From assembly GCA_030530875.1 (NCBI GenBank), contig JAUMUD010000007.1, positions 1 through 48,909 of the forward strand: DNA of 48,909 nucleotides, read 5' to 3'. This document shows positions 1-48,909 of this stretch, piece after piece. Positions within the stretch are counted from its first letter, which is position 1, and every line of letters starts with the position of its first letter. The notes below the pieces were generated by a model. It was not told where the DNA came from. It did no database searches and saw only the letters and a list, made by a program, of their open reading frames with translations. The position numbers and the translations under genes were made by a program. This DNA comes from Corynebacterium sp. GTDB taxonomy: Bacteria > Actinomycetota > Actinomycetes > Mycobacteriales > Mycobacteriaceae.

Positions 1-791
1 AGGTGGAAGAACCAACAACGGTGGTTCCTAAGGTCGAGACTCCAAAGCTTCCTCCTGTGCAGGCTCAGGTGCCACCGCGCCGTGTGCCTCCTAGTGCGCA
101 GCGTGCTCCTAAGACGGACACTTTCCCGGCCCAGCAGCCAAAGCCAGTACAAACCCCACCAGTACAGACTGCACCAAGTGGTGGCAATGGCCAGTTCCCT
201 CCTGGTCAGAATCCTGCAATGATGCCCGGCATGGTGCCACAGCGTAAGTCCAATGGCCCACTGATTGCCATCATCATTGCTGTTGCTGCCATTGTGATTG
301 TGGCTATTGTCGTGGTTGCCTTCCTCTTCTGGAAGGGCGTGTTGGCCCTGGGTAGTGATAGCTCCAGCGGTACGGAGACGGTGGTTGTCACCTCGACTTC
401 ACAGAGTGCTTCAACAAGCTCGAGCACGAGCACCACGAGGAGCACCTCGCCATCCACCACAGTCAGCACGGGTGAACAGCCAGCCAACACTATCGCTGGT
501 TTTACCGGTAAGTACACTTCCTGCAATGGCGCTGATAATGCTGTCTTCCTTGGTTACTCGCGTGACCACGGCACTGTCGTTGTGTGTAGGAATTCCACTG
601 ACTCGCTCTACTACAAGTCTGACTGGGATGGTGGTACGCTCACCAGCCAGTCGGTATCGCGTAGCGGCAGCACCTTCTACGTCAACAGCTCTCCGTACAC
701 CATCATTCTGGACAATAACCAGCTGCGTGTTCAGCAGAACTCTGACACCCTTGCCCAGGCTAATTGGACTTGGTATTCTAACCGCTCCTAA
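1..791 (+). CDS. C-terminal part of a single-pass surface protein with a proline-rich cytoplasmic region (partial at the left edge)
   Basis: The frame is open to the left edge, so the gene very probably starts upstream; the GTG at 3 lies inside a proline-rich stretch and has no visible ribosome binding site. The visible 262 residues are a Pro/Gln-rich segment (about 1-85), one strongly hydrophobic helix (about 87-112, rich in Ile/Val/Ala), a Ser/Thr-rich linker (about 120-160), and a compact C-terminal domain of about 100 residues with two cysteines that could form a disulfide once exported. This order implies N-in/C-out topology. Corynebacterial proteins of this build (cytoplasmic Pro-rich part, helix, Ser/Thr linker, outer domain) are common and mostly uncharacterised. 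I do not recognise the family of the outer domain and give no function. Confidence 0.75.
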   Translation, partial: VEEPTTVVPKVETPKLPPVQAQVPPRRVPPSAQRAPKTDTFPAQQPKPVQTPPVQTAPSGGNGQFPPGQNPAMMPGMVPQRKSNGPLIAIIIAVAAIVIVAIVVVAFLFWKGVLALGSDSSSGTETVVVTSTSQSASTSSSTSTTRSTSPSTTVSTGEQPANTIAGFTGKYTSCNGADNAVFLGYSRDHGTVVVCRNSTDSLYYKSDWDGGTLTSQSVSRSGSTFYVNSSPYTIILDNNQLRVQQNSDTLAQANWTWYSNRS

Positions 792-854
792 AAAGTTTTC
801 ATAACTTAGTGAAAAGGTCTTCCATTTGGGCTTCGGTTGTGACAAAATGACTCT

Positions 855-1295
855 ATGGAAGCATATAGAGAAAATCTCAGCCGAAAGCCTCGTCCGCCGA
901 ATGAGGAGACCTTAAAGCGGCGTGCGCATAGAGCGTATAACCGCAACCTGCGTCACTACCGAAATCCGACTCGACACGACCGGTCCCGAGTTATTTGGGA
1001 ACTGCGCTCGGAGCACGGATTTGATCATCTGCTCTCAGCAGCGGGAATTTCACGCAGTACCTACTACTACAACCTCAAAAATGTGCCAGACACAGAGCTT
1101 GAGAATGAGCTGATAGAGCTCATCTATGACAAATATCTGGCCAGTAAAAAGAGGTGGGGTTCTGCCAGAATTATGGAATACCTTGCTGAGCAGGGATTTG
1201 AGGTGGGAGAACATGTAGTCCGCAAATTGATGAAGCAGCTGGGAATCGAGGGGAAGGTCGGCCGCACACCTCAATCAGAGCAGGACTACATATAA
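855..1295 (+). CDS. Truncated IS3-family transposase OrfB-like protein (N-terminal HTH_21 part only)
   Basis: The 146-residue frame has the N-terminal region of IS3/IS150-type OrfB: a basic arm (about 1-55), then the segment that starts VIWELRSEHGFDHLL and runs into ISRSTYYYNLK, and then a second helical domain with GSARIMEYLAEQG and VVRKLMKQLGI, as in the HTH_21 region. The reading stops after about 146 residues, so the whole DDE integrase core (normally another ~150 residues or more) is missing. No OrfA precedes it and I see no terminal inverted repeats. It is best read as an IS remnant whose reading frame is still open. A domesticated DNA-binding protein is possible but unsupported. The upstream gap 792-854 holds no clear promoter. 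Confidence 0.6.
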   Translation: MEAYRENLSRKPRPPNEETLKRRAHRAYNRNLRHYRNPTRHDRSRVIWELRSEHGFDHLLSAAGISRSTYYYNLKNVPDTELENELIELIYDKYLASKKRWGSARIMEYLAEQGFEVGEHVVRKLMKQLGIEGKVGRTPQSEQDYI

Positions 1296-1324
1296 AAAAT
1301 GGGCATGGGATAAAACCCATGCCC
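1292..1324 (-). terminator. Rho-independent terminator for the 1344-2174 gene
   Basis: A 9-bp perfect stem pairs 1301-1309 (GGGCATGGG) with 1316-1324 (CCCATGCCC) around a 6-nt loop. Read on the minus strand, the stem is followed by a T-rich run (1292-1300), so it terminates the gene ending at 1344. On the plus strand only three T's follow, so it may also weakly stop the transposase remnant. Confidence 0.75.
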
Positions 1325-1343
1325 TTTGGCTTATGCAGGAATT

Positions 1344-2174
1344 TTAGAATTCCTTACCGAGGAAGCTATAACGCACCTTGCCACGGTTCTTGTTGAACTC
1401 CCAGGTACCTGGGAAGTAAAGACCGATAAGAACAGCAATAGGGCCGATGAGGCTAATGGCACCCCACCAGGCGCTGTTGAACTTTGCAAGCTCGGCGAGC
1501 TGCTTCAAAACGGTGCTCGAAGGATCCTTGATGTGCAAAGCGTACTGAACGTCGTGAAGGAAGAACAGTGAGATGACAGTGAAGATAATGAATGCAACCC
1601 ATAGAATGGTGAAGAATTCACGAACATACACAAACTTGCTGAAGGTGAAACCACACAGGGAGCTGAAGAGCACCACAAATCGAAGGAAAAATACTGTGGC
1701 AATGACGGCGCCGATCAAACCAGGATGGACCCAGTGAGCAACAGTGATGTCCTTTTCACTATCTGAAACGCTATACAAGAAGAAATTAACCAGTGCAGAG
1801 GCGATAGCCCAGGACTTGGTTGCCAGGATGAGAACCACAATGCTGACAATCAGGTCCACGAGGAAGCACAGTGCGGTACCAATCAGCGGCGTAGGCAGCT
1901 TTGGTCGCTGGCCGAGCTTACCGGTGGCAGCGAGAGCGCGGATCTGGTTGAAGTCAAAGTCGCCGAAGGTCTCGTCACCGAGCATGCGGTCATAGCCAGC
2001 ACGGAGCTCATCATTGGAGAAAATCTGGACTGCCAGGCTCACCTGATCCCACTGGTCAGTATCGCTTGGGTCGAGGCTGGCAAGCCAGCTGCGCAGGTAG
2101 GTAGCAATTTCTTGGGAGCTCTGGGAGCGATCGAGCTGCATCAGCTCATAGAGGTCATAGGTTGATCGTGACAC
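1344..2174 (-). CDS. Membrane protein with a J-domain-like N-terminus, function unknown
   Basis: 276 residues. The start is GTG at 2174, preceded by GAAAGG seven bases upstream on the minus strand; a nearby ATG is in another frame. Residues about 5-65 have the J-domain pattern of hydrophobic and charged residues (YDLYELMQLDRSQSSQEI near the start, RAGYDRML near the end) but not the HPD tripeptide that J-proteins need to stimulate DnaK. Four or so hydrophobic segments follow, near residues 94-118, 150-172, 185-207 and 238-257, so the N-terminus is probably cytoplasmic. It stands alone between two terminators. The J-like reading is based on pattern only; the role is unknown. Confidence 0.7.
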   Translation of the reverse strand: MSRSTYDLYELMQLDRSQSSQEIATYLRSWLASLDPSDTDQWDQVSLAVQIFSNDELRAGYDRMLGDETFGDFDFNQIRALAATGKLGQRPKLPTPLIGTALCFLVDLIVSIVVLILATKSWAIASALVNFFLYSVSDSEKDITVAHWVHPGLIGAVIATVFFLRFVVLFSSLCGFTFSKFVYVREFFTILWVAFIIFTVISLFFLHDVQYALHIKDPSSTVLKQLAELAKFNSAWWGAISLIGPIAVLIGLYFPGTWEFNKNRGKVRYSFLGKEF

Positions 2175-2230
2175 TCATCAGCCTTTCAGTAGTTATGAAA
2201 AATATTATGAAGACTGATAAATAATAACAG

Positions 2231-2271
2231 AAAGTCGCAGCCCTGTCAGCAAAAAGCAGGTCTGCGACTTT
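2231..2271 (-). terminator. Stem-loop after the usp-uvrB-coaE group
   Basis: A perfect 10-bp stem pairs 2231-2240 (AAAGTCGCAG) with 2262-2271 (CTGCGACTTT). The 21-nt loop contains an inner 4-bp stem, CCTG at 2242-2245 with CAGG at 2257-2260. It lies just after the stop of the universal stress gene at 2297. The stem itself ends in AAA/TTT, so it can serve as a terminator for the minus-strand group, with only a weak T-run beyond it. Confidence 0.6.
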
Positions 2272-2296
2272 CGTTGTGATTGTCAATGCAGTTGTT

Positions 2297-2731
2297 TTAG
2301 GAGTCGACGCTGTGAACAATCATGACGTCCACGCGGGACTTGCGGGCGACCTCGGTTGGGACATCGCCAAGAAGGCGACCGGTAAGGGAGTTAATGCCAC
2401 GGTTACCCACGACGAGCAAATCGGCATCGGATTCCTTCACAATCTCCATCAGTGCATGCACTGGAGTGCCTGGGCGAACCATGGTGGAAATATCGCTCAC
2501 ACCGAGGGACTTAGCAAGCTCCACGGCCTTGGTGAGATTCTCCTCGGCATGCTCTGGGCCAATAACGGAGACGGAATCGCGACGGAGCGTATTTTGGGCA
2601 GCTTCGCGAGATTCATAGTATGCACTACCAATAACAAGCTTGGAGCCGAGAGCGGCAGCCAAGGTGGCAGCACGTTCAACGGCAAGGGCGGAAGACTTAG
2701 AACCGTCAGTACCAACTACGATTGTTTTCAT
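2297..2731 (-). CDS. Universal stress protein (UspA family)
   Basis: 144 residues, the usual length for a single-domain Usp. It starts with the family's first strand and loop (KTIVVGTDGSKSSALAVERA). Near the C-terminus it carries the nucleotide loop in the form G-x2-G-x9-G (GNRGINSLTGRLLG), where the following residue is Asp rather than the Ser/Thr usual in ATP-binding members; ATP binding is therefore uncertain. Usp proteins are cytoplasmic and help cells survive starvation or oxidative stress, mostly by poorly defined means. Its start lies 6 bases after the uvrB stop, so it is probably read from the same transcript. Confidence 0.88.
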   Translation of the reverse strand: MKTIVVGTDGSKSSALAVERAATLAAALGSKLVIGSAYYESREAAQNTLRRDSVSVIGPEHAEENLTKAVELAKSLGVSDISTMVRPGTPVHALMEIVKESDADLLVVGNRGINSLTGRLLGDVPTEVARKSRVDVMIVHSVDS

Positions 2732-2737
2732 AATTCT

Positions 2738-4741
2738 TTACCTTATCACTCCTGCGTCTTTCATATCGCGTAGCTCTTTCTTGAGCTCCATGATTTCATC
2801 ACGAAGACGCGCTGCCAATTCAAAGTTAAGGTCAACGGCCGCGCTGCGCATTTGCTCAGTGAGTTCGTCGATACGCTCTTGGGTTGGGGCGCCACGGTCC
2901 TTGGAGCGAGGCTTTTCGGCCTGCTCTTCGGCGTGGAACTGCTCCACTTCTTCAAGGATATCGACAATCTTCTTACGCAATGGCTGTGGGTCGATCCCAT
3001 GCTTCTTATTATATTCTAATTGGATCTCACGGCGGCGCTCGGTTTCATCGATGGCCTCCTGCATGGATGGGGTGATGGAATCCGCATACATGTAGACCTC
3101 ACCGGAGACATTTCGGGCTGCGCGACCAATGGTCTGGATGAGGGACTTGGTGGAGCGCAAGAAGCCCTGCTTATCGGCATCAAGGATGGCCACCAGGGAA
3201 ACCTCTGGAAGGTCGAGGCCCTCACGCAGCAGGTTAATACCCACCAGCACATCATATTCACCCAGGCGCAGTTGGCGCAGCAACTCCACACGCTGGAGGG
3301 TATCCACATCAGAGTGCAGGTAGCGCACGCGGATACCGTGCTCAAGCATATAGTCGGTCAGATCCTCGGCCATCTTCTTGGTGAGTGTCGTAACAAGGAT
3401 GCGCTCATTGCGCTCCACACGCTCCTCAATAGCAGAGATGAGGTCATCGATCTGTCCCTTGGTTGGACGCACACTGACCTTCGGATCTACCAGACCGGTT
3501 GGGCGAATGACCTGTTCGACCACATCGCCATGGCAGTGCTGAAGCTCATAATCACCAGGGGTGGCCGACATATAAATAATCTGGCCACGGCGCTGCTCGA
3601 ATTCATCAAAGGTCAGTGGTCGGTTATCCAGGGCACTAGGCAGGCGGAAACCAAAGTCGACAAGGTTGCGCTTACGGGAAGCATCACCCTCATACATGCC
3701 ACCAATCTGTGGGACGGTGACGTGGGACTCGTCGATAATGGTGAGGAAGCCCTCGGGGAAATAGTCGAGCAGGGTTGCCGGGGCTTCACCGGGCGCGCGG
3801 CCATCAATATGGCGAGAGTAGTTCTCAATGCCAGAGCAGAATCCAAGCTGCTGGATCATTTCAATATCCTGCTCGGTGCGCATGCGAAGACGCTGCGCTT
3901 CGAGGAGCTTTCCTTGATTCTCGAACTCTTGGAGGCGAGCTGCGAGCTCCTCCTTAATATCCTCCACGGCTTTTTTCATTCGCTCGGGGCTGGCCACATA
4001 GTGGGTGGCTGGGAAGATTCGAATGGAGTCCTGGGTATTGACAATATCGCCAGTCAGCGGGTTGATATAGTGCAGGGCATCAATCTCATCGCCGAAGAAT
4101 TCCACACGAACAGCGAGCTCTTCATAGGCGGGAATAATGTCAACCGTATCGCCCTTAACGCGGAAAGTACCACGCTCGAGGGCCACATCATTGCGGCTAT
4201 ATTGAATATCGACCAAGAAGCGCAAGAAGGCATTGCGGTCAATCTCCACCCCGGTTTCGAGCATAATGGAGCGGTCGAGGTAATTCTGTGGGGTACCCAG
4301 ACCATAAATACAGGACACGGAGGCAACCACAACCACATCCTCGCGGGTGAGCAGTGCGGAAGTAGCCGAGTGGCGCAGGCGCTCCACATCCTCATTAATG
4401 GAGGAGTCCTTCTCAATAAAGGTATCGGTCTGAGCGATATAAGCTTCCGGCTGGTAGTAGTCGTAGTAGGAGACGAAGTATTCCACCGCATTATTGGGCA
4501 GAAGCTGGCGAAGCTCATTGGCAAGCTGGGCGGCCAGGGTCTTATTTGGGGCCAGAACCAAGGTTGGGCGCTGGACTTTCTCAATCAACCAGGCAGCAGT
4601 TGCGGACTTACCGGTACCGGTGGCACCCATCAAAACAATATCGCGGTCGCCACGCTCCACACGCTTGGCGAGCTCCGCAATGGCCTTAGGCTGGTCACCG
4701 GCAGGCTGATATTCACTGATTACTTTAAAGCGCTCGGACAT
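2738..4741 (-). CDS. uvrB: Excinuclease ABC subunit UvrB
   Basis: 667 residues, typical length. UvrB is the damage-verification helicase of nucleotide excision repair: UvrA2 loads it on DNA, it probes the lesion, and UvrC then cuts. Visible hallmarks are the Walker A loop GATGTGKS (39-46), the damage-probing beta-hairpin region around [10 protein letters not shown], the DESH Walker B-type box, the helicase motif region [13 protein letters not shown], the QTIGRAARN motif VI, and a C-terminal UVR domain (about 628-660, [20 protein letters not shown]) that contacts UvrC. The ATG at 4741 lies inside the 3' end of coaE (17-bp overlap), so the two genes are translationally coupled. Confidence 0.97.
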
Positions 4742-5333
4742 TATGTAGTACTACCGCGACATGGGCGCGGAGATCCTCCAGATCACCATTATTGTCAATA
4801 ATAAAATCGGCTATGCTATTGCGCTGCTCCTCTGTTGCCTGGGCGGCAATACGACGACGGGCATCCTCCTGATTCATGTGGCGGTAGTCCACAAGACGGG
4901 TAATGCGGGTCTCAGGGTGCGCAGTGACCACAAAGATATAGTCGAATTTATAGAGCGGGTCATCTTTGAGGCCATTCTCATACAACAAGGGAATATCAAA
5001 GACTATTCCCTCATAGGGGCCAGCCTCCGCCTCGGCGATCTTCTGCTCCATGGCCTCCCGGATACGCGGATGAGTAACCTCATTGAGGAAATGGAGGGAA
5101 TTTTCATCGGTGAAGACAATATGGGCAAGGGCCTGGCGGTCAAGCCGGCCTCCTTCTTTGAGGATGACCTCGCCGAATTCATCTACGAGGTCTTGGAGTG
5201 CCGGTTGACCTGGCTCCACAATCTGGCGGGCAACCTTATCGGCGTCGACAATATAAAAGCCCTGTTCTTCAAGGAGTTCGGATACACGGGATTTGCCGCT
5301 GCCGATGCCTCCTGTTAATCCGATGCGCAACAT
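4725..5333 (-). CDS. coaE: Dephospho-CoA kinase
   Basis: 202 residues. CoaE phosphorylates the 3'-hydroxyl of the ribose in dephospho-CoA with ATP, the last step of coenzyme A synthesis, in the cytosol. It starts [15 protein letters not shown] with the P-loop GGIGSGKS at 8-15, followed by [15 protein letters not shown], which binds the acceptor substrate, and by [10 protein letters not shown] and [11 protein letters not shown], all typical of the family. Length is normal for the single-domain form; the longer mycobacterial version with a C-terminal GrpB-like extension is not present. It overlaps uvrB, as in other corynebacteria, and is separated from cysZ by only 20 bases. Confidence 0.96.
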
Positions 5334-5353
5334 ACCTCTACTTTACGCCTACT

Positions 5354-6247
5354 CTAGGCCGAAGTTAAGACTGGCTCCGGGGCCAGTGCCTTGCGGGCGC
5401 GCGCATAAGCACGCAGCGAGAGCAGCACACCAATAATGGCCACAGACCACTGGATGGAGTGGATGGCTTCGGTGGGAACATTAATCAGGCTCAACACCTT
5501 GGAAATATTAAGCGTAATGAGAATGGTGCCCACCAACCCGCCAAGGCTGCGGGAATTGAAGTGGGCCACGCACCACGCAGCAATAGGTGCGGTGATGGCA
5601 CCACCAATGAGCAGCGCAATAACAAGCAAGAAGTGGGCGGCCAGATCGTGCCACAGGCCAATAACAAAGCCAATAGTGGCAGCCAGGGTGACGAGGAACT
5701 CAGCGGTATTCACGGTGCCGACCACCTTGCGCGGCTCGTGATCACCGAGGGCCATGAGACTGGAGGACGTAATAGGGCCCCAGCCACCGCCTCCGGTGGC
5801 GTCGATAAAGCCACCGAAAAGGCCGATACCAACCAGGGTCTTGGGGCGAAGACGACCGCTGAAGTGGTGCTGCACGCGGCCGAAGCTAAAGCGAACGAGC
5901 AGGTAGATGCCGATGCCCACAAGGATGGTGGCGGTAAAAGGCTTAGCAGCATTGGTAGAAATATGGGAGAGCAGCAGGGCTCCGATAAAGGCGCTGATTG
6001 CGCCGGGCACACCGAGCAACGCTGCGGCCTTCCAGTTCACATTGCCAAAGCGGGTGTGGCTGGCACCGGAGACGAGTGTGGTGCCGAGTTCGGCGGTGTG
6101 GACCACAGCGGAGGCAACGGCGGGGCTAAGTGCTGCTAGTGAAAGCAGCACAGTGGTGGAGGTGACACCGAAGCCCATGCCGAGGGTGCCGTCAATGAGT
6201 TGGGCGATGGCGCCGGCGATGGCTGTGTAGAGGTATACGGGTTTCAT
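5354..6247 (-). CDS. cysZ: TauE/SafE-family sulfate permease CysZ
   Basis: 297 residues with about eight hydrophobic segments in the two-part arrangement of the TauE/SafE (DUF81) family, including the N-terminal repeat with GTLGMGFGVTSTTVL and the second repeat with GGFIDATGGGGWGPITSSSL. This corynebacterial CysZ is unrelated to the E. coli protein of that name; in C. glutamicum it is the sulfate importer of the cys cluster. It sits in the inner membrane and supplies sulfate to CysDN. Its ATG overlaps the cysY stop by 4 bases (6244-6247), so it is the last gene of the cys operon. Confidence 0.9.
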   Translation of the reverse strand: MKPVYLYTAIAGAIAQLIDGTLGMGFGVTSTTVLLSLAALSPAVASAVVHTAELGTTLVSGASHTRFGNVNWKAAALLGVPGAISAFIGALLLSHISTNAAKPFTATILVGIGIYLLVRFSFGRVQHHFSGRLRPKTLVGIGLFGGFIDATGGGGWGPITSSSLMALGDHEPRKVVGTVNTAEFLVTLAATIGFVIGLWHDLAAHFLLVIALLIGGAITAPIAAWCVAHFNSRSLGGLVGTILITLNISKVLSLINVPTEAIHSIQWSVAIIGVLLSLRAYARARKALAPEPVLTSA

Positions 6248-6876
6248 TTGGAGTCCTTGGAGCTGTAGCGGTTGAGGATAATGTCGTGGAGGTCAAGGCC
6301 GAGTGGTTGGCTGACGGACGGACAGTTGTTGATTTTGTCCAGCAGTAGGCCATGGGTGCTAAAGAGCGGAATGATGTGCTCGGTCTTTTCCGGCATGACT
6401 CCCCTGCTGCTTGTGGCAAAGTGGACCCGAACCGGTTTGTTAAGAATGTGGGCGACGCGCTGGGCGAGATCCTTGACGGCCTCATTGGCGGCTTTGCGCG
6501 AAGAGCCAACGGCGTAGAGGATATAGCCCTGGGCATCAGGGGCGTCCTGGGTGGCGCGCTTGGCGATAAGGGCGGCCATGTCTTCGCCCGTGCCGAGAAT
6601 CTCGGTGAGGTGGACCTGTTCTGGGTAACGGTCGTGGACTGGGGCGAAGAGGGCCGGGATGTCCACCCTGGCATGGAATGCCTGGGTGAAGAGGAGCGGA
6701 ACAATGGTGACCTGCTGGCCTGCATCGAGCGCGTGGGTGAGGGGCTCGAGGTTGGGTTCGAGTAGGTCAAGGCACATATGGGAAACACCAAGGCTACGGG
6801 CACAGTTTTCGGTTAGTTCACTAATCAAGGGGGCCGCCTGGGGGTGGCGGGAGCCGTGTGCGAGGGTAACGAGCAT
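6244..6876 (-). CDS. cysY: CysY, CbiX/SirB-type sirohydrochlorin chelatase
   Basis: 210 residues. The N-terminus MLVTLAHGSRHPQA matches the CbiX/SirB class of chelatases, where the early His (here residue 7) helps bind the metal. A second similar half begins around residue 120 (YILYAVGSSRKAANEAV), giving the two-lobed chelatase fold. Inserting iron into sirohydrochlorin gives siroheme, the cofactor of sulfite reductase CysI encoded in the same operon; this fits the context. An alternative proposed role in late sulfur assimilation cannot be excluded. It lies 29 bases after cysN and overlaps cysZ. Confidence 0.87.
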   Translation of the reverse strand: MLVTLAHGSRHPQAAPLISELTENCARSLGVSHMCLDLLEPNLEPLTHALDAGQQVTIVPLLFTQAFHARVDIPALFAPVHDRYPEQVHLTEILGTGEDMAALIAKRATQDAPDAQGYILYAVGSSRKAANEAVKDLAQRVAHILNKPVRVHFATSSRGVMPEKTEHIIPLFSTHGLLLDKINNCPSVSQPLGLDLHDIILNRYSSKDSK

Positions 6877-6905
6877 GGTGTGTCCTTGTGTCTTTTGTGT
6901 AGGGA

Positions 6906-8069
6906 TTATGCGGTAATTCCAGCGGCTAGGGTATCCCCTGACGCGGGGTGGATGAGGAGGAAGGAGCCGACGGCGCCGCGGGCGGCATAAGGCTCGATAG
7001 GCAGTGGGTTGGCAAGCTGGATGCGGACCTGGTCGAGGCCATTGGTGGTGATTTCGCCATCAAGGATGCGGGCGCGCACGAGGCTCGTGCCGTAGCGGAA
7101 GTTGAGGATGCCGCTGGTGGTGTCCAGGGTGCGGTCGCTAAGACCAATGGCGGTGGCGGAAAGTTCGCGGGTGGACTCGGGTGGGGTGATAGCAATGAGA
7201 TCCCCGCGGGCAATGTCCACATGGGAGTCGATGACGAGTTCCACAGAGCTGCCAGCGCTGGCCTCATCCACAGGACCATCGGTGGTGCGGATTTCGGCAA
7301 TGTGGGCGGTCGAATGGGTGGAACCATTGGTGATGATGGTGACTTCATCGCCAACACGAATGGTGCCGGTGGCGATTTGGCCCGCATAGGAGCGGATGCC
7401 CTCGGTATCGCGCAGAACGTACTGGACTGGGAAGCGGAAAGCGTGGGCTTCCGGGGCGACCTCGATGGTGGAGAGAATATCGGCAATGGTTGGGCCGGTG
7501 TACCAGGCGGCGGCATCGCTTCGGGTGACAATATTGTCACCGGTGAGCGCAGAGACTGGCACGATGGTGGCGGTTGGCGCGATGGCTGCAATATCGGCGG
7601 CGACTGCATTGAAGCGCGCTTCATCCCAGTCAATGAGGTCCATCTTATTGGCGGCAATAATGATGTCCTTGATGCCCAAAAGCTGTGCCACGCTGATGTG
7701 CTTGCGGGTCTGGTCGGTCACGCCATTGCGAATATCCACCAGCACAATGGTGACCTGAGAGGTGGAGAGACCAGTCACCGTATTGCGGGTGTACTGGACA
7801 TGTCCAGGGGTATCAGCCAGGATGAAGGTGCGGCCGAAGGCACGGAAGTAGCGGTAGGCCACGTCGATGGTGATGCCCTGCTCACGCTCGGCGCGAAGGC
7901 CGTCGACAAGCAAGGAAAGATCGAGGGTGCCGGGGGCGGAGGCGCGCTTGGCGGCCTCAAGCTGATCAGCGGCGATGTTATTGGTGTCAAAGAGCAGGCG
8001 ACCGACGAAGGTGGATTTGCCGTCGTCGACAGAGCCTGCGGTGCAGATGCGGAGAGTATCGGTGCTCAT
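6906..8069 (-). CDS. cysN: Sulfate adenylyltransferase subunit 1 (GTPase) CysN
   Basis: 387 residues. CysN hydrolyses GTP to drive the CysD reaction sulfate + ATP to APS + pyrophosphate. The GTPase motifs are clear: G1 GSVDDGKS (12-19), the EREQGITIDVAYR switch region, G3 DTPGH, and G4 NKMD; EF-Tu-like beta-barrel domains follow (from about residue 215). It is shorter than enteric CysN and somewhat shorter than the ~430 residues I recall for C. glutamicum, but the C-terminal barrel looks complete. No CysC kinase domain is fused, which agrees with direct reduction of APS. Its ATG shares base 8069 with the cysD stop (TGATG junction). Confidence 0.96.
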   Translation of the reverse strand: MSTDTLRICTAGSVDDGKSTFVGRLLFDTNNIAADQLEAAKRASAPGTLDLSLLVDGLRAEREQGITIDVAYRYFRAFGRTFILADTPGHVQYTRNTVTGLSTSQVTIVLVDIRNGVTDQTRKHISVAQLLGIKDIIIAANKMDLIDWDEARFNAVAADIAAIAPTATIVPVSALTGDNIVTRSDAAAWYTGPTIADILSTIEVAPEAHAFRFPVQYVLRDTEGIRSYAGQIATGTIRVGDEVTIITNGSTHSTAHIAEIRTTDGPVDEASAGSSVELVIDSHVDIARGDLIAITPPESTRELSATAIGLSDRTLDTTSGILNFRYGTSLVRARILDGEITTNGLDQVRIQLANPLPIEPYAARGAVGSFLLIHPASGDTLAAGITA

Positions 8070-8956
8070 CAGAAATAGCCTTCCTTCTTGCGGTCTTCCA
8101 TTGCGGATTCGGAAATATTGTCATCGGCGCGGGTGGCGCCTCGTTCAGTGATGGTGGAGGCCTTGATTTCTTCGATGACCTCGCCCACGGTGATGGCGGT
8201 GGATTCCACAGCACCGGTGCAGGACATATCGCCCACGGTGCGGTAGCGCACGGACTTGAGTTCAGGTTCACCCTCGCCGGCAATCATCCACATGCCCTTG
8301 TGCTCGTAGACGGGGCGCTGGTGGGCGAAGTAGATGGAAGGAAGTTCAATATTGCGGGCCTGGATATATTCCCAGACATTGAGCTCGGTCCAGTTGGAGA
8401 TGGGGAATACGCGCACATTTTCGCCTGGGCCGTGGGCGGCATTGTAGAGGTTCCAGAGCTCAGGGCGCTGGCGGCGTGGGTCCCAGCCACCGAAGGCATC
8501 ACGGACGGAGAAAATACGCTCCTTGGCACGGGCGCGTTCTTCATCGCGGCGCGCACCGCCAAGTACGGCGTCATATTCTTGCTCGGCGATAGTGTCGACC
8601 AGTGGGACGGTCTGGAGGGGGTTGCGGGAGCCGTCGGGACGCTCCTGGAGGATACCGCGGTCAATCCAGTCTTGGACAAGGGCTACGCGCAGTTTTACGC
8701 CATCGCGCTCGACGAGGCGGTCGCGGAATTCGATGACCTCAGGGAAGTTGAAGCCGGTGTCGACGTGGAGCAGCTCGAAGGGGACTTTGCCGCCAAGGGC
8801 ACGCTTGGCGAGTTCGTAGACGAGCACCGAGTCCTTGCCGCCGGAAAAGAGGAGCGCGACTTTATCAGATTGGCCGGCGACTTCGCGGATAATGGCGATG
8901 GATTCATCCTCAAGGGCTTTGAGGTGGGTGGGGAGTGTAGTGAGTGTTGTGGTCAT
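8069..8956 (-). CDS. cysD: Sulfate adenylyltransferase subunit 2 CysD
   Basis: 295 residues, normal for the family. CysD is the catalytic adenylyltransferase subunit that makes APS from sulfate and ATP, in complex with CysN. Residues 38-43 form the PP-loop SGGKDS, and the C-terminus ends with the conserved RKKEGYF. Motifs GGARRDEERARAKER and FPISNWTELNVWEYI are also typical. It follows cysH by 9 bases and overlaps cysN by one, so the two subunits are translated together. Confidence 0.97.
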   Translation of the reverse strand: MTTTLTTLPTHLKALEDESIAIIREVAGQSDKVALLFSGGKDSVLVYELAKRALGGKVPFELLHVDTGFNFPEVIEFRDRLVERDGVKLRVALVQDWIDRGILQERPDGSRNPLQTVPLVDTIAEQEYDAVLGGARRDEERARAKERIFSVRDAFGGWDPRRQRPELWNLYNAAHGPGENVRVFPISNWTELNVWEYIQARNIELPSIYFAHQRPVYEHKGMWMIAGEGEPELKSVRYRTVGDMSCTGAVESTAITVGEVIEEIKASTITERGATRADDNISESAMEDRKKEGYF

Positions 8957-8965
8957 GATTGTCCT

Positions 8966-9679
8966 TTAGGTGTGGAGTCCGCATTCTGTTTTATTAAAAC
9001 CAGCCCAGCGGCCGGAACGGGGGTCTTCGCCGGGCTTGACCTTGCGGGTGCAGGGCAAGCAGCCAATGGAGGGATAACCCTGGGCGATGAGCGGGTTTCG
9101 GATGAGATTGTGTTCTTCTATGTAGTTTTCGGTGTCGTCGAGGGTCCAGGAGGCAATGGGGTTGATTTTGAGCCTGCCGTTCTTATCTACCTCGACTGCG
9201 GGGGTGTTGACGCGAAGGGGGTTATCGATGCGGCGAAGGCCGGTGACCCAGGCGTCATAGTTAGCGAGGCTGGAATTGAGTGGCTCGACTTTACGAATAT
9301 CGCAGCACAGCGTCGGGTTTTCCTTCCAGGTGCCTTCGGGGGCTTGGTCGGGGTGAAGGGGCTGGGCTCGTACCAGGCGCTGGGGGTAGCGGGCCTCAAC
9401 CTGGTCGGCGGTCTGCAGGGTTTCTGGGAAGTGGAAGCCGGTATCAAGGAAGAGGAAGTCGGCCCGTGGAAGGTAGCGGGAGGCGAGCTCAGCCAGCACA
9501 GTATTTTCCATGGAGAGGGTCACTGTGATGCCGAGTTCTTCGGGAAAGTGCTCGTTGACGGTGCTAAGAATTTGCTCGGCTGTGGCGTCATAGAGGTCAT
9601 CGGCGAAGCGGGCAACAAAGTCGTGTACCTCGGGGCGACCGGGCTTGATGGCCGTGGAGGCGGACTGGAAATTAAACAT
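8966..9679 (-). CDS. cysH: APS reductase CysH (thioredoxin-dependent, [4Fe-4S] type)
   Basis: 237 residues. It reduces adenylylsulfate to sulfite and AMP. The sequence has the four cluster cysteines of the APS-type enzyme, Cys-Cys at 125-126 (TLCCDIRK) and C-x2-C at 207/210 (GCLPC), and the catalytic cysteine in the C-terminal ECGLH (Cys233). PAPS reductases of E. coli type lack the cluster cysteines, so the substrate is APS; the absence of a cysC nearby agrees. The start overlaps the cysX stop by 8 bases. Confidence 0.95.
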   Translation of the reverse strand: MFNFQSASTAIKPGRPEVHDFVARFADDLYDATAEQILSTVNEHFPEELGITVTLSMENTVLAELASRYLPRADFLFLDTGFHFPETLQTADQVEARYPQRLVRAQPLHPDQAPEGTWKENPTLCCDIRKVEPLNSSLANYDAWVTGLRRIDNPLRVNTPAVEVDKNGRLKINPIASWTLDDTENYIEEHNLIRNPLIAQGYPSIGCLPCTRKVKPGEDPRSGRWAGFNKTECGLHT

Positions 9680-9902
9680 GATTAGCCTTTAGTGAGTGAA
9701 GGTAGGCCTCGTGGGTGGAGAGGCTGCGGGTGGGTCGGTTGGTGGGCTCGTTTTGGCCGATATAGGCGATGGTGAACACCCTGGTGCAGTCCAAGCAAGA
9801 CCAGGCGAAGTCATTATCGGCCTCGGGGAAGAGCGCCTCGCTGCTGCAATAGGGGCAGTACAGCGGGTGGCGGCGGTTTGGATTTGGTTCTACCCTGCTC
9901 AC
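9672..9902 (-). CDS. cysX: CysX, small double-CxxC protein proposed as an electron carrier
   Basis: 76 residues from a GTG start at 9902, which overlaps the cysI stop by 4 bases. Two C-x2-C pairs (CPYC at 16-19, CLDC at 36-39) sit on a short N-terminal domain that could bind zinc or an iron-sulfur centre; a polar tail follows. In C. glutamicum the equivalent small gene of this cluster was suggested to be a ferredoxin-like donor to CysI. The spacing seen here looks as much like a zinc ribbon as a ferredoxin, so the electron-transfer role is an inference from position. Confidence 0.85.
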   Translation of the reverse strand: MSRVEPNPNRRHPLYCPYCSSEALFPEADNDFAWSCLDCTRVFTIAYIGQNEPTNRPTRSLSTHEAYLHSLKANHV

Positions 9903-11563
9903 TGGAGGTCCTCCTCGGCTGCCCGGATTACCCAGTCGCGGAACTGCTCGCCCTCATGGCGCTGCTCCTTGTACTTGGTGAGAAGGCGCACCACATAGTC
10001 ATCGAGCTCAGCACTGGTGACCTTGTGGCCACGAAGTTTGCGCCCCCAGTCGGAGTTAAAGCCAAGGGCACCACCGAGGTGGACCTGGAAGCCTTCGACA
10101 CGCTCGCCGGCATCATTGGTGACAATCTGACCTTTGAGGCCAATATCGACGACCTGGGTACGGGCGCAGGAGTTTGGGCAGCCATTGAGGGAAATCTTGA
10201 TGGGGACATCAAGGTCACCGACGCGCTCCTCGAGCTGGTCAACAAGCTGGATGGCGCGGGCCTTGGTGGTCACCAGTGCCAGCTTGCAGAATTCCAAGCC
10301 GGTGCAAGAGACAATGCCTCGGCGGAATTCGGAAGGCCTGGCGTAGAGGCCAATCTCATCGAGTGCATCCTGGAGGGCGGCTACCTGTGATTCTTCCACG
10401 TCAAGGAAGAGGAGTTCTTTTTCCACGGTGGTGCGAAGACGACTAAGGCCGAAACGCTCGGCCAAGTCCGCGATGGCGATGAGCTGCTCGCCGGTGGCGT
10501 GGCCGACAGTGGGCTTGGCGCCCACATAGTAACGGCCGTCCTTTTGCAGGTGGGCGCCGATATTATCGCGGCCACGGGGATCGACGGGGGCTGCAGGGCC
10601 ATCCTCCAGAGGAGCCGAAAGATATTCACTTTCGAGCACGGAGCGGAATTTTTCCACACCCCACTGGGCTACCAGGAACTTCAGGCGCGCCCTATTACGC
10701 AGGCGCCTAAAACCATAGTCACGGAAAAGACTCAGTACCCCGGCCCAGACCTCAGCCACGCGGTCCAGTGGCACCCACACACCCAGGCGCTGGGCAAGCA
10801 TAGGATTGGTGGAAAGACCGCCACCCACATAGACATCAAAACCAGGGCCGAATTCCGGATGCACGGAGCCAATAAAGGCCAAGTCCTGGATTTCGTGGGT
10901 AATATCCTGGCGGCCAGAAATGGCGGACTTGAACTTGCGGGGCAGGTTATGAAATTCGGGATTGCGCAGATAGGTTTCCAGAATCTCATCAATGGCCGGG
11001 CTTGCATCAATAAACTCATCGGCCGCAATACCAGCAACCGGGCTACCCAGGATTACGCGGGGGACGTCACCGCAACCAAGGAGCGTCGATAAGCCAACAG
11101 TGTCAAGGCGCTTCCAAATTTCGGGGACATCCTCGACGCGAATCCAGTGGAGCTGGACATTTTGGCGGTCGGTGAAGTCGGCGGTGCCGCGGGCAAAGTC
11201 GCGGGAGATTTCGCCGACCACGCGCAGTTGCTCGGCGGTGACGCGGCCGCCGTCAAAGCGCACGCGCATCATGAAGTATTTATCCTGCAACTCGGCATTC
11301 GAAAGACGAGAGGTCTCTTCGCCGCCCAGGTCCTGACGGCGCTGGGAGTAGAGGCCGACCCACTTGAAGCGGGGGGCGAGGTCCTCGGCGGGGATGGCGT
11401 CGAAGCCCTGCTTGGAATAAAGGGAAATAATGCGGTCGCGCACTTCCAGGGCGGGTGACTCCTGCTTGAGGCGCTCATCATCATTGAGCGGCTCGGTGCC
11501 GTCAATTTTCCACTGGCCCTCGGGCTTTGGGGCGCGGGTGCGGGTGCGGGTTGGGGCGGTCAT
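9899..11563 (-). CDS. cysI: Ferredoxin-dependent sulfite reductase CysI
   Basis: 554 residues. It reduces sulfite to sulfide with six electrons using siroheme coupled to a [4Fe-4S] cluster. The cluster/siroheme cysteines are visible as C-x5-C (420, 426) and C-x3-C (462, 466; NGCPNSCARTQ). Other signature segments are FTDRQNVQLHWI and GGGLSTNPMLAQRLG. No flavoprotein CysJ is encoded, so electrons should come from a ferredoxin, reduced by the divergent Fpr. It is the first gene of the minus-strand cys operon, with AAGGA four bases before the ATG. Confidence 0.96.
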   Translation of the reverse strand: MTAPTRTRTRAPKPEGQWKIDGTEPLNDDERLKQESPALEVRDRIISLYSKQGFDAIPAEDLAPRFKWVGLYSQRRQDLGGEETSRLSNAELQDKYFMMRVRFDGGRVTAEQLRVVGEISRDFARGTADFTDRQNVQLHWIRVEDVPEIWKRLDTVGLSTLLGCGDVPRVILGSPVAGIAADEFIDASPAIDEILETYLRNPEFHNLPRKFKSAISGRQDITHEIQDLAFIGSVHPEFGPGFDVYVGGGLSTNPMLAQRLGVWVPLDRVAEVWAGVLSLFRDYGFRRLRNRARLKFLVAQWGVEKFRSVLESEYLSAPLEDGPAAPVDPRGRDNIGAHLQKDGRYYVGAKPTVGHATGEQLIAIADLAERFGLSRLRTTVEKELLFLDVEESQVAALQDALDEIGLYARPSEFRRGIVSCTGLEFCKLALVTTKARAIQLVDQLEERVGDLDVPIKISLNGCPNSCARTQVVDIGLKGQIVTNDAGERVEGFQVHLGGALGFNSDWGRKLRGHKVTSAELDDYVVRLLTKYKEQRHEGEQFRDWVIRAAEEDLQ

Positions 11564-11792
11564 AAATTCCTTAAATGAACTAGGTAGTCTATCTAAATAT
11601 GCAATTTTCTAAGTTGATTACCAATCATAAACATACCGCCCGGTCTATGCAAATCGGAACGCTCAGTCTAGACAAACCGCCACGTCAGAACCTATTGTTG
11701 GTGAAAAAGAAAAATATTATGTAGTCTTAAACAGAACACATTGTCCAGTTCTGATCCACTTTCTAGACCCCTTAGTACACGAAAGGACCCTC
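11564..11792. promoter_or_regulatory. Divergent cysI/fpr control region
   Basis: This 229-bp intergenic region must hold promoters for both the cys operon and fpr. It is A/T-rich and carries several GTCTA/TAGAC pentamers: GTCTA at 11587-11591 and 11643-11647, an 8-bp palindrome GTCTAGAC at 11666-11673, and TAGAC at 11764-11768. C. glutamicum McbR recognises TAGAC-N6-GTCTA; no copy with that spacing is present, so these are only candidate half sites. TATTAT at 11715-11720 is a possible -10 for fpr, and AAAGGA precedes its ATG. Confidence 0.45.
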
Positions 11793-13157
11793 ATGCGTAT
11801 TGCTGTAATTGGTGCTGGCCCGGCCGGCATTTATGCCTCGGATATTTTGCTCAAGAATTTCCCGGAGGCCCATATTGACCTCTTTGAGCAAATGCCAGCC
11901 CCCTTTGGCCTGATTCGCTACGGGGTCGCCCCGGATCACCCACGCATCAAGGGCATTATCACTGCCCTGCACCGCGTGCTGGATAACCCACAGATTCGCT
12001 TCATTGGCAATGTGACCATTGGCCGCGATGTCGAGGTCGATGAGCTCCGCGAGTTCTATGACGCCATTATTTTCTCCACCGGCGCCGTTGCCGACCGTGA
12101 CCTGCCAATTCCTGGCATTGATGCCAAGGGCTCCTTTGGTGCCGGCGAATTCGTGGGCTTCTATGATGGCAACCCACGCTTTGACCGCAATTGGGACCTA
12201 AGCGCGGAGCAGGTCGCCGTTGTCGGCGTGGGCAATGTGGGCCTTGATATTTCCCGCGTTCTCGCCAAGACCGCCGATGAGCTCCACGTCACCGAAATCC
12301 CGGATAATGTCTATGAGAATCTCAAGCAAAATAAGGCCCGTGAAGTGCACGTCTTTGGCCGTCGTGGCCCAGCCCAGGTCAAATTCACCCCACAGGAGCT
12401 CAAGGAGCTCGACCACTCCCCAACCATCAATGTGGTCGTAAGCCCCGAGGACATCGATTATGACGAGGCCTCCATCAAGGCCCGTGAGGAATCCAAGGCC
12501 GTCGATCTGACCTGCCAGACGCTGGAACATTACGCCATCCGTGAACCAAAGCAGGCCCCACATCTGCTCCACATTCACCTCTTCGAATCCCCCGTCGAGG
12601 TGCTCACCAATGAGGATAATGAGGTCATCGGTATTCGCACCGAACGCACCAAACTCACTGGCGATGGCAATGTGGTAGGCACTGGCAAATTCACTGACTG
12701 GCCTGTTCAGGCGGTCTACCGTGCTGTGGGCTATAAGTCCGATCCGGTCCCTGGCTTGCCTTTCGACGACCAAAAGCTCGTCCTGCCCAATGATGGCGGC
12801 CACATCCTGGAAAGCGCTGACTCCACTACCCCAATCCCTGGCCTTTATGCCACCGGCTGGATTAAGCGCGGCCCTGTGGGGCTGATTGGCAATACCAAGA
12901 GTGATGCCAAGGAGACCATTGACCTGCTGCTCAAGGACTACCACGAGGGCAAGCTCGCTGCCCCAGCAAAGCCGGAACTGGATGCCATCTATGACTTCCT
13001 CGAGTCAAAGAATATCCGCACCACCTCCTGGGAGGACTGGCACCAGCTCGACGCCGAAGAGCGCCGCCTCGGTGAGGCTGAGGGTCGCGAACGCAAGAAG
13101 ATTGTCGAGTGGGAAGACCAGCTTGCCGCAGCCTGGGGTGCTACCGTGAGCAGCTAA
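11793..13157 (+). CDS. fpr: Ferredoxin/adrenodoxin-type NADP+ reductase (FprA-like)
   Basis: 454 residues, the length of the FprA/adrenodoxin reductase class. It passes electrons from NADPH through FAD to ferredoxin. Near the N-terminus is the FAD loop GAGPAG (7-12); the second Rossmann motif for NADP is VGVGNVGLDISRVL near residue 150, and GWIKRGPVGLIGNTK near the C-terminus is a family signature. The divergent position opposite cysI indicates that it feeds electrons to sulfite reductase through a ferredoxin or CysX. Confidence 0.95.
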   Translation: MRIAVIGAGPAGIYASDILLKNFPEAHIDLFEQMPAPFGLIRYGVAPDHPRIKGIITALHRVLDNPQIRFIGNVTIGRDVEVDELREFYDAIIFSTGAVADRDLPIPGIDAKGSFGAGEFVGFYDGNPRFDRNWDLSAEQVAVVGVGNVGLDISRVLAKTADELHVTEIPDNVYENLKQNKAREVHVFGRRGPAQVKFTPQELKELDHSPTINVVVSPEDIDYDEASIKAREESKAVDLTCQTLEHYAIREPKQAPHLLHIHLFESPVEVLTNEDNEVIGIRTERTKLTGDGNVVGTGKFTDWPVQAVYRAVGYKSDPVPGLPFDDQKLVLPNDGGHILESADSTTPIPGLYATGWIKRGPVGLIGNTKSDAKETIDLLLKDYHEGKLAAPAKPELDAIYDFLESKNIRTTSWEDWHQLDAEERRLGEAEGRERKKIVEWEDQLAAAWGATVSS

Positions 13158-13205
13158 AACTGCCAGTTCCTTAGGAATTTCATATTAATGTCCTGATCGA
13201 TTCGT

Positions 13206-13252
13206 AGGATAGACCTGAACGCAGTAGTTCTACTCAAAGAAAGGTCTATCCT
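13206..13252 (+). promoter_or_regulatory. 11-bp inverted repeat enclosing the ribosome binding site of the 13254 gene
   Basis: AGGATAGACCT (13206-13216) and AGGTCTATCCT (13242-13252) are perfect reverse complements separated by 25 bases, and the right arm ends one base before the ATG at 13254. The Shine-Dalgarno-like AAGAAAGG runs into the right arm (AGG at 13242-13244), so a folded mRNA leader would hide it. At the DNA level the arms contain TAGAC and GTCTA and could instead be an operator. Confidence 0.55.
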
Positions 13253-13253
13253 C

Positions 13254-15347
13254 ATGACTGGATACTCCCGAAAAGCCATTGCTGCGTTACCCGCGTCAGC
13301 TCTGGCTTTTACGCATATCACGACCCTAAGCCCAAGCGCACATGCTGCTGTGGCAACGGAAGGTGTCTATAAGCGCTACGTCGACATTCGTTCCAGAGGC
13401 TCCTTCTACGTAGTGCCGGTTGGCAAAACGACGGATTCCACATCCAATGCCGAGAAGATTACGGCTGATTACACCTACCGCGTTGGTGCAACCCAGCAGA
13501 ATTACCCACCACTTCCCCTGCCTGGCGATCAGGTGACTATCTCCTTCACCCTTAGCGGTGGGCGACTGGCAGCAAACAAGACGGTATCGCTGAAAAATCT
13601 GACTATCGCCGGATGGGATTTGTTCATCAATGATGGTACCGGTGAGAAGGCCGCTACCGGTGATACCGACGTGACTCCACCAAATGGTTCCATCACTCTG
13701 CGCTATACGCACACCGTAACCATGGATGACATGGATAATCTCACCTTCGTGGCAGATAAGAATTCCACGCTCACCGTCGACAATGTGGCCTATAGCCTCA
13801 GCACTCTGAGCCGAACCACTGCGGATACCGTATTGCCATATGCTGCATATCAAGTCTTCATGCTCAATAATGACACGGACAAGAGCACGTACCGCGCAAA
13901 GTTCTGGCCTAGCAATGAGTCGGAACCCGATGATAACAGCTATGCCCCGCTGAAATGTGAGCCAAAGATCTGCGTGGCTGAAATTGCCGGTTACCCATCA
14001 ATCAATGCGAAAATTGAGTATAAGGACTTGCAGGGCAACTGGCAGCTCCTCGCCACCAAGACTGGTTATACGACCAACAGTGGCTCACCAATTGGATCCT
14101 ACGGGCTAAACTCCACAGCAGATCTTCGTAAGGACTTCCTCGATTACCAAACCGTCTTTAAAGATTCCATCGACAATGCCAATACTGCCTTCAACGTGGC
14201 TGTGGTGAGCAACGCCTTCCGTGTCGATAAATATATTGCGGACCTGGCTAAGGACAAGTATTCAACGTGGAACGCAACCATGAAAAAATACGGGCTTGCG
14301 GAAAAGGACATCAGCTGGGGGTCTGCCCGTAAGGAGGGCGAAAGTGCGAAATCCTATATGAGCCGCCTCGTCAATACCTATCTGTATTCGGCGATCAATC
14401 TAAGTCAACAGTGGCTGGACTCACTGAGTGAAGACTCTGTTGCCCAGTACATTCTTTCTAACCAGCACACGCAGTATTCCAGTACTTATAGCGGTTTGAC
14501 CGGGTACGGGCAATTTAACCCGATAAATACTAAGTTCGCGCAGTCGCTCATTAGCCAAACTACAATGGCTAATCTTGACTCGCAGTTTGCAACAGTATCG
14601 CAGTTGATGAGACTCTCGAATGAGCTGGCTTCCATCTTGGACTCGAAGAAGTCAGAGCTCACATACCTAGTGCCATATGGCTTGTATGAATTGATGTCGC
14701 CGGAGGCATGGAAGGCCGAGCAGACTCTGAGGGAACCGGATAGTTTGGATAGCCTGCAGAATGCTATCAGCACCGCGAAAAATGCTAACTACTATATTCC
14801 TGAAGTAGATCAGCTCGTGGCGCTCAACCTGAGTCAAGATCAATTCGCGGCATATGCCAGGGCCTTGAATACCGTGAAGAAGAAGTCCCCTGATTTGAGC
14901 AGCCAGCAGACCTTGGATAATGCCAAGGCCATTGGTGCTCTGCAGCCTCGCATTGAGGCACTGGTCGGACTCTATGAACGCGACGGGACCACTGCCGGTT
15001 TGTGCACGTCCTACCTATGCAAGAAGGAAATTGCAAAGTTCTCGAGAACAGATATTGCCGACCCTGCCACACTGCGCACAGCCATCAATGAAGCTCTTGT
15101 GAAGTACGCAAATTACTCCGGTTTTGTCCCGGAGATTCCTGCCGATCCTGCGGACCCGGATTTCGATAAGAACATCAAGATCGAAAACAAGGATGAGAGC
15201 AACGGCCAAGGTACCAACAAGGACCAGCAGCCTTATGTACCAAATAAGCCCGCGCAGACCCTGCTCGTTCGCTTCCTACTTGTGCTCTTCTCCCCATTCC
15301 TGGCGATCTGGGCACTTCTGGGTATGATCTTCACCCTGAGTAGCTAG
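13254..15347 (+). CDS. Secreted or membrane-anchored 697-residue protein, function unknown
   Basis: A signal peptide is clear: the N-terminus MTGYSRKAIAALPASA, a hydrophobic core, then a probable cut after AHA (about residue 32). Residues about 33-260 look beta-rich with many Thr/Ser/Asn and include DYTYRVGATQQNYPPLPLPG; the middle part from about 290 to 625 is helical and charged. The C-terminus has a hydrophobic segment (about 669-693, LLVRFLLVLFSPFLAIWALL) ending just before the stop, without a positive tail or LPxTG-like motif, so it may be a simple membrane anchor. I recognise no family. The flanks are the inverted repeat at 13206-13252 and the terminator at 15387-15412, so it is monocistronic. 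Confidence 0.85.
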   Translation: MTGYSRKAIAALPASALAFTHITTLSPSAHAAVATEGVYKRYVDIRSRGSFYVVPVGKTTDSTSNAEKITADYTYRVGATQQNYPPLPLPGDQVTISFTLSGGRLAANKTVSLKNLTIAGWDLFINDGTGEKAATGDTDVTPPNGSITLRYTHTVTMDDMDNLTFVADKNSTLTVDNVAYSLSTLSRTTADTVLPYAAYQVFMLNNDTDKSTYRAKFWPSNESEPDDNSYAPLKCEPKICVAEIAGYPSINAKIEYKDLQGNWQLLATKTGYTTNSGSPIGSYGLNSTADLRKDFLDYQTVFKDSIDNANTAFNVAVVSNAFRVDKYIADLAKDKYSTWNATMKKYGLAEKDISWGSARKEGESAKSYMSRLVNTYLYSAINLSQQWLDSLSEDSVAQYILSNQHTQYSSTYSGLTGYGQFNPINTKFAQSLISQTTMANLDSQFATVSQLMRLSNELASILDSKKSELTYLVPYGLYELMSPEAWKAEQTLREPDSLDSLQNAISTAKNANYYIPEVDQLVALNLSQDQFAAYARALNTVKKKSPDLSSQQTLDNAKAIGALQPRIEALVGLYERDGTTAGLCTSYLCKKEIAKFSRTDIADPATLRTAINEALVKYANYSGFVPEIPADPADPDFDKNIKIENKDESNGQGTNKDQQPYVPNKPAQTLLVRFLLVLFSPFLAIWALLGMIFTLSS

Positions 15348-15386
15348 TTCTATTAATTGCGAGCTCCTGCATAGAAGGCATAAAAA

Positions 15387-15419
15387 GGGAGAGTTCCAAA
15401 TGGAACTCTCCCGATTTTT
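15387..15419. terminator. Bidirectional terminator between the 13254 gene and ptsG
   Basis: GGGAGAGTTCCA (15387-15398) pairs perfectly over 12 bp with TGGAACTCTCCC (15401-15412) around a 2-nt gap (the real loop being slightly larger). T's follow on the plus strand (15415-15419), and the A-tract at 15382-15386 gives T's on the minus strand, so it can stop both convergent genes. Confidence 0.85.
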
Positions 15420-15435
15420 ATGTGCGAGGTCTGAA

Positions 15436-17451
15436 TTACTCAGACTTAGCAGTGGTGGTGATGATGTGGTCGCCCTGCTTGACGTGCTCGGCTGGGAAGC
15501 CTTCGACATTGCCAAACTTCTTGGTGTTGGACACCAGGACTGGGGTGACCAGTGGGTAACCAGCGGCCTTGATCTTCTCAGGATCGAAGGTAATGAGCAG
15601 GTCGCCCTTCTTGACCTTCTGCTTGCGCTCAACGTGGACGGTGAAGCCATCGCCATTCATCTGAACGGTGTCAATACCGACGTGGATGAGCATCTGAATA
15701 CCGGAGTCCAGAGCCAGGCCCACAGCGTGGCCGGAGGACTGGACAGCAAGGACGGTAGCATCAGCTGGTGCAACCACGGTGTTGGTGGTTGGCCAGATAG
15801 CCACACCCTTACCCAGAGCACCGGAGGCGAATGCAGGGTCAGGGATTTCCTCAATGGCAACAGCCTGGCCCTCAAGTGGGGAGGCAATTTCGATCTGAGC
15901 GCCAGGAACGAAAGCTGGCTTTGGAGCCTTAGGAGCGGCATCGGCTGGGGATTCAGCCTTCTCTTCAGCCTGTGGCTCTTCCTCAGCAGCAGCGGCAGGA
16001 GCCTCGCCACGGATCTGAGCCAGAACAGCAGCCTTCTCCTCCTTGGAGCGGTAATCGAAGAAGAATACCCAGAAGAAGGTCACCAGGAAGGCAACGAGAA
16101 TACCCAGTGCATAACCAGCCATTGGGGTCATGGCAGGAATGGTCAGCAAAGAGGTGAACACGAAGGCATTAGCAATGATGGAGTTACCGGTGATGGTACC
16201 CCACAGAGCCATCACAAGACCACCGGAGAAGCAGCCGGCCAGAAGTGGTGGGTAGGTGCGCTTGAAGCGAAGGAGAACACCATAAATGGTTGGCTCAGAA
16301 ATACCACCGAGCAGACCAGCCATGGTAGAACCAATGGTCATCTGACGCATCTGGGAGTTCTTCTCACGGATGGAGACAGCGAGAACACCAGCGGAGAGAC
16401 CGAAAGCAGCGAAGTTCCATGCACCCATTGGGCCCTGGATGAAGTCATAACCCATGGTGGCAATGTTCTGAATCATGATGGCGTTAAGTGGCCAGTGCAG
16501 ACCCAGTGGCACCAGGAATGGGTAAAGCAGAGGAATCAGGATGCAGAGAACAAATGGGGAGAAGTTATTCACAGCGCTCAGCAGAGCGGAAATGCCATTA
16601 CCAATACCGATACCGAATGGACCGAGCAGGAAGGCGGTCAGCGGGATCATAATCAGCAGGGAGATGAATGGCACGAAGACCATGTGCACTGCGGTAGGGA
16701 TGATCTTCTTCAGACCCTTCTCAACCCAGTAGAGGCCGATAGCGGCGATCATTGGAGGGAAGACCTGACCGGAGTAGTCATTGAGGATCATTGGCAGGCC
16801 GAAGACGTGAATGGTGTCACCGGCAGAACCAAGGCTCAGGAACTGTGGGGTCAGGAGGGCTGCTGGGATAGCGGCACCAACGAACTCATTGGCACCCAGC
16901 TTACGAGCAGCAGTTGCACCCACCATGATTGGGAGGAAGTAGAAAACGGACTTCCACATGGCGTGCATGAACTGGAAGCTTGGTGGCTGGTTCTCAGCAC
17001 GGAAGTCCTGGATGCCGAAGGTATCGGCCAGCACCAGCAGGGTGATGATCAGCGAAGCGCCGAGCAGAGCCCACAGAACTGGACGGAAGGTATCAGAGAG
17101 GAACTCGAAGCAGTAGTCCACGCGACCACGCCAACCGGTAGCCTTCTCCTCCTGAGGAGCGGCAGCCTCAGATTCAGAAGCACCAGCCTTGTTAGCCATA
17201 CCTGGCAGCTGCATGATCTCGTGATAATAATCAGCAACGCCACCACCCATAATGACCTGGAGGCCATTGGTGCCCTGCAGCACCACACCCAGAACATCAG
17301 GATCAGCGTCAATAGCGTCCTTGTCAACCTTGGACTGGTCTGCGAGCTGGAAGCGCAGACGGGTTGCGCAGTGAGTAAGGGTCACGACGTTATTAGCGCC
17401 GCCGGCCTTCTCAAGAATAAGCTGCGCAGTAGTGGCAATCTTCGTCGCCAT
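15436..17451 (-). CDS. ptsG: Glucose-specific PTS permease EIIBCA (PtsG)
   Basis: 671 residues in the order EIIB (about 1-90), EIIC (about 110-480) and EIIA (about 520-671). It imports glucose across the inner membrane while phosphorylating it. EIIB has the phosphorylated cysteine in THCATRLRF (Cys28); EIIA has the active His in HVGIDTVQMNG (about residue 590). The EIIC part, with GISEPTIYGVLLRF, and the overall sequence match remembered C. glutamicum PtsG closely, better than its sucrose or beta-glucoside paralogues. An Ala/Glu/Pro-rich linker joins EIIC and EIIA. GGAAGG precedes the ATG at 17451. Sugar specificity rests on that resemblance and has not been shown. Confidence 0.92.
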   Translation of the reverse strand: MATKIATTAQLILEKAGGANNVVTLTHCATRLRFQLADQSKVDKDAIDADPDVLGVVLQGTNGLQVIMGGGVADYYHEIMQLPGMANKAGASESEAAAPQEEKATGWRGRVDYCFEFLSDTFRPVLWALLGASLIITLLVLADTFGIQDFRAENQPPSFQFMHAMWKSVFYFLPIMVGATAARKLGANEFVGAAIPAALLTPQFLSLGSAGDTIHVFGLPMILNDYSGQVFPPMIAAIGLYWVEKGLKKIIPTAVHMVFVPFISLLIMIPLTAFLLGPFGIGIGNGISALLSAVNNFSPFVLCILIPLLYPFLVPLGLHWPLNAIMIQNIATMGYDFIQGPMGAWNFAAFGLSAGVLAVSIREKNSQMRQMTIGSTMAGLLGGISEPTIYGVLLRFKRTYPPLLAGCFSGGLVMALWGTITGNSIIANAFVFTSLLTIPAMTPMAGYALGILVAFLVTFFWVFFFDYRSKEEKAAVLAQIRGEAPAAAAEEEPQAEEKAESPADAAPKAPKPAFVPGAQIEIASPLEGQAVAIEEIPDPAFASGALGKGVAIWPTTNTVVAPADATVLAVQSSGHAVGLALDSGIQMLIHVGIDTVQMNGDGFTVHVERKQKVKKGDLLITFDPEKIKAAGYPLVTPVLVSNTKKFGNVEGFPAEHVKQGDHIITTTAKSE

Positions 17452-17614
17452 GGCAACCTTCCTTATCTATTAGAAATGAAATTTTCAGGAAGCTCAGCTG
17501 GAAATAAACAACTAGGCTGAAACAACAGTACAACTGTAGTCTCAAATTAACCCGAATACAAGCAGTTCACATAGCTAATGTTGCTAAAACCACATAAAAT
17601 TTGCCCGTTTTCCA

Positions 17615-17642
17615 ACATGTGCGAGTGAGATTCGCCACATGT
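17615..17642. promoter_or_regulatory. Palindrome in the 17452-17870 gap upstream of ptsG
   Basis: ACATGTG (17615-17621) and CACATGT (17636-17642) form a perfect 7-bp inverted repeat with 14 bases between; the inner CGA/TCG extend the symmetry with one bulge. It lies 164 bases upstream of the ptsG start and could be an operator. It is not a GlxR site (TGTGA-N6-TCACA) because the spacing is too long. The rest of this 419-bp gap holds the ptsG promoter region, not clearly resolved, and the rpsA terminator; I see no gene in it. Confidence 0.4.
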
Positions 17643-17801
17643 ACCACTTCCGGCACAAGTATACTTGCAGCATATTGCACTAACACGTTTGGTGTGTAGC
17701 CTGTCCAAACAAGAGTATGTAAAAAATCACAGTTTGTCCGAGAAGTATGGCCACGAGCCACATAGTTCCATTCAAGAAGGAATACCGGTTGCTCAGAACA
17801 T

Positions 17802-17830
17802 AAAAAAAGACCCCATCCGAAGATGGGGTC
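17802..17830 (-). terminator. Rho-independent terminator of rpsA
   Basis: GACCCCATC (17809-17817) pairs with GATGGGGTC (17822-17830) over 9 bp around a stable CGAA loop (TTCG on the minus strand). On the minus strand the stem is followed by seven T's (17808-17802). It sits 41 bases after the rpsA stop. Confidence 0.9.
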
Positions 17831-17870
17831 TCCATAAACTACGTAACTAATTCGACGCGTAAGCGGAGAA

Positions 17871-19328
17871 TTAGTTACCAGCGAGCTTCTCGCGCAGAGC
17901 AGCAAGCTGCTCGTCGGAAGCAAGGGAGCCGGTGGACTCAGCTGGAGCAGCAGCCGGAGCAGCTGGCTGCTCAGAGGAGTACTCATCCTTCTCAGCGTTC
18001 TTAGCAGCAGCCTCAGCGGCAGCAGCGTGGTTCTTAGCAACCTGAACGCCGTGAGCCTGGTGGCGACGCTCTGCCTCAGCATAGCGAGCCTCCCACTCAG
18101 CACGCTGGGTCTCGAAGCCTGGGAGCCACTCGTTGGTCTCAGGATCGAAGCCCTCAGGGAAGATGTAGTTACCCTGCTCGTCGTAGGAATCAGCCATACC
18201 GTACTTGGATGGGTCGAATTCCTCGGTGTAATCCTCATCAGCCTGCTTGAGGGAGAGGGAGATACGACGACGCTCGAGATCAATGTCGATGACCTTGACC
18301 ATAACCTCGTCGCCAACCTTGACGACCTGGTCAGGAACCTCAACATGGTGCTCAGCGAGCTCGGAGATGTGAACGAGACCCTCGATACCCTCTTCAACGC
18401 GAACGAAGGCGCCGAATGGAACAAGCTTGGTGACCTTACCTGGGACGATCTGGCCAACAGCGTGGGTACGAGCGAAGACGCGCCATGGATCCTCCATGGT
18501 GGCCTTCAGGGAGAGGGAAACGCGCTCACGGTCGAGATCAACGTCGAGAACCTCAACGGTGACCTCGTCACCAACAGAGACAACCTCGGTTGGGTGATCG
18601 ATGTGCTTCCAAGAAAGCTCAGAAACGTGGACGAGGCCGTCAACACCGCCAAGGTCGACGAATGCGCCGAAGTTGACGATAGAGGAGACGACACCCTTGC
18701 GGACCTGGCCCTTCTGCAGCTGGTGCAGGAACTCGGAGCGAACCTCAGACTGGGTCTGCTCGAGCCAAGCGCGACGGGAAAGAACAACATTATTGCGGTT
18801 CTTGTCGAGCTCAATGATCTTAGCTTCGATCTGCTGACCAATGTATGGGTCGAGATCGCGAACGCGGCGCATTTCAACGAGGGAAGCTGGGAGGAAGCCA
18901 CGGAGGCCGATGTCGAGGATGAGACCACCCTTAACAACCTCAATGACGGTACCCATAACTGGCTCGTCGTTAGCCTGCAGCTGCTCGATCTGGCCCCAAG
19001 CGCGCTCGTACTGTGCACGCTTCTTGGACAGGATCAGGCGGCCTTCCTTGTCCTCCTTGGTGAGGACGAGAGCGTCAATTTCATCGCCGATCTGAACGAC
19101 CTCACCTGGGTCGACATCGTGCTTGATGGAAAGCTCACGGGAAGGGATAACACCTTCGGTCTTGTATCCGATGTCGAGGAGGACCTCATCGTGGTCAACC
19201 TTAACAACGGTACCCTCAACAATGTCACCATCGTTGAAGTACTTGATGGTGGCGTCGACTGCCTTGAGGAATTCGTCGTCAGAGGCAAAGTCGTTAACAG
19301 CTACCTGAGGGGTAGAATTGGTGGGCAT
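17871..19328 (-). CDS. rpsA: 30S ribosomal protein S1
   Basis: 485 residues with four S1 RNA-binding domains (about 34-104, 120-190, 205-275 and 290-362), each with the GxVxxV...GAFVxxGxxGLVHxSEL pattern, best seen in VVSSIVNFGAFVDLGGVDGL and VTKLVPFGAFVRVEEGIEG. This four-domain form is typical of actinobacteria (E. coli S1 has six). S1 sits on the small ribosomal subunit and helps recruit mRNAs. The C-terminal ~110 residues are acidic and Ala-rich, probably disordered. The ATG at 19328 is preceded by GGAGC. Confidence 0.96.
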   Translation of the reverse strand: MPTNSTPQVAVNDFASDDEFLKAVDATIKYFNDGDIVEGTVVKVDHDEVLLDIGYKTEGVIPSRELSIKHDVDPGEVVQIGDEIDALVLTKEDKEGRLILSKKRAQYERAWGQIEQLQANDEPVMGTVIEVVKGGLILDIGLRGFLPASLVEMRRVRDLDPYIGQQIEAKIIELDKNRNNVVLSRRAWLEQTQSEVRSEFLHQLQKGQVRKGVVSSIVNFGAFVDLGGVDGLVHVSELSWKHIDHPTEVVSVGDEVTVEVLDVDLDRERVSLSLKATMEDPWRVFARTHAVGQIVPGKVTKLVPFGAFVRVEEGIEGLVHISELAEHHVEVPDQVVKVGDEVMVKVIDIDLERRRISLSLKQADEDYTEEFDPSKYGMADSYDEQGNYIFPEGFDPETNEWLPGFETQRAEWEARYAEAERRHQAHGVQVAKNHAAAAEAAAKNAEKDEYSSEQPAAPAAAPAESTGSLASDEQLAALREKLAGN

Positions 19329-19491
19329 ATAAAGTGCTCCGAATTGTATAGGAAGATAGTTACGGACATTTTTATCTGCTGCGAGTAAATGGAGGCCTTC
19401 CTATGTCTTACCTTCATTAGCTCAACTACGCAGACACGCTTTCAAAGTTTAACCTATAAAACCCCAGAACGCAAAAGAGAAACCCCTGCTT

Positions 19492-20319
19492 ATGAATAAT
19501 TCTTTAAATCAACCTTCCGCCGCCGAATCCGCCAGTGCCAATCGCCACTGGTGGGATCTCGATGCTGAGCACTACCACGAGGAACATAAACACTACTTGA
19601 CCAGCTTTTATTGGTGTCCAGAGATGCTCCACGAGCAGGATGCACAATTGCTTGGCGATGCTCCCGGTGCGGTCCTTGAGATCGGAGCCGGCTCGGCGCC
19701 GTGCTCGGCCTGGCTTGCACAGAAGCTTGCAGCCAAGGATGCTCCTTCTACACAAGCTGAGGGTGAAAATGACGAAAGTAATGAGAATTTCGTCATTGCC
19801 TTTGACTTGTCCATGAACATGTTGAAGATGGCGCCGGACTCCCCCGCTATTTTGCTTCAGGCTGATGCCCAAAATATGCCTTTTAAGGATGAGTCCTTCG
19901 ATACTATCTTTTCTGTCTTCGGCGCGATTCCCTTTGTGGCTGACTCGGCCGCACTGATGAAGGACGTTGCACGGCTCCTGAAGCCCGGTGGTCGTTTCGT
20001 CTTTAGCGTGACTCATCCTATGCGCTGGATTTTTCCCGATGATCCGACTGAAGCGGGCCTGACGGTTTATACCTCTTATTTTGATCGCACCCCGTATACG
20101 GAACGCGACCCATTTACCGGCGAGTTCACCTATGTGGAACACCATCGCACCATGGGTGACCGTATTAATGAGCTCATCGGTGCGGGCCTAGTCCTTGACC
20201 GCCTAATTGAACCAGAATGGCCTGAGGATCTGAATGAAAATTGGGGTCAGTGGTCGCGCCTCCGCGGGGAGCTTTTCCCTGGTACCGCTATTTTTGTGGC
20301 CCATAAACCTGCAAAATAA
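19492..20319 (+). CDS. SAM-dependent methyltransferase (class I), substrate unknown
   Basis: 275 residues. The SAM-binding motif I is VLEIGAGSAP (61-70), followed by an acidic motif II region (VIAFDLSMNMLKMA), the QADAQNMPF segment that contacts the adenine, and LLKPGGRFVFSVTHPMRW (post-motif III). This is the UbiE/Methyltransf_11 class; the corynebacterial homologue next to rpsA has no assigned substrate that I know. The N-terminal HWWDLDAEHYHEEH block is also typical of this subgroup. TATAAA at 19455-19460 is a possible -10 box, and the ribosome binding site is weak. Confidence 0.88.
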   Translation: MNNSLNQPSAAESASANRHWWDLDAEHYHEEHKHYLTSFYWCPEMLHEQDAQLLGDAPGAVLEIGAGSAPCSAWLAQKLAAKDAPSTQAEGENDESNENFVIAFDLSMNMLKMAPDSPAILLQADAQNMPFKDESFDTIFSVFGAIPFVADSAALMKDVARLLKPGGRFVFSVTHPMRWIFPDDPTEAGLTVYTSYFDRTPYTERDPFTGEFTYVEHHRTMGDRINELIGAGLVLDRLIEPEWPEDLNENWGQWSRLRGELFPGTAIFVAHKPAK

Positions 20320-20337
20320 CGTGCAAAGAACTATGAT

Positions 20338-20679
20338 ATGTCTATGCTTAGTGACGTGACTAAACACCCATTTGCTTCCCGCCTTGTTGCCGGCGCACTG
20401 GTCTGTTCTCTGGCTTTTGGTGCCGTAGCCGCTCCTCATGAGCGAGCCATTGCCGACACCACAACGTCAACGACCACCACGACCGCCACAACCGGTGATT
20501 CCACCGAGTCCACCGACTCTAATTCTGTTTCAGATGGTTCCTCGGACTCAACGACCACCGACACCGCCGCTCAGGACACCTGGACTGGACTCATGTCCAT
20601 TCTGACTTTCTTCCTGGGCATGCTCGCATTCAGCGCTTTTATCCAGCAGGTCCTGATGTTCGGCCAGCCGAATCCATAA
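20338..20679 (+). CDS. Small exported Ser/Thr-rich protein with a C-terminal hydrophobic segment
   Basis: 113 residues. It has an N-terminal hydrophobic signal (about 12-35) with a possible cleavage after AIA or AVAA, then a low-complexity Thr/Ser/Asp linker (about 41-80), then a hydrophobic helix (about 84-107, LMSILTFFLGMLAFSAFIQQ) and a short polar end. It could be a membrane protein with an extracytoplasmic linker. It starts 18 bases after the methyltransferase stop and is likely cotranscribed. No family recognised. The alternative start at the third codon would change little. Confidence 0.7.
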   Translation: MSMLSDVTKHPFASRLVAGALVCSLAFGAVAAPHERAIADTTTSTTTTTATTGDSTESTDSNSVSDGSSDSTTTDTAAQDTWTGLMSILTFFLGMLAFSAFIQQVLMFGQPNP

Positions 20680-20782
20680 ACGGATTCGGCTGCGGGGGCA
20701 ATAAGAACTGTTACGGTTCTGGAAGTGAGTCGTTGTTGCGGTTTGGGCATTAAAAAAGGGGACTTTACGGGATTCCCGCACT

Positions 20783-20812
20783 AAAAAAAGGGGCTGAAAG
20801 CCCCTTTTTTTT
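20783..20812. terminator. Bidirectional terminator between the 20338 gene and polA
   Basis: GGGGCT (20790-20795) and AGCCCC (20799-20804) form the stem; an A7 tract (20783-20789) and a T8 tract (20805-20812) flank it, extending the stem and giving a T-run in both directions. The convergent polA ends inside it at 20811. Confidence 0.9.
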
Positions 20813-23471
20813 AGTGCGCTGCGGACTCCCAGTCCGGACCAACACCAGAAGAAACTTCCAGTGGGACGCGCAGTGTTGCGGCGGCGTCCATTTGGGTACG
20901 GACAATCTCGGTGACCTGCTCTTCTTCGCCTGGGGCGAGTTCCACGATGAGTTCGTCGTGGATTTGGAGAAGGAGGCGGGACTTGCAGCCGGCCTCCTGA
21001 AGGGCACGGTCAACCTTGAGCATGGCCACCTTAATAATATCGGCGGCGGTACCTTGAATTGGGGCATTCAAGGCAGCACGCTCAGCGGCATCCCTGGCCT
21101 GACGGCTAGAGGAATTCAGATCTGGCAGGTAGCGGCGGCGACCGTACAGGGTCGTCGTATAGCCATCTGTGCGGGCTTTATCCACCACAGCATCAAGATA
21201 GTGCTTGACCCCACCAAAGCGCAGGAAGTAGTTATTCATAATTTCCTGGGCCTCTTGCGGACGAATGTCAAGTTGTGCGGCTAGACCATAGGCCGAAAGA
21301 CCATAGACCAGACCATAGGACATGGCCTTGACGCGGCGGCGCAACTCCGGGGTGACCTGATCGGTTGGCACGTCGAAGACGCGGGAGCCGACATAGTTAT
21401 GGAGGTCCTCGCCTCGCTGGTAGGCATCGATGAGGCCTTCATCGCGGGAGGCGTGGGCCATGACGCGCATTTCAATCTGCGAGTAGTCGGCAGTGAGCAA
21501 CTCAGAATAACCAGCCCCAACAACGAAGCAACTGCGGATGGCGCGACCGGCCTCAGTGCGAACGGGAATATTCTGCAGATTTGGCTCGGTCGAGGAGAGT
21601 CGACCAGTAGCAGTCACCGTCTGATTAAAGGTGGTGTGAATGCGACTATCAGACTGGGTGGCACGCACAAGGCCCTCAATAATGCTCTTGAGCTTCTGGT
21701 ATTCGCGGTGTGCCATCAGATGATCGAGGAAAGGATGTGGATGGGCCACAGCCAGTGCCTCGAGTTCCTTGGCAGCAGTGGAATAACCAGTCTTGGTCTT
21801 CTTGGTCTTTGGCAGGTCGAGCTTTTCAAAAAGCACGACTTGGAGCTGCTTTGGACTGGAGAGATTCAGATTTGGATCCCCAACGAGCTCGCGGGCAGCG
21901 CTAAGCTCCTGCTCCACCTTGAGTTCAAACTCCGAGAGCAAGCCCTGAAGCTTCTCCATATCAACAGCAATACCGCGGTCCTCCATACGGGCTAGAAGCG
22001 GCAGCAGCGGAAGCTCCATGCCACGATAAAGATCATAGGAGTCAATTTCTTTAAGGCGCTGGGAGAGCAAAGGCACAAGATCATTGACACAGCGCACATA
22101 GTGACCAATGGCTTGTTTTTCCTCTTCGGAGACTTCGGTCTCGAAGAGGGCTTGTTGCTTTGGTTCCACAAAGGCAGGGATCTCACTGCGAAGATAGCGG
22201 TCCGCAAGAGTTCCAAGGTCATAGTCACGGGAACCTGGATCAAGGAGGTAGGCGGCGAGGAAAACATCCTCGGTAATGGTGCCAATCTCATAGCCACGGC
22301 CCTTGAGGGCATGCCAAGCAGACTTGGCATCGTGGAAATACTTGGGGTGACCGGAGGAAATGAACTTGGCGAAAGCCGCTTCATTTTCTGGGTCGAGATC
22401 ATCAAAACCGGCAAAGAACACTGGGTGATTACCGGAGGCCAAAGCGAAGCAATGGGCATCACCAGCATGAGGAGTTCCCGTACCGTGAATCATCACTGCT
22501 ACTGGCTCATTTTTCACAGCTACCAGCCAGTTATTAAGGGACCCACCGGCAAAGTCGACCTCGATCTGGGTGGCCTCTGGCTCAGGTGCAGCAATGCCAA
22601 AGGCATCGCGGACAGTATTGCGGATGGTATTACCGAAATCAAGCTCGGTCATGACCTCGCTCACGGCATCCTCGTGGTACTCCGGCATGGTCATCTGATC
22701 AAGACCTGGCTCAAAATCAAGGTCCTTGACCATTTCGGTGATTTCACGGTTCAGACGCACCTGATCAATAAGGCCACGGAAATTTGCGCCGGCCTTGGTT
22801 TTAATTTCCTCGGCATGTGAAATCAGCTCCTCGAGGGAACCATAGGTGAGAATCCACTTTTGGGCAGTCTTCTCCCCCACACCTGGCACACCTGGAAGAT
22901 TATCGGAAGGATCACCACGGAGTGCTGCGAAATCAGGATATTGGGTAGGAGTCAGTCCATATTTCTTTACCACCCCAGCTGGGTCAAAAACGCCCAGCTC
23001 GGAGACACCCTTGATGGGATAGAGGACCGTGACGTTGTCGTCGACAAGCTGGAAATAGTCGCGGTCACCGGTGAGGATGCGGGTGGGAATGCCAGCCTTG
23101 GTGGCGGCGACACTGATGGAGGCCAGGACATCGTCGGCCTCGTAGCCCTCGCGGGTGTAGATTGGCACACCGAGTGCGCGGAGGACTTTTTGGATGAGTT
23201 CAACCTGGCCGATGAATTCCTCAGGAACCGGTGGGCGCTGGGCCTTATAGGCTGGGAAAAGATCGGAACGGAAGGTCTTGCCATGCAGGTCGAATGCAAT
23301 ACCAAGATGGGTGGGCTTTTCCTCCATCACCACCTTAGAAAGCATGCGTAAAAAGCCGTAGACCGCATTAGTGTGCTGCCCGGTGGGCGTACTAAAGCGG
23401 TCTGGTCGTACGGCGTAGAAGGCACGAAAGGCCATGGAGTGGCCATCAACGAGAAGAAGTTTGGAACTCAC
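20811..23471 (-). CDS. polA: DNA polymerase I (5'-3' exonuclease and polymerase)
   Basis: 886 residues. It fills gaps and removes RNA primers in replication and repair. The 5'-3' exonuclease occupies about 1-290 (LLVDGHSMAFRAFY, GYEADDVLAS, TGDRDYFQL). The polymerase part has motif A TADYSQIEMRVMAH, motif B KAMSYGLVYGLSAYGLA and motif C QIHDELIVE. The middle domain corresponds to the 3'-5' proofreading fold but lacks its DxE acidic residues, as in mycobacterial Pol I, so proofreading is presumably absent. Motif B has Tyr where E. coli has Phe762, the residue that decides discrimination against dideoxynucleotides. It is transcribed towards the terminator at 20783-20812, and its start lies 14 bases after the pqo stop. 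Confidence 0.97.
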   Translation of the reverse strand: MSSKLLLVDGHSMAFRAFYAVRPDRFSTPTGQHTNAVYGFLRMLSKVVMEEKPTHLGIAFDLHGKTFRSDLFPAYKAQRPPVPEEFIGQVELIQKVLRALGVPIYTREGYEADDVLASISVAATKAGIPTRILTGDRDYFQLVDDNVTVLYPIKGVSELGVFDPAGVVKKYGLTPTQYPDFAALRGDPSDNLPGVPGVGEKTAQKWILTYGSLEELISHAEEIKTKAGANFRGLIDQVRLNREITEMVKDLDFEPGLDQMTMPEYHEDAVSEVMTELDFGNTIRNTVRDAFGIAAPEPEATQIEVDFAGGSLNNWLVAVKNEPVAVMIHGTGTPHAGDAHCFALASGNHPVFFAGFDDLDPENEAAFAKFISSGHPKYFHDAKSAWHALKGRGYEIGTITEDVFLAAYLLDPGSRDYDLGTLADRYLRSEIPAFVEPKQQALFETEVSEEEKQAIGHYVRCVNDLVPLLSQRLKEIDSYDLYRGMELPLLPLLARMEDRGIAVDMEKLQGLLSEFELKVEQELSAARELVGDPNLNLSSPKQLQVVLFEKLDLPKTKKTKTGYSTAAKELEALAVAHPHPFLDHLMAHREYQKLKSIIEGLVRATQSDSRIHTTFNQTVTATGRLSSTEPNLQNIPVRTEAGRAIRSCFVVGAGYSELLTADYSQIEMRVMAHASRDEGLIDAYQRGEDLHNYVGSRVFDVPTDQVTPELRRRVKAMSYGLVYGLSAYGLAAQLDIRPQEAQEIMNNYFLRFGGVKHYLDAVVDKARTDGYTTTLYGRRRYLPDLNSSSRQARDAAERAALNAPIQGTAADIIKVAMLKVDRALQEAGCKSRLLLQIHDELIVELAPGEEEQVTEIVRTQMDAAATLRVPLEVSSGVGPDWESAAH

Positions 23472-23485
23472 TCCACCTATGGTAC

Positions 23486-25222
23486 CTAAATGCGAGGAAT
23501 GTTTCGCAGGTTGGAACGTGCCATATCAATCATGTGGCCAACGCCGCCTTCGAGCACGGTCTTGGTGGCGGCCTTGGAGAAACCAATCATCTGCTTTGCG
23601 GTGATGCTTGGTGGCATGGAGAGCGCATTTGGATCGGTCACCATATCAATAAGCACTGGGCCGTTATAGGCAAAGGCCTCACGCAACTGTGCTTCTGCGG
23701 TGCGTGGATCGGTAATGCGTACATGCTTAATGCCACAGGCAGCAGCAATGGCAGCATAATCCACATGCTCATGGTCGGTCTCATATTCTGGCAGACCCTG
23801 GACGAGCATCTCGAGCTTGACCATACCAAGGGAGGAGTTATTGAAAACGCAAATCTTGATTGGAAGCTCGTGGAGCTTAACGGTAAGGAGCTCACCCATG
23901 AGCATGCCCAGGCCACCATCACCACTGAAGGTCACAACCTGGCGCTTAGGCTGTGCGCATTGGGCGCCGATAGCCATTGGGAGTGCATTGGCCATGGTGC
24001 CGTGGCGGAAGGAACCGAGAAGTTCACGCTTGCCATTTGGGGTGACATAGCGGGCGGACCACACATTGCACATGCCGGTATCAGCAGTGAAGATTGCATC
24101 CTCATCGGCAATCTCATCGATGAGGTTGGCCACGAACTCTGGGTGAATTGGGGTGTGCTTCTCCACATTGGAGGTATAGGCCTCAATGACGTGGTTGAGC
24201 TTCTTATAATGAAGCTTCAGCATCTTATCAAGGAAGCTACGATCCGTCTTCTCCTCAATATGAGGAAGAATATTTTCAATGGTGGCTGCCACATCACCCA
24301 CAACTGGGTAGGTGATCTTGGTGCGGCGACCAATATGGGCACCATTAACATCAACCTGGGCCACATTATTCTTTGGCAGGAAGTCATTATATGGGAAGTC
24401 GGTGCCAAGAAGAATGAGCAGATCCGCCTCATGCATGGCCTCATAGGCTGCGCCATAGCCAAGAAGACCATTCATACCAACCTCAAATGGGTTCTCATAT
24501 TGAATGTACATCTTGCCACCAAGGGCATGGCCAATTGGGCTCTTAATCTTCTCGGCCAGGGCCAGGACCTGCTCGCGGGCATTCTTCACACCAGCACCGC
24601 AGAAAAGCGTCACTGTCTTTGCCTCATTAATAGCGCGGGCAAGGGCTGCGGCTTCCTTTGGGTCTGGGTATACAACTGGACGGCCGGTAGCAATCTTCGA
24701 CTCAGCGAAGCCCTCATCGGCAGCATCCTTCATCGTAATATCACCTGGGATGACCAGGACGGATACACCATTGCCTGCCATGGTGGACTGGATGGCATGG
24801 TGAAGGACGACCTCACCCTGCTCTGGGCTATTGACCATCTCGCAATAACCGGAGCATTCCTCAAAGATCTTCTCTGGGTGGGTCTCCTGGAAGTACATGG
24901 AACCAATCTGGCGGGATGGAATATGACTTGCAATGGCAAGGACCTTGGCGCCATTACGGTTGGCATCATAAAGACCCTGAATCAGGTGCGTATTACCAGG
25001 ACCACAGGATGCTGCACATACGGCAAGCTCACCGGTTGCAAGGGAATCCGCCTCAGCGGCAAAAGCTGCGGCTTCCTCATTACGCACGTGGACCCATTCA
25101 ACACCCTGGGTGCGCACAGCATCCACAATTGGGTTGAGCGAATCGCCCACAACACCATAAATACGCGTGACACCCTGGGCCTTCAACATGGCCACAATCT
25201 GATGGGCAAAGGTCTTTGCCAT
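23486..25222 (-). CDS. pqo: Pyruvate:quinone oxidoreductase (PoxB type)
   Basis: 578 residues from ATG 25222. It oxidatively decarboxylates pyruvate to acetate and CO2 with TPP and FAD, passing electrons to the quinone pool, as a peripheral membrane protein. TPP-enzyme features are the N-terminal catalytic Glu region (WVHVRNEEAAAFAAEA), the pyrimidine domain with AASCGPGNTHLIQGLYD, and the pyrophosphate motif GDGGLGMLMGELLTVKL ending in NN. It matches remembered C. glutamicum Pqo nearly throughout. The start choice: a TTG four codons upstream would lie in the Shine-Dalgarno sequence itself, while GGAGG sits 5 bases before the ATG at 25222. It is upstream of polA on the same strand with only a 14-base gap. 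Confidence 0.95.
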   Translation of the reverse strand: MAKTFAHQIVAMLKAQGVTRIYGVVGDSLNPIVDAVRTQGVEWVHVRNEEAAAFAAEADSLATGELAVCAASCGPGNTHLIQGLYDANRNGAKVLAIASHIPSRQIGSMYFQETHPEKIFEECSGYCEMVNSPEQGEVVLHHAIQSTMAGNGVSVLVIPGDITMKDAADEGFAESKIATGRPVVYPDPKEAAALARAINEAKTVTLFCGAGVKNAREQVLALAEKIKSPIGHALGGKMYIQYENPFEVGMNGLLGYGAAYEAMHEADLLILLGTDFPYNDFLPKNNVAQVDVNGAHIGRRTKITYPVVGDVAATIENILPHIEEKTDRSFLDKMLKLHYKKLNHVIEAYTSNVEKHTPIHPEFVANLIDEIADEDAIFTADTGMCNVWSARYVTPNGKRELLGSFRHGTMANALPMAIGAQCAQPKRQVVTFSGDGGLGMLMGELLTVKLHELPIKICVFNNSSLGMVKLEMLVQGLPEYETDHEHVDYAAIAAACGIKHVRITDPRTAEAQLREAFAYNGPVLIDMVTDPNALSMPPSITAKQMIGFSKAATKTVLEGGVGHMIDMARSNLRNIPRI

Positions 25223-25354
25223 AATAACCTCCAAATAACTTAGGTAATCTTTAGTTCACCTTCGAGTGTACGCGTCACTATCGAGTCATAGGCGGAAAAG
25301 TGTTGCACTGATCACTACCCCGCCCGCAATTCCCTGGATCACAAAGTGCAATTA

Positions 25355-25389
25355 AAAAACAAAAAAGGACGCTCCAATCAGAGCGTCCT
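25355..25389 (-). terminator. Terminator of the tRNA gene
   Basis: AGGACGCTC (25366-25374) and GAGCGTCCT (25381-25389) form a 9-bp perfect stem with a 6-nt loop. On the minus strand it is followed by a T-rich run (25365 down to 25355, interrupted by one G). It begins 5 bases after the tRNA 3' end. Confidence 0.85.
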
Positions 25390-25393
25390 ATCG

Positions 25394-25467
25394 TGCCCCA
25401 GGTGAGACTCGAACTCACACTGGACGGGTTTTGAATCCGTTGCCTCTGCCAATTGGGCTACTGGGGC
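25394..25467 (-). tRNA. tRNA with CAA anticodon (reads Leu UUG) but a short, class I variable loop
   Basis: A 74-base cloverleaf on the minus strand: acceptor GCCCCAG/CTGGGGC with discriminator A, a D-arm with a 3-bp GCC/GGC stem, an anticodon stem-loop ACGGA-TTCAAAA-CCCGT, a 5-base variable region CCAGT, and a T-arm GTGAG-TTCGAGT-CTCAC. CCA is not encoded. The anticodon is CAA, which would mean leucine. Bacterial tRNA-Leu normally has a long class II variable arm, absent here, and the base of the anticodon stem nearest the loop is an A-C mismatch. So charging with Leu is not certain. Automatic tools would probably label it tRNA-Leu(CAA). Confidence 0.85.
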
Positions 25468-26030
25468 GTTGAACAAAGTAGATAATAGCATAAGGCTAAA
25501 TTTGCGCAAAATTTGGGCGCGACAGCCATGCGCCCCCGCGACCAAATGAACCAATAAGCGAGCAAGGTTCGCGCATATTATAATTCGATACTGAATACTA
25601 ATGAATCTCACTACGCAAATAGGTAAAGCATGTTGCACCTGCTCAAGGTATAAAAATTTTTCTGAAAATCGCTTAGATGGGTATATATGCTTTTCACCTA
25701 GAGAACTTTCGCCTCCGAAACTATAGATTCACTGTGACGCACAATATACGCGACTTTACCGCCCGGCATAGCCTTTTGCCGCATTCCTCGGCTACAATAA
25801 GCAGTAGATTCTGCCAATTCCGCTGCATACAGGAGGTCGGCGAATCTATGTTAGCGCAGGCTATCGACTATCTCGGTTTTTTCGCTGTTATTTAACGCCG
25901 TGTGGTGGCCTGCGCTTTTCTATGCCCCAAAGCAGCCAATAAGAATAGGAGCCCAATAGACCGCGACGAGGACGGTGAGTGGAACGGGAGCGTCGATACG
26001 CTAAAAAGGGGGAGGTGAAATTACTACCAA
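25468..26030. other. Gene-poor gap before the ABC transporter operon, with a tiny ORF and a hairpin
   Basis: The 563 bases between the tRNA and the transporter promoter hold no clear gene. A 15-codon ORF at 25848-25895 begins ATG TTA GCG after an AGGAGG located 11 bases upstream. Overlapping it is an inverted repeat of GCGCAGGC (25854-25861) and GCCTGCGC (25908-25915), followed by TTTTC. On the minus strand, 25920-26000 is a 26-codon open stretch with a hydrophobic translation that ends in a stop; it may be the tail of a decayed membrane-protein gene. The first 250 bases show nothing I can interpret. Confidence 0.35.
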
Positions 26031-26061
26031 TTGATAGATATTGTGGGGGATGTGTTATTCT
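26031..26061 (+). promoter_or_regulatory. Candidate promoter of the amino acid ABC operon
   Basis: TTGATA (26031-26036) and TATTCT (26056-26061) are separated by 19 bases. Transcription would start about 26068, at or just before the ATG at 26070, so the lipoprotein mRNA may be leaderless, which is common in corynebacteria. No Shine-Dalgarno sequence is close to that ATG, which supports the idea. Confidence 0.4.
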
Positions 26062-26069
26062 TAACCACC

Positions 26070-26981
26070 ATGAGGATCCCTAAAGTAGCACGTGCGATTA
26101 CTGCCAGTTTGCTGGTAATTGCCACAGCCGTGGGCCTGAGCGCTTGTGTGACCAATGAAGAGGGCGGTCACCCGACAGCATGGCATGAGGTTGATATTCA
26201 GGCAGTTCCAGAATTGGCGGCGCTTGTACCAGCGAATATTCGTTCCGAGGGCAGCATTACTGTCGGTTCCAATCCGCCTTTTGCCCCAGCGGAATTCAAG
26301 GATTCCCATGGCAATATTATTGGTTTTGAAATTGACCTAATTAATGCAGTGGGCAAGGTTCTTGGATTGAATGTGAATGTCCAGCAACAGGACTTTACTT
26401 TGATTCTTCCTGCGGTATCTGCAGGCACCGTGGATGCGGGTGTTTCCGGTTTTAGTGATACCGAGGAACGTCGCGCGAACTATGACTTTGTCGATATTTT
26501 ATCGGCCGGCATTCAGTGGGCCCAGCGTCCTGGTGAGAATATTGACCCATCCAATCCTTGCGGCATTAAGCTTGCTGTGCAGCGTGGCACGGTCTCCGAT
26601 GATGATGCAGCAGCGCTTAATGATAAGTGCATCCAGGAGGGTAAGCCAGAGATTGATATTTTGCGCTATGACACCTCCGATACGGCCGCGACTGCACTGG
26701 TTTTGGGCCGCGCACAGGCCTTTTCCGCGGACTCCCCGGTCTCAGCCTGGGCAGTGAACCGTTCGGAGGGCAAGATTGAGCTTGTTGGCGATATCTATGA
26801 GGCCGCCGATTATGGTTGGCCAGTAATTAAGGGCTCTCCTCTTGGCCCAGCCCTTGCGCAGGCCTTGCAGTATCTTGTCAACAATGGCCAGTACCAAGAA
26901 ATCCTCGATATGTGGGGCATCCATGATGGCCTGCTCCCCGCAGTCACCTTTAATGGCGAACCCCTTCCTAACAACGAGTAA
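26070..26981 (+). CDS. Substrate-binding lipoprotein of a polar amino acid ABC transporter
   Basis: 303 residues from ATG 26070. A longer TTG frame from 26031 is rejected because it would put 13 residues before an ordinary lipoprotein signal and overlap the promoter. The signal ends in the lipobox LSAC (Cys26), the residue lipidated on the outer face. The mature part is a family 3 solute-binding protein (SBP_bac_3): VGSNPPFAPAEFKD, IGFEIDLINAVGKVL, TVDAGVSGFSDTEERR and the C-terminal WGIHDGLL. Two cysteines (in DPSNPCG and NDKCIQEG) may form a disulfide. The family binds polar, acidic or basic amino acids or cystine; I cannot tell which here. Confidence 0.92.
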   Translation: MRIPKVARAITASLLVIATAVGLSACVTNEEGGHPTAWHEVDIQAVPELAALVPANIRSEGSITVGSNPPFAPAEFKDSHGNIIGFEIDLINAVGKVLGLNVNVQQQDFTLILPAVSAGTVDAGVSGFSDTEERRANYDFVDILSAGIQWAQRPGENIDPSNPCGIKLAVQRGTVSDDDAAALNDKCIQEGKPEIDILRYDTSDTAATALVLGRAQAFSADSPVSAWAVNRSEGKIELVGDIYEAADYGWPVIKGSPLGPALAQALQYLVNNGQYQEILDMWGIHDGLLPAVTFNGEPLPNNE

Positions 26982-26990
26982 AGGATAATA

Positions 26991-27911
26991 ATGAGTACTC
27001 CTCCACGTATTGAAGCTAAACAACTTCACCACCCTGGCCGATGGATTGCCGCTATTATCCTTGGCCTTCTGACCCTGTGGTTCATTATCTCGGCTCTTCG
27101 TAATGAGGCCTACCACTGGGATACTTACCGCCAGTATCTTTTTGATACCCGCATTGCGGCGGCTGCCATCCACACGGTGGAAATCACCATTCTGGCCATG
27201 ATTATTGGTGTGGTTCTGGGCGCCATTATGGCCGTGCTGCGCATGAGCCCGAACCCAGTCCTTCGCGGGGTCTCCTGGCTCTTCCTCTGGATTTTCCGTG
27301 GTACCCCGGTCTACGTCCAGTTGGTCTTCTGGGGTCTGCTTGGCTCTATTTACCAGGGCATTAATGTGGGCTTCACCGAAATCAGCTTCGGTGATGTGCT
27401 GAATAATACCTTTATTCTTTCCTTCGTCGGCCTTGGTCTTAATGAGGCCGCCTATATGGCTGAAATTGTCCGTGCTGGTATTCAGGCTGTTCCTGAGGGC
27501 CAGACTGAGGCCTCCAAGGCCCTGGGTATGAGCTGGTGGCAGACGATGCGTCGCACGATTATGCCACAGGCCATGCGCATCATCATCCCACCAACCGGCA
27601 ATGAGTTCATCTCGATGCTCAAGACCACCTCCCTGGTCACCGCCATTCCTTATACCAAGGAACTCTATGGCCGCAGCATCGACATTGCCAATAACCTCTT
27701 CCTTCCAGTACCAATGCTGCTCGTGGCCGCCACCTGGTACCTGGTTGTGACCTCCATCCTCATGATTGGCCAGCACTACCTTGAGGCGTATTTCGCCCGT
27801 GGCGCTAGCCGCCAGCTGACCTCCCGCCAGCTCGCTGCTCTTGCCGATGCTGAGGCCAAGCCACCAGCCAATGTGACCGTCAATGACTTTGCCACCGGAA
27901 AGGAAGACTAA
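26991..27911 (+). CDS. Permease of the polar amino acid ABC transporter
   Basis: 306 residues of the HisM/GlnP type (His/Glu/Gln/Arg/opine family). There are about five hydrophobic segments: one near 18-40, then [20 protein letters not shown]-like segments in the typical core. The loop that couples to the ATPase is seen in [20 protein letters not shown] (about 179-198). A polar C-terminal tail of about 40 residues follows the last helix. It starts 9 bases after the lipoprotein stop and overlaps the ATPase gene by one base (TAATG), so the three are one operon. Two copies of the single permease probably form the channel. Confidence 0.94.
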
Positions 27912-28678
27912 TGACCAACCTCATGGTAGATGCCCAGCAGGTGCACAAGAGCTTCGGCCAACTCGAAGTCCTCAAGGGCGTGGATATTCAGGTCCCTCGG
28001 GGCACCGTGACTGTGCTCCTCGGCCCTTCCGGTTCCGGTAAGTCCACCTTCCTGCGCTGCATTAATCACCTGGAAAAGATCACCGCCGGCCGCCTCTATG
28101 TGGATGGCGACCTCATCGGCTACCACGAAAAGAACGGCACCCTCTACGAAATCTCGGAACGCGATGCCGCCAAGCAGCGTGCCGATATCGGCATGGTCTT
28201 TCAGAACTTCAACCTCTTCCCCCACCGCACGGTGCTCGACAATATCATTGAGGCTCCTATCCATGTGAAGAAGGTCCCCGCCGCTGAGGCTAAGAAGCGC
28301 GCCATGGAACTGCTCGATCAGGTGGGTCTCGCGCATAAGGCCGATGCCTACCCTGTTCAACTCTCCGGCGGTCAGCAGCAGCGCGTCGCTATTGCCCGCG
28401 CGGTTGCTATGGACCCAAAGCTCATGCTTTTTGATGAGCCTACCTCCGCCCTTGACCCTGAACTGGTCGGCGAAGTCCTCAATGTGATGAAGGGCCTTGC
28501 CGAACAGGGCATGACCATGGTCGTGGTCACCCACGAAATTGGCTTCGCCCGTGAAGTCGCTGACCACGTGGTCTTCATGGATGGCGGTGTGGTTGTTGAG
28601 GAAGGCACCCCGCAGCAGGTCATTGACAATCCTCAGGAGGAGCGCACCAAAGCCTTCCTCTCCAATGTGATGAAATAA
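27911..28678 (+). CDS. ATP-binding protein of the polar amino acid ABC transporter (GlnQ type)
   Basis: 255 residues, normal. Walker [10 protein letters not shown] (near residue 38), Q-loop [13 protein letters not shown] signature [14 protein letters not shown], Walker [14 protein letters not shown] and the switch histidine in [12 protein letters not shown] are all present. It hydrolyses ATP to drive uptake through the adjacent permease. Between the Walker A and Q-loop is an insertion (about 60-87, [18 protein letters not shown]) also found in other corynebacterial members. It ends the operon, followed by a terminator. Confidence 0.96.
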
Positions 28679-28695
28679 CTCAGCCCCTCTTCTCC

Positions 28696-28763
28696 CCGCA
28701 GGTTCTCACAGCGGTAACTATTCTCCCCCGGGAATAGCCCCAGTGATGGCCTGCGGTTTTTTT
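28696..28763 (+). terminator. Terminator of the ABC operon, with nested hairpins
   Basis: CCGCAGG (28696-28702) pairs with CCTGCGG (28750-28756), followed by seven T's (28757-28763). The interior holds a second stem, CTATTC (28718-28723) with GAATAG (28732-28737). The outer arms and T-run closely resemble the element at 25854-25920 upstream of the operon. Confidence 0.75.
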
Positions 28764-29012
28764 CTATCTTCTACCGCCACAAAGCTTATGTTCAGCCCAC
28801 AATCACCTTAGCCCAACCTGAAAACTTTCTAAGAAAACCTGAGAGCATACATTGTTCAACAATCTATAATGTACACCCATAGGTTCCCGACAAAAGCCCT
28901 ACATATGAATATTTTCACTCCATTTTGCAGTTGCTGACTTTTCATCTAAAATATAAGAAACTACTAAGAAGTAGCCACTTTATTCATCTAGAACATATAA
29001 GAACAGGTAAGT
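28764..29012 (+). promoter_or_regulatory. Promoter and 5' leader of the giant surface protein
   Basis: A/T-rich region with a consensus -10 box TATAAT at 28865-28870; I see no good -35 at the usual distance. Just before it lies a perfect 11-base palindrome TTGTTCAACAA (28852-28862), placed as an operator would be, and further up TTTCTAAGAAA (28826-28836). The leader would be about 135 nt and contains a small hairpin CTACT/AGTAG (28961-28974). The ribosome binding site is weak (ACAGG about 8 bases before the ATG). Confidence 0.45.
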
Positions 29013-32000
29013 ATGTCACACGGCAAGCAGTCCATCGCAACCTTGATGGCCCGCATGATGGTCTCTTCTACCCTGGCGGTCAGCACAGCCACAGGACTAG
29101 TCGCTGTTACTGGAATTACTGCTATCCAAGCCGCTGCGCTTACAGCAAATGACTATAATGCCGGCTGGCAATACCGTTACTATAACCCCAATGGTACTAC
29201 TACCGATAATGGCAGCGCCTCAGCTGCCAATGTCACGTCCTCCGCTCCTGCGATCACTGGTGACAGCTCGACCAACTTTAGCCGTACGACAAACTTCCAG
29301 ATTCAGAGTTCTACAGGCGAATACAAGAAATATGTTTCTCCCGGCGATAGCATCCTCTATGATGTGACCTTTACCAATACTGGCTCCGTAACATGGGCTG
29401 GCTTCTCTTTGCCATCGACAATTCGCCCTGGTATTCAAACCGCCGAGGTCATCCTCAACGTTCCAGGCCAAAGTCCTAGAAGAATTAATAGTGCTGTTCT
29501 TACTGCTAACGAAATGACCCGTTACGTGCGCGGTGGAGCCACCTACTATATTGGCTCCATCCCGCCTGGCGCGAGTATCCAACTTAAGGCCAAGGGTACA
29601 GCAGGCAATCTTGATCTTGATAAAAGCTGGTACGCTGAAGAATCCGAAACTACCACGTGGTATACCTACCAGATGATGCCAGAACTCGTATTGGCACGAA
29701 ATAACTCTATCTGTGTTGCATCCCCTGATGCCCGTGGTCTATGCCAAACGACCGAATCTTCAGAGACTCGAACCTTTTGGAACAATAACCTCAAGACCAA
29801 CTCTTACGTAAGCTCTATCCCGCAATTCAGCTCCAACCTATTCCTTCCGAGTATTGCCACCCTTTCTTCCCGGAATACTCTGCCAAGCAATTCGACGGAG
29901 ATTGTCTTCAGAGTTACAAATTCTGCCGGTAAGGTCTTTATCGACACACATAACTACATCTACGATTCGAAAACTCAGACCAGCAAGGCCACACAGGCTC
30001 TGGTTCCTTATGACACCTATACTGCGGACGGACGTTATCGCGATATCCCAATTTACCGTGAGGTAAAGACCCTGAGTGACGCCACTGCTAAGGGTGTTTT
30101 GTCTTTCGAGTACACTCCTGCAAAGAATAGCGATCCTGTCGTTGTTGCTCGTAAAAATGCGGTGGATACTATCTATAACATCCAGCTTGGCGATGGCGCG
30201 ACGGGTATTACCACCGAGCAGCGTGATACAGCACTTGCTTCCCTGATTAACGCTACAACCGTTGAAGACGTTCAGAAAATCGTCAATGATCTGCGCAATT
30301 CTCCAGCACTGACCACTGCCAAGAACGCTGCCATTGCTGAGATTGACAAGATGACCTATTTGGACACAACGCAGAAGGCAAAGGCCAAGCAAGAGATTGC
30401 GGCACAAACTACCGTCGATAATGTCATTGCAACTGCCAAGCGTTGGGCTGTTACGGATGCGAACCAAAACACCACCTTCACCACTGGTACCCGCAAGACT
30501 GCTATCGATCTGATCAATCAATCGTCCACTGCTATCAATAATCTTCAAAAGACAGCGGAACCTGATAAGTCCCAGAACCTTAATCATGCCAGTCGCGTCC
30601 AGGCATTGACGAAACTGATTAATGGCATGACCTACCTGACTAACGATCAGAAAGTGCAGGCAGCCAAGGAACTTGACGCAGCACCAAATAGCAGTAACAC
30701 TGTTGGATATTACGGTGTATTCAAAAAGTGGGCACTGACTAATAACAGCCAGAACACCACAAAGGTCACCTCAGAGAAAAATGACGACGCTGCCAAAATC
30801 AACAGCCCGGGCACAGTCACGAATGACCAAGCCAGCACAAGTAATAGCACTGGCTCTATTCCTGATGCTTTGACTGTCCTTGGCAGCATGAGTTATCTGA
30901 CCCCAAAGCAGAAGGAAGATTATTCCAATGCGATTAAGGCTGCTAATTCACCTTCAGATATTGCAACAATTATCAAGAATGCTGCACTGGACAATACCAA
31001 CCAGAATCCCACGATGACGGATGGTGATAAGGACGTTGCACGCGGCAAGATTAATGCTTCCGATGCCACGAATCAGCAGCGCGCTGATTATTCCAATGCG
31101 CAAGGTAATGCTGCTGCAGCTACTGCTGCCCTGAATTCGATCAAGGGCCTGAAGTATCTCACCACTGATGCCACTGCGCCTACAGGCACCACCAGTGATA
31201 TCGCTGCTGCCCAGGCCGAATTGAACAAGGCCAATAGTGCGGCAGCAATTGACGCAGTATTCCAAAAGTATGCGCAGCGCAATGCTGATCAAAACACCAC
31301 CATGTCCACGGAGGACAAGACTGCCGCTAAGGCCACTGCCACCAAGGCCACCTTCAGCGATAATAATTCGATTAATGCTGCTGTCACTCAGACCAATGCT
31401 GATGGCTATAAGAAGACCGCCAAGGACTACTTCTCCAAGTTCAATTACATTGACTCGGGCCAGAAGTCTGCCTACGAGGCTGCCATTGATGCAAGCACCG
31501 TAGTATCAAATTCTGATATCGACAATGTCATCAAGACCTGGGCAAAGACCAACCTGGCCAATAACACCACCCAGACTGATGGTGAGAAGACAGCCTCCAC
31601 CAATAGGATCAATGACACCACCACATCGGCCCTCAGCGCCATTGACGCTTCCAACCGTCAGGGCTTGAGCAGCGCTGTTCAGGCAGCCATCACTGCCCTG
31701 AATAACCTCAACTATATTTCCAAGTCCGGCGATAATAATGACCTGGATGCCGCTAAGGCACGCTTAGCTCAGGCCACCACCCAGGAGCAGATCAACCAGG
31801 TCTTCCGTGATTACGCGACCATCAACGCGAATAAGAACACCACGATGACCACCGATGATCGCAGGGCCACAGTGGCTACTGTGGCCGCTGCTGATTTCAC
31901 CCAGTCCGGCACCGTTGATGCCGCTACCAGCGCAACCAATGCGGATGGCTACCGCAAGACCGGTGGCGAGAATATTCTCAAAAACCTTCACTACCTGACT

Positions 32001-35000
32001 GGTACTCAGCCAGAGGATGCGAAGAATGCCCTTTATGTTGCCACAGTTCAAAGCAATGATGATGTGGACAAGGTTGTTAAGACCTGGGCAACCACGAATA
32101 ATAGTCAGAACAACACCAAAACCACTGGTCAGAAGACTGCTGATGCCGCAACCATCAATGATGAGAAGACTTCAATAACTAATGCTGTTCAGCTTTCAAA
32201 TCAGCAAGGTATTGCCGAATACGCAACGACCAGCCAGGCTCTTATCGATAAGCTCGGCTATCTGAAGACCTCTGATCAGACTGCTTTTGATAAGGCCAAG
32301 TCTGATATTGATCTGCAGACCACCAAGGATGCCATTGACAATCTGGTAAAGGCTGCTGCAAAGCAGAACGCGGGCTATAACACCACCATGACCGATGGTG
32401 AAAAGAGCGCTGCCCAGACCGCCATTGATGGCCAGACCCCATCTGTGGGCGTGGTTACCTCCAATAACAATGGTATTAAGGCCAAGGCTGATGCCGCCTA
32501 CCAGGCAATTAAGGGCCTGGCGTACCTCAATGATGGTCAGCGTTCTGCTGCTGAAACCGCTCTGAAGCAGGTGACCTCTGAGGCACAGATTGACGCTATT
32601 AAGCGTCAGTATGCCCAGCTCAACTCTGATCAGAACACCACCCTGTCCACTGAGGACAAGGCCGATAACAAGACTTATATCAGTGACACTACTCATTCCG
32701 CTGATGACGCAATGACCCGTTCTGGTCAGGATGGCTTCAAGACCACCGCCATCAAGCTCATTGGCGAGCTCACCTATCTCACTGAACCTGAGCGCAGTGC
32801 TGCTGTCACCCTCATCAACAAGACTGAGACCGCTTCTAATTCGGAGATCACTCAGGTGGTGCGTGATTATGCGGGAAAGAATGCCGATAAGAACACCACC
32901 ATGACCACCGGTGATAAGACCACCGCCAAGAAGACCTTGGCAACTCAGGAGGCCAAGGACGCGGTAAATACTTCCAATGGCACTGGTCACTTGGCATACG
33001 CACAGACTTCCGATTCCCTCATTGAGAAGCTTAAGTATCTTGACGATACGACTAAGGCTGCCTATAAGACTCAGATCGACAGCAAGGACAATACTACAGA
33101 CATGGATGCTGTAGTTATTGCCGCTGCCGCTGAGAATGCTGGCAAGAACAGCACCATGACTGCCGGTCAGCAGACTGAGGCGCAGAATAAGCTGAAGGGT
33201 CAGCAGCCTTCTGATGCCGTAGATACTTCCAATGCCCAGGGTATTAAGGCCTATGCCGATAGCGCTGATGCCCTGATTGCTCAGCTGAAGTATATTCCTT
33301 CCGAGCAGCAGTCCTATATTGATCAGATTGCCAAGGCCACCACCAAGGAGCAGATCAACGCTATAGTCAAGACTGCTGCCAAGGCCAATACGGCGGCTAA
33401 TACCACCATGGTCACCGAGGATAAGACGGATGCCAATGGCAAGATTGACACCGCTATTCCTGAGAATAGCTCGGCGGATACTACCACCCTTGATAAGCTC
33501 AATACTGCGGTAAATGATTCCAATGCCGATGGCTATAAGATCACTGCCAAGGGCTATATTTCCCAGTTCCAGTACATCACCACTGATGCCGATAAGGCAC
33601 AGTACGCCAAGGACATTGATGATTCCGCCATTCAGTCCAAGTCCGATGTTGATGGTGTAATCAAGACCTGGGCCAAGACTAATCTGGCCAATAATAACAC
33701 CCAGACTACGGGTGAGAAGTCCGCTTCCACCACGAAGATCAATGACTCCGGTACCTCAGCTCTTGATGCTATTACCGCTTCCAACCGTCAGGGTCTGGTT
33801 ACCAAGGTCAATGCGGCTATTGCTAAGCTCGGTGAGCTCAATTACCTGACCACTAGCGGTGACGGCAATGATATGGATGCGGCCAAGGCTGAACTGGCCC
33901 AGGTGACCTCCGAATCGGCTATTGACACCATCTTCCAGAATTACGCCAAGAAGAATGCTGATCAGAACACCACCATGTCCACTGAGGACAAGGATGCTGC
34001 TAAGGCAACTGCCGGCGCAGCTACCTTCAGTGATGATTCCAGCATCACCAAGGCCATTAGCGAAACCAATGCCAATGGCTATAAGACCACGGCCATTGGT
34101 TATATCAATGACATGAACTACCTCGGTGATACAAAGACCGAGGCCACCAACAAGATCAATAAGGCGGGCACTGCATCCAAGGCGCAAATCGACGCCGTGG
34201 TAAAGAGCTACGCTAAGACCAATACTGAGCGCAATACCACTCAGACCCTGGGTGAGCAGACTGCTACCAAGACGCTCATTGATCAGGAGAGCACTACTGC
34301 CCAGGCAGCTGTTACTGCTTCGAACCGTCAGGGTATTGCCGACTACGCTACCACGTCCAAGGCCCTTATCGATAAGCTTGGCTATCTCAAGGCTTCCAAC
34401 CCAGAGGCCTTTAATAAGGCCAAGAGTGACATTGATAATGCCACCGATAAGACCGCAATGGACAGCATAGTCAAGCAGGCTGCCAAGGATAATGCGGGCT
34501 ATAACACCACCATGACCGGTGGTGAAAAGAGTGCTGCCAAGACGGCCATTGATGGCCAGGATCCTTCCACAGCAGTGGATACTTCCAATGCACCGGGTAT
34601 TAAGACTCAGGCGGATGCCGCTGATACCCTGATTGATGGGCTGAAGTACCTCAAGGGCGATCAGCCAACCACCGCAAAGTCGGAGATTGATTCACAGACC
34701 ACTGTTGAGGGCATCAATGCCGTGGTCAAGAAGTATGCGGATACCAATACCGACCAGAACCCTACCCTGTCCACGGAGGATAAGTCTGCCTATAAACAGT
34801 ATATTGACGCACTAGACACCACCCCTGCGCAGGCCGTGGAAAAGTCTAATAGCGATGGTTATAAGACCACTGCCAAGGGCTTGATTGGTCAGTTGAAGTA
34901 CCTCACCGGTGATCAGCCGAAGAATGCTACTGATGCTATTGATGATCCGGCAATCACCACTAACTCGCAGATCGACGCCCTCGTCAAGCAATATGCGCAG

Positions 35001-38000
35001 ACCAATGCTGCTCAGAACAGCACTATGACCCTGGGCCAGCAGAATAAGGCCAAGTCTGATATCACCACTCAGACTGCCGCACAGGCTGTGATTACTTCCA
35101 ATGCTGAGGGTATTAAGAGCTATGCAGAAAATGCCAAGAATAACCAGATTGGCAAACTTGAGTATTTGACCACCGAGAAGGATGGCTATAATACCGAGAT
35201 CGATAATGCCCTGACCAAGGAAGCTGTCGACGCCACTGTCAAGAAGGCTGCCCTGGATAACCTGGGCAAGAACAACTACCAGACCGATGGTGAGAAGGCA
35301 GTATCCACCACTGCCATCAATAATGGCACCGCAGCAGAATCGGTGGATACCTCCAACCGTAAGGGTCTGGCGGAGGATACTGCCAAGGCACTTACCGCAA
35401 TTCAGGGCCTGAAGTACCTCACCACCGATAAGACTGCTGCTGCCGGTACTCAGAGTGATATTGCCAAGGCCACTGCAGAATTAGCCAATGTCACCACCAA
35501 GGATCAGATTGATGAGATCTTCCGGAAGTATGCGGAGCTCAACGCTGATCAGAACACTACTATGTCCACTGAGGACAAGGATTCAGCCAAGAATTCTGCT
35601 GCCGCAGCTAAGTTCGCCGATGCAAATTCCATCACTGCCGCACAGAATGCTACTAATGCCAATGGCTTTAAGTACACGGCCAATAACCTCATTGATGACC
35701 TCAAGTACCTGGATAGCACGGCAAAGCAGGCTGCCCAGGCAGTAGTTAATGCTGCTGGCACTGCTACTAATGCCCAGATCACCCAGGCTGTTCGTGATGC
35801 CGCTAGTGCCAATGCGGATAAGAACAGCACCATGACTGATGGTGATAAGACCCTGGCTAAGAGCACCCTGGCCACCCAGGATGCCAAGACCGCAGTGGAT
35901 ACTTCCAATGCCACGGGTAATAAGGCTCATGCCGATGATGCTGATGTCCTTATTGATAAGCTTACCTACCTCAGCACCGATGAGAAGGCCGACTATAAGA
36001 AGCAGATTGCTCAGCAGAGCACCGTTTCTGGCATTGATGCGGTGGTCATTGCAGCAGCCAAGGATAATACCTCCAAGAACTACACCATGACGGATGGTCA
36101 GAAGGAGGAGGCTACCACCACTATTAGTACCCAGAGCCCATCGGAGGCTGTTGCTACCTCCAATGCTAAGGGTATTAGGGCTGATGCTAACCTCGCGCTG
36201 ATTGATATTCAGAAGCTGCACTATCTCACTGATCCACAGCTGGAGCAGGCTGAGGCTGAGCTCAATAAGGTCACTAGCCTCGACCAGATTGAGAAGATCA
36301 AGCGCACCTATGCCCTGCTCAACTCCAATCAGAACACTACTCTGTCCACTGAGGACAAGCAGGCCAATGAGGACTATATCAATAACACTGCGAATACCAG
36401 CAGTGCTGCCCTGACTAAGTCCGATGAAAACGGCTATAAGACCACGGCCATTGGCTATATCAATGCGCTGAATTACCTGGATACAACCACGGATAAGGCA
36501 ACGGCAATTGCCAAGATCAATGAATCCGGCACTGCATCCACAAGCGATATCGACGCAGTGGTTAGGCAGTGGGCAAAGACCAATGCCGAGAAGAACACCA
36601 CCATGACCAATGGTGAGAAGAATAAGGCTAAGAGCGATGTTGATGCCAGCGGTGTGGATCAGGCTGCATCCATCACCAACCGCACTGGTCTTATCAGTGA
36701 TGCCACTACTGCCAAGGGGCTTCTCGACGAGCTGAAGTACCTCACTGCTTCCACGAATGCTGATGATCAGAAGGTCCTGAGTGATGCCAAGGACGCTATT
36801 GATAATGCGACCGACACCGCAACCATGGATTCGGCTGTCCGCACCGCGGCTAAGCGCAATACGGAACTGAATCCAACCAAGACTGCTGGTCAGAAGACTG
36901 CCGATGAGAATACCATTACCACGGCTACGCCACGGGACGCAGTCGACCTTTCCAATAAGGATGGTATCCAGCCTTATGCCACCACGGCCGCTGGCCTGAT
37001 TGATAGTCTGACCTACCTGGGTGATACCGACAAGGGCACCTATAAGGCGCAGATCGCTCAGCAGACCACCACTGCTGGCATTGACGCTATTGTGAAGCAG
37101 GCTGCTCTTGCTAACACCACGGCCAATAAGACCATGTCCACTGAGGACAAGGCGGAGGCTACTAGCACCATCAATGCCTCCATTTCGGATGATGCATCCA
37201 CCACACCAAACCTTCAGGCAGCTGTCGATGCCTCTAATGCTGATGGTTATAAGGTCCAGGCCAAGAAGCTCATTCATGAGCTCAAGTACCTCAACACCGA
37301 TCAGTACAAGACCGCTGAGGCCAATATTGATGCGGGTTCCACGGCAACCAAGGCTGATATTGACAATGTGATTCTTGAGTGGGCTGCCGTTAATGCCGAT
37401 GCCAATACCACCATGACCAAGGGTGAAAAGGCACAGGCCAAGGCCACTCTTGCTAAGCAGAGCGCCCAGGAAGCTGTCAATACTTCCAATGCCCAGGGCC
37501 ACCTGGCAGAGGCCATTGCCGCCAAGGCACTGGTGGATCAGCTCACTTACCTAAACCTGAGCGATCCTTCTGCTGTTGCAGCAGCCAAGGACACCATTGA
37601 TAATGCCACCGACACCACCACCATGGATAATGCGGTGCGCGATGCGGCAAAGAAGAATGCCGATGCCAACACCACCATGACTGATGGTGAGAAGCAAAAG
37701 GCCAAGGATGAGATTGATGGGGCTACCCCTACAAACTCTGTCACTATCTCCAATGCATCGGGCCTGAAGGAAAAGGCCGATGCGGCCTATACCGCTATTA
37801 CTGGTCTAAATTACCTGGATAGTGCTGATCTTGACGCGGCTTCTACTGCCCTGAAGAATGTGACCTCTGAGGATCAGATCGAGCAGATCAAGCGTAACTA
37901 TGCGCAGATTAATGCGAATAAGAATAATACGCTGTCCACTGAGGATCACACGGCCTATAACTCCTATATTCAGGACACTGCCAATTCCGCTGATTCGGCA

Positions 38001-41000
38001 ATGACCAAGTCCAATGCGGATGGTTATAAGAAGACCGCCAAGGATATGATTGCGGCGCTGAAGTATCTGAAGGATAGCCAGCCAACAGATGCTGATGCCG
38101 AGATCATGAAGGCCGAGACAGCATCGGTCGCTCAAATTGATGCAGTGGTCAAGAAGTATGCCCAGACCAATGCCAGCCAGAATATCACCATGACTGATGG
38201 TGATAAGAGCACGGCGACGAAGCAGATTTCTGCGGACACCACTGCTGCTTTGGCTGCGGTGAATATTTCCAATGCCGATGGAAACAAGGCCTTTGCCGAT
38301 TATGTGAACAACCTCATTGGCATGCTTAACTACATTGACAGCAACGGTAAGACCACGCTGACCAACCGTGTTAATGCCCTTGATAATGAGGATGCCATGC
38401 GCAATGTCCTCCTTGAGGCGGCAAAGACCAATACGCAGAATAACCAAACCCAGACTGATGCGGAGAAGGCGAACACCGATTACTACATCGACACCGCTGT
38501 ATCCACTGGCAAGAACGACCCAGCCAAGAATACTGATGCCATCCATGCATCCAATAGGGTTGGTCTGAAGCCGGAGGCTGATGCGGCCTATACCGCTATT
38601 GCTGCCCTCAAGTACCTGACTGATCAGCAGCGTGCCGACGCCAAGGTGGACCTGACCACGGTCACTACTGAGGCCATGATTGAAGCTATCAAGCGTAATT
38701 ATGCCCAGAAGAACTCCGATCAGAACACCACCCTGTCCACTGAGGACAAGGCCGCCAATACGACCTACATTACGGATAGCAATAACAGCGGGGATCAGGC
38801 TATGGCCCAGTCCGATAAGGACGGCTATAAGACCACCGCCAAGGGCCTGATTGCCCAGCTCAATTACCTCACCAAGCCAGATCAGGTCAATGAGGCTAAT
38901 GCCGAGATCGACCTTGCTTCCACTGCATCCAAGGATGATATTGACAAGGTAGTCCGTGAGTACGCCGAGACCAATGCGAAGCAGAACACCACCATGACCA
39001 TTGGTGAGAAGACGGCAGCGGGCCAGCTGATTCCATCCCAGGATGCGCAGACTGCGGTCAATACTTCCAACCGTAAGGGTCTTCAGGAAGAGGCCACCGC
39101 TGCTAAGGCACTGGTGGCGAAGCTTAAGTACCTGCCAAATACTGAAACCCAAGCCGGTGATCCTGCTGCCATCACCACGGCGGATACAGATATTGATAAT
39201 GCTGTATCCACCGACACGATGGATGAGGCTGTCCGCACGGCCGCTAAGCGCAATGCTGACTTGAACAGCACCATGACCCTCGGTCAGCAGACCGCCGCCA
39301 AGGCCGCTATTACTGCTGCTAGCCCAACGGATTCGGTCAAGATTTCCAATGAGGAAGGTATTAAGACCTACGCGGATACGGCTGATGCTCTTATTGATGA
39401 TCTCAAGTACATCCCGGATCAGCTTGCCACCTATAAGGCACAGATCGCTGATGCACTGACCACTACGAGGATCGACCAGATTCTTCGTAATGCCGCTGTG
39501 GCCAATACCAATGCCAACCCAACCATGTCCGATGAGGATAAGGCCACTGCCATTAAGACCATTAATGACAGTGACACCAAGAATGCGGATGCGGTTAAGG
39601 CTTCCAATGCAAATGGCTATAAGACCACTGCCAAGAGCATCATTGACCAGCTTGATTACCTGACCAGCAACCCTGATCAGAAGAAGGCTGCCCATGATGA
39701 GATTGATGCTTCCAGCATCACTACTAATGCGCAGATTGAGGCCATTGTCCGCAAGTACGCTAAGACCAATGCGGACCAAAACAACACCATGACTGCTGGT
39801 GAGAAGACCGCTGCCAAGAATGATGTGGATAGTAATCCAATTGCGTCGGCACCAGGCATTACCAACCGTGAGGGTCTTCAGGCCAAGGCTGAGGCTGCTA
39901 TTGCCCAGGTCAATGAGCTTAAGTACCTGAAGCCAAGTGATACTCAGAGCGGGGATCAGAATGCCATTGATACTGCTATTGCGGCTATCAATAATGCCAC
40001 CGATGAGAACACCATGCTTGAGGCTGTTCGCAGCGCTGCCAAGCGCAATACGACACTGAATACCACCAAGACCCAGGGCCAGAAGGATCAGGTTACTAAC
40101 CAGATCACTACGGCAACCGCTGATGAAGCAGTGACCCTATCCAATGCTGATGGTATTCAGAAGTACGCCGATGAGGCCAACACCCAGATCGGTGATCTCA
40201 CCTACCTCAGCAATGCGGATAGGAAGACCTACACCGACCGTGTTGCCGCAGCCACCGATGTGGCCACCATTTACCAGGCGGTCAAGGACGCAGCCCTGCT
40301 CAATACCTCCAAGAACAGCACCATGTCCACGGAGGATAAGGCCACTGCCACCGACACCATCAACGCTGCTGCCACTACCCCAGCAACCGCGGTGGATACC
40401 TCCAATGCCAATGGCCGTAAGACCACTGCCAAGGCACAGATTGCTGCCATGAACTACCTGACGGACACCCAGCGCCGCCAGGCCAATGACGCCATTGATA
40501 GCAAGGCAAGCAATGCCGATATTGACAGTGTGGTTCTAAGCTATGCCGCAACCAATGCGGATCAGAACACCACTATGACCAATGGTGAGAAGGCTGCTGC
40601 TAAGGACAAAATTAAGAGCGGTACGGCCGCTGATTCTGTGGCCACCTCCAACCGTGAGGGTCTCGCCAAGCAGGCCCAGGCCGCCAAGGACCTGGTTAGC
40701 CAGCTCAATTACATCAAGACCGGTGATACTACTGCTGTCACCACGGCAAATAACGCCATTGATAATGCGGTTGATACCGCGACCATGGATGCTGCTGTTC
40801 GTACCGCAGCCCAGCGCAATGCGGAGCTCAACAGCACCATGACCGATGGTGAAAAGACTGCTGCCAAGCAGAAGATTACTAATGCCACCCCAACTGAGTC
40901 GGTCAGCATCTCTAATGCTGATGGTATTAAGTCCTATGCCGATGATTCCGATGCGCTGATTGGCAAGCTCAAGTACCTGAGCACCCAGGAGAAGAAGGGC

Positions 41001-44000
41001 TACACCGACCGCATCGCCCAGCAGACCACCACTGCGGATATTGACGCCATCGTCAAGGAAGCTGCCAAGGCCAATACTGCCAAGAACAGCACCATGTCCA
41101 CGGAGGATAAGCAGAGTACCTCGGGCACTATCGACGCCTCCGCAACCACCCCGACCCAGGCTGTTGCGGCATCCAATACTGATGGTTATAAGACCAGCAC
41201 CAAGAAGCTGATCGATACCTTCAAGTACCTCAACCCAACCCAGCTGCAGAATGCTAAGGACCAGGTTGATGATGCTAATACTGCTACCGAGCAGCAGATC
41301 GACGGTGTGGTACGCACCTGGGCTAAGACCAATGCTGATCAGAATAAGACCATGACTGATGGTGAGAAGGCTGCAGCCAAGGCAGCCCTGGTCAACCAGA
41401 GTGCCTCGGAGGCTGTAACCACCTCGAATGCTGATGGCAATAAGACCAATGCCGATGCAGCTGATGCTCTCATTGATAAGCTCACCTACCTCACCACTGA
41501 GAAGCAGGGCTATAAGGACCGTATTGCCCAGGCCACCAGCGCTGAAGCCATCAATGCCATTGTCATTGAGGCTGCCCGCGATAATGTCTCCAAGAACACC
41601 ACCATGACTGATGGTGATAAGACCAAGGCCAATAAGGATATTGACGCCCAAAGCCCAAGCCAGGCAGTGGACACTTCCAATGGCACTGGTATCAAGGAGA
41701 AGGCTGATAAGGCCACCACCGATATTCAGGCCCTGAAGTACCTGACCACGCAGCAGCGTTCTGATGTCGAGGCTGCGCTGAAGCTGGTCACTACCCAGGA
41801 GCAGATTGACGCTATCAAGCGCGAGTACGCCCAGTACAACTCCGATCAGAACACCACTCTGTCCACGGAGGATAAGGAGAAGAACAAGAGCTTCATCGCC
41901 AATACCACCGATAACAGCGCTGATGCTGCCATGGAACAGTCCGGCAAGGACGGCTATAAGGCAACCATCAAGCAGCTGCTCACCACGCTGAAGTACCTCA
42001 CTACGAACGAGCAACTCCCTGCAGCACAGGCTGAGGTGGACAAGGCTGAGACTGCTTCTAATGACCAGATTGATGCGGTTGTACGTACGTACGCCGCCAT
42101 CAATGCCGACCAGAACAGCACCATGACCAATGGTGAGAAGGCCAAGGCCAAGAACGACCTGAAGACCCAGGGCGCACAGGATGCAGTCAATACATCCAAT
42201 GCCAACGGCCACATCACCCAGGCCAATGCCGCCAAGGCACTGGTGGCCAATCTTAAGTACCTGGTGCCAAGTGCAACCCAGACCGGTGATCAGAGCGCTA
42301 TTGATGCGGCTATTACGGCCATCAATAATGCCACTGACACTGACACCATGGATGCCGCCGTACGCACCGCAGCCAAGCGCAATGCGGAGCTTAACACCAC
42401 CATGACTGATGGTGATAAGAGCGCTGCCAAGGACGCGATCACCAACGCCACCCCAGAAAAGTCCGTAGATATTTCCAATGCCGATGGCATCAAGGAGAAG
42501 GCTGACGCCGCTGAAACTGCCATTAAGGCCCTGAAGTACCTGACCACCCAGCAGCGCAGCGATGTCGAAACTGCACTCAAGCAGGTCACTACCCAGGAGC
42601 AGATTGACGCCATCAAGCGCGAGTACGCCCAGTACAACTCCGATCAGAACACCACTCTGTCCACGGAGGATAAGGAGAAGAACAAGAGCTTCATCGCCAA
42701 TACCACCGATAACAGCGCTGATGCTGCCATGGAACAGTCCGGCAAGGACGGCTATAAGGCAACCATCAAGCAGCTGCTCACCACGCTGAAGTACCTCACT
42801 ACGAACGAGCAACTCCCTGCAGCACAGGCTGAGGTGGACAAGGCTGAGACTGCTTCTAATGACCAGATTGATGCGGTTGTACGTACGTACGCCGCCATCA
42901 ATGCCGACCAGAACAGCACCATGACCAATGGTGAGAAGGCCAAGGCCAAGAACGACCTGAAGACCCAGAGTGCCGAGCAGGCAGTGGATACGTCCAATGC
43001 CAACGGCCACATCACTCAGGCCAATGCCGCCAAGGCACTGGTGGATCAGCTGAACTACCTGGTCACCAAGGATGGTCAGGCCGGTGACGCTACTGCTATT
43101 AAGGCGGCTAAGGATGCCATCGACAATGCCGTGGATACTGACACCATGGATGCCGCCGTACGCACCGCCGCCAAGCGCAATGCGGAGCTCAACACCACCA
43201 AGACTGATGGTGAGAAGCAGGCCGCCAAGGATACGATCACTTCGGCAAGCCCAGAAAAGGCCGTGGAGATTTCCAATGCTGATGGTCACAAGAGTGAGGC
43301 CGATGCGGCGGATGCCCTTATTGAGCAGCTGAAGTACCTGAACAAGCAGGAGAAGCAGGCCTATAAGGACCAGATCGCACTGAAGACCACCCCGGCTGAT
43401 ATTGATGCCGTGGTCAAGACCGCAGCCGTGGATAACACCAATAAGAACACCACCATGGCCACGGAGGATAAGGACCAAGCTAAGACCACCATCAACACGG
43501 CGGCCACTACCCCACAGGATGCCGTCACAGCATCCAATACTGATGGTTATAAGACCACCATGAAGACCCTGCTGGGCACGCTGAAGTACCTGGATAAGGA
43601 CGTGCAGCTCCCACAGGCAGAGGCTGATGTGGACAAGGCTGAGAATGCCACCAAGGAACAGATTGATGCCGTGGTACGCACCTGGGCAGCAACCAATGCG
43701 GGCCAGAACAGCACCATGACCAAGGGTGAGCAGGACCAGGCCAAGACCATTCTTGCCGGCCAGGATGTGAATACTGCTGTGGCCACATCCAATGCGGATG
43801 GTATTAAGACCTACGCAGACGCGGCTGATGCCCTGATTGCTGCGCTCAAGTATCAGAGCACCGATCAGAAGGGTGTCTTCAATAACCGCATTGCCGCTTC
43901 CACCACCAAGGCACAGATTGATGCCATTGTGAAGGAAGCAGCCCGCGATAATACCAATGCCAATACCACCATGGCCACCGAAGACAAGGATGCGGCTATT

Positions 44001-47000
44001 AGCACCATCTTCGCGGCTGATACCAGCACCAGTGCCGCGGTGGATAAGTCCAATGAGGATGGTTATAAGACCACCATTAAGCAGCTGCTGACCACCCTAA
44101 AGTACCTGAGCACAGATACCCAGGTCCCAGCAGCACAGGCTGATGTGGACAAGGCCTCGAATGCCACCAAGGCGCAGATCGACGCCGTGGTACGCACCTG
44201 GGCAGAAACCAACGCGGATCAGAATAAGACCATGACCGCGGGTGATAAGACCCTGGCCAAGTCCACCCTGCGCTACCAGGATGTCAATGCAGCAGTGGCC
44301 ACATCCAATGCTGATGGCAACCTCGCCTACGCAACCAAGGCTGATGAGCTCATTGATAAGCTCAAGTACCTGGACGATACGGCAAAGCAGTCCTATAAGG
44401 ATCAGATTGCCCAGCGTACCAGCGAGTATGCTATTGATAACCTGGTCCGCCAGGCAGCCGCTGATAATGCGGATGTCAACCCAACCATGACTGATGGTGA
44501 TAAGGCAACGGCCAAGACCACTCTTGCCGGCCAAAGCCCAAGTGATGCGGTGGATACCTCCAATGGCACCGGTAACCTTGATGATGCCAAGGATGCCTAT
44601 GAGGTTATTGATAAGCTCGACTACCTGAGCAAGGACCAGAAGGCCCAGGCCAAGAAGGACATTAATAATGCCCCGAATGGCACTGCCCTGGCCCAGGTTG
44701 TTACTGACGCACTAAATACCAATGCGGATCAGAACACCACCATGACCGATGAGGATAAGCAGGCGGCAAAGCAAATTGTCACCAGTGGCACAACCCAGGA
44801 GGCCATTACTACCACCAATGCCAATGGCCAGAAGGCAACCGCTAAGGGTCTGATCGATCAGCTTAAGTACCTCAGCGATGATGATCGCAAGGCTGCATAT
44901 AAGCTTATCGACGCTGCCACCACCAACCAAGCCGTCTACCAGGTGGTTTATGACTACGCGAATACCAACGTGGATCAGAACACCACTATGACTCCTGGTA
45001 ACCGCGTGGTAGCCAAGAACACCATTAGCACCCAGCAGCCAGCAGATGCTGTGACCACCTCCAATGCTGATGGCGATGCTAGCTATGCTACAAGTGCCAA
45101 TGCACTGGTTGAGTCCATGAAGTATCTCACCGATGCACAGAAGCTGGCAGCCAAGACTGATGTGGCCAATGCTCCTAATAAGGCCGGTATTGACCAGGCT
45201 GTGAAGGATGCTGCCCTGACCAATACCTCCCAGAACAGCACCATGTCGACGGAGGATAAGGCTGCAGCCACCACCATCAACGACCCAAGCACCACCCCTG
45301 GTGCAGCCACGGCTGCCTCCAATGCTGATGGTCAGAAGGTTGCTGCCAAGAAGCTCGTTGAGGATCTGCACTACCTGAGTGACGCTGAAAAGAGCCTCTA
45401 CACCACGCAGATTGACTCCGCAGCGGTTGCGTCCAATGCCGATATTCTTGCTGTGGTCAAGCAGGCTGCCACGGATAATACCGAGGCCAACCCAACCTTC
45501 ACCGATGCGGAAAAGGCAAGCACCAAGGCAGATATTGCCCTGGCCACCACCACTGGTTCCCAGGCTGTAGATAAGTCCAATGAGATTGGTGAGAATGGCA
45601 CCCTTGATGAGATCAAGGATGCTGCGAAGAAGTTCATTGATAGCCTCACTAACCTCACCGATACGGAAAAGACCATTGCCAAGGGCAATGTGGACCTCGG
45701 CACGGATTATAACTCGGTCCTCGATGTGGCCAAGGATGCTGCCCGCGATGATATCAACGGCTCCACCTTCGCCTCCCCAGCAAATCTCAGCACCCCTCTG
45801 ACTGAGGTGGATGAGGCCACCGGCCTTGCTGGTCTGAAGGAGGCCACCACGGATGCCGTCAAGCTTGATGCTTCTGCCCTGATCGATAAGCTCACGAACC
45901 TCAGCACTGAGCAAAAGACCGAGGCTAAGCAGCAGATTGCCGATGCGGACTCCACCCCGGCTGCTATTAGCATTGCTTCCAATGCGGTCAACTCCGATAT
46001 TGCTGAGATGACCCACCGCGATAGCTCCACGGACACGGATGGTTCCGGCACCGGTTCCGACACCGATACCGGTGCCGGAACGGGCGCCACAACGAATATT
46101 GCTGCTCTCGGTGCCAAGGACCTCAAGGCCCTGAGTGAGGATGCTTCGGCAGCCATTGATACCTTGGGTAACCTCAGCAGCCAGCAGAAGAGCACCGCTA
46201 AGGCACAAATTTCTTCTGCTACCAGCATTGATGGCGCGATTGAGGCCCTGCAGTCCACGCTGGGTACCAATGTCACTACCCTGCCAACCCCTGGTACGAC
46301 CCCAGCCACGGCCAAGGTTAATGACATGCTTGATTCCTCCCTGAAGGACTTCAAGACCGCTGCCAAGAATGCTATTGATGCGATGGTGAACCTCACCGAG
46401 GATGAAAAGACTGCGGCGAAGAACACCATTGATCAGGCAACCACTGAGGTCAGCGCACTGGCTACTGTCAATGCAGCAACCAGTACCGATATTGATCGCC
46501 TGAAGCACCTGGATACCGCAAGCCGTGCGGATAATGTGACTACTGCACAGTCCTCCGCAACGCTGAGCAATACGGTGACCACGGACCTGAGTTCTTATCG
46601 CAATGATGCCATTACCCGCATTAATGCCCTGAAGAACCTTGAGGATAGCCAGAAGGCTGATTACCTCACCAAGGTCAATGCGGCCACCACGGCCAAGGAT
46701 ATTGTTGATACTTCTGATGCTGCCAAGGCTGAGGATGATGCCATCCTGGCAGCAGCAATGTCCCGTGCCCGTGCTGGTATCCAGGCCGCTGAAGCCCTGC
46801 TTGATAAGGTCATTTACACCCGCGCGGATCAGAACCTCAAGGATGCCTTTGACCAAGCACGCCAGCAGCTTGCTGCTCTTCTTGAGTCCGCAGCCAATGG
46901 TGATGTCACCGCTAAGGAGCTCGATGCCAAGCTTGCTGAGCTCACCGCGGCACAGGATGCCCTTAATGGTAAGGAAGAAAATAAGACCAACTGGGCACTC

Positions 47001-47441
47001 ATCGGTGGTGTTGCTGCTGGTATTGCCGCCCTTGGTGCAGGTATTGCTTCCTTGGCTCACCAAAGTGATGGCCAGGCGCCAACCCAGGCGAATAATCTGG
47101 CGGGTGAGACCAATAGCAGTTCCAATGGCACTGCCGCCCAGGCCATCCAGCAGCCAAGCGAGCAGTCCTCGCAGGATGCTCAGCAGACCCCGGCACCACA
47201 GCCGCAAGCCCAGCCGGCAGCCAAGTCCGCGGTCTCCAAGCTTGCCCGCACCGGTGCGGACCTCTACTCCCCAATCTTCTGGGGTCTGGTCCTCATGCTT
47301 CTTGGTGGTACCGCCTATATTGCTTCTCGACGCCGCCATTCACTGGCCGGTCGTCATCACAATAATGGCACTCACAGCACCCACCCAATGTTGCGCCGTA
47401 TTGCTAAACACCGTGCTGCACGCCATAGGAAGGAGGACTAA
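29013..47441 (+). CDS. Giant sortase-anchored repeat surface protein (6142 residues)
   Basis: One uninterrupted 18.4-kb frame. Signal peptide: MSHGKQSIATLMARMM, a hydrophobic core, and a cut near residue 40. A beta-rich head follows (about 45-385), in which YDVTFTNTGSVTWAGF recalls DUF11/Ig-like modules. Residues about 395-5490 contain about 58 modules averaging 88 residues, each with a hallmark like NADQNTTMTDGEK, then SNADGYK and a LKYL helix start. From about 5500 to 5990 come degenerate GA-like units (LTNLTDTEKTIAK, MVNLTEDEKTAAK) and a helical region. Then a Gly/Ala hydrophobic stretch (about 5993-6015), a Gln/Pro/Ser linker, LARTG at 6077-6081, a hydrophobic helix, RRR, and an unusually long His/Arg-rich tail. 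LARTG fits the LAxTG form used by corynebacterial sortases, so the protein is probably attached to the cell wall as a long fibre. No enzyme motif is visible; adhesion or aggregation is inferred from architecture. Confidence 0.95.
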   Translation: MSHGKQSIATLMARMMVSSTLAVSTATGLVAVTGITAIQAAALTANDYNAGWQYRYYNPNGTTTDNGSASAANVTSSAPAITGDSSTNFSRTTNFQIQSSTGEYKKYVSPGDSILYDVTFTNTGSVTWAGFSLPSTIRPGIQTAEVILNVPGQSPRRINSAVLTANEMTRYVRGGATYYIGSIPPGASIQLKAKGTAGNLDLDKSWYAEESETTTWYTYQMMPELVLARNNSICVASPDARGLCQTTESSETRTFWNNNLKTNSYVSSIPQFSSNLFLPSIATLSSRNTLPSNSTEIVFRVTNSAGKVFIDTHNYIYDSKTQTSKATQALVPYDTYTADGRYRDIPIYREVKTLSDATAKGVLSFEYTPAKNSDPVVVARKNAVDTIYNIQLGDGATGITTEQRDTALASLINATTVEDVQKIVNDLRNSPALTTAKNAAIAEIDKMTYLDTTQKAKAKQEIAAQTTVDNVIATAKRWAVTDANQNTTFTTGTRKTAIDLINQSSTAINNLQKTAEPDKSQNLNHASRVQALTKLINGMTYLTNDQKVQAAKELDAAPNSSNTVGYYGVFKKWALTNNSQNTTKVTSEKNDDAAKINSPGTVTNDQASTSNSTGSIPDALTVLGSMSYLTPKQKEDYSNAIKAANSPSDIATIIKNAALDNTNQNPTMTDGDKDVARGKINASDATNQQRADYSNAQGNAAAATAALNSIKGLKYLTTDATAPTGTTSDIAAAQAELNKANSAAAIDAVFQKYAQRNADQNTTMSTEDKTAAKATATKATFSDNNSINAAVTQTNADGYKKTAKDYFSKFNYIDSGQKSAYEAAIDASTVVSNSDIDNVIKTWAKTNLANNTTQTDGEKTASTNRINDTTTSALSAIDASNRQGLSSAVQAAITALNNLNYISKSGDNNDLDAAKARLAQATTQEQINQVFRDYATINANKNTTMTTDDRRATVATVAAADFTQSGTVDAATSATNADGYRKTGGENILKNLHYLTGTQPEDAKNALYVATVQSNDDVDKVVKTWATTNNSQNNTKTTGQKTADAATINDEKTSITNAVQLSNQQGIAEYATTSQALIDKLGYLKTSDQTAFDKAKSDIDLQTTKDAIDNLVKAAAKQNAGYNTTMTDGEKSAAQTAIDGQTPSVGVVTSNNNGIKAKADAAYQAIKGLAYLNDGQRSAAETALKQVTSEAQIDAIKRQYAQLNSDQNTTLSTEDKADNKTYISDTTHSADDAMTRSGQDGFKTTAIKLIGELTYLTEPERSAAVTLINKTETASNSEITQVVRDYAGKNADKNTTMTTGDKTTAKKTLATQEAKDAVNTSNGTGHLAYAQTSDSLIEKLKYLDDTTKAAYKTQIDSKDNTTDMDAVVIAAAAENAGKNSTMTAGQQTEAQNKLKGQQPSDAVDTSNAQGIKAYADSADALIAQLKYIPSEQQSYIDQIAKATTKEQINAIVKTAAKANTAANTTMVTEDKTDANGKIDTAIPENSSADTTTLDKLNTAVNDSNADGYKITAKGYISQFQYITTDADKAQYAKDIDDSAIQSKSDVDGVIKTWAKTNLANNNTQTTGEKSASTTKINDSGTSALDAITASNRQGLVTKVNAAIAKLGELNYLTTSGDGNDMDAAKAELAQVTSESAIDTIFQNYAKKNADQNTTMSTEDKDAAKATAGAATFSDDSSITKAISETNANGYKTTAIGYINDMNYLGDTKTEATNKINKAGTASKAQIDAVVKSYAKTNTERNTTQTLGEQTATKTLIDQESTTAQAAVTASNRQGIADYATTSKALIDKLGYLKASNPEAFNKAKSDIDNATDKTAMDSIVKQAAKDNAGYNTTMTGGEKSAAKTAIDGQDPSTAVDTSNAPGIKTQADAADTLIDGLKYLKGDQPTTAKSEIDSQTTVEGINAVVKKYADTNTDQNPTLSTEDKSAYKQYIDALDTTPAQAVEKSNSDGYKTTAKGLIGQLKYLTGDQPKNATDAIDDPAITTNSQIDALVKQYAQTNAAQNSTMTLGQQNKAKSDITTQTAAQAVITSNAEGIKSYAENAKNNQIGKLEYLTTEKDGYNTEIDNALTKEAVDATVKKAALDNLGKNNYQTDGEKAVSTTAINNGTAAESVDTSNRKGLAEDTAKALTAIQGLKYLTTDKTAAAGTQSDIAKATAELANVTTKDQIDEIFRKYAELNADQNTTMSTEDKDSAKNSAAAAKFADANSITAAQNATNANGFKYTANNLIDDLKYLDSTAKQAAQAVVNAAGTATNAQITQAVRDAASANADKNSTMTDGDKTLAKSTLATQDAKTAVDTSNATGNKAHADDADVLIDKLTYLSTDEKADYKKQIAQQSTVSGIDAVVIAAAKDNTSKNYTMTDGQKEEATTTISTQSPSEAVATSNAKGIRADANLALIDIQKLHYLTDPQLEQAEAELNKVTSLDQIEKIKRTYALLNSNQNTTLSTEDKQANEDYINNTANTSSAALTKSDENGYKTTAIGYINALNYLDTTTDKATAIAKINESGTASTSDIDAVVRQWAKTNAEKNTTMTNGEKNKAKSDVDASGVDQAASITNRTGLISDATTAKGLLDELKYLTASTNADDQKVLSDAKDAIDNATDTATMDSAVRTAAKRNTELNPTKTAGQKTADENTITTATPRDAVDLSNKDGIQPYATTAAGLIDSLTYLGDTDKGTYKAQIAQQTTTAGIDAIVKQAALANTTANKTMSTEDKAEATSTINASISDDASTTPNLQAAVDASNADGYKVQAKKLIHELKYLNTDQYKTAEANIDAGSTATKADIDNVILEWAAVNADANTTMTKGEKAQAKATLAKQSAQEAVNTSNAQGHLAEAIAAKALVDQLTYLNLSDPSAVAAAKDTIDNATDTTTMDNAVRDAAKKNADANTTMTDGEKQKAKDEIDGATPTNSVTISNASGLKEKADAAYTAITGLNYLDSADLDAASTALKNVTSEDQIEQIKRNYAQINANKNNTLSTEDHTAYNSYIQDTANSADSAMTKSNADGYKKTAKDMIAALKYLKDSQPTDADAEIMKAETASVAQIDAVVKKYAQTNASQNITMTDGDKSTATKQISADTTAALAAVNISNADGNKAFADYVNNLIGMLNYIDSNGKTTLTNRVNALDNEDAMRNVLLEAAKTNTQNNQTQTDAEKANTDYYIDTAVSTGKNDPAKNTDAIHASNRVGLKPEADAAYTAIAALKYLTDQQRADAKVDLTTVTTEAMIEAIKRNYAQKNSDQNTTLSTEDKAANTTYITDSNNSGDQAMAQSDKDGYKTTAKGLIAQLNYLTKPDQVNEANAEIDLASTASKDDIDKVVREYAETNAKQNTTMTIGEKTAAGQLIPSQDAQTAVNTSNRKGLQEEATAAKALVAKLKYLPNTETQAGDPAAITTADTDIDNAVSTDTMDEAVRTAAKRNADLNSTMTLGQQTAAKAAITAASPTDSVKISNEEGIKTYADTADALIDDLKYIPDQLATYKAQIADALTTTRIDQILRNAAVANTNANPTMSDEDKATAIKTINDSDTKNADAVKASNANGYKTTAKSIIDQLDYLTSNPDQKKAAHDEIDASSITTNAQIEAIVRKYAKTNADQNNTMTAGEKTAAKNDVDSNPIASAPGITNREGLQAKAEAAIAQVNELKYLKPSDTQSGDQNAIDTAIAAINNATDENTMLEAVRSAAKRNTTLNTTKTQGQKDQVTNQITTATADEAVTLSNADGIQKYADEANTQIGDLTYLSNADRKTYTDRVAAATDVATIYQAVKDAALLNTSKNSTMSTEDKATATDTINAAATTPATAVDTSNANGRKTTAKAQIAAMNYLTDTQRRQANDAIDSKASNADIDSVVLSYAATNADQNTTMTNGEKAAAKDKIKSGTAADSVATSNREGLAKQAQAAKDLVSQLNYIKTGDTTAVTTANNAIDNAVDTATMDAAVRTAAQRNAELNSTMTDGEKTAAKQKITNATPTESVSISNADGIKSYADDSDALIGKLKYLSTQEKKGYTDRIAQQTTTADIDAIVKEAAKANTAKNSTMSTEDKQSTSGTIDASATTPTQAVAASNTDGYKTSTKKLIDTFKYLNPTQLQNAKDQVDDANTATEQQIDGVVRTWAKTNADQNKTMTDGEKAAAKAALVNQSASEAVTTSNADGNKTNADAADALIDKLTYLTTEKQGYKDRIAQATSAEAINAIVIEAARDNVSKNTTMTDGDKTKANKDIDAQSPSQAVDTSNGTGIKEKADKATTDIQALKYLTTQQRSDVEAALKLVTTQEQIDAIKREYAQYNSDQNTTLSTEDKEKNKSFIANTTDNSADAAMEQSGKDGYKATIKQLLTTLKYLTTNEQLPAAQAEVDKAETASNDQIDAVVRTYAAINADQNSTMTNGEKAKAKNDLKTQGAQDAVNTSNANGHITQANAAKALVANLKYLVPSATQTGDQSAIDAAITAINNATDTDTMDAAVRTAAKRNAELNTTMTDGDKSAAKDAITNATPEKSVDISNADGIKEKADAAETAIKALKYLTTQQRSDVETALKQVTTQEQIDAIKREYAQYNSDQNTTLSTEDKEKNKSFIANTTDNSADAAMEQSGKDGYKATIKQLLTTLKYLTTNEQLPAAQAEVDKAETASNDQIDAVVRTYAAINADQNSTMTNGEKAKAKNDLKTQSAEQAVDTSNANGHITQANAAKALVDQLNYLVTKDGQAGDATAIKAAKDAIDNAVDTDTMDAAVRTAAKRNAELNTTKTDGEKQAAKDTITSASPEKAVEISNADGHKSEADAADALIEQLKYLNKQEKQAYKDQIALKTTPADIDAVVKTAAVDNTNKNTTMATEDKDQAKTTINTAATTPQDAVTASNTDGYKTTMKTLLGTLKYLDKDVQLPQAEADVDKAENATKEQIDAVVRTWAATNAGQNSTMTKGEQDQAKTILAGQDVNTAVATSNADGIKTYADAADALIAALKYQSTDQKGVFNNRIAASTTKAQIDAIVKEAARDNTNANTTMATEDKDAAISTIFAADTSTSAAVDKSNEDGYKTTIKQLLTTLKYLSTDTQVPAAQADVDKASNATKAQIDAVVRTWAETNADQNKTMTAGDKTLAKSTLRYQDVNAAVATSNADGNLAYATKADELIDKLKYLDDTAKQSYKDQIAQRTSEYAIDNLVRQAAADNADVNPTMTDGDKATAKTTLAGQSPSDAVDTSNGTGNLDDAKDAYEVIDKLDYLSKDQKAQAKKDINNAPNGTALAQVVTDALNTNADQNTTMTDEDKQAAKQIVTSGTTQEAITTTNANGQKATAKGLIDQLKYLSDDDRKAAYKLIDAATTNQAVYQVVYDYANTNVDQNTTMTPGNRVVAKNTISTQQPADAVTTSNADGDASYATSANALVESMKYLTDAQKLAAKTDVANAPNKAGIDQAVKDAALTNTSQNSTMSTEDKAAATTINDPSTTPGAATAASNADGQKVAAKKLVEDLHYLSDAEKSLYTTQIDSAAVASNADILAVVKQAATDNTEANPTFTDAEKASTKADIALATTTGSQAVDKSNEIGENGTLDEIKDAAKKFIDSLTNLTDTEKTIAKGNVDLGTDYNSVLDVAKDAARDDINGSTFASPANLSTPLTEVDEATGLAGLKEATTDAVKLDASALIDKLTNLSTEQKTEAKQQIADADSTPAAISIASNAVNSDIAEMTHRDSSTDTDGSGTGSDTDTGAGTGATTNIAALGAKDLKALSEDASAAIDTLGNLSSQQKSTAKAQISSATSIDGAIEALQSTLGTNVTTLPTPGTTPATAKVNDMLDSSLKDFKTAAKNAIDAMVNLTEDEKTAAKNTIDQATTEVSALATVNAATSTDIDRLKHLDTASRADNVTTAQSSATLSNTVTTDLSSYRNDAITRINALKNLEDSQKADYLTKVNAATTAKDIVDTSDAAKAEDDAILAAAMSRARAGIQAAEALLDKVIYTRADQNLKDAFDQARQQLAALLESAANGDVTAKELDAKLAELTAAQDALNGKEENKTNWALIGGVAAGIAALGAGIASLAHQSDGQAPTQANNLAGETNSSSNGTAAQAIQQPSEQSSQDAQQTPAPQPQAQPAAKSAVSKLARTGADLYSPIFWGLVLMLLGGTAYIASRRRHSLAGRHHNNGTHSTHPMLRRIAKHRAARHRKED
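41814..42170 (+). repeat. Exact 357-bp direct repeat, copy 1
   Basis: Compared by eye base by base with 42612-42968, no difference was found. The copies are 798 bp apart (266 codons, three modules), which keeps the frame. This is far more similar than the other modules are to each other, so it marks a recent unequal exchange or gene conversion. Confidence 0.9.
42612..42968 (+). repeat. Exact 357-bp direct repeat, copy 2
   Basis: Partner of 41814-42170 at an offset of 798 bp. The flanks diverge right away: upstream one synonymous change separates the copies (GCT versus GCC), and downstream the sequence differs after the shared CCCAG. Confidence 0.9.
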
Positions 47442-47581
47442 TACATATCCCCTGTCTACAACTGTGATAGACATAGGATACCTTAATTTGCAATCTGCCA
47501 AATCTTAGATAAGATAAGGGTGTTTTTAAAGAATTTCTTAAGAATTTCAGATTTAATTTCGCCTTGCAAAAGAAGGAACCT
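47442..47581 (+). promoter_or_regulatory. Promoter region of the second giant gene
   Basis: A weak hairpin TGTCTA/TAGACA (47453-47458 and 47468-47473) without a T-run follows the first giant gene. TTGCAA (47488-47493) and TAAGAT (47510-47515), 16 bases apart, form a candidate promoter. Downstream, GAATTTC occurs twice with an 11-base period (47531 and 47542) around the palindrome TTCTTAAGAA (47535-47544). AAGGA at 47573-47577 is the ribosome binding site. Confidence 0.4.
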
Positions 47582-48909
47582 ATGTCTTACGGTAAGCAGT
47601 CCATTGCCACGATGATGGCACGCATGATGCTGTCCTCCACCATCGCGGTTAGCACCATTGCGGGTACTACTGTTATCGCCCATCAGAGTACCGCCCATGC
47701 TGCGGATGTTTCCATCGCCCCATATGTGGGCACAATGGATTCCCAGCTTGATCTGATGAACTATCTGGGCGATCAGAAGGAGCAGGCAAAGCAGGAATAC
47801 GCTGCCGCGACCGACGACAATGCGAAGATCGAGGTGCTTCGCAAGTATGCCATCATCGATGCCCAAAATAATAACGGCAAGGATGGTTTTACTCCAGGTA
47901 CCCTGGCAAGCGCAATTTCCGCCATCCAAAGCGGCGCTTGGCCTAACTTCGTGCTTCAAGCGGAACAGCAAAACGAGGATATCCGTAAAAACTTCCCAGA
48001 CACCAACGACTACAAGCCATATAAGCGAAGCTATAAGCATAAAAGTACTGCCCAGGGCCTGATCAAGATGATCACGAATGATGTCGGCGATGGTGGTGCT
48101 TATACGTGGGACACTATCATCCCTTCAACGGATCCTACTTTTACCCAAAAGCCACTGCTGTACCTCACCAAGGAACAGCGCCAACAGTACACACAGGAAA
48201 TCCTGAACGCGCCACAGTCTTCAAAGGACTCTACTGATCGCACCCAGATGGGCTACTACAATCTCTTCTACGATGCTGCTCAGGTGAATAATGATCAAAA
48301 CTTCACCAAGACTGCGGATGAAAAAGCCCAATATGCTTCACTTTTGACGGCCAACAGCAATTGGGAAACGCTCGATGGTGGTAAGAATAACCCTTATTGG
48401 AGCGGCTCAACCAACGGTCGAAAGAACATTAGTAATATGTGGGGTACGATCCCGCCTGTTATTTCCTATATCAAGCAGATGAATTATCTGTCCGATGAGG
48501 AGAAGAACAAGCTCATCGAGGAAGTCAAGAATCTTGGTACGACTCCTTCTACCACGCTTACTGATCTGACTGGCAAGCTCCGCGACGCTGCCATTGAGAA
48601 TACTAAGAACAACACTACTCTGACCACGGCAGAGAAGGACGCACAGATCGCTAAGCTTAATGATCCTAATGCTAAGCCAGAAGACATGGCTGACGTGTCC
48701 AATAAGAAGGGTCTTAAGGATAAGGCTCTTGAATCAATCAAGAAGCTTAGCTACCTGACCAAGGATGGTCAAGTTCAGCCAGGTGAGACCAGTGATATTG
48801 CACAAGCTAAGAAGGACCTTGACCAAGTAACGACCGAGGAAGAAATTGATCAAGTCTTCCAGAAGTACGCCAACAAGAACGCCGATCAGAACACCACTAT
48901 GTCCCCAGA
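47582..48909 (+). CDS. Second giant repeat surface protein, N-terminal part (runs off the right edge)
   Basis: The frame from ATG 47582 stays open to the end of the window (442 whole codons). Its signal peptide MSYGKQSIATMMARMM differs from the first giant protein's at only a few positions and the DNA is similar, so the genes are tandem paralogues. Cleavage probably follows STAHA (about residue 40). A different, shorter N-terminal region follows (about 41-285), already with a degenerate module (LDLMNYLGDQKEQAKQEY). From about 290 the regular modules begin: NTKNNTTLTTAEK, VSNKKGLKDKA, KKLSYLT, and at the very edge NADQNTTMS. Its length, repeat number and anchor lie outside the window. Confidence 0.9.
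   Translation, partial: MSYGKQSIATMMARMMLSSTIAVSTIAGTTVIAHQSTAHAADVSIAPYVGTMDSQLDLMNYLGDQKEQAKQEYAAATDDNAKIEVLRKYAIIDAQNNNGKDGFTPGTLASAISAIQSGAWPNFVLQAEQQNEDIRKNFPDTNDYKPYKRSYKHKSTAQGLIKMITNDVGDGGAYTWDTIIPSTDPTFTQKPLLYLTKEQRQQYTQEILNAPQSSKDSTDRTQMGYYNLFYDAAQVNNDQNFTKTADEKAQYASLLTANSNWETLDGGKNNPYWSGSTNGRKNISNMWGTIPPVISYIKQMNYLSDEEKNKLIEEVKNLGTTPSTTLTDLTGKLRDAAIENTKNNTTLTTAEKDAQIAKLNDPNAKPEDMADVSNKKGLKDKALESIKKLSYLTKDGQVQPGETSDIAQAKKDLDQVTTEEEIDQVFQKYANKNADQNTTMSP

Follow-up and report, generated by a model that had tools for sequence, protein, structure and literature searches.

The gene at positions 29013..47441 (+ strand) of the window, the 48,909-nt stretch of Corynebacterium sp. DNA analysed here, encodes a giant surface protein of 6142 aa (about 648 kDa before processing), which we interpret, with reasonable rather than strong confidence, as a giant fibrillar adhesin anchored by sortase, in which a wall-anchored helical rod would present a tip. 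The frame opens with ATG and runs through 6142 codons without a stop, confirming the unbroken 18.4-kb frame of the original prediction. The predicted order of head, modules, GA units and sortase signal was likewise borne out, and an iterated profile turned the estimate of about 58 modules into exactly 58 full ones. From the N-terminus, all on the + strand, the protein comprises a putative signal peptide region (aa 1-44; 29013..29144), read from the sequence by its family motif MS(Y/H)GKxSI; a head domain (aa 45-398; 29145..30206) with 88% identity to its ortholog; a degenerate first repeat unit detected by the iterated profile (aa 399-484; 30207..30464); the 58 full modules (aa 486-5581; 30468..45755), of 82-98 aa each and with a triad organisation; four degenerate GA units found by profile and Pfam (aa 5617-5906; 45861..46730); a sub-threshold FIVAR-like stretch (46755..46967; 26.0 bits, Pfam cut-off 29.2); and a LARTG sorting signal (aa 6077-6081) with a membrane span and a basic tail (47241..47441). 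Ala and Thr account for 17% and 13.5% of the protein, respectively, and the predicted pI of the array is 4.7.

The C-terminal LARTG, hydrophobic span and basic tail give the protein the features of the LAXTG substrates of class E sortases. Recognition of LAXTG by class E sortases, and the presence of such sortases in Corynebacterium, are reported in the sections available of PMC5148588. NF058583, NF058582, NF058670 and TIGR01167 match at the sorting signal, all four below their curated cut-offs. Each of the two genomes searched contained one sortase match; that in the window's genome was to PF04203 (102 bits), with no class assigned. The view of the product as an anchored fibrous surface protein was upheld to the extent that anchoring is indicated by motif and fibrous form by homology. 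The head holds the protein's only two cysteines (aa 234 and 244), both present in the ortholog. It matched no Pfam family above cut-off, no known adhesive domain was found in it among Pfam families and PDB sequences, and no relative was detected among PDB sequences or among plasmids, phages and viral contigs, the last three possibly lacking records near the window's genome. With the same proviso, a plasmid origin was rejected because neither a 665-aa module stretch nor the head matched plasmid records, and a phage or viral origin of the head was rejected on zero matches. The upstream neighbours are three ABC transporter genes (solute-binding protein, permease and ATPase; 26031..28678, +), which lie outside the system. 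Elsewhere in the window, two adjacent + strand ORFs, 13254-15347 (697 aa) and 15400-17520 (706 aa), gave zero Pfam matches at E ≤ 0.001, and the latter overlaps a long open frame on the opposite strand (15436-17451).

Iteration of the profile on the protein gave 63 repeat matches, namely the 58 full modules, preceded by one degenerate unit and followed by four; the mean match length over all 63 is 85 aa, and the spacing of the full modules is also 82-98 aa. Each module is about 86 aa long and consists of an N-terminal part of ~38 aa followed by a GA unit, which occupies positions 39-78 of the 85-aa first member. In the 58-module alignment only N1 is invariant, with T3, G32, Y49, A79 and N82 at least 90% conserved; the mean pairwise protein identity between modules is 0.356, and 4 of 1653 pairs exceed 0.7. 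A Pfam scan of three stretches, covering part of the protein, showed GA (PF01468) as the sole family above cut-off, scoring 41.2, 39.1 and 81.8 bits in the three stretches (cut-off 24), and one sub-threshold FIVAR match, near the C-terminus. When the modules were scanned singly, GA was matched by 33 of the 58 at E ≤ 1. Among the first 25 of 46 families from these scans, DUF1542 was the second commonest with nine modules (best E 0.062), the remaining families matched one or two modules each (best E 0.0012), and FIVAR was absent. The results showed that the module is not undescribed as had been claimed, its C-terminal half being the GA module PF01468. The ~38-aa N-terminal part (NxTMTxGxKxxAKxxI...SNxxG) was left without a recurring family in these Pfam scans. 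What had been taken for an undescribed module is thus a novel arrangement built on a known unit, GA. Judged by homology, what is known is the GA half, and what differs is the ~38-aa part, the head and the LAxTG anchoring.

An ortholog is carried by the MAG Corynebacterium sp. isolate S11A_Sa_2_sub (contig JAUMTX010000016.1, 49153 bp), the sole relative obtained from a head scan of named genome contigs, and the same three ABC transporter genes lie upstream of it. The ortholog is 6150 aa long and shows 67.3% identity over 6104 aligned residues, with a largest indel of 10 aa. Repeat matches number 63 in both proteins and full modules 58 in both species; 43 of 62 module spacings agree exactly, and none of the others differs by more than 9 aa. 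For 52 of the 63 modules, the best cross-species match was found at the same index. Eight of the 11 misses were in, or pointed to, modules 42-48 (41343..43190, +), and the other three were a tie, a module whose best match sits two positions further along, and a degenerate unit. The index partners of modules 42 and 45 fell outside the three best matches. A tree of 116 modules, with few columns, many forks unresolved and the bootstrap unsettled, contained 39 of 58 equal-index sister pairs; its within-genome pairs were 44/47 and 45/48 in this genome and 43/46 in the other. Modules 42-48 resemble differently placed or same-genome modules over their index partners at a constant module number, and they seem to have been shuffled or converted. 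The claim that a very long gene is maintained was strengthened by the intact ortholog, the equal module number and an array dN/dS of 0.25. The gene is known from just two species, both with fragmented assemblies and one of them a MAG by title; the constancy of length therefore comes from a single comparison, and two genomes are a sample too small to establish selection on length.

Equal numbers also bear on the reliability of the assembly. The giant gene contains four exact repeats of at least 31 bp, one of 357 bp (at 41814 and 42612, within modules 42-48) and three of 37, 32 and 32 bp, and 12 of at least 25 bp; the ortholog contains 10 of at least 25 bp, the longest of 71 bp. A repeat number or an open frame created or collapsed by assembly is very unlikely in our judgement. 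The 357-bp repeat inside the gene and a 100-N run that interrupts the adjoining paralog in both assemblies would speak for such an artefact, but the two assemblies, whose proteins are 67% identical, agree on 58 full modules in a single open frame with no N, and the ortholog is free of exact repeats above 71 bp. Collapse is plausible chiefly around the 357-bp repeat, in steps of 798 bp (three modules), and might conceivably mask entire triads around 41814-42968; it is argued against because the module numbers are equal in the two genomes.

Mean module identity at lags 1, 2, 3, 6 and 9 was 0.331, 0.346, 0.418, 0.402 and 0.405, respectively, and none of 5000 order shuffles reached the observed values at lags 3, 6 or 9. 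Through most of the array, every third module is of a type with an (S/A)TEDK-like start (20 of 58 modules). For the most part, then, three-module units make up the chain, and triads of about 264 aa were probably the main steps of its growth.

Divergence of the array was compared with that of other genes. The dS between the species was 1.36 for polA and, for the ABC genes, 1.40, 1.13 and 1.13, a core baseline of four genes that all lie within this window. The array gave a dS of 1.05 and a dN of 0.259 (dN/dS 0.25; 5073 codons), and dN/dS ranged from 0.06 to 0.36 across every part measured. The array, with a dS near the baseline and a dN/dS of 0.25, has therefore diverged for nearly as long, under purifying selection, and its net change in module number between the species is zero. 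One may ask whether divergence had simply ended recombinational change in number, 58 then being a historical accident free of selection. We regard this frozen length as possible but doubtful. Few exact repeats are left in either gene (the 12 and 10 of at least 25 bp given above), and periscope proteins vary most where repeat identity is highest, according to the excerpted text of PMC8201768, both of which would fit it. On the other hand, modules 42-48 combine a still high DNA identity and apparent shuffling or conversion with an unchanged total number, in this one case, and there has been no net in-frame loss of modules across near-core divergence.

The head has a different profile, with a dS of 0.34 and a dN of 0.069. 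In 30-codon bins, pS was 0.05-0.36 over about aa 61-360 (29193..30092, +) and 0.51-0.86 just outside. None of the 4719 overlapping head-sized windows of the array was as low in pS as the head (0.274); the minimum of 0.316 is probably located near modules 51-55, at a dip in the 150-codon profile. Because its dS is low with sharp borders, the head was probably exchanged between species. Support from GC3 is confined to the window's genome, in which the head value (0.503) is below all 236 array windows; the head GC3 is ordinary in the second genome, with 41 of 236 array windows as low. Plain constraint, considered for the high identity of the head (88% compared with 78% for PolA), was dropped on the dS profile. 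That the low dS reflects constraint at the codon or RNA level instead of exchange is improbable. The ordinary GC3 in the second genome and the constraint that is also present at the protein level (dN 0.069) are compatible with it, whereas the abrupt rise in pS at the borders and the GC3 of the head in the window's genome argue for exchange, as does the dS of three other GA gene pairs (0.33, 0.37 and 0.54), which is below the baseline and fits exchange at surface loci.

When the module profile was compared with PDB sequences, eight matches were obtained at E ≤ 10: the best were BibA (6poo, 4.4e-05) and 231_C2_TrkA (0.019), followed by the weak matches EbhA (2dgj, E 0.11) and Embp (6gv5, E 0.14) and four weaker ones. 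By overall comparison, the protein comes closest to two staphylococcal giants, Ebh and Embp. The likeness consists in giant size, dozens of divergent GA-containing helical modules, an elongated rod and an N-terminal export signal, as far as these are described in the sections available of PMC7587433. However, the Embp/Ebh repeat is a FIVAR-GA unit of 125 aa, whereas the module here is 86 aa long, and Embp has a putative transmembrane region (PMC7587433, same sections) where the giant protein has the LARTG sorting signal. A separate head and the triad order further distinguish the giant protein. BibA, a group B streptococcal protein, resembles it in its GA-like helical units, but the 6poo chain is 273 aa compared with 6142 aa here, and the match contains no comparably long array. 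A head on a repetitive surface stalk is a likeness to the periscope proteins (SasG, Rib and Sgo_0707); the excerpted PMC8201768 describes Sgo_0707 as an N-terminal binding part with an LPXTG anchor. Periscope proteins have highly identical repeats in variable number, whereas the modules of the giant protein share 36% identity and are equal in number in two species; long, highly similar DNA repeats, a periscope trait, were not found beyond the four exact repeats of at least 31 bp, one of them 357 bp. Of the fibrillar-adhesin plan, an adhesive domain on a repetitive stalk, the repeat array is present, and the head showed no known adhesive domain. No corynebacterial GA-module protein of this kind was described in the literature searched, as judged by titles, term counts and the openings of abstracts.

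In the fibre model that we propose, the export-signal region, head, modules and LARTG are taken from the sequence, and the module number and most of the order from comparison. The signal peptide would export the chain, and the genome's sortase would join its C-terminus to the wall, as recognition of LAXTG by class E sortases suggests. By analogy with Ebh and Embp, the modules may fold as chained three-helix bundles that form a stiff rod. Six Embp repeats (765 aa) span 34.8 nm and appear as a rod in SAXS, according to the available part of PMC7587433; scaled from these, the 5096 aa of the array would give roughly 230 nm, and the rod may perhaps be 0.2-0.3 µm long. It would carry the N-terminal head beyond the outer envelope layers, where the putative binding of the head to a surface, a host molecule or a partner cell would take place, with the modules perhaps adding weak multivalent contacts. 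The head would specify the target and was probably exchanged between species, and the rod would set a fixed reach.

Alternatively, the modules could themselves be the binding part, as in Embp, with size providing multivalency instead of reach and the head being secondary, a reading that we consider unlikely, though of some weight. Embp repeats bind fibronectin with a Velcro-like multivalency, and one or four FG-repeats gave no detectable force whereas 15 did, in the sections available of PMC9302970. The family of the GA modules includes albumin binders, and the albumin-binding GA domains G148-ABD and ALB8-GA bind through residues of helix 2 and the loop after it (PMC3962080, in excerpt). The array dN/dS of 0.25 is compatible with module binding, but purifying selection is expected from folding alone. 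The modules differ strongly from each other (mean pairwise identity 36%), which would be unusual for one repeated binding site, although this argument is softened by the low-similarity repeats described for Embp too (PMC7587433, in part). The presence of a distinct head with its own history also argues against binding mainly by the modules. A wall-anchored rod with the head as its tip is the reading that we prefer.

The original prediction treated the locus as a single gene, which proved incorrect: at least 17 GA-module ORFs or parts were found in the window's genome, including a tandem paralog 140 bp downstream of the giant gene (47582..48909, +) that starts with the same signal motif and modules. 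The paralog runs past the window end across the 100-N run, which is found in both assemblies and is presumably a scaffold gap, and it ends in LARTGA. Counterpart pieces of the paralog in the second species are 36-52% identical, more diverged than the giant gene. The 17 ORFs or parts total 28797 aa, about 3.9% of the 2.19-Mb assembly, with the length of the paralog in this sum estimated across the N run; omitted from the 17 are a 448-aa ORF on contig C59 (weak profile match) and two smaller pieces, a 186-aa fragment (C62) and a 264-aa frame (C55). The fifteen further ORFs or parts (387-2420 aa) lie on contigs C8, C26, C46, C50, C54, C57, C58, C59, C61 and C62; several, on C8, C54, C57, C59 and C62, border on or lie close to a contig end or an N run.

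The distribution of the family was determined with profile searches. PF01468 was positive in 8 of 242 genomes of the genus and in 1 of 14 control genomes, that of the archaeon Methanocaldococcus jannaschii, and the control match therefore calls for caution over single GA matches. PF01468 candidates numbered 278 in the window's genome (G000) and 219 in the second species (G221), with 26 scored in each. The module profile was matched by six of the eight GA-positive genomes; long arrays occurred in G000 and G221 only, where 114 and 116, respectively, of the 150 candidates scored per genome matched, and the other four genomes had one to three matches. A profile of the head plus first unit matched 4 of the 242 genus genomes, and in G218 and G222 the GA part alone was matched. 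In a sample of 61 relatives without G221, one genome, the window's own, was matched by the head alone. Across 396 genomes of the phylum, the module profile matched one genome, its own, and the head profile matched 12 at E ≤ 0.1, its own and 11 weak partial matches (E 0.002-0.1; five contain a stop), among which there was no convincing head relative.

Two groups of GA proteins were noted. An N-terminal (Y/H)GKxS/T-I/V signal motif is common to seven of eight LAxTG-type GA proteins; it presumably recalls the YSIRK-type signal of Firmicutes and may direct secretion to a particular site. The second group has a GWGYVHDADFRAVVDGAIAN-like conserved tail, is without a sorting signal and without that signal motif, and occurs in three genomes (loci L038, L041, L042 and L044 in G000; L059, L060 and L062 in G221; L049 and L050 in G222); no Pfam family was found for this tail in the two proteins scanned. 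Three further pairs of GA genes align between the species over most of their length (2420/2435, 2093/2111 and 2371/2720 aa, the 2371-aa member being open at a contig end), with dS values of 0.33, 0.54 and 0.37, respectively. In the first (L036:7464-14723 and L057:2473-9777), the 2420-aa GA surface protein is about 91% identical, and whole-gene exchange between the species is probable because its dS of 0.33 is far below that of the four baseline genes. The 2093-aa protein (L039:581-6859, contig C58) is of the LAVTG type and has eight FIVAR and six GA stretches, with both families above the Pfam cut-off; it is closer in composition to Ebh and Embp than is the giant of the window. Among the loci compared, no comparably close partner turned up for the remaining GA genes, the tandem paralog and those of the second group among them; thus, constant length is a finding for the giant gene and not for the family as a whole.

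Taken together, what appears to be new is a GA-rod giant with an LAxTG signal, a distinct head, triad order and a constant module number in two genomes. We tentatively suggest, as a possibility that is less likely than the adhesin itself, that selection across species keeps the rod 58 modules (about 19 triads) long, that the ~300-residue head moves between species as a recombining cassette, and that the set of GA rods forms a surface toolkit. Length differences between strains are seen in many long surface proteins of repetitive build, according to the excerpted PMC8201768; with 58 modules in both species at near-core divergence, selection on stalk length becomes testable. The separate history of the head suggests tip swapping on a conserved rod. 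The findings extend giant GA-repeat proteins, best known from staphylococci, to LAxTG-signal proteins of Corynebacterium, a genus in which one small assembly devotes about 4% of its length to GA-module genes.
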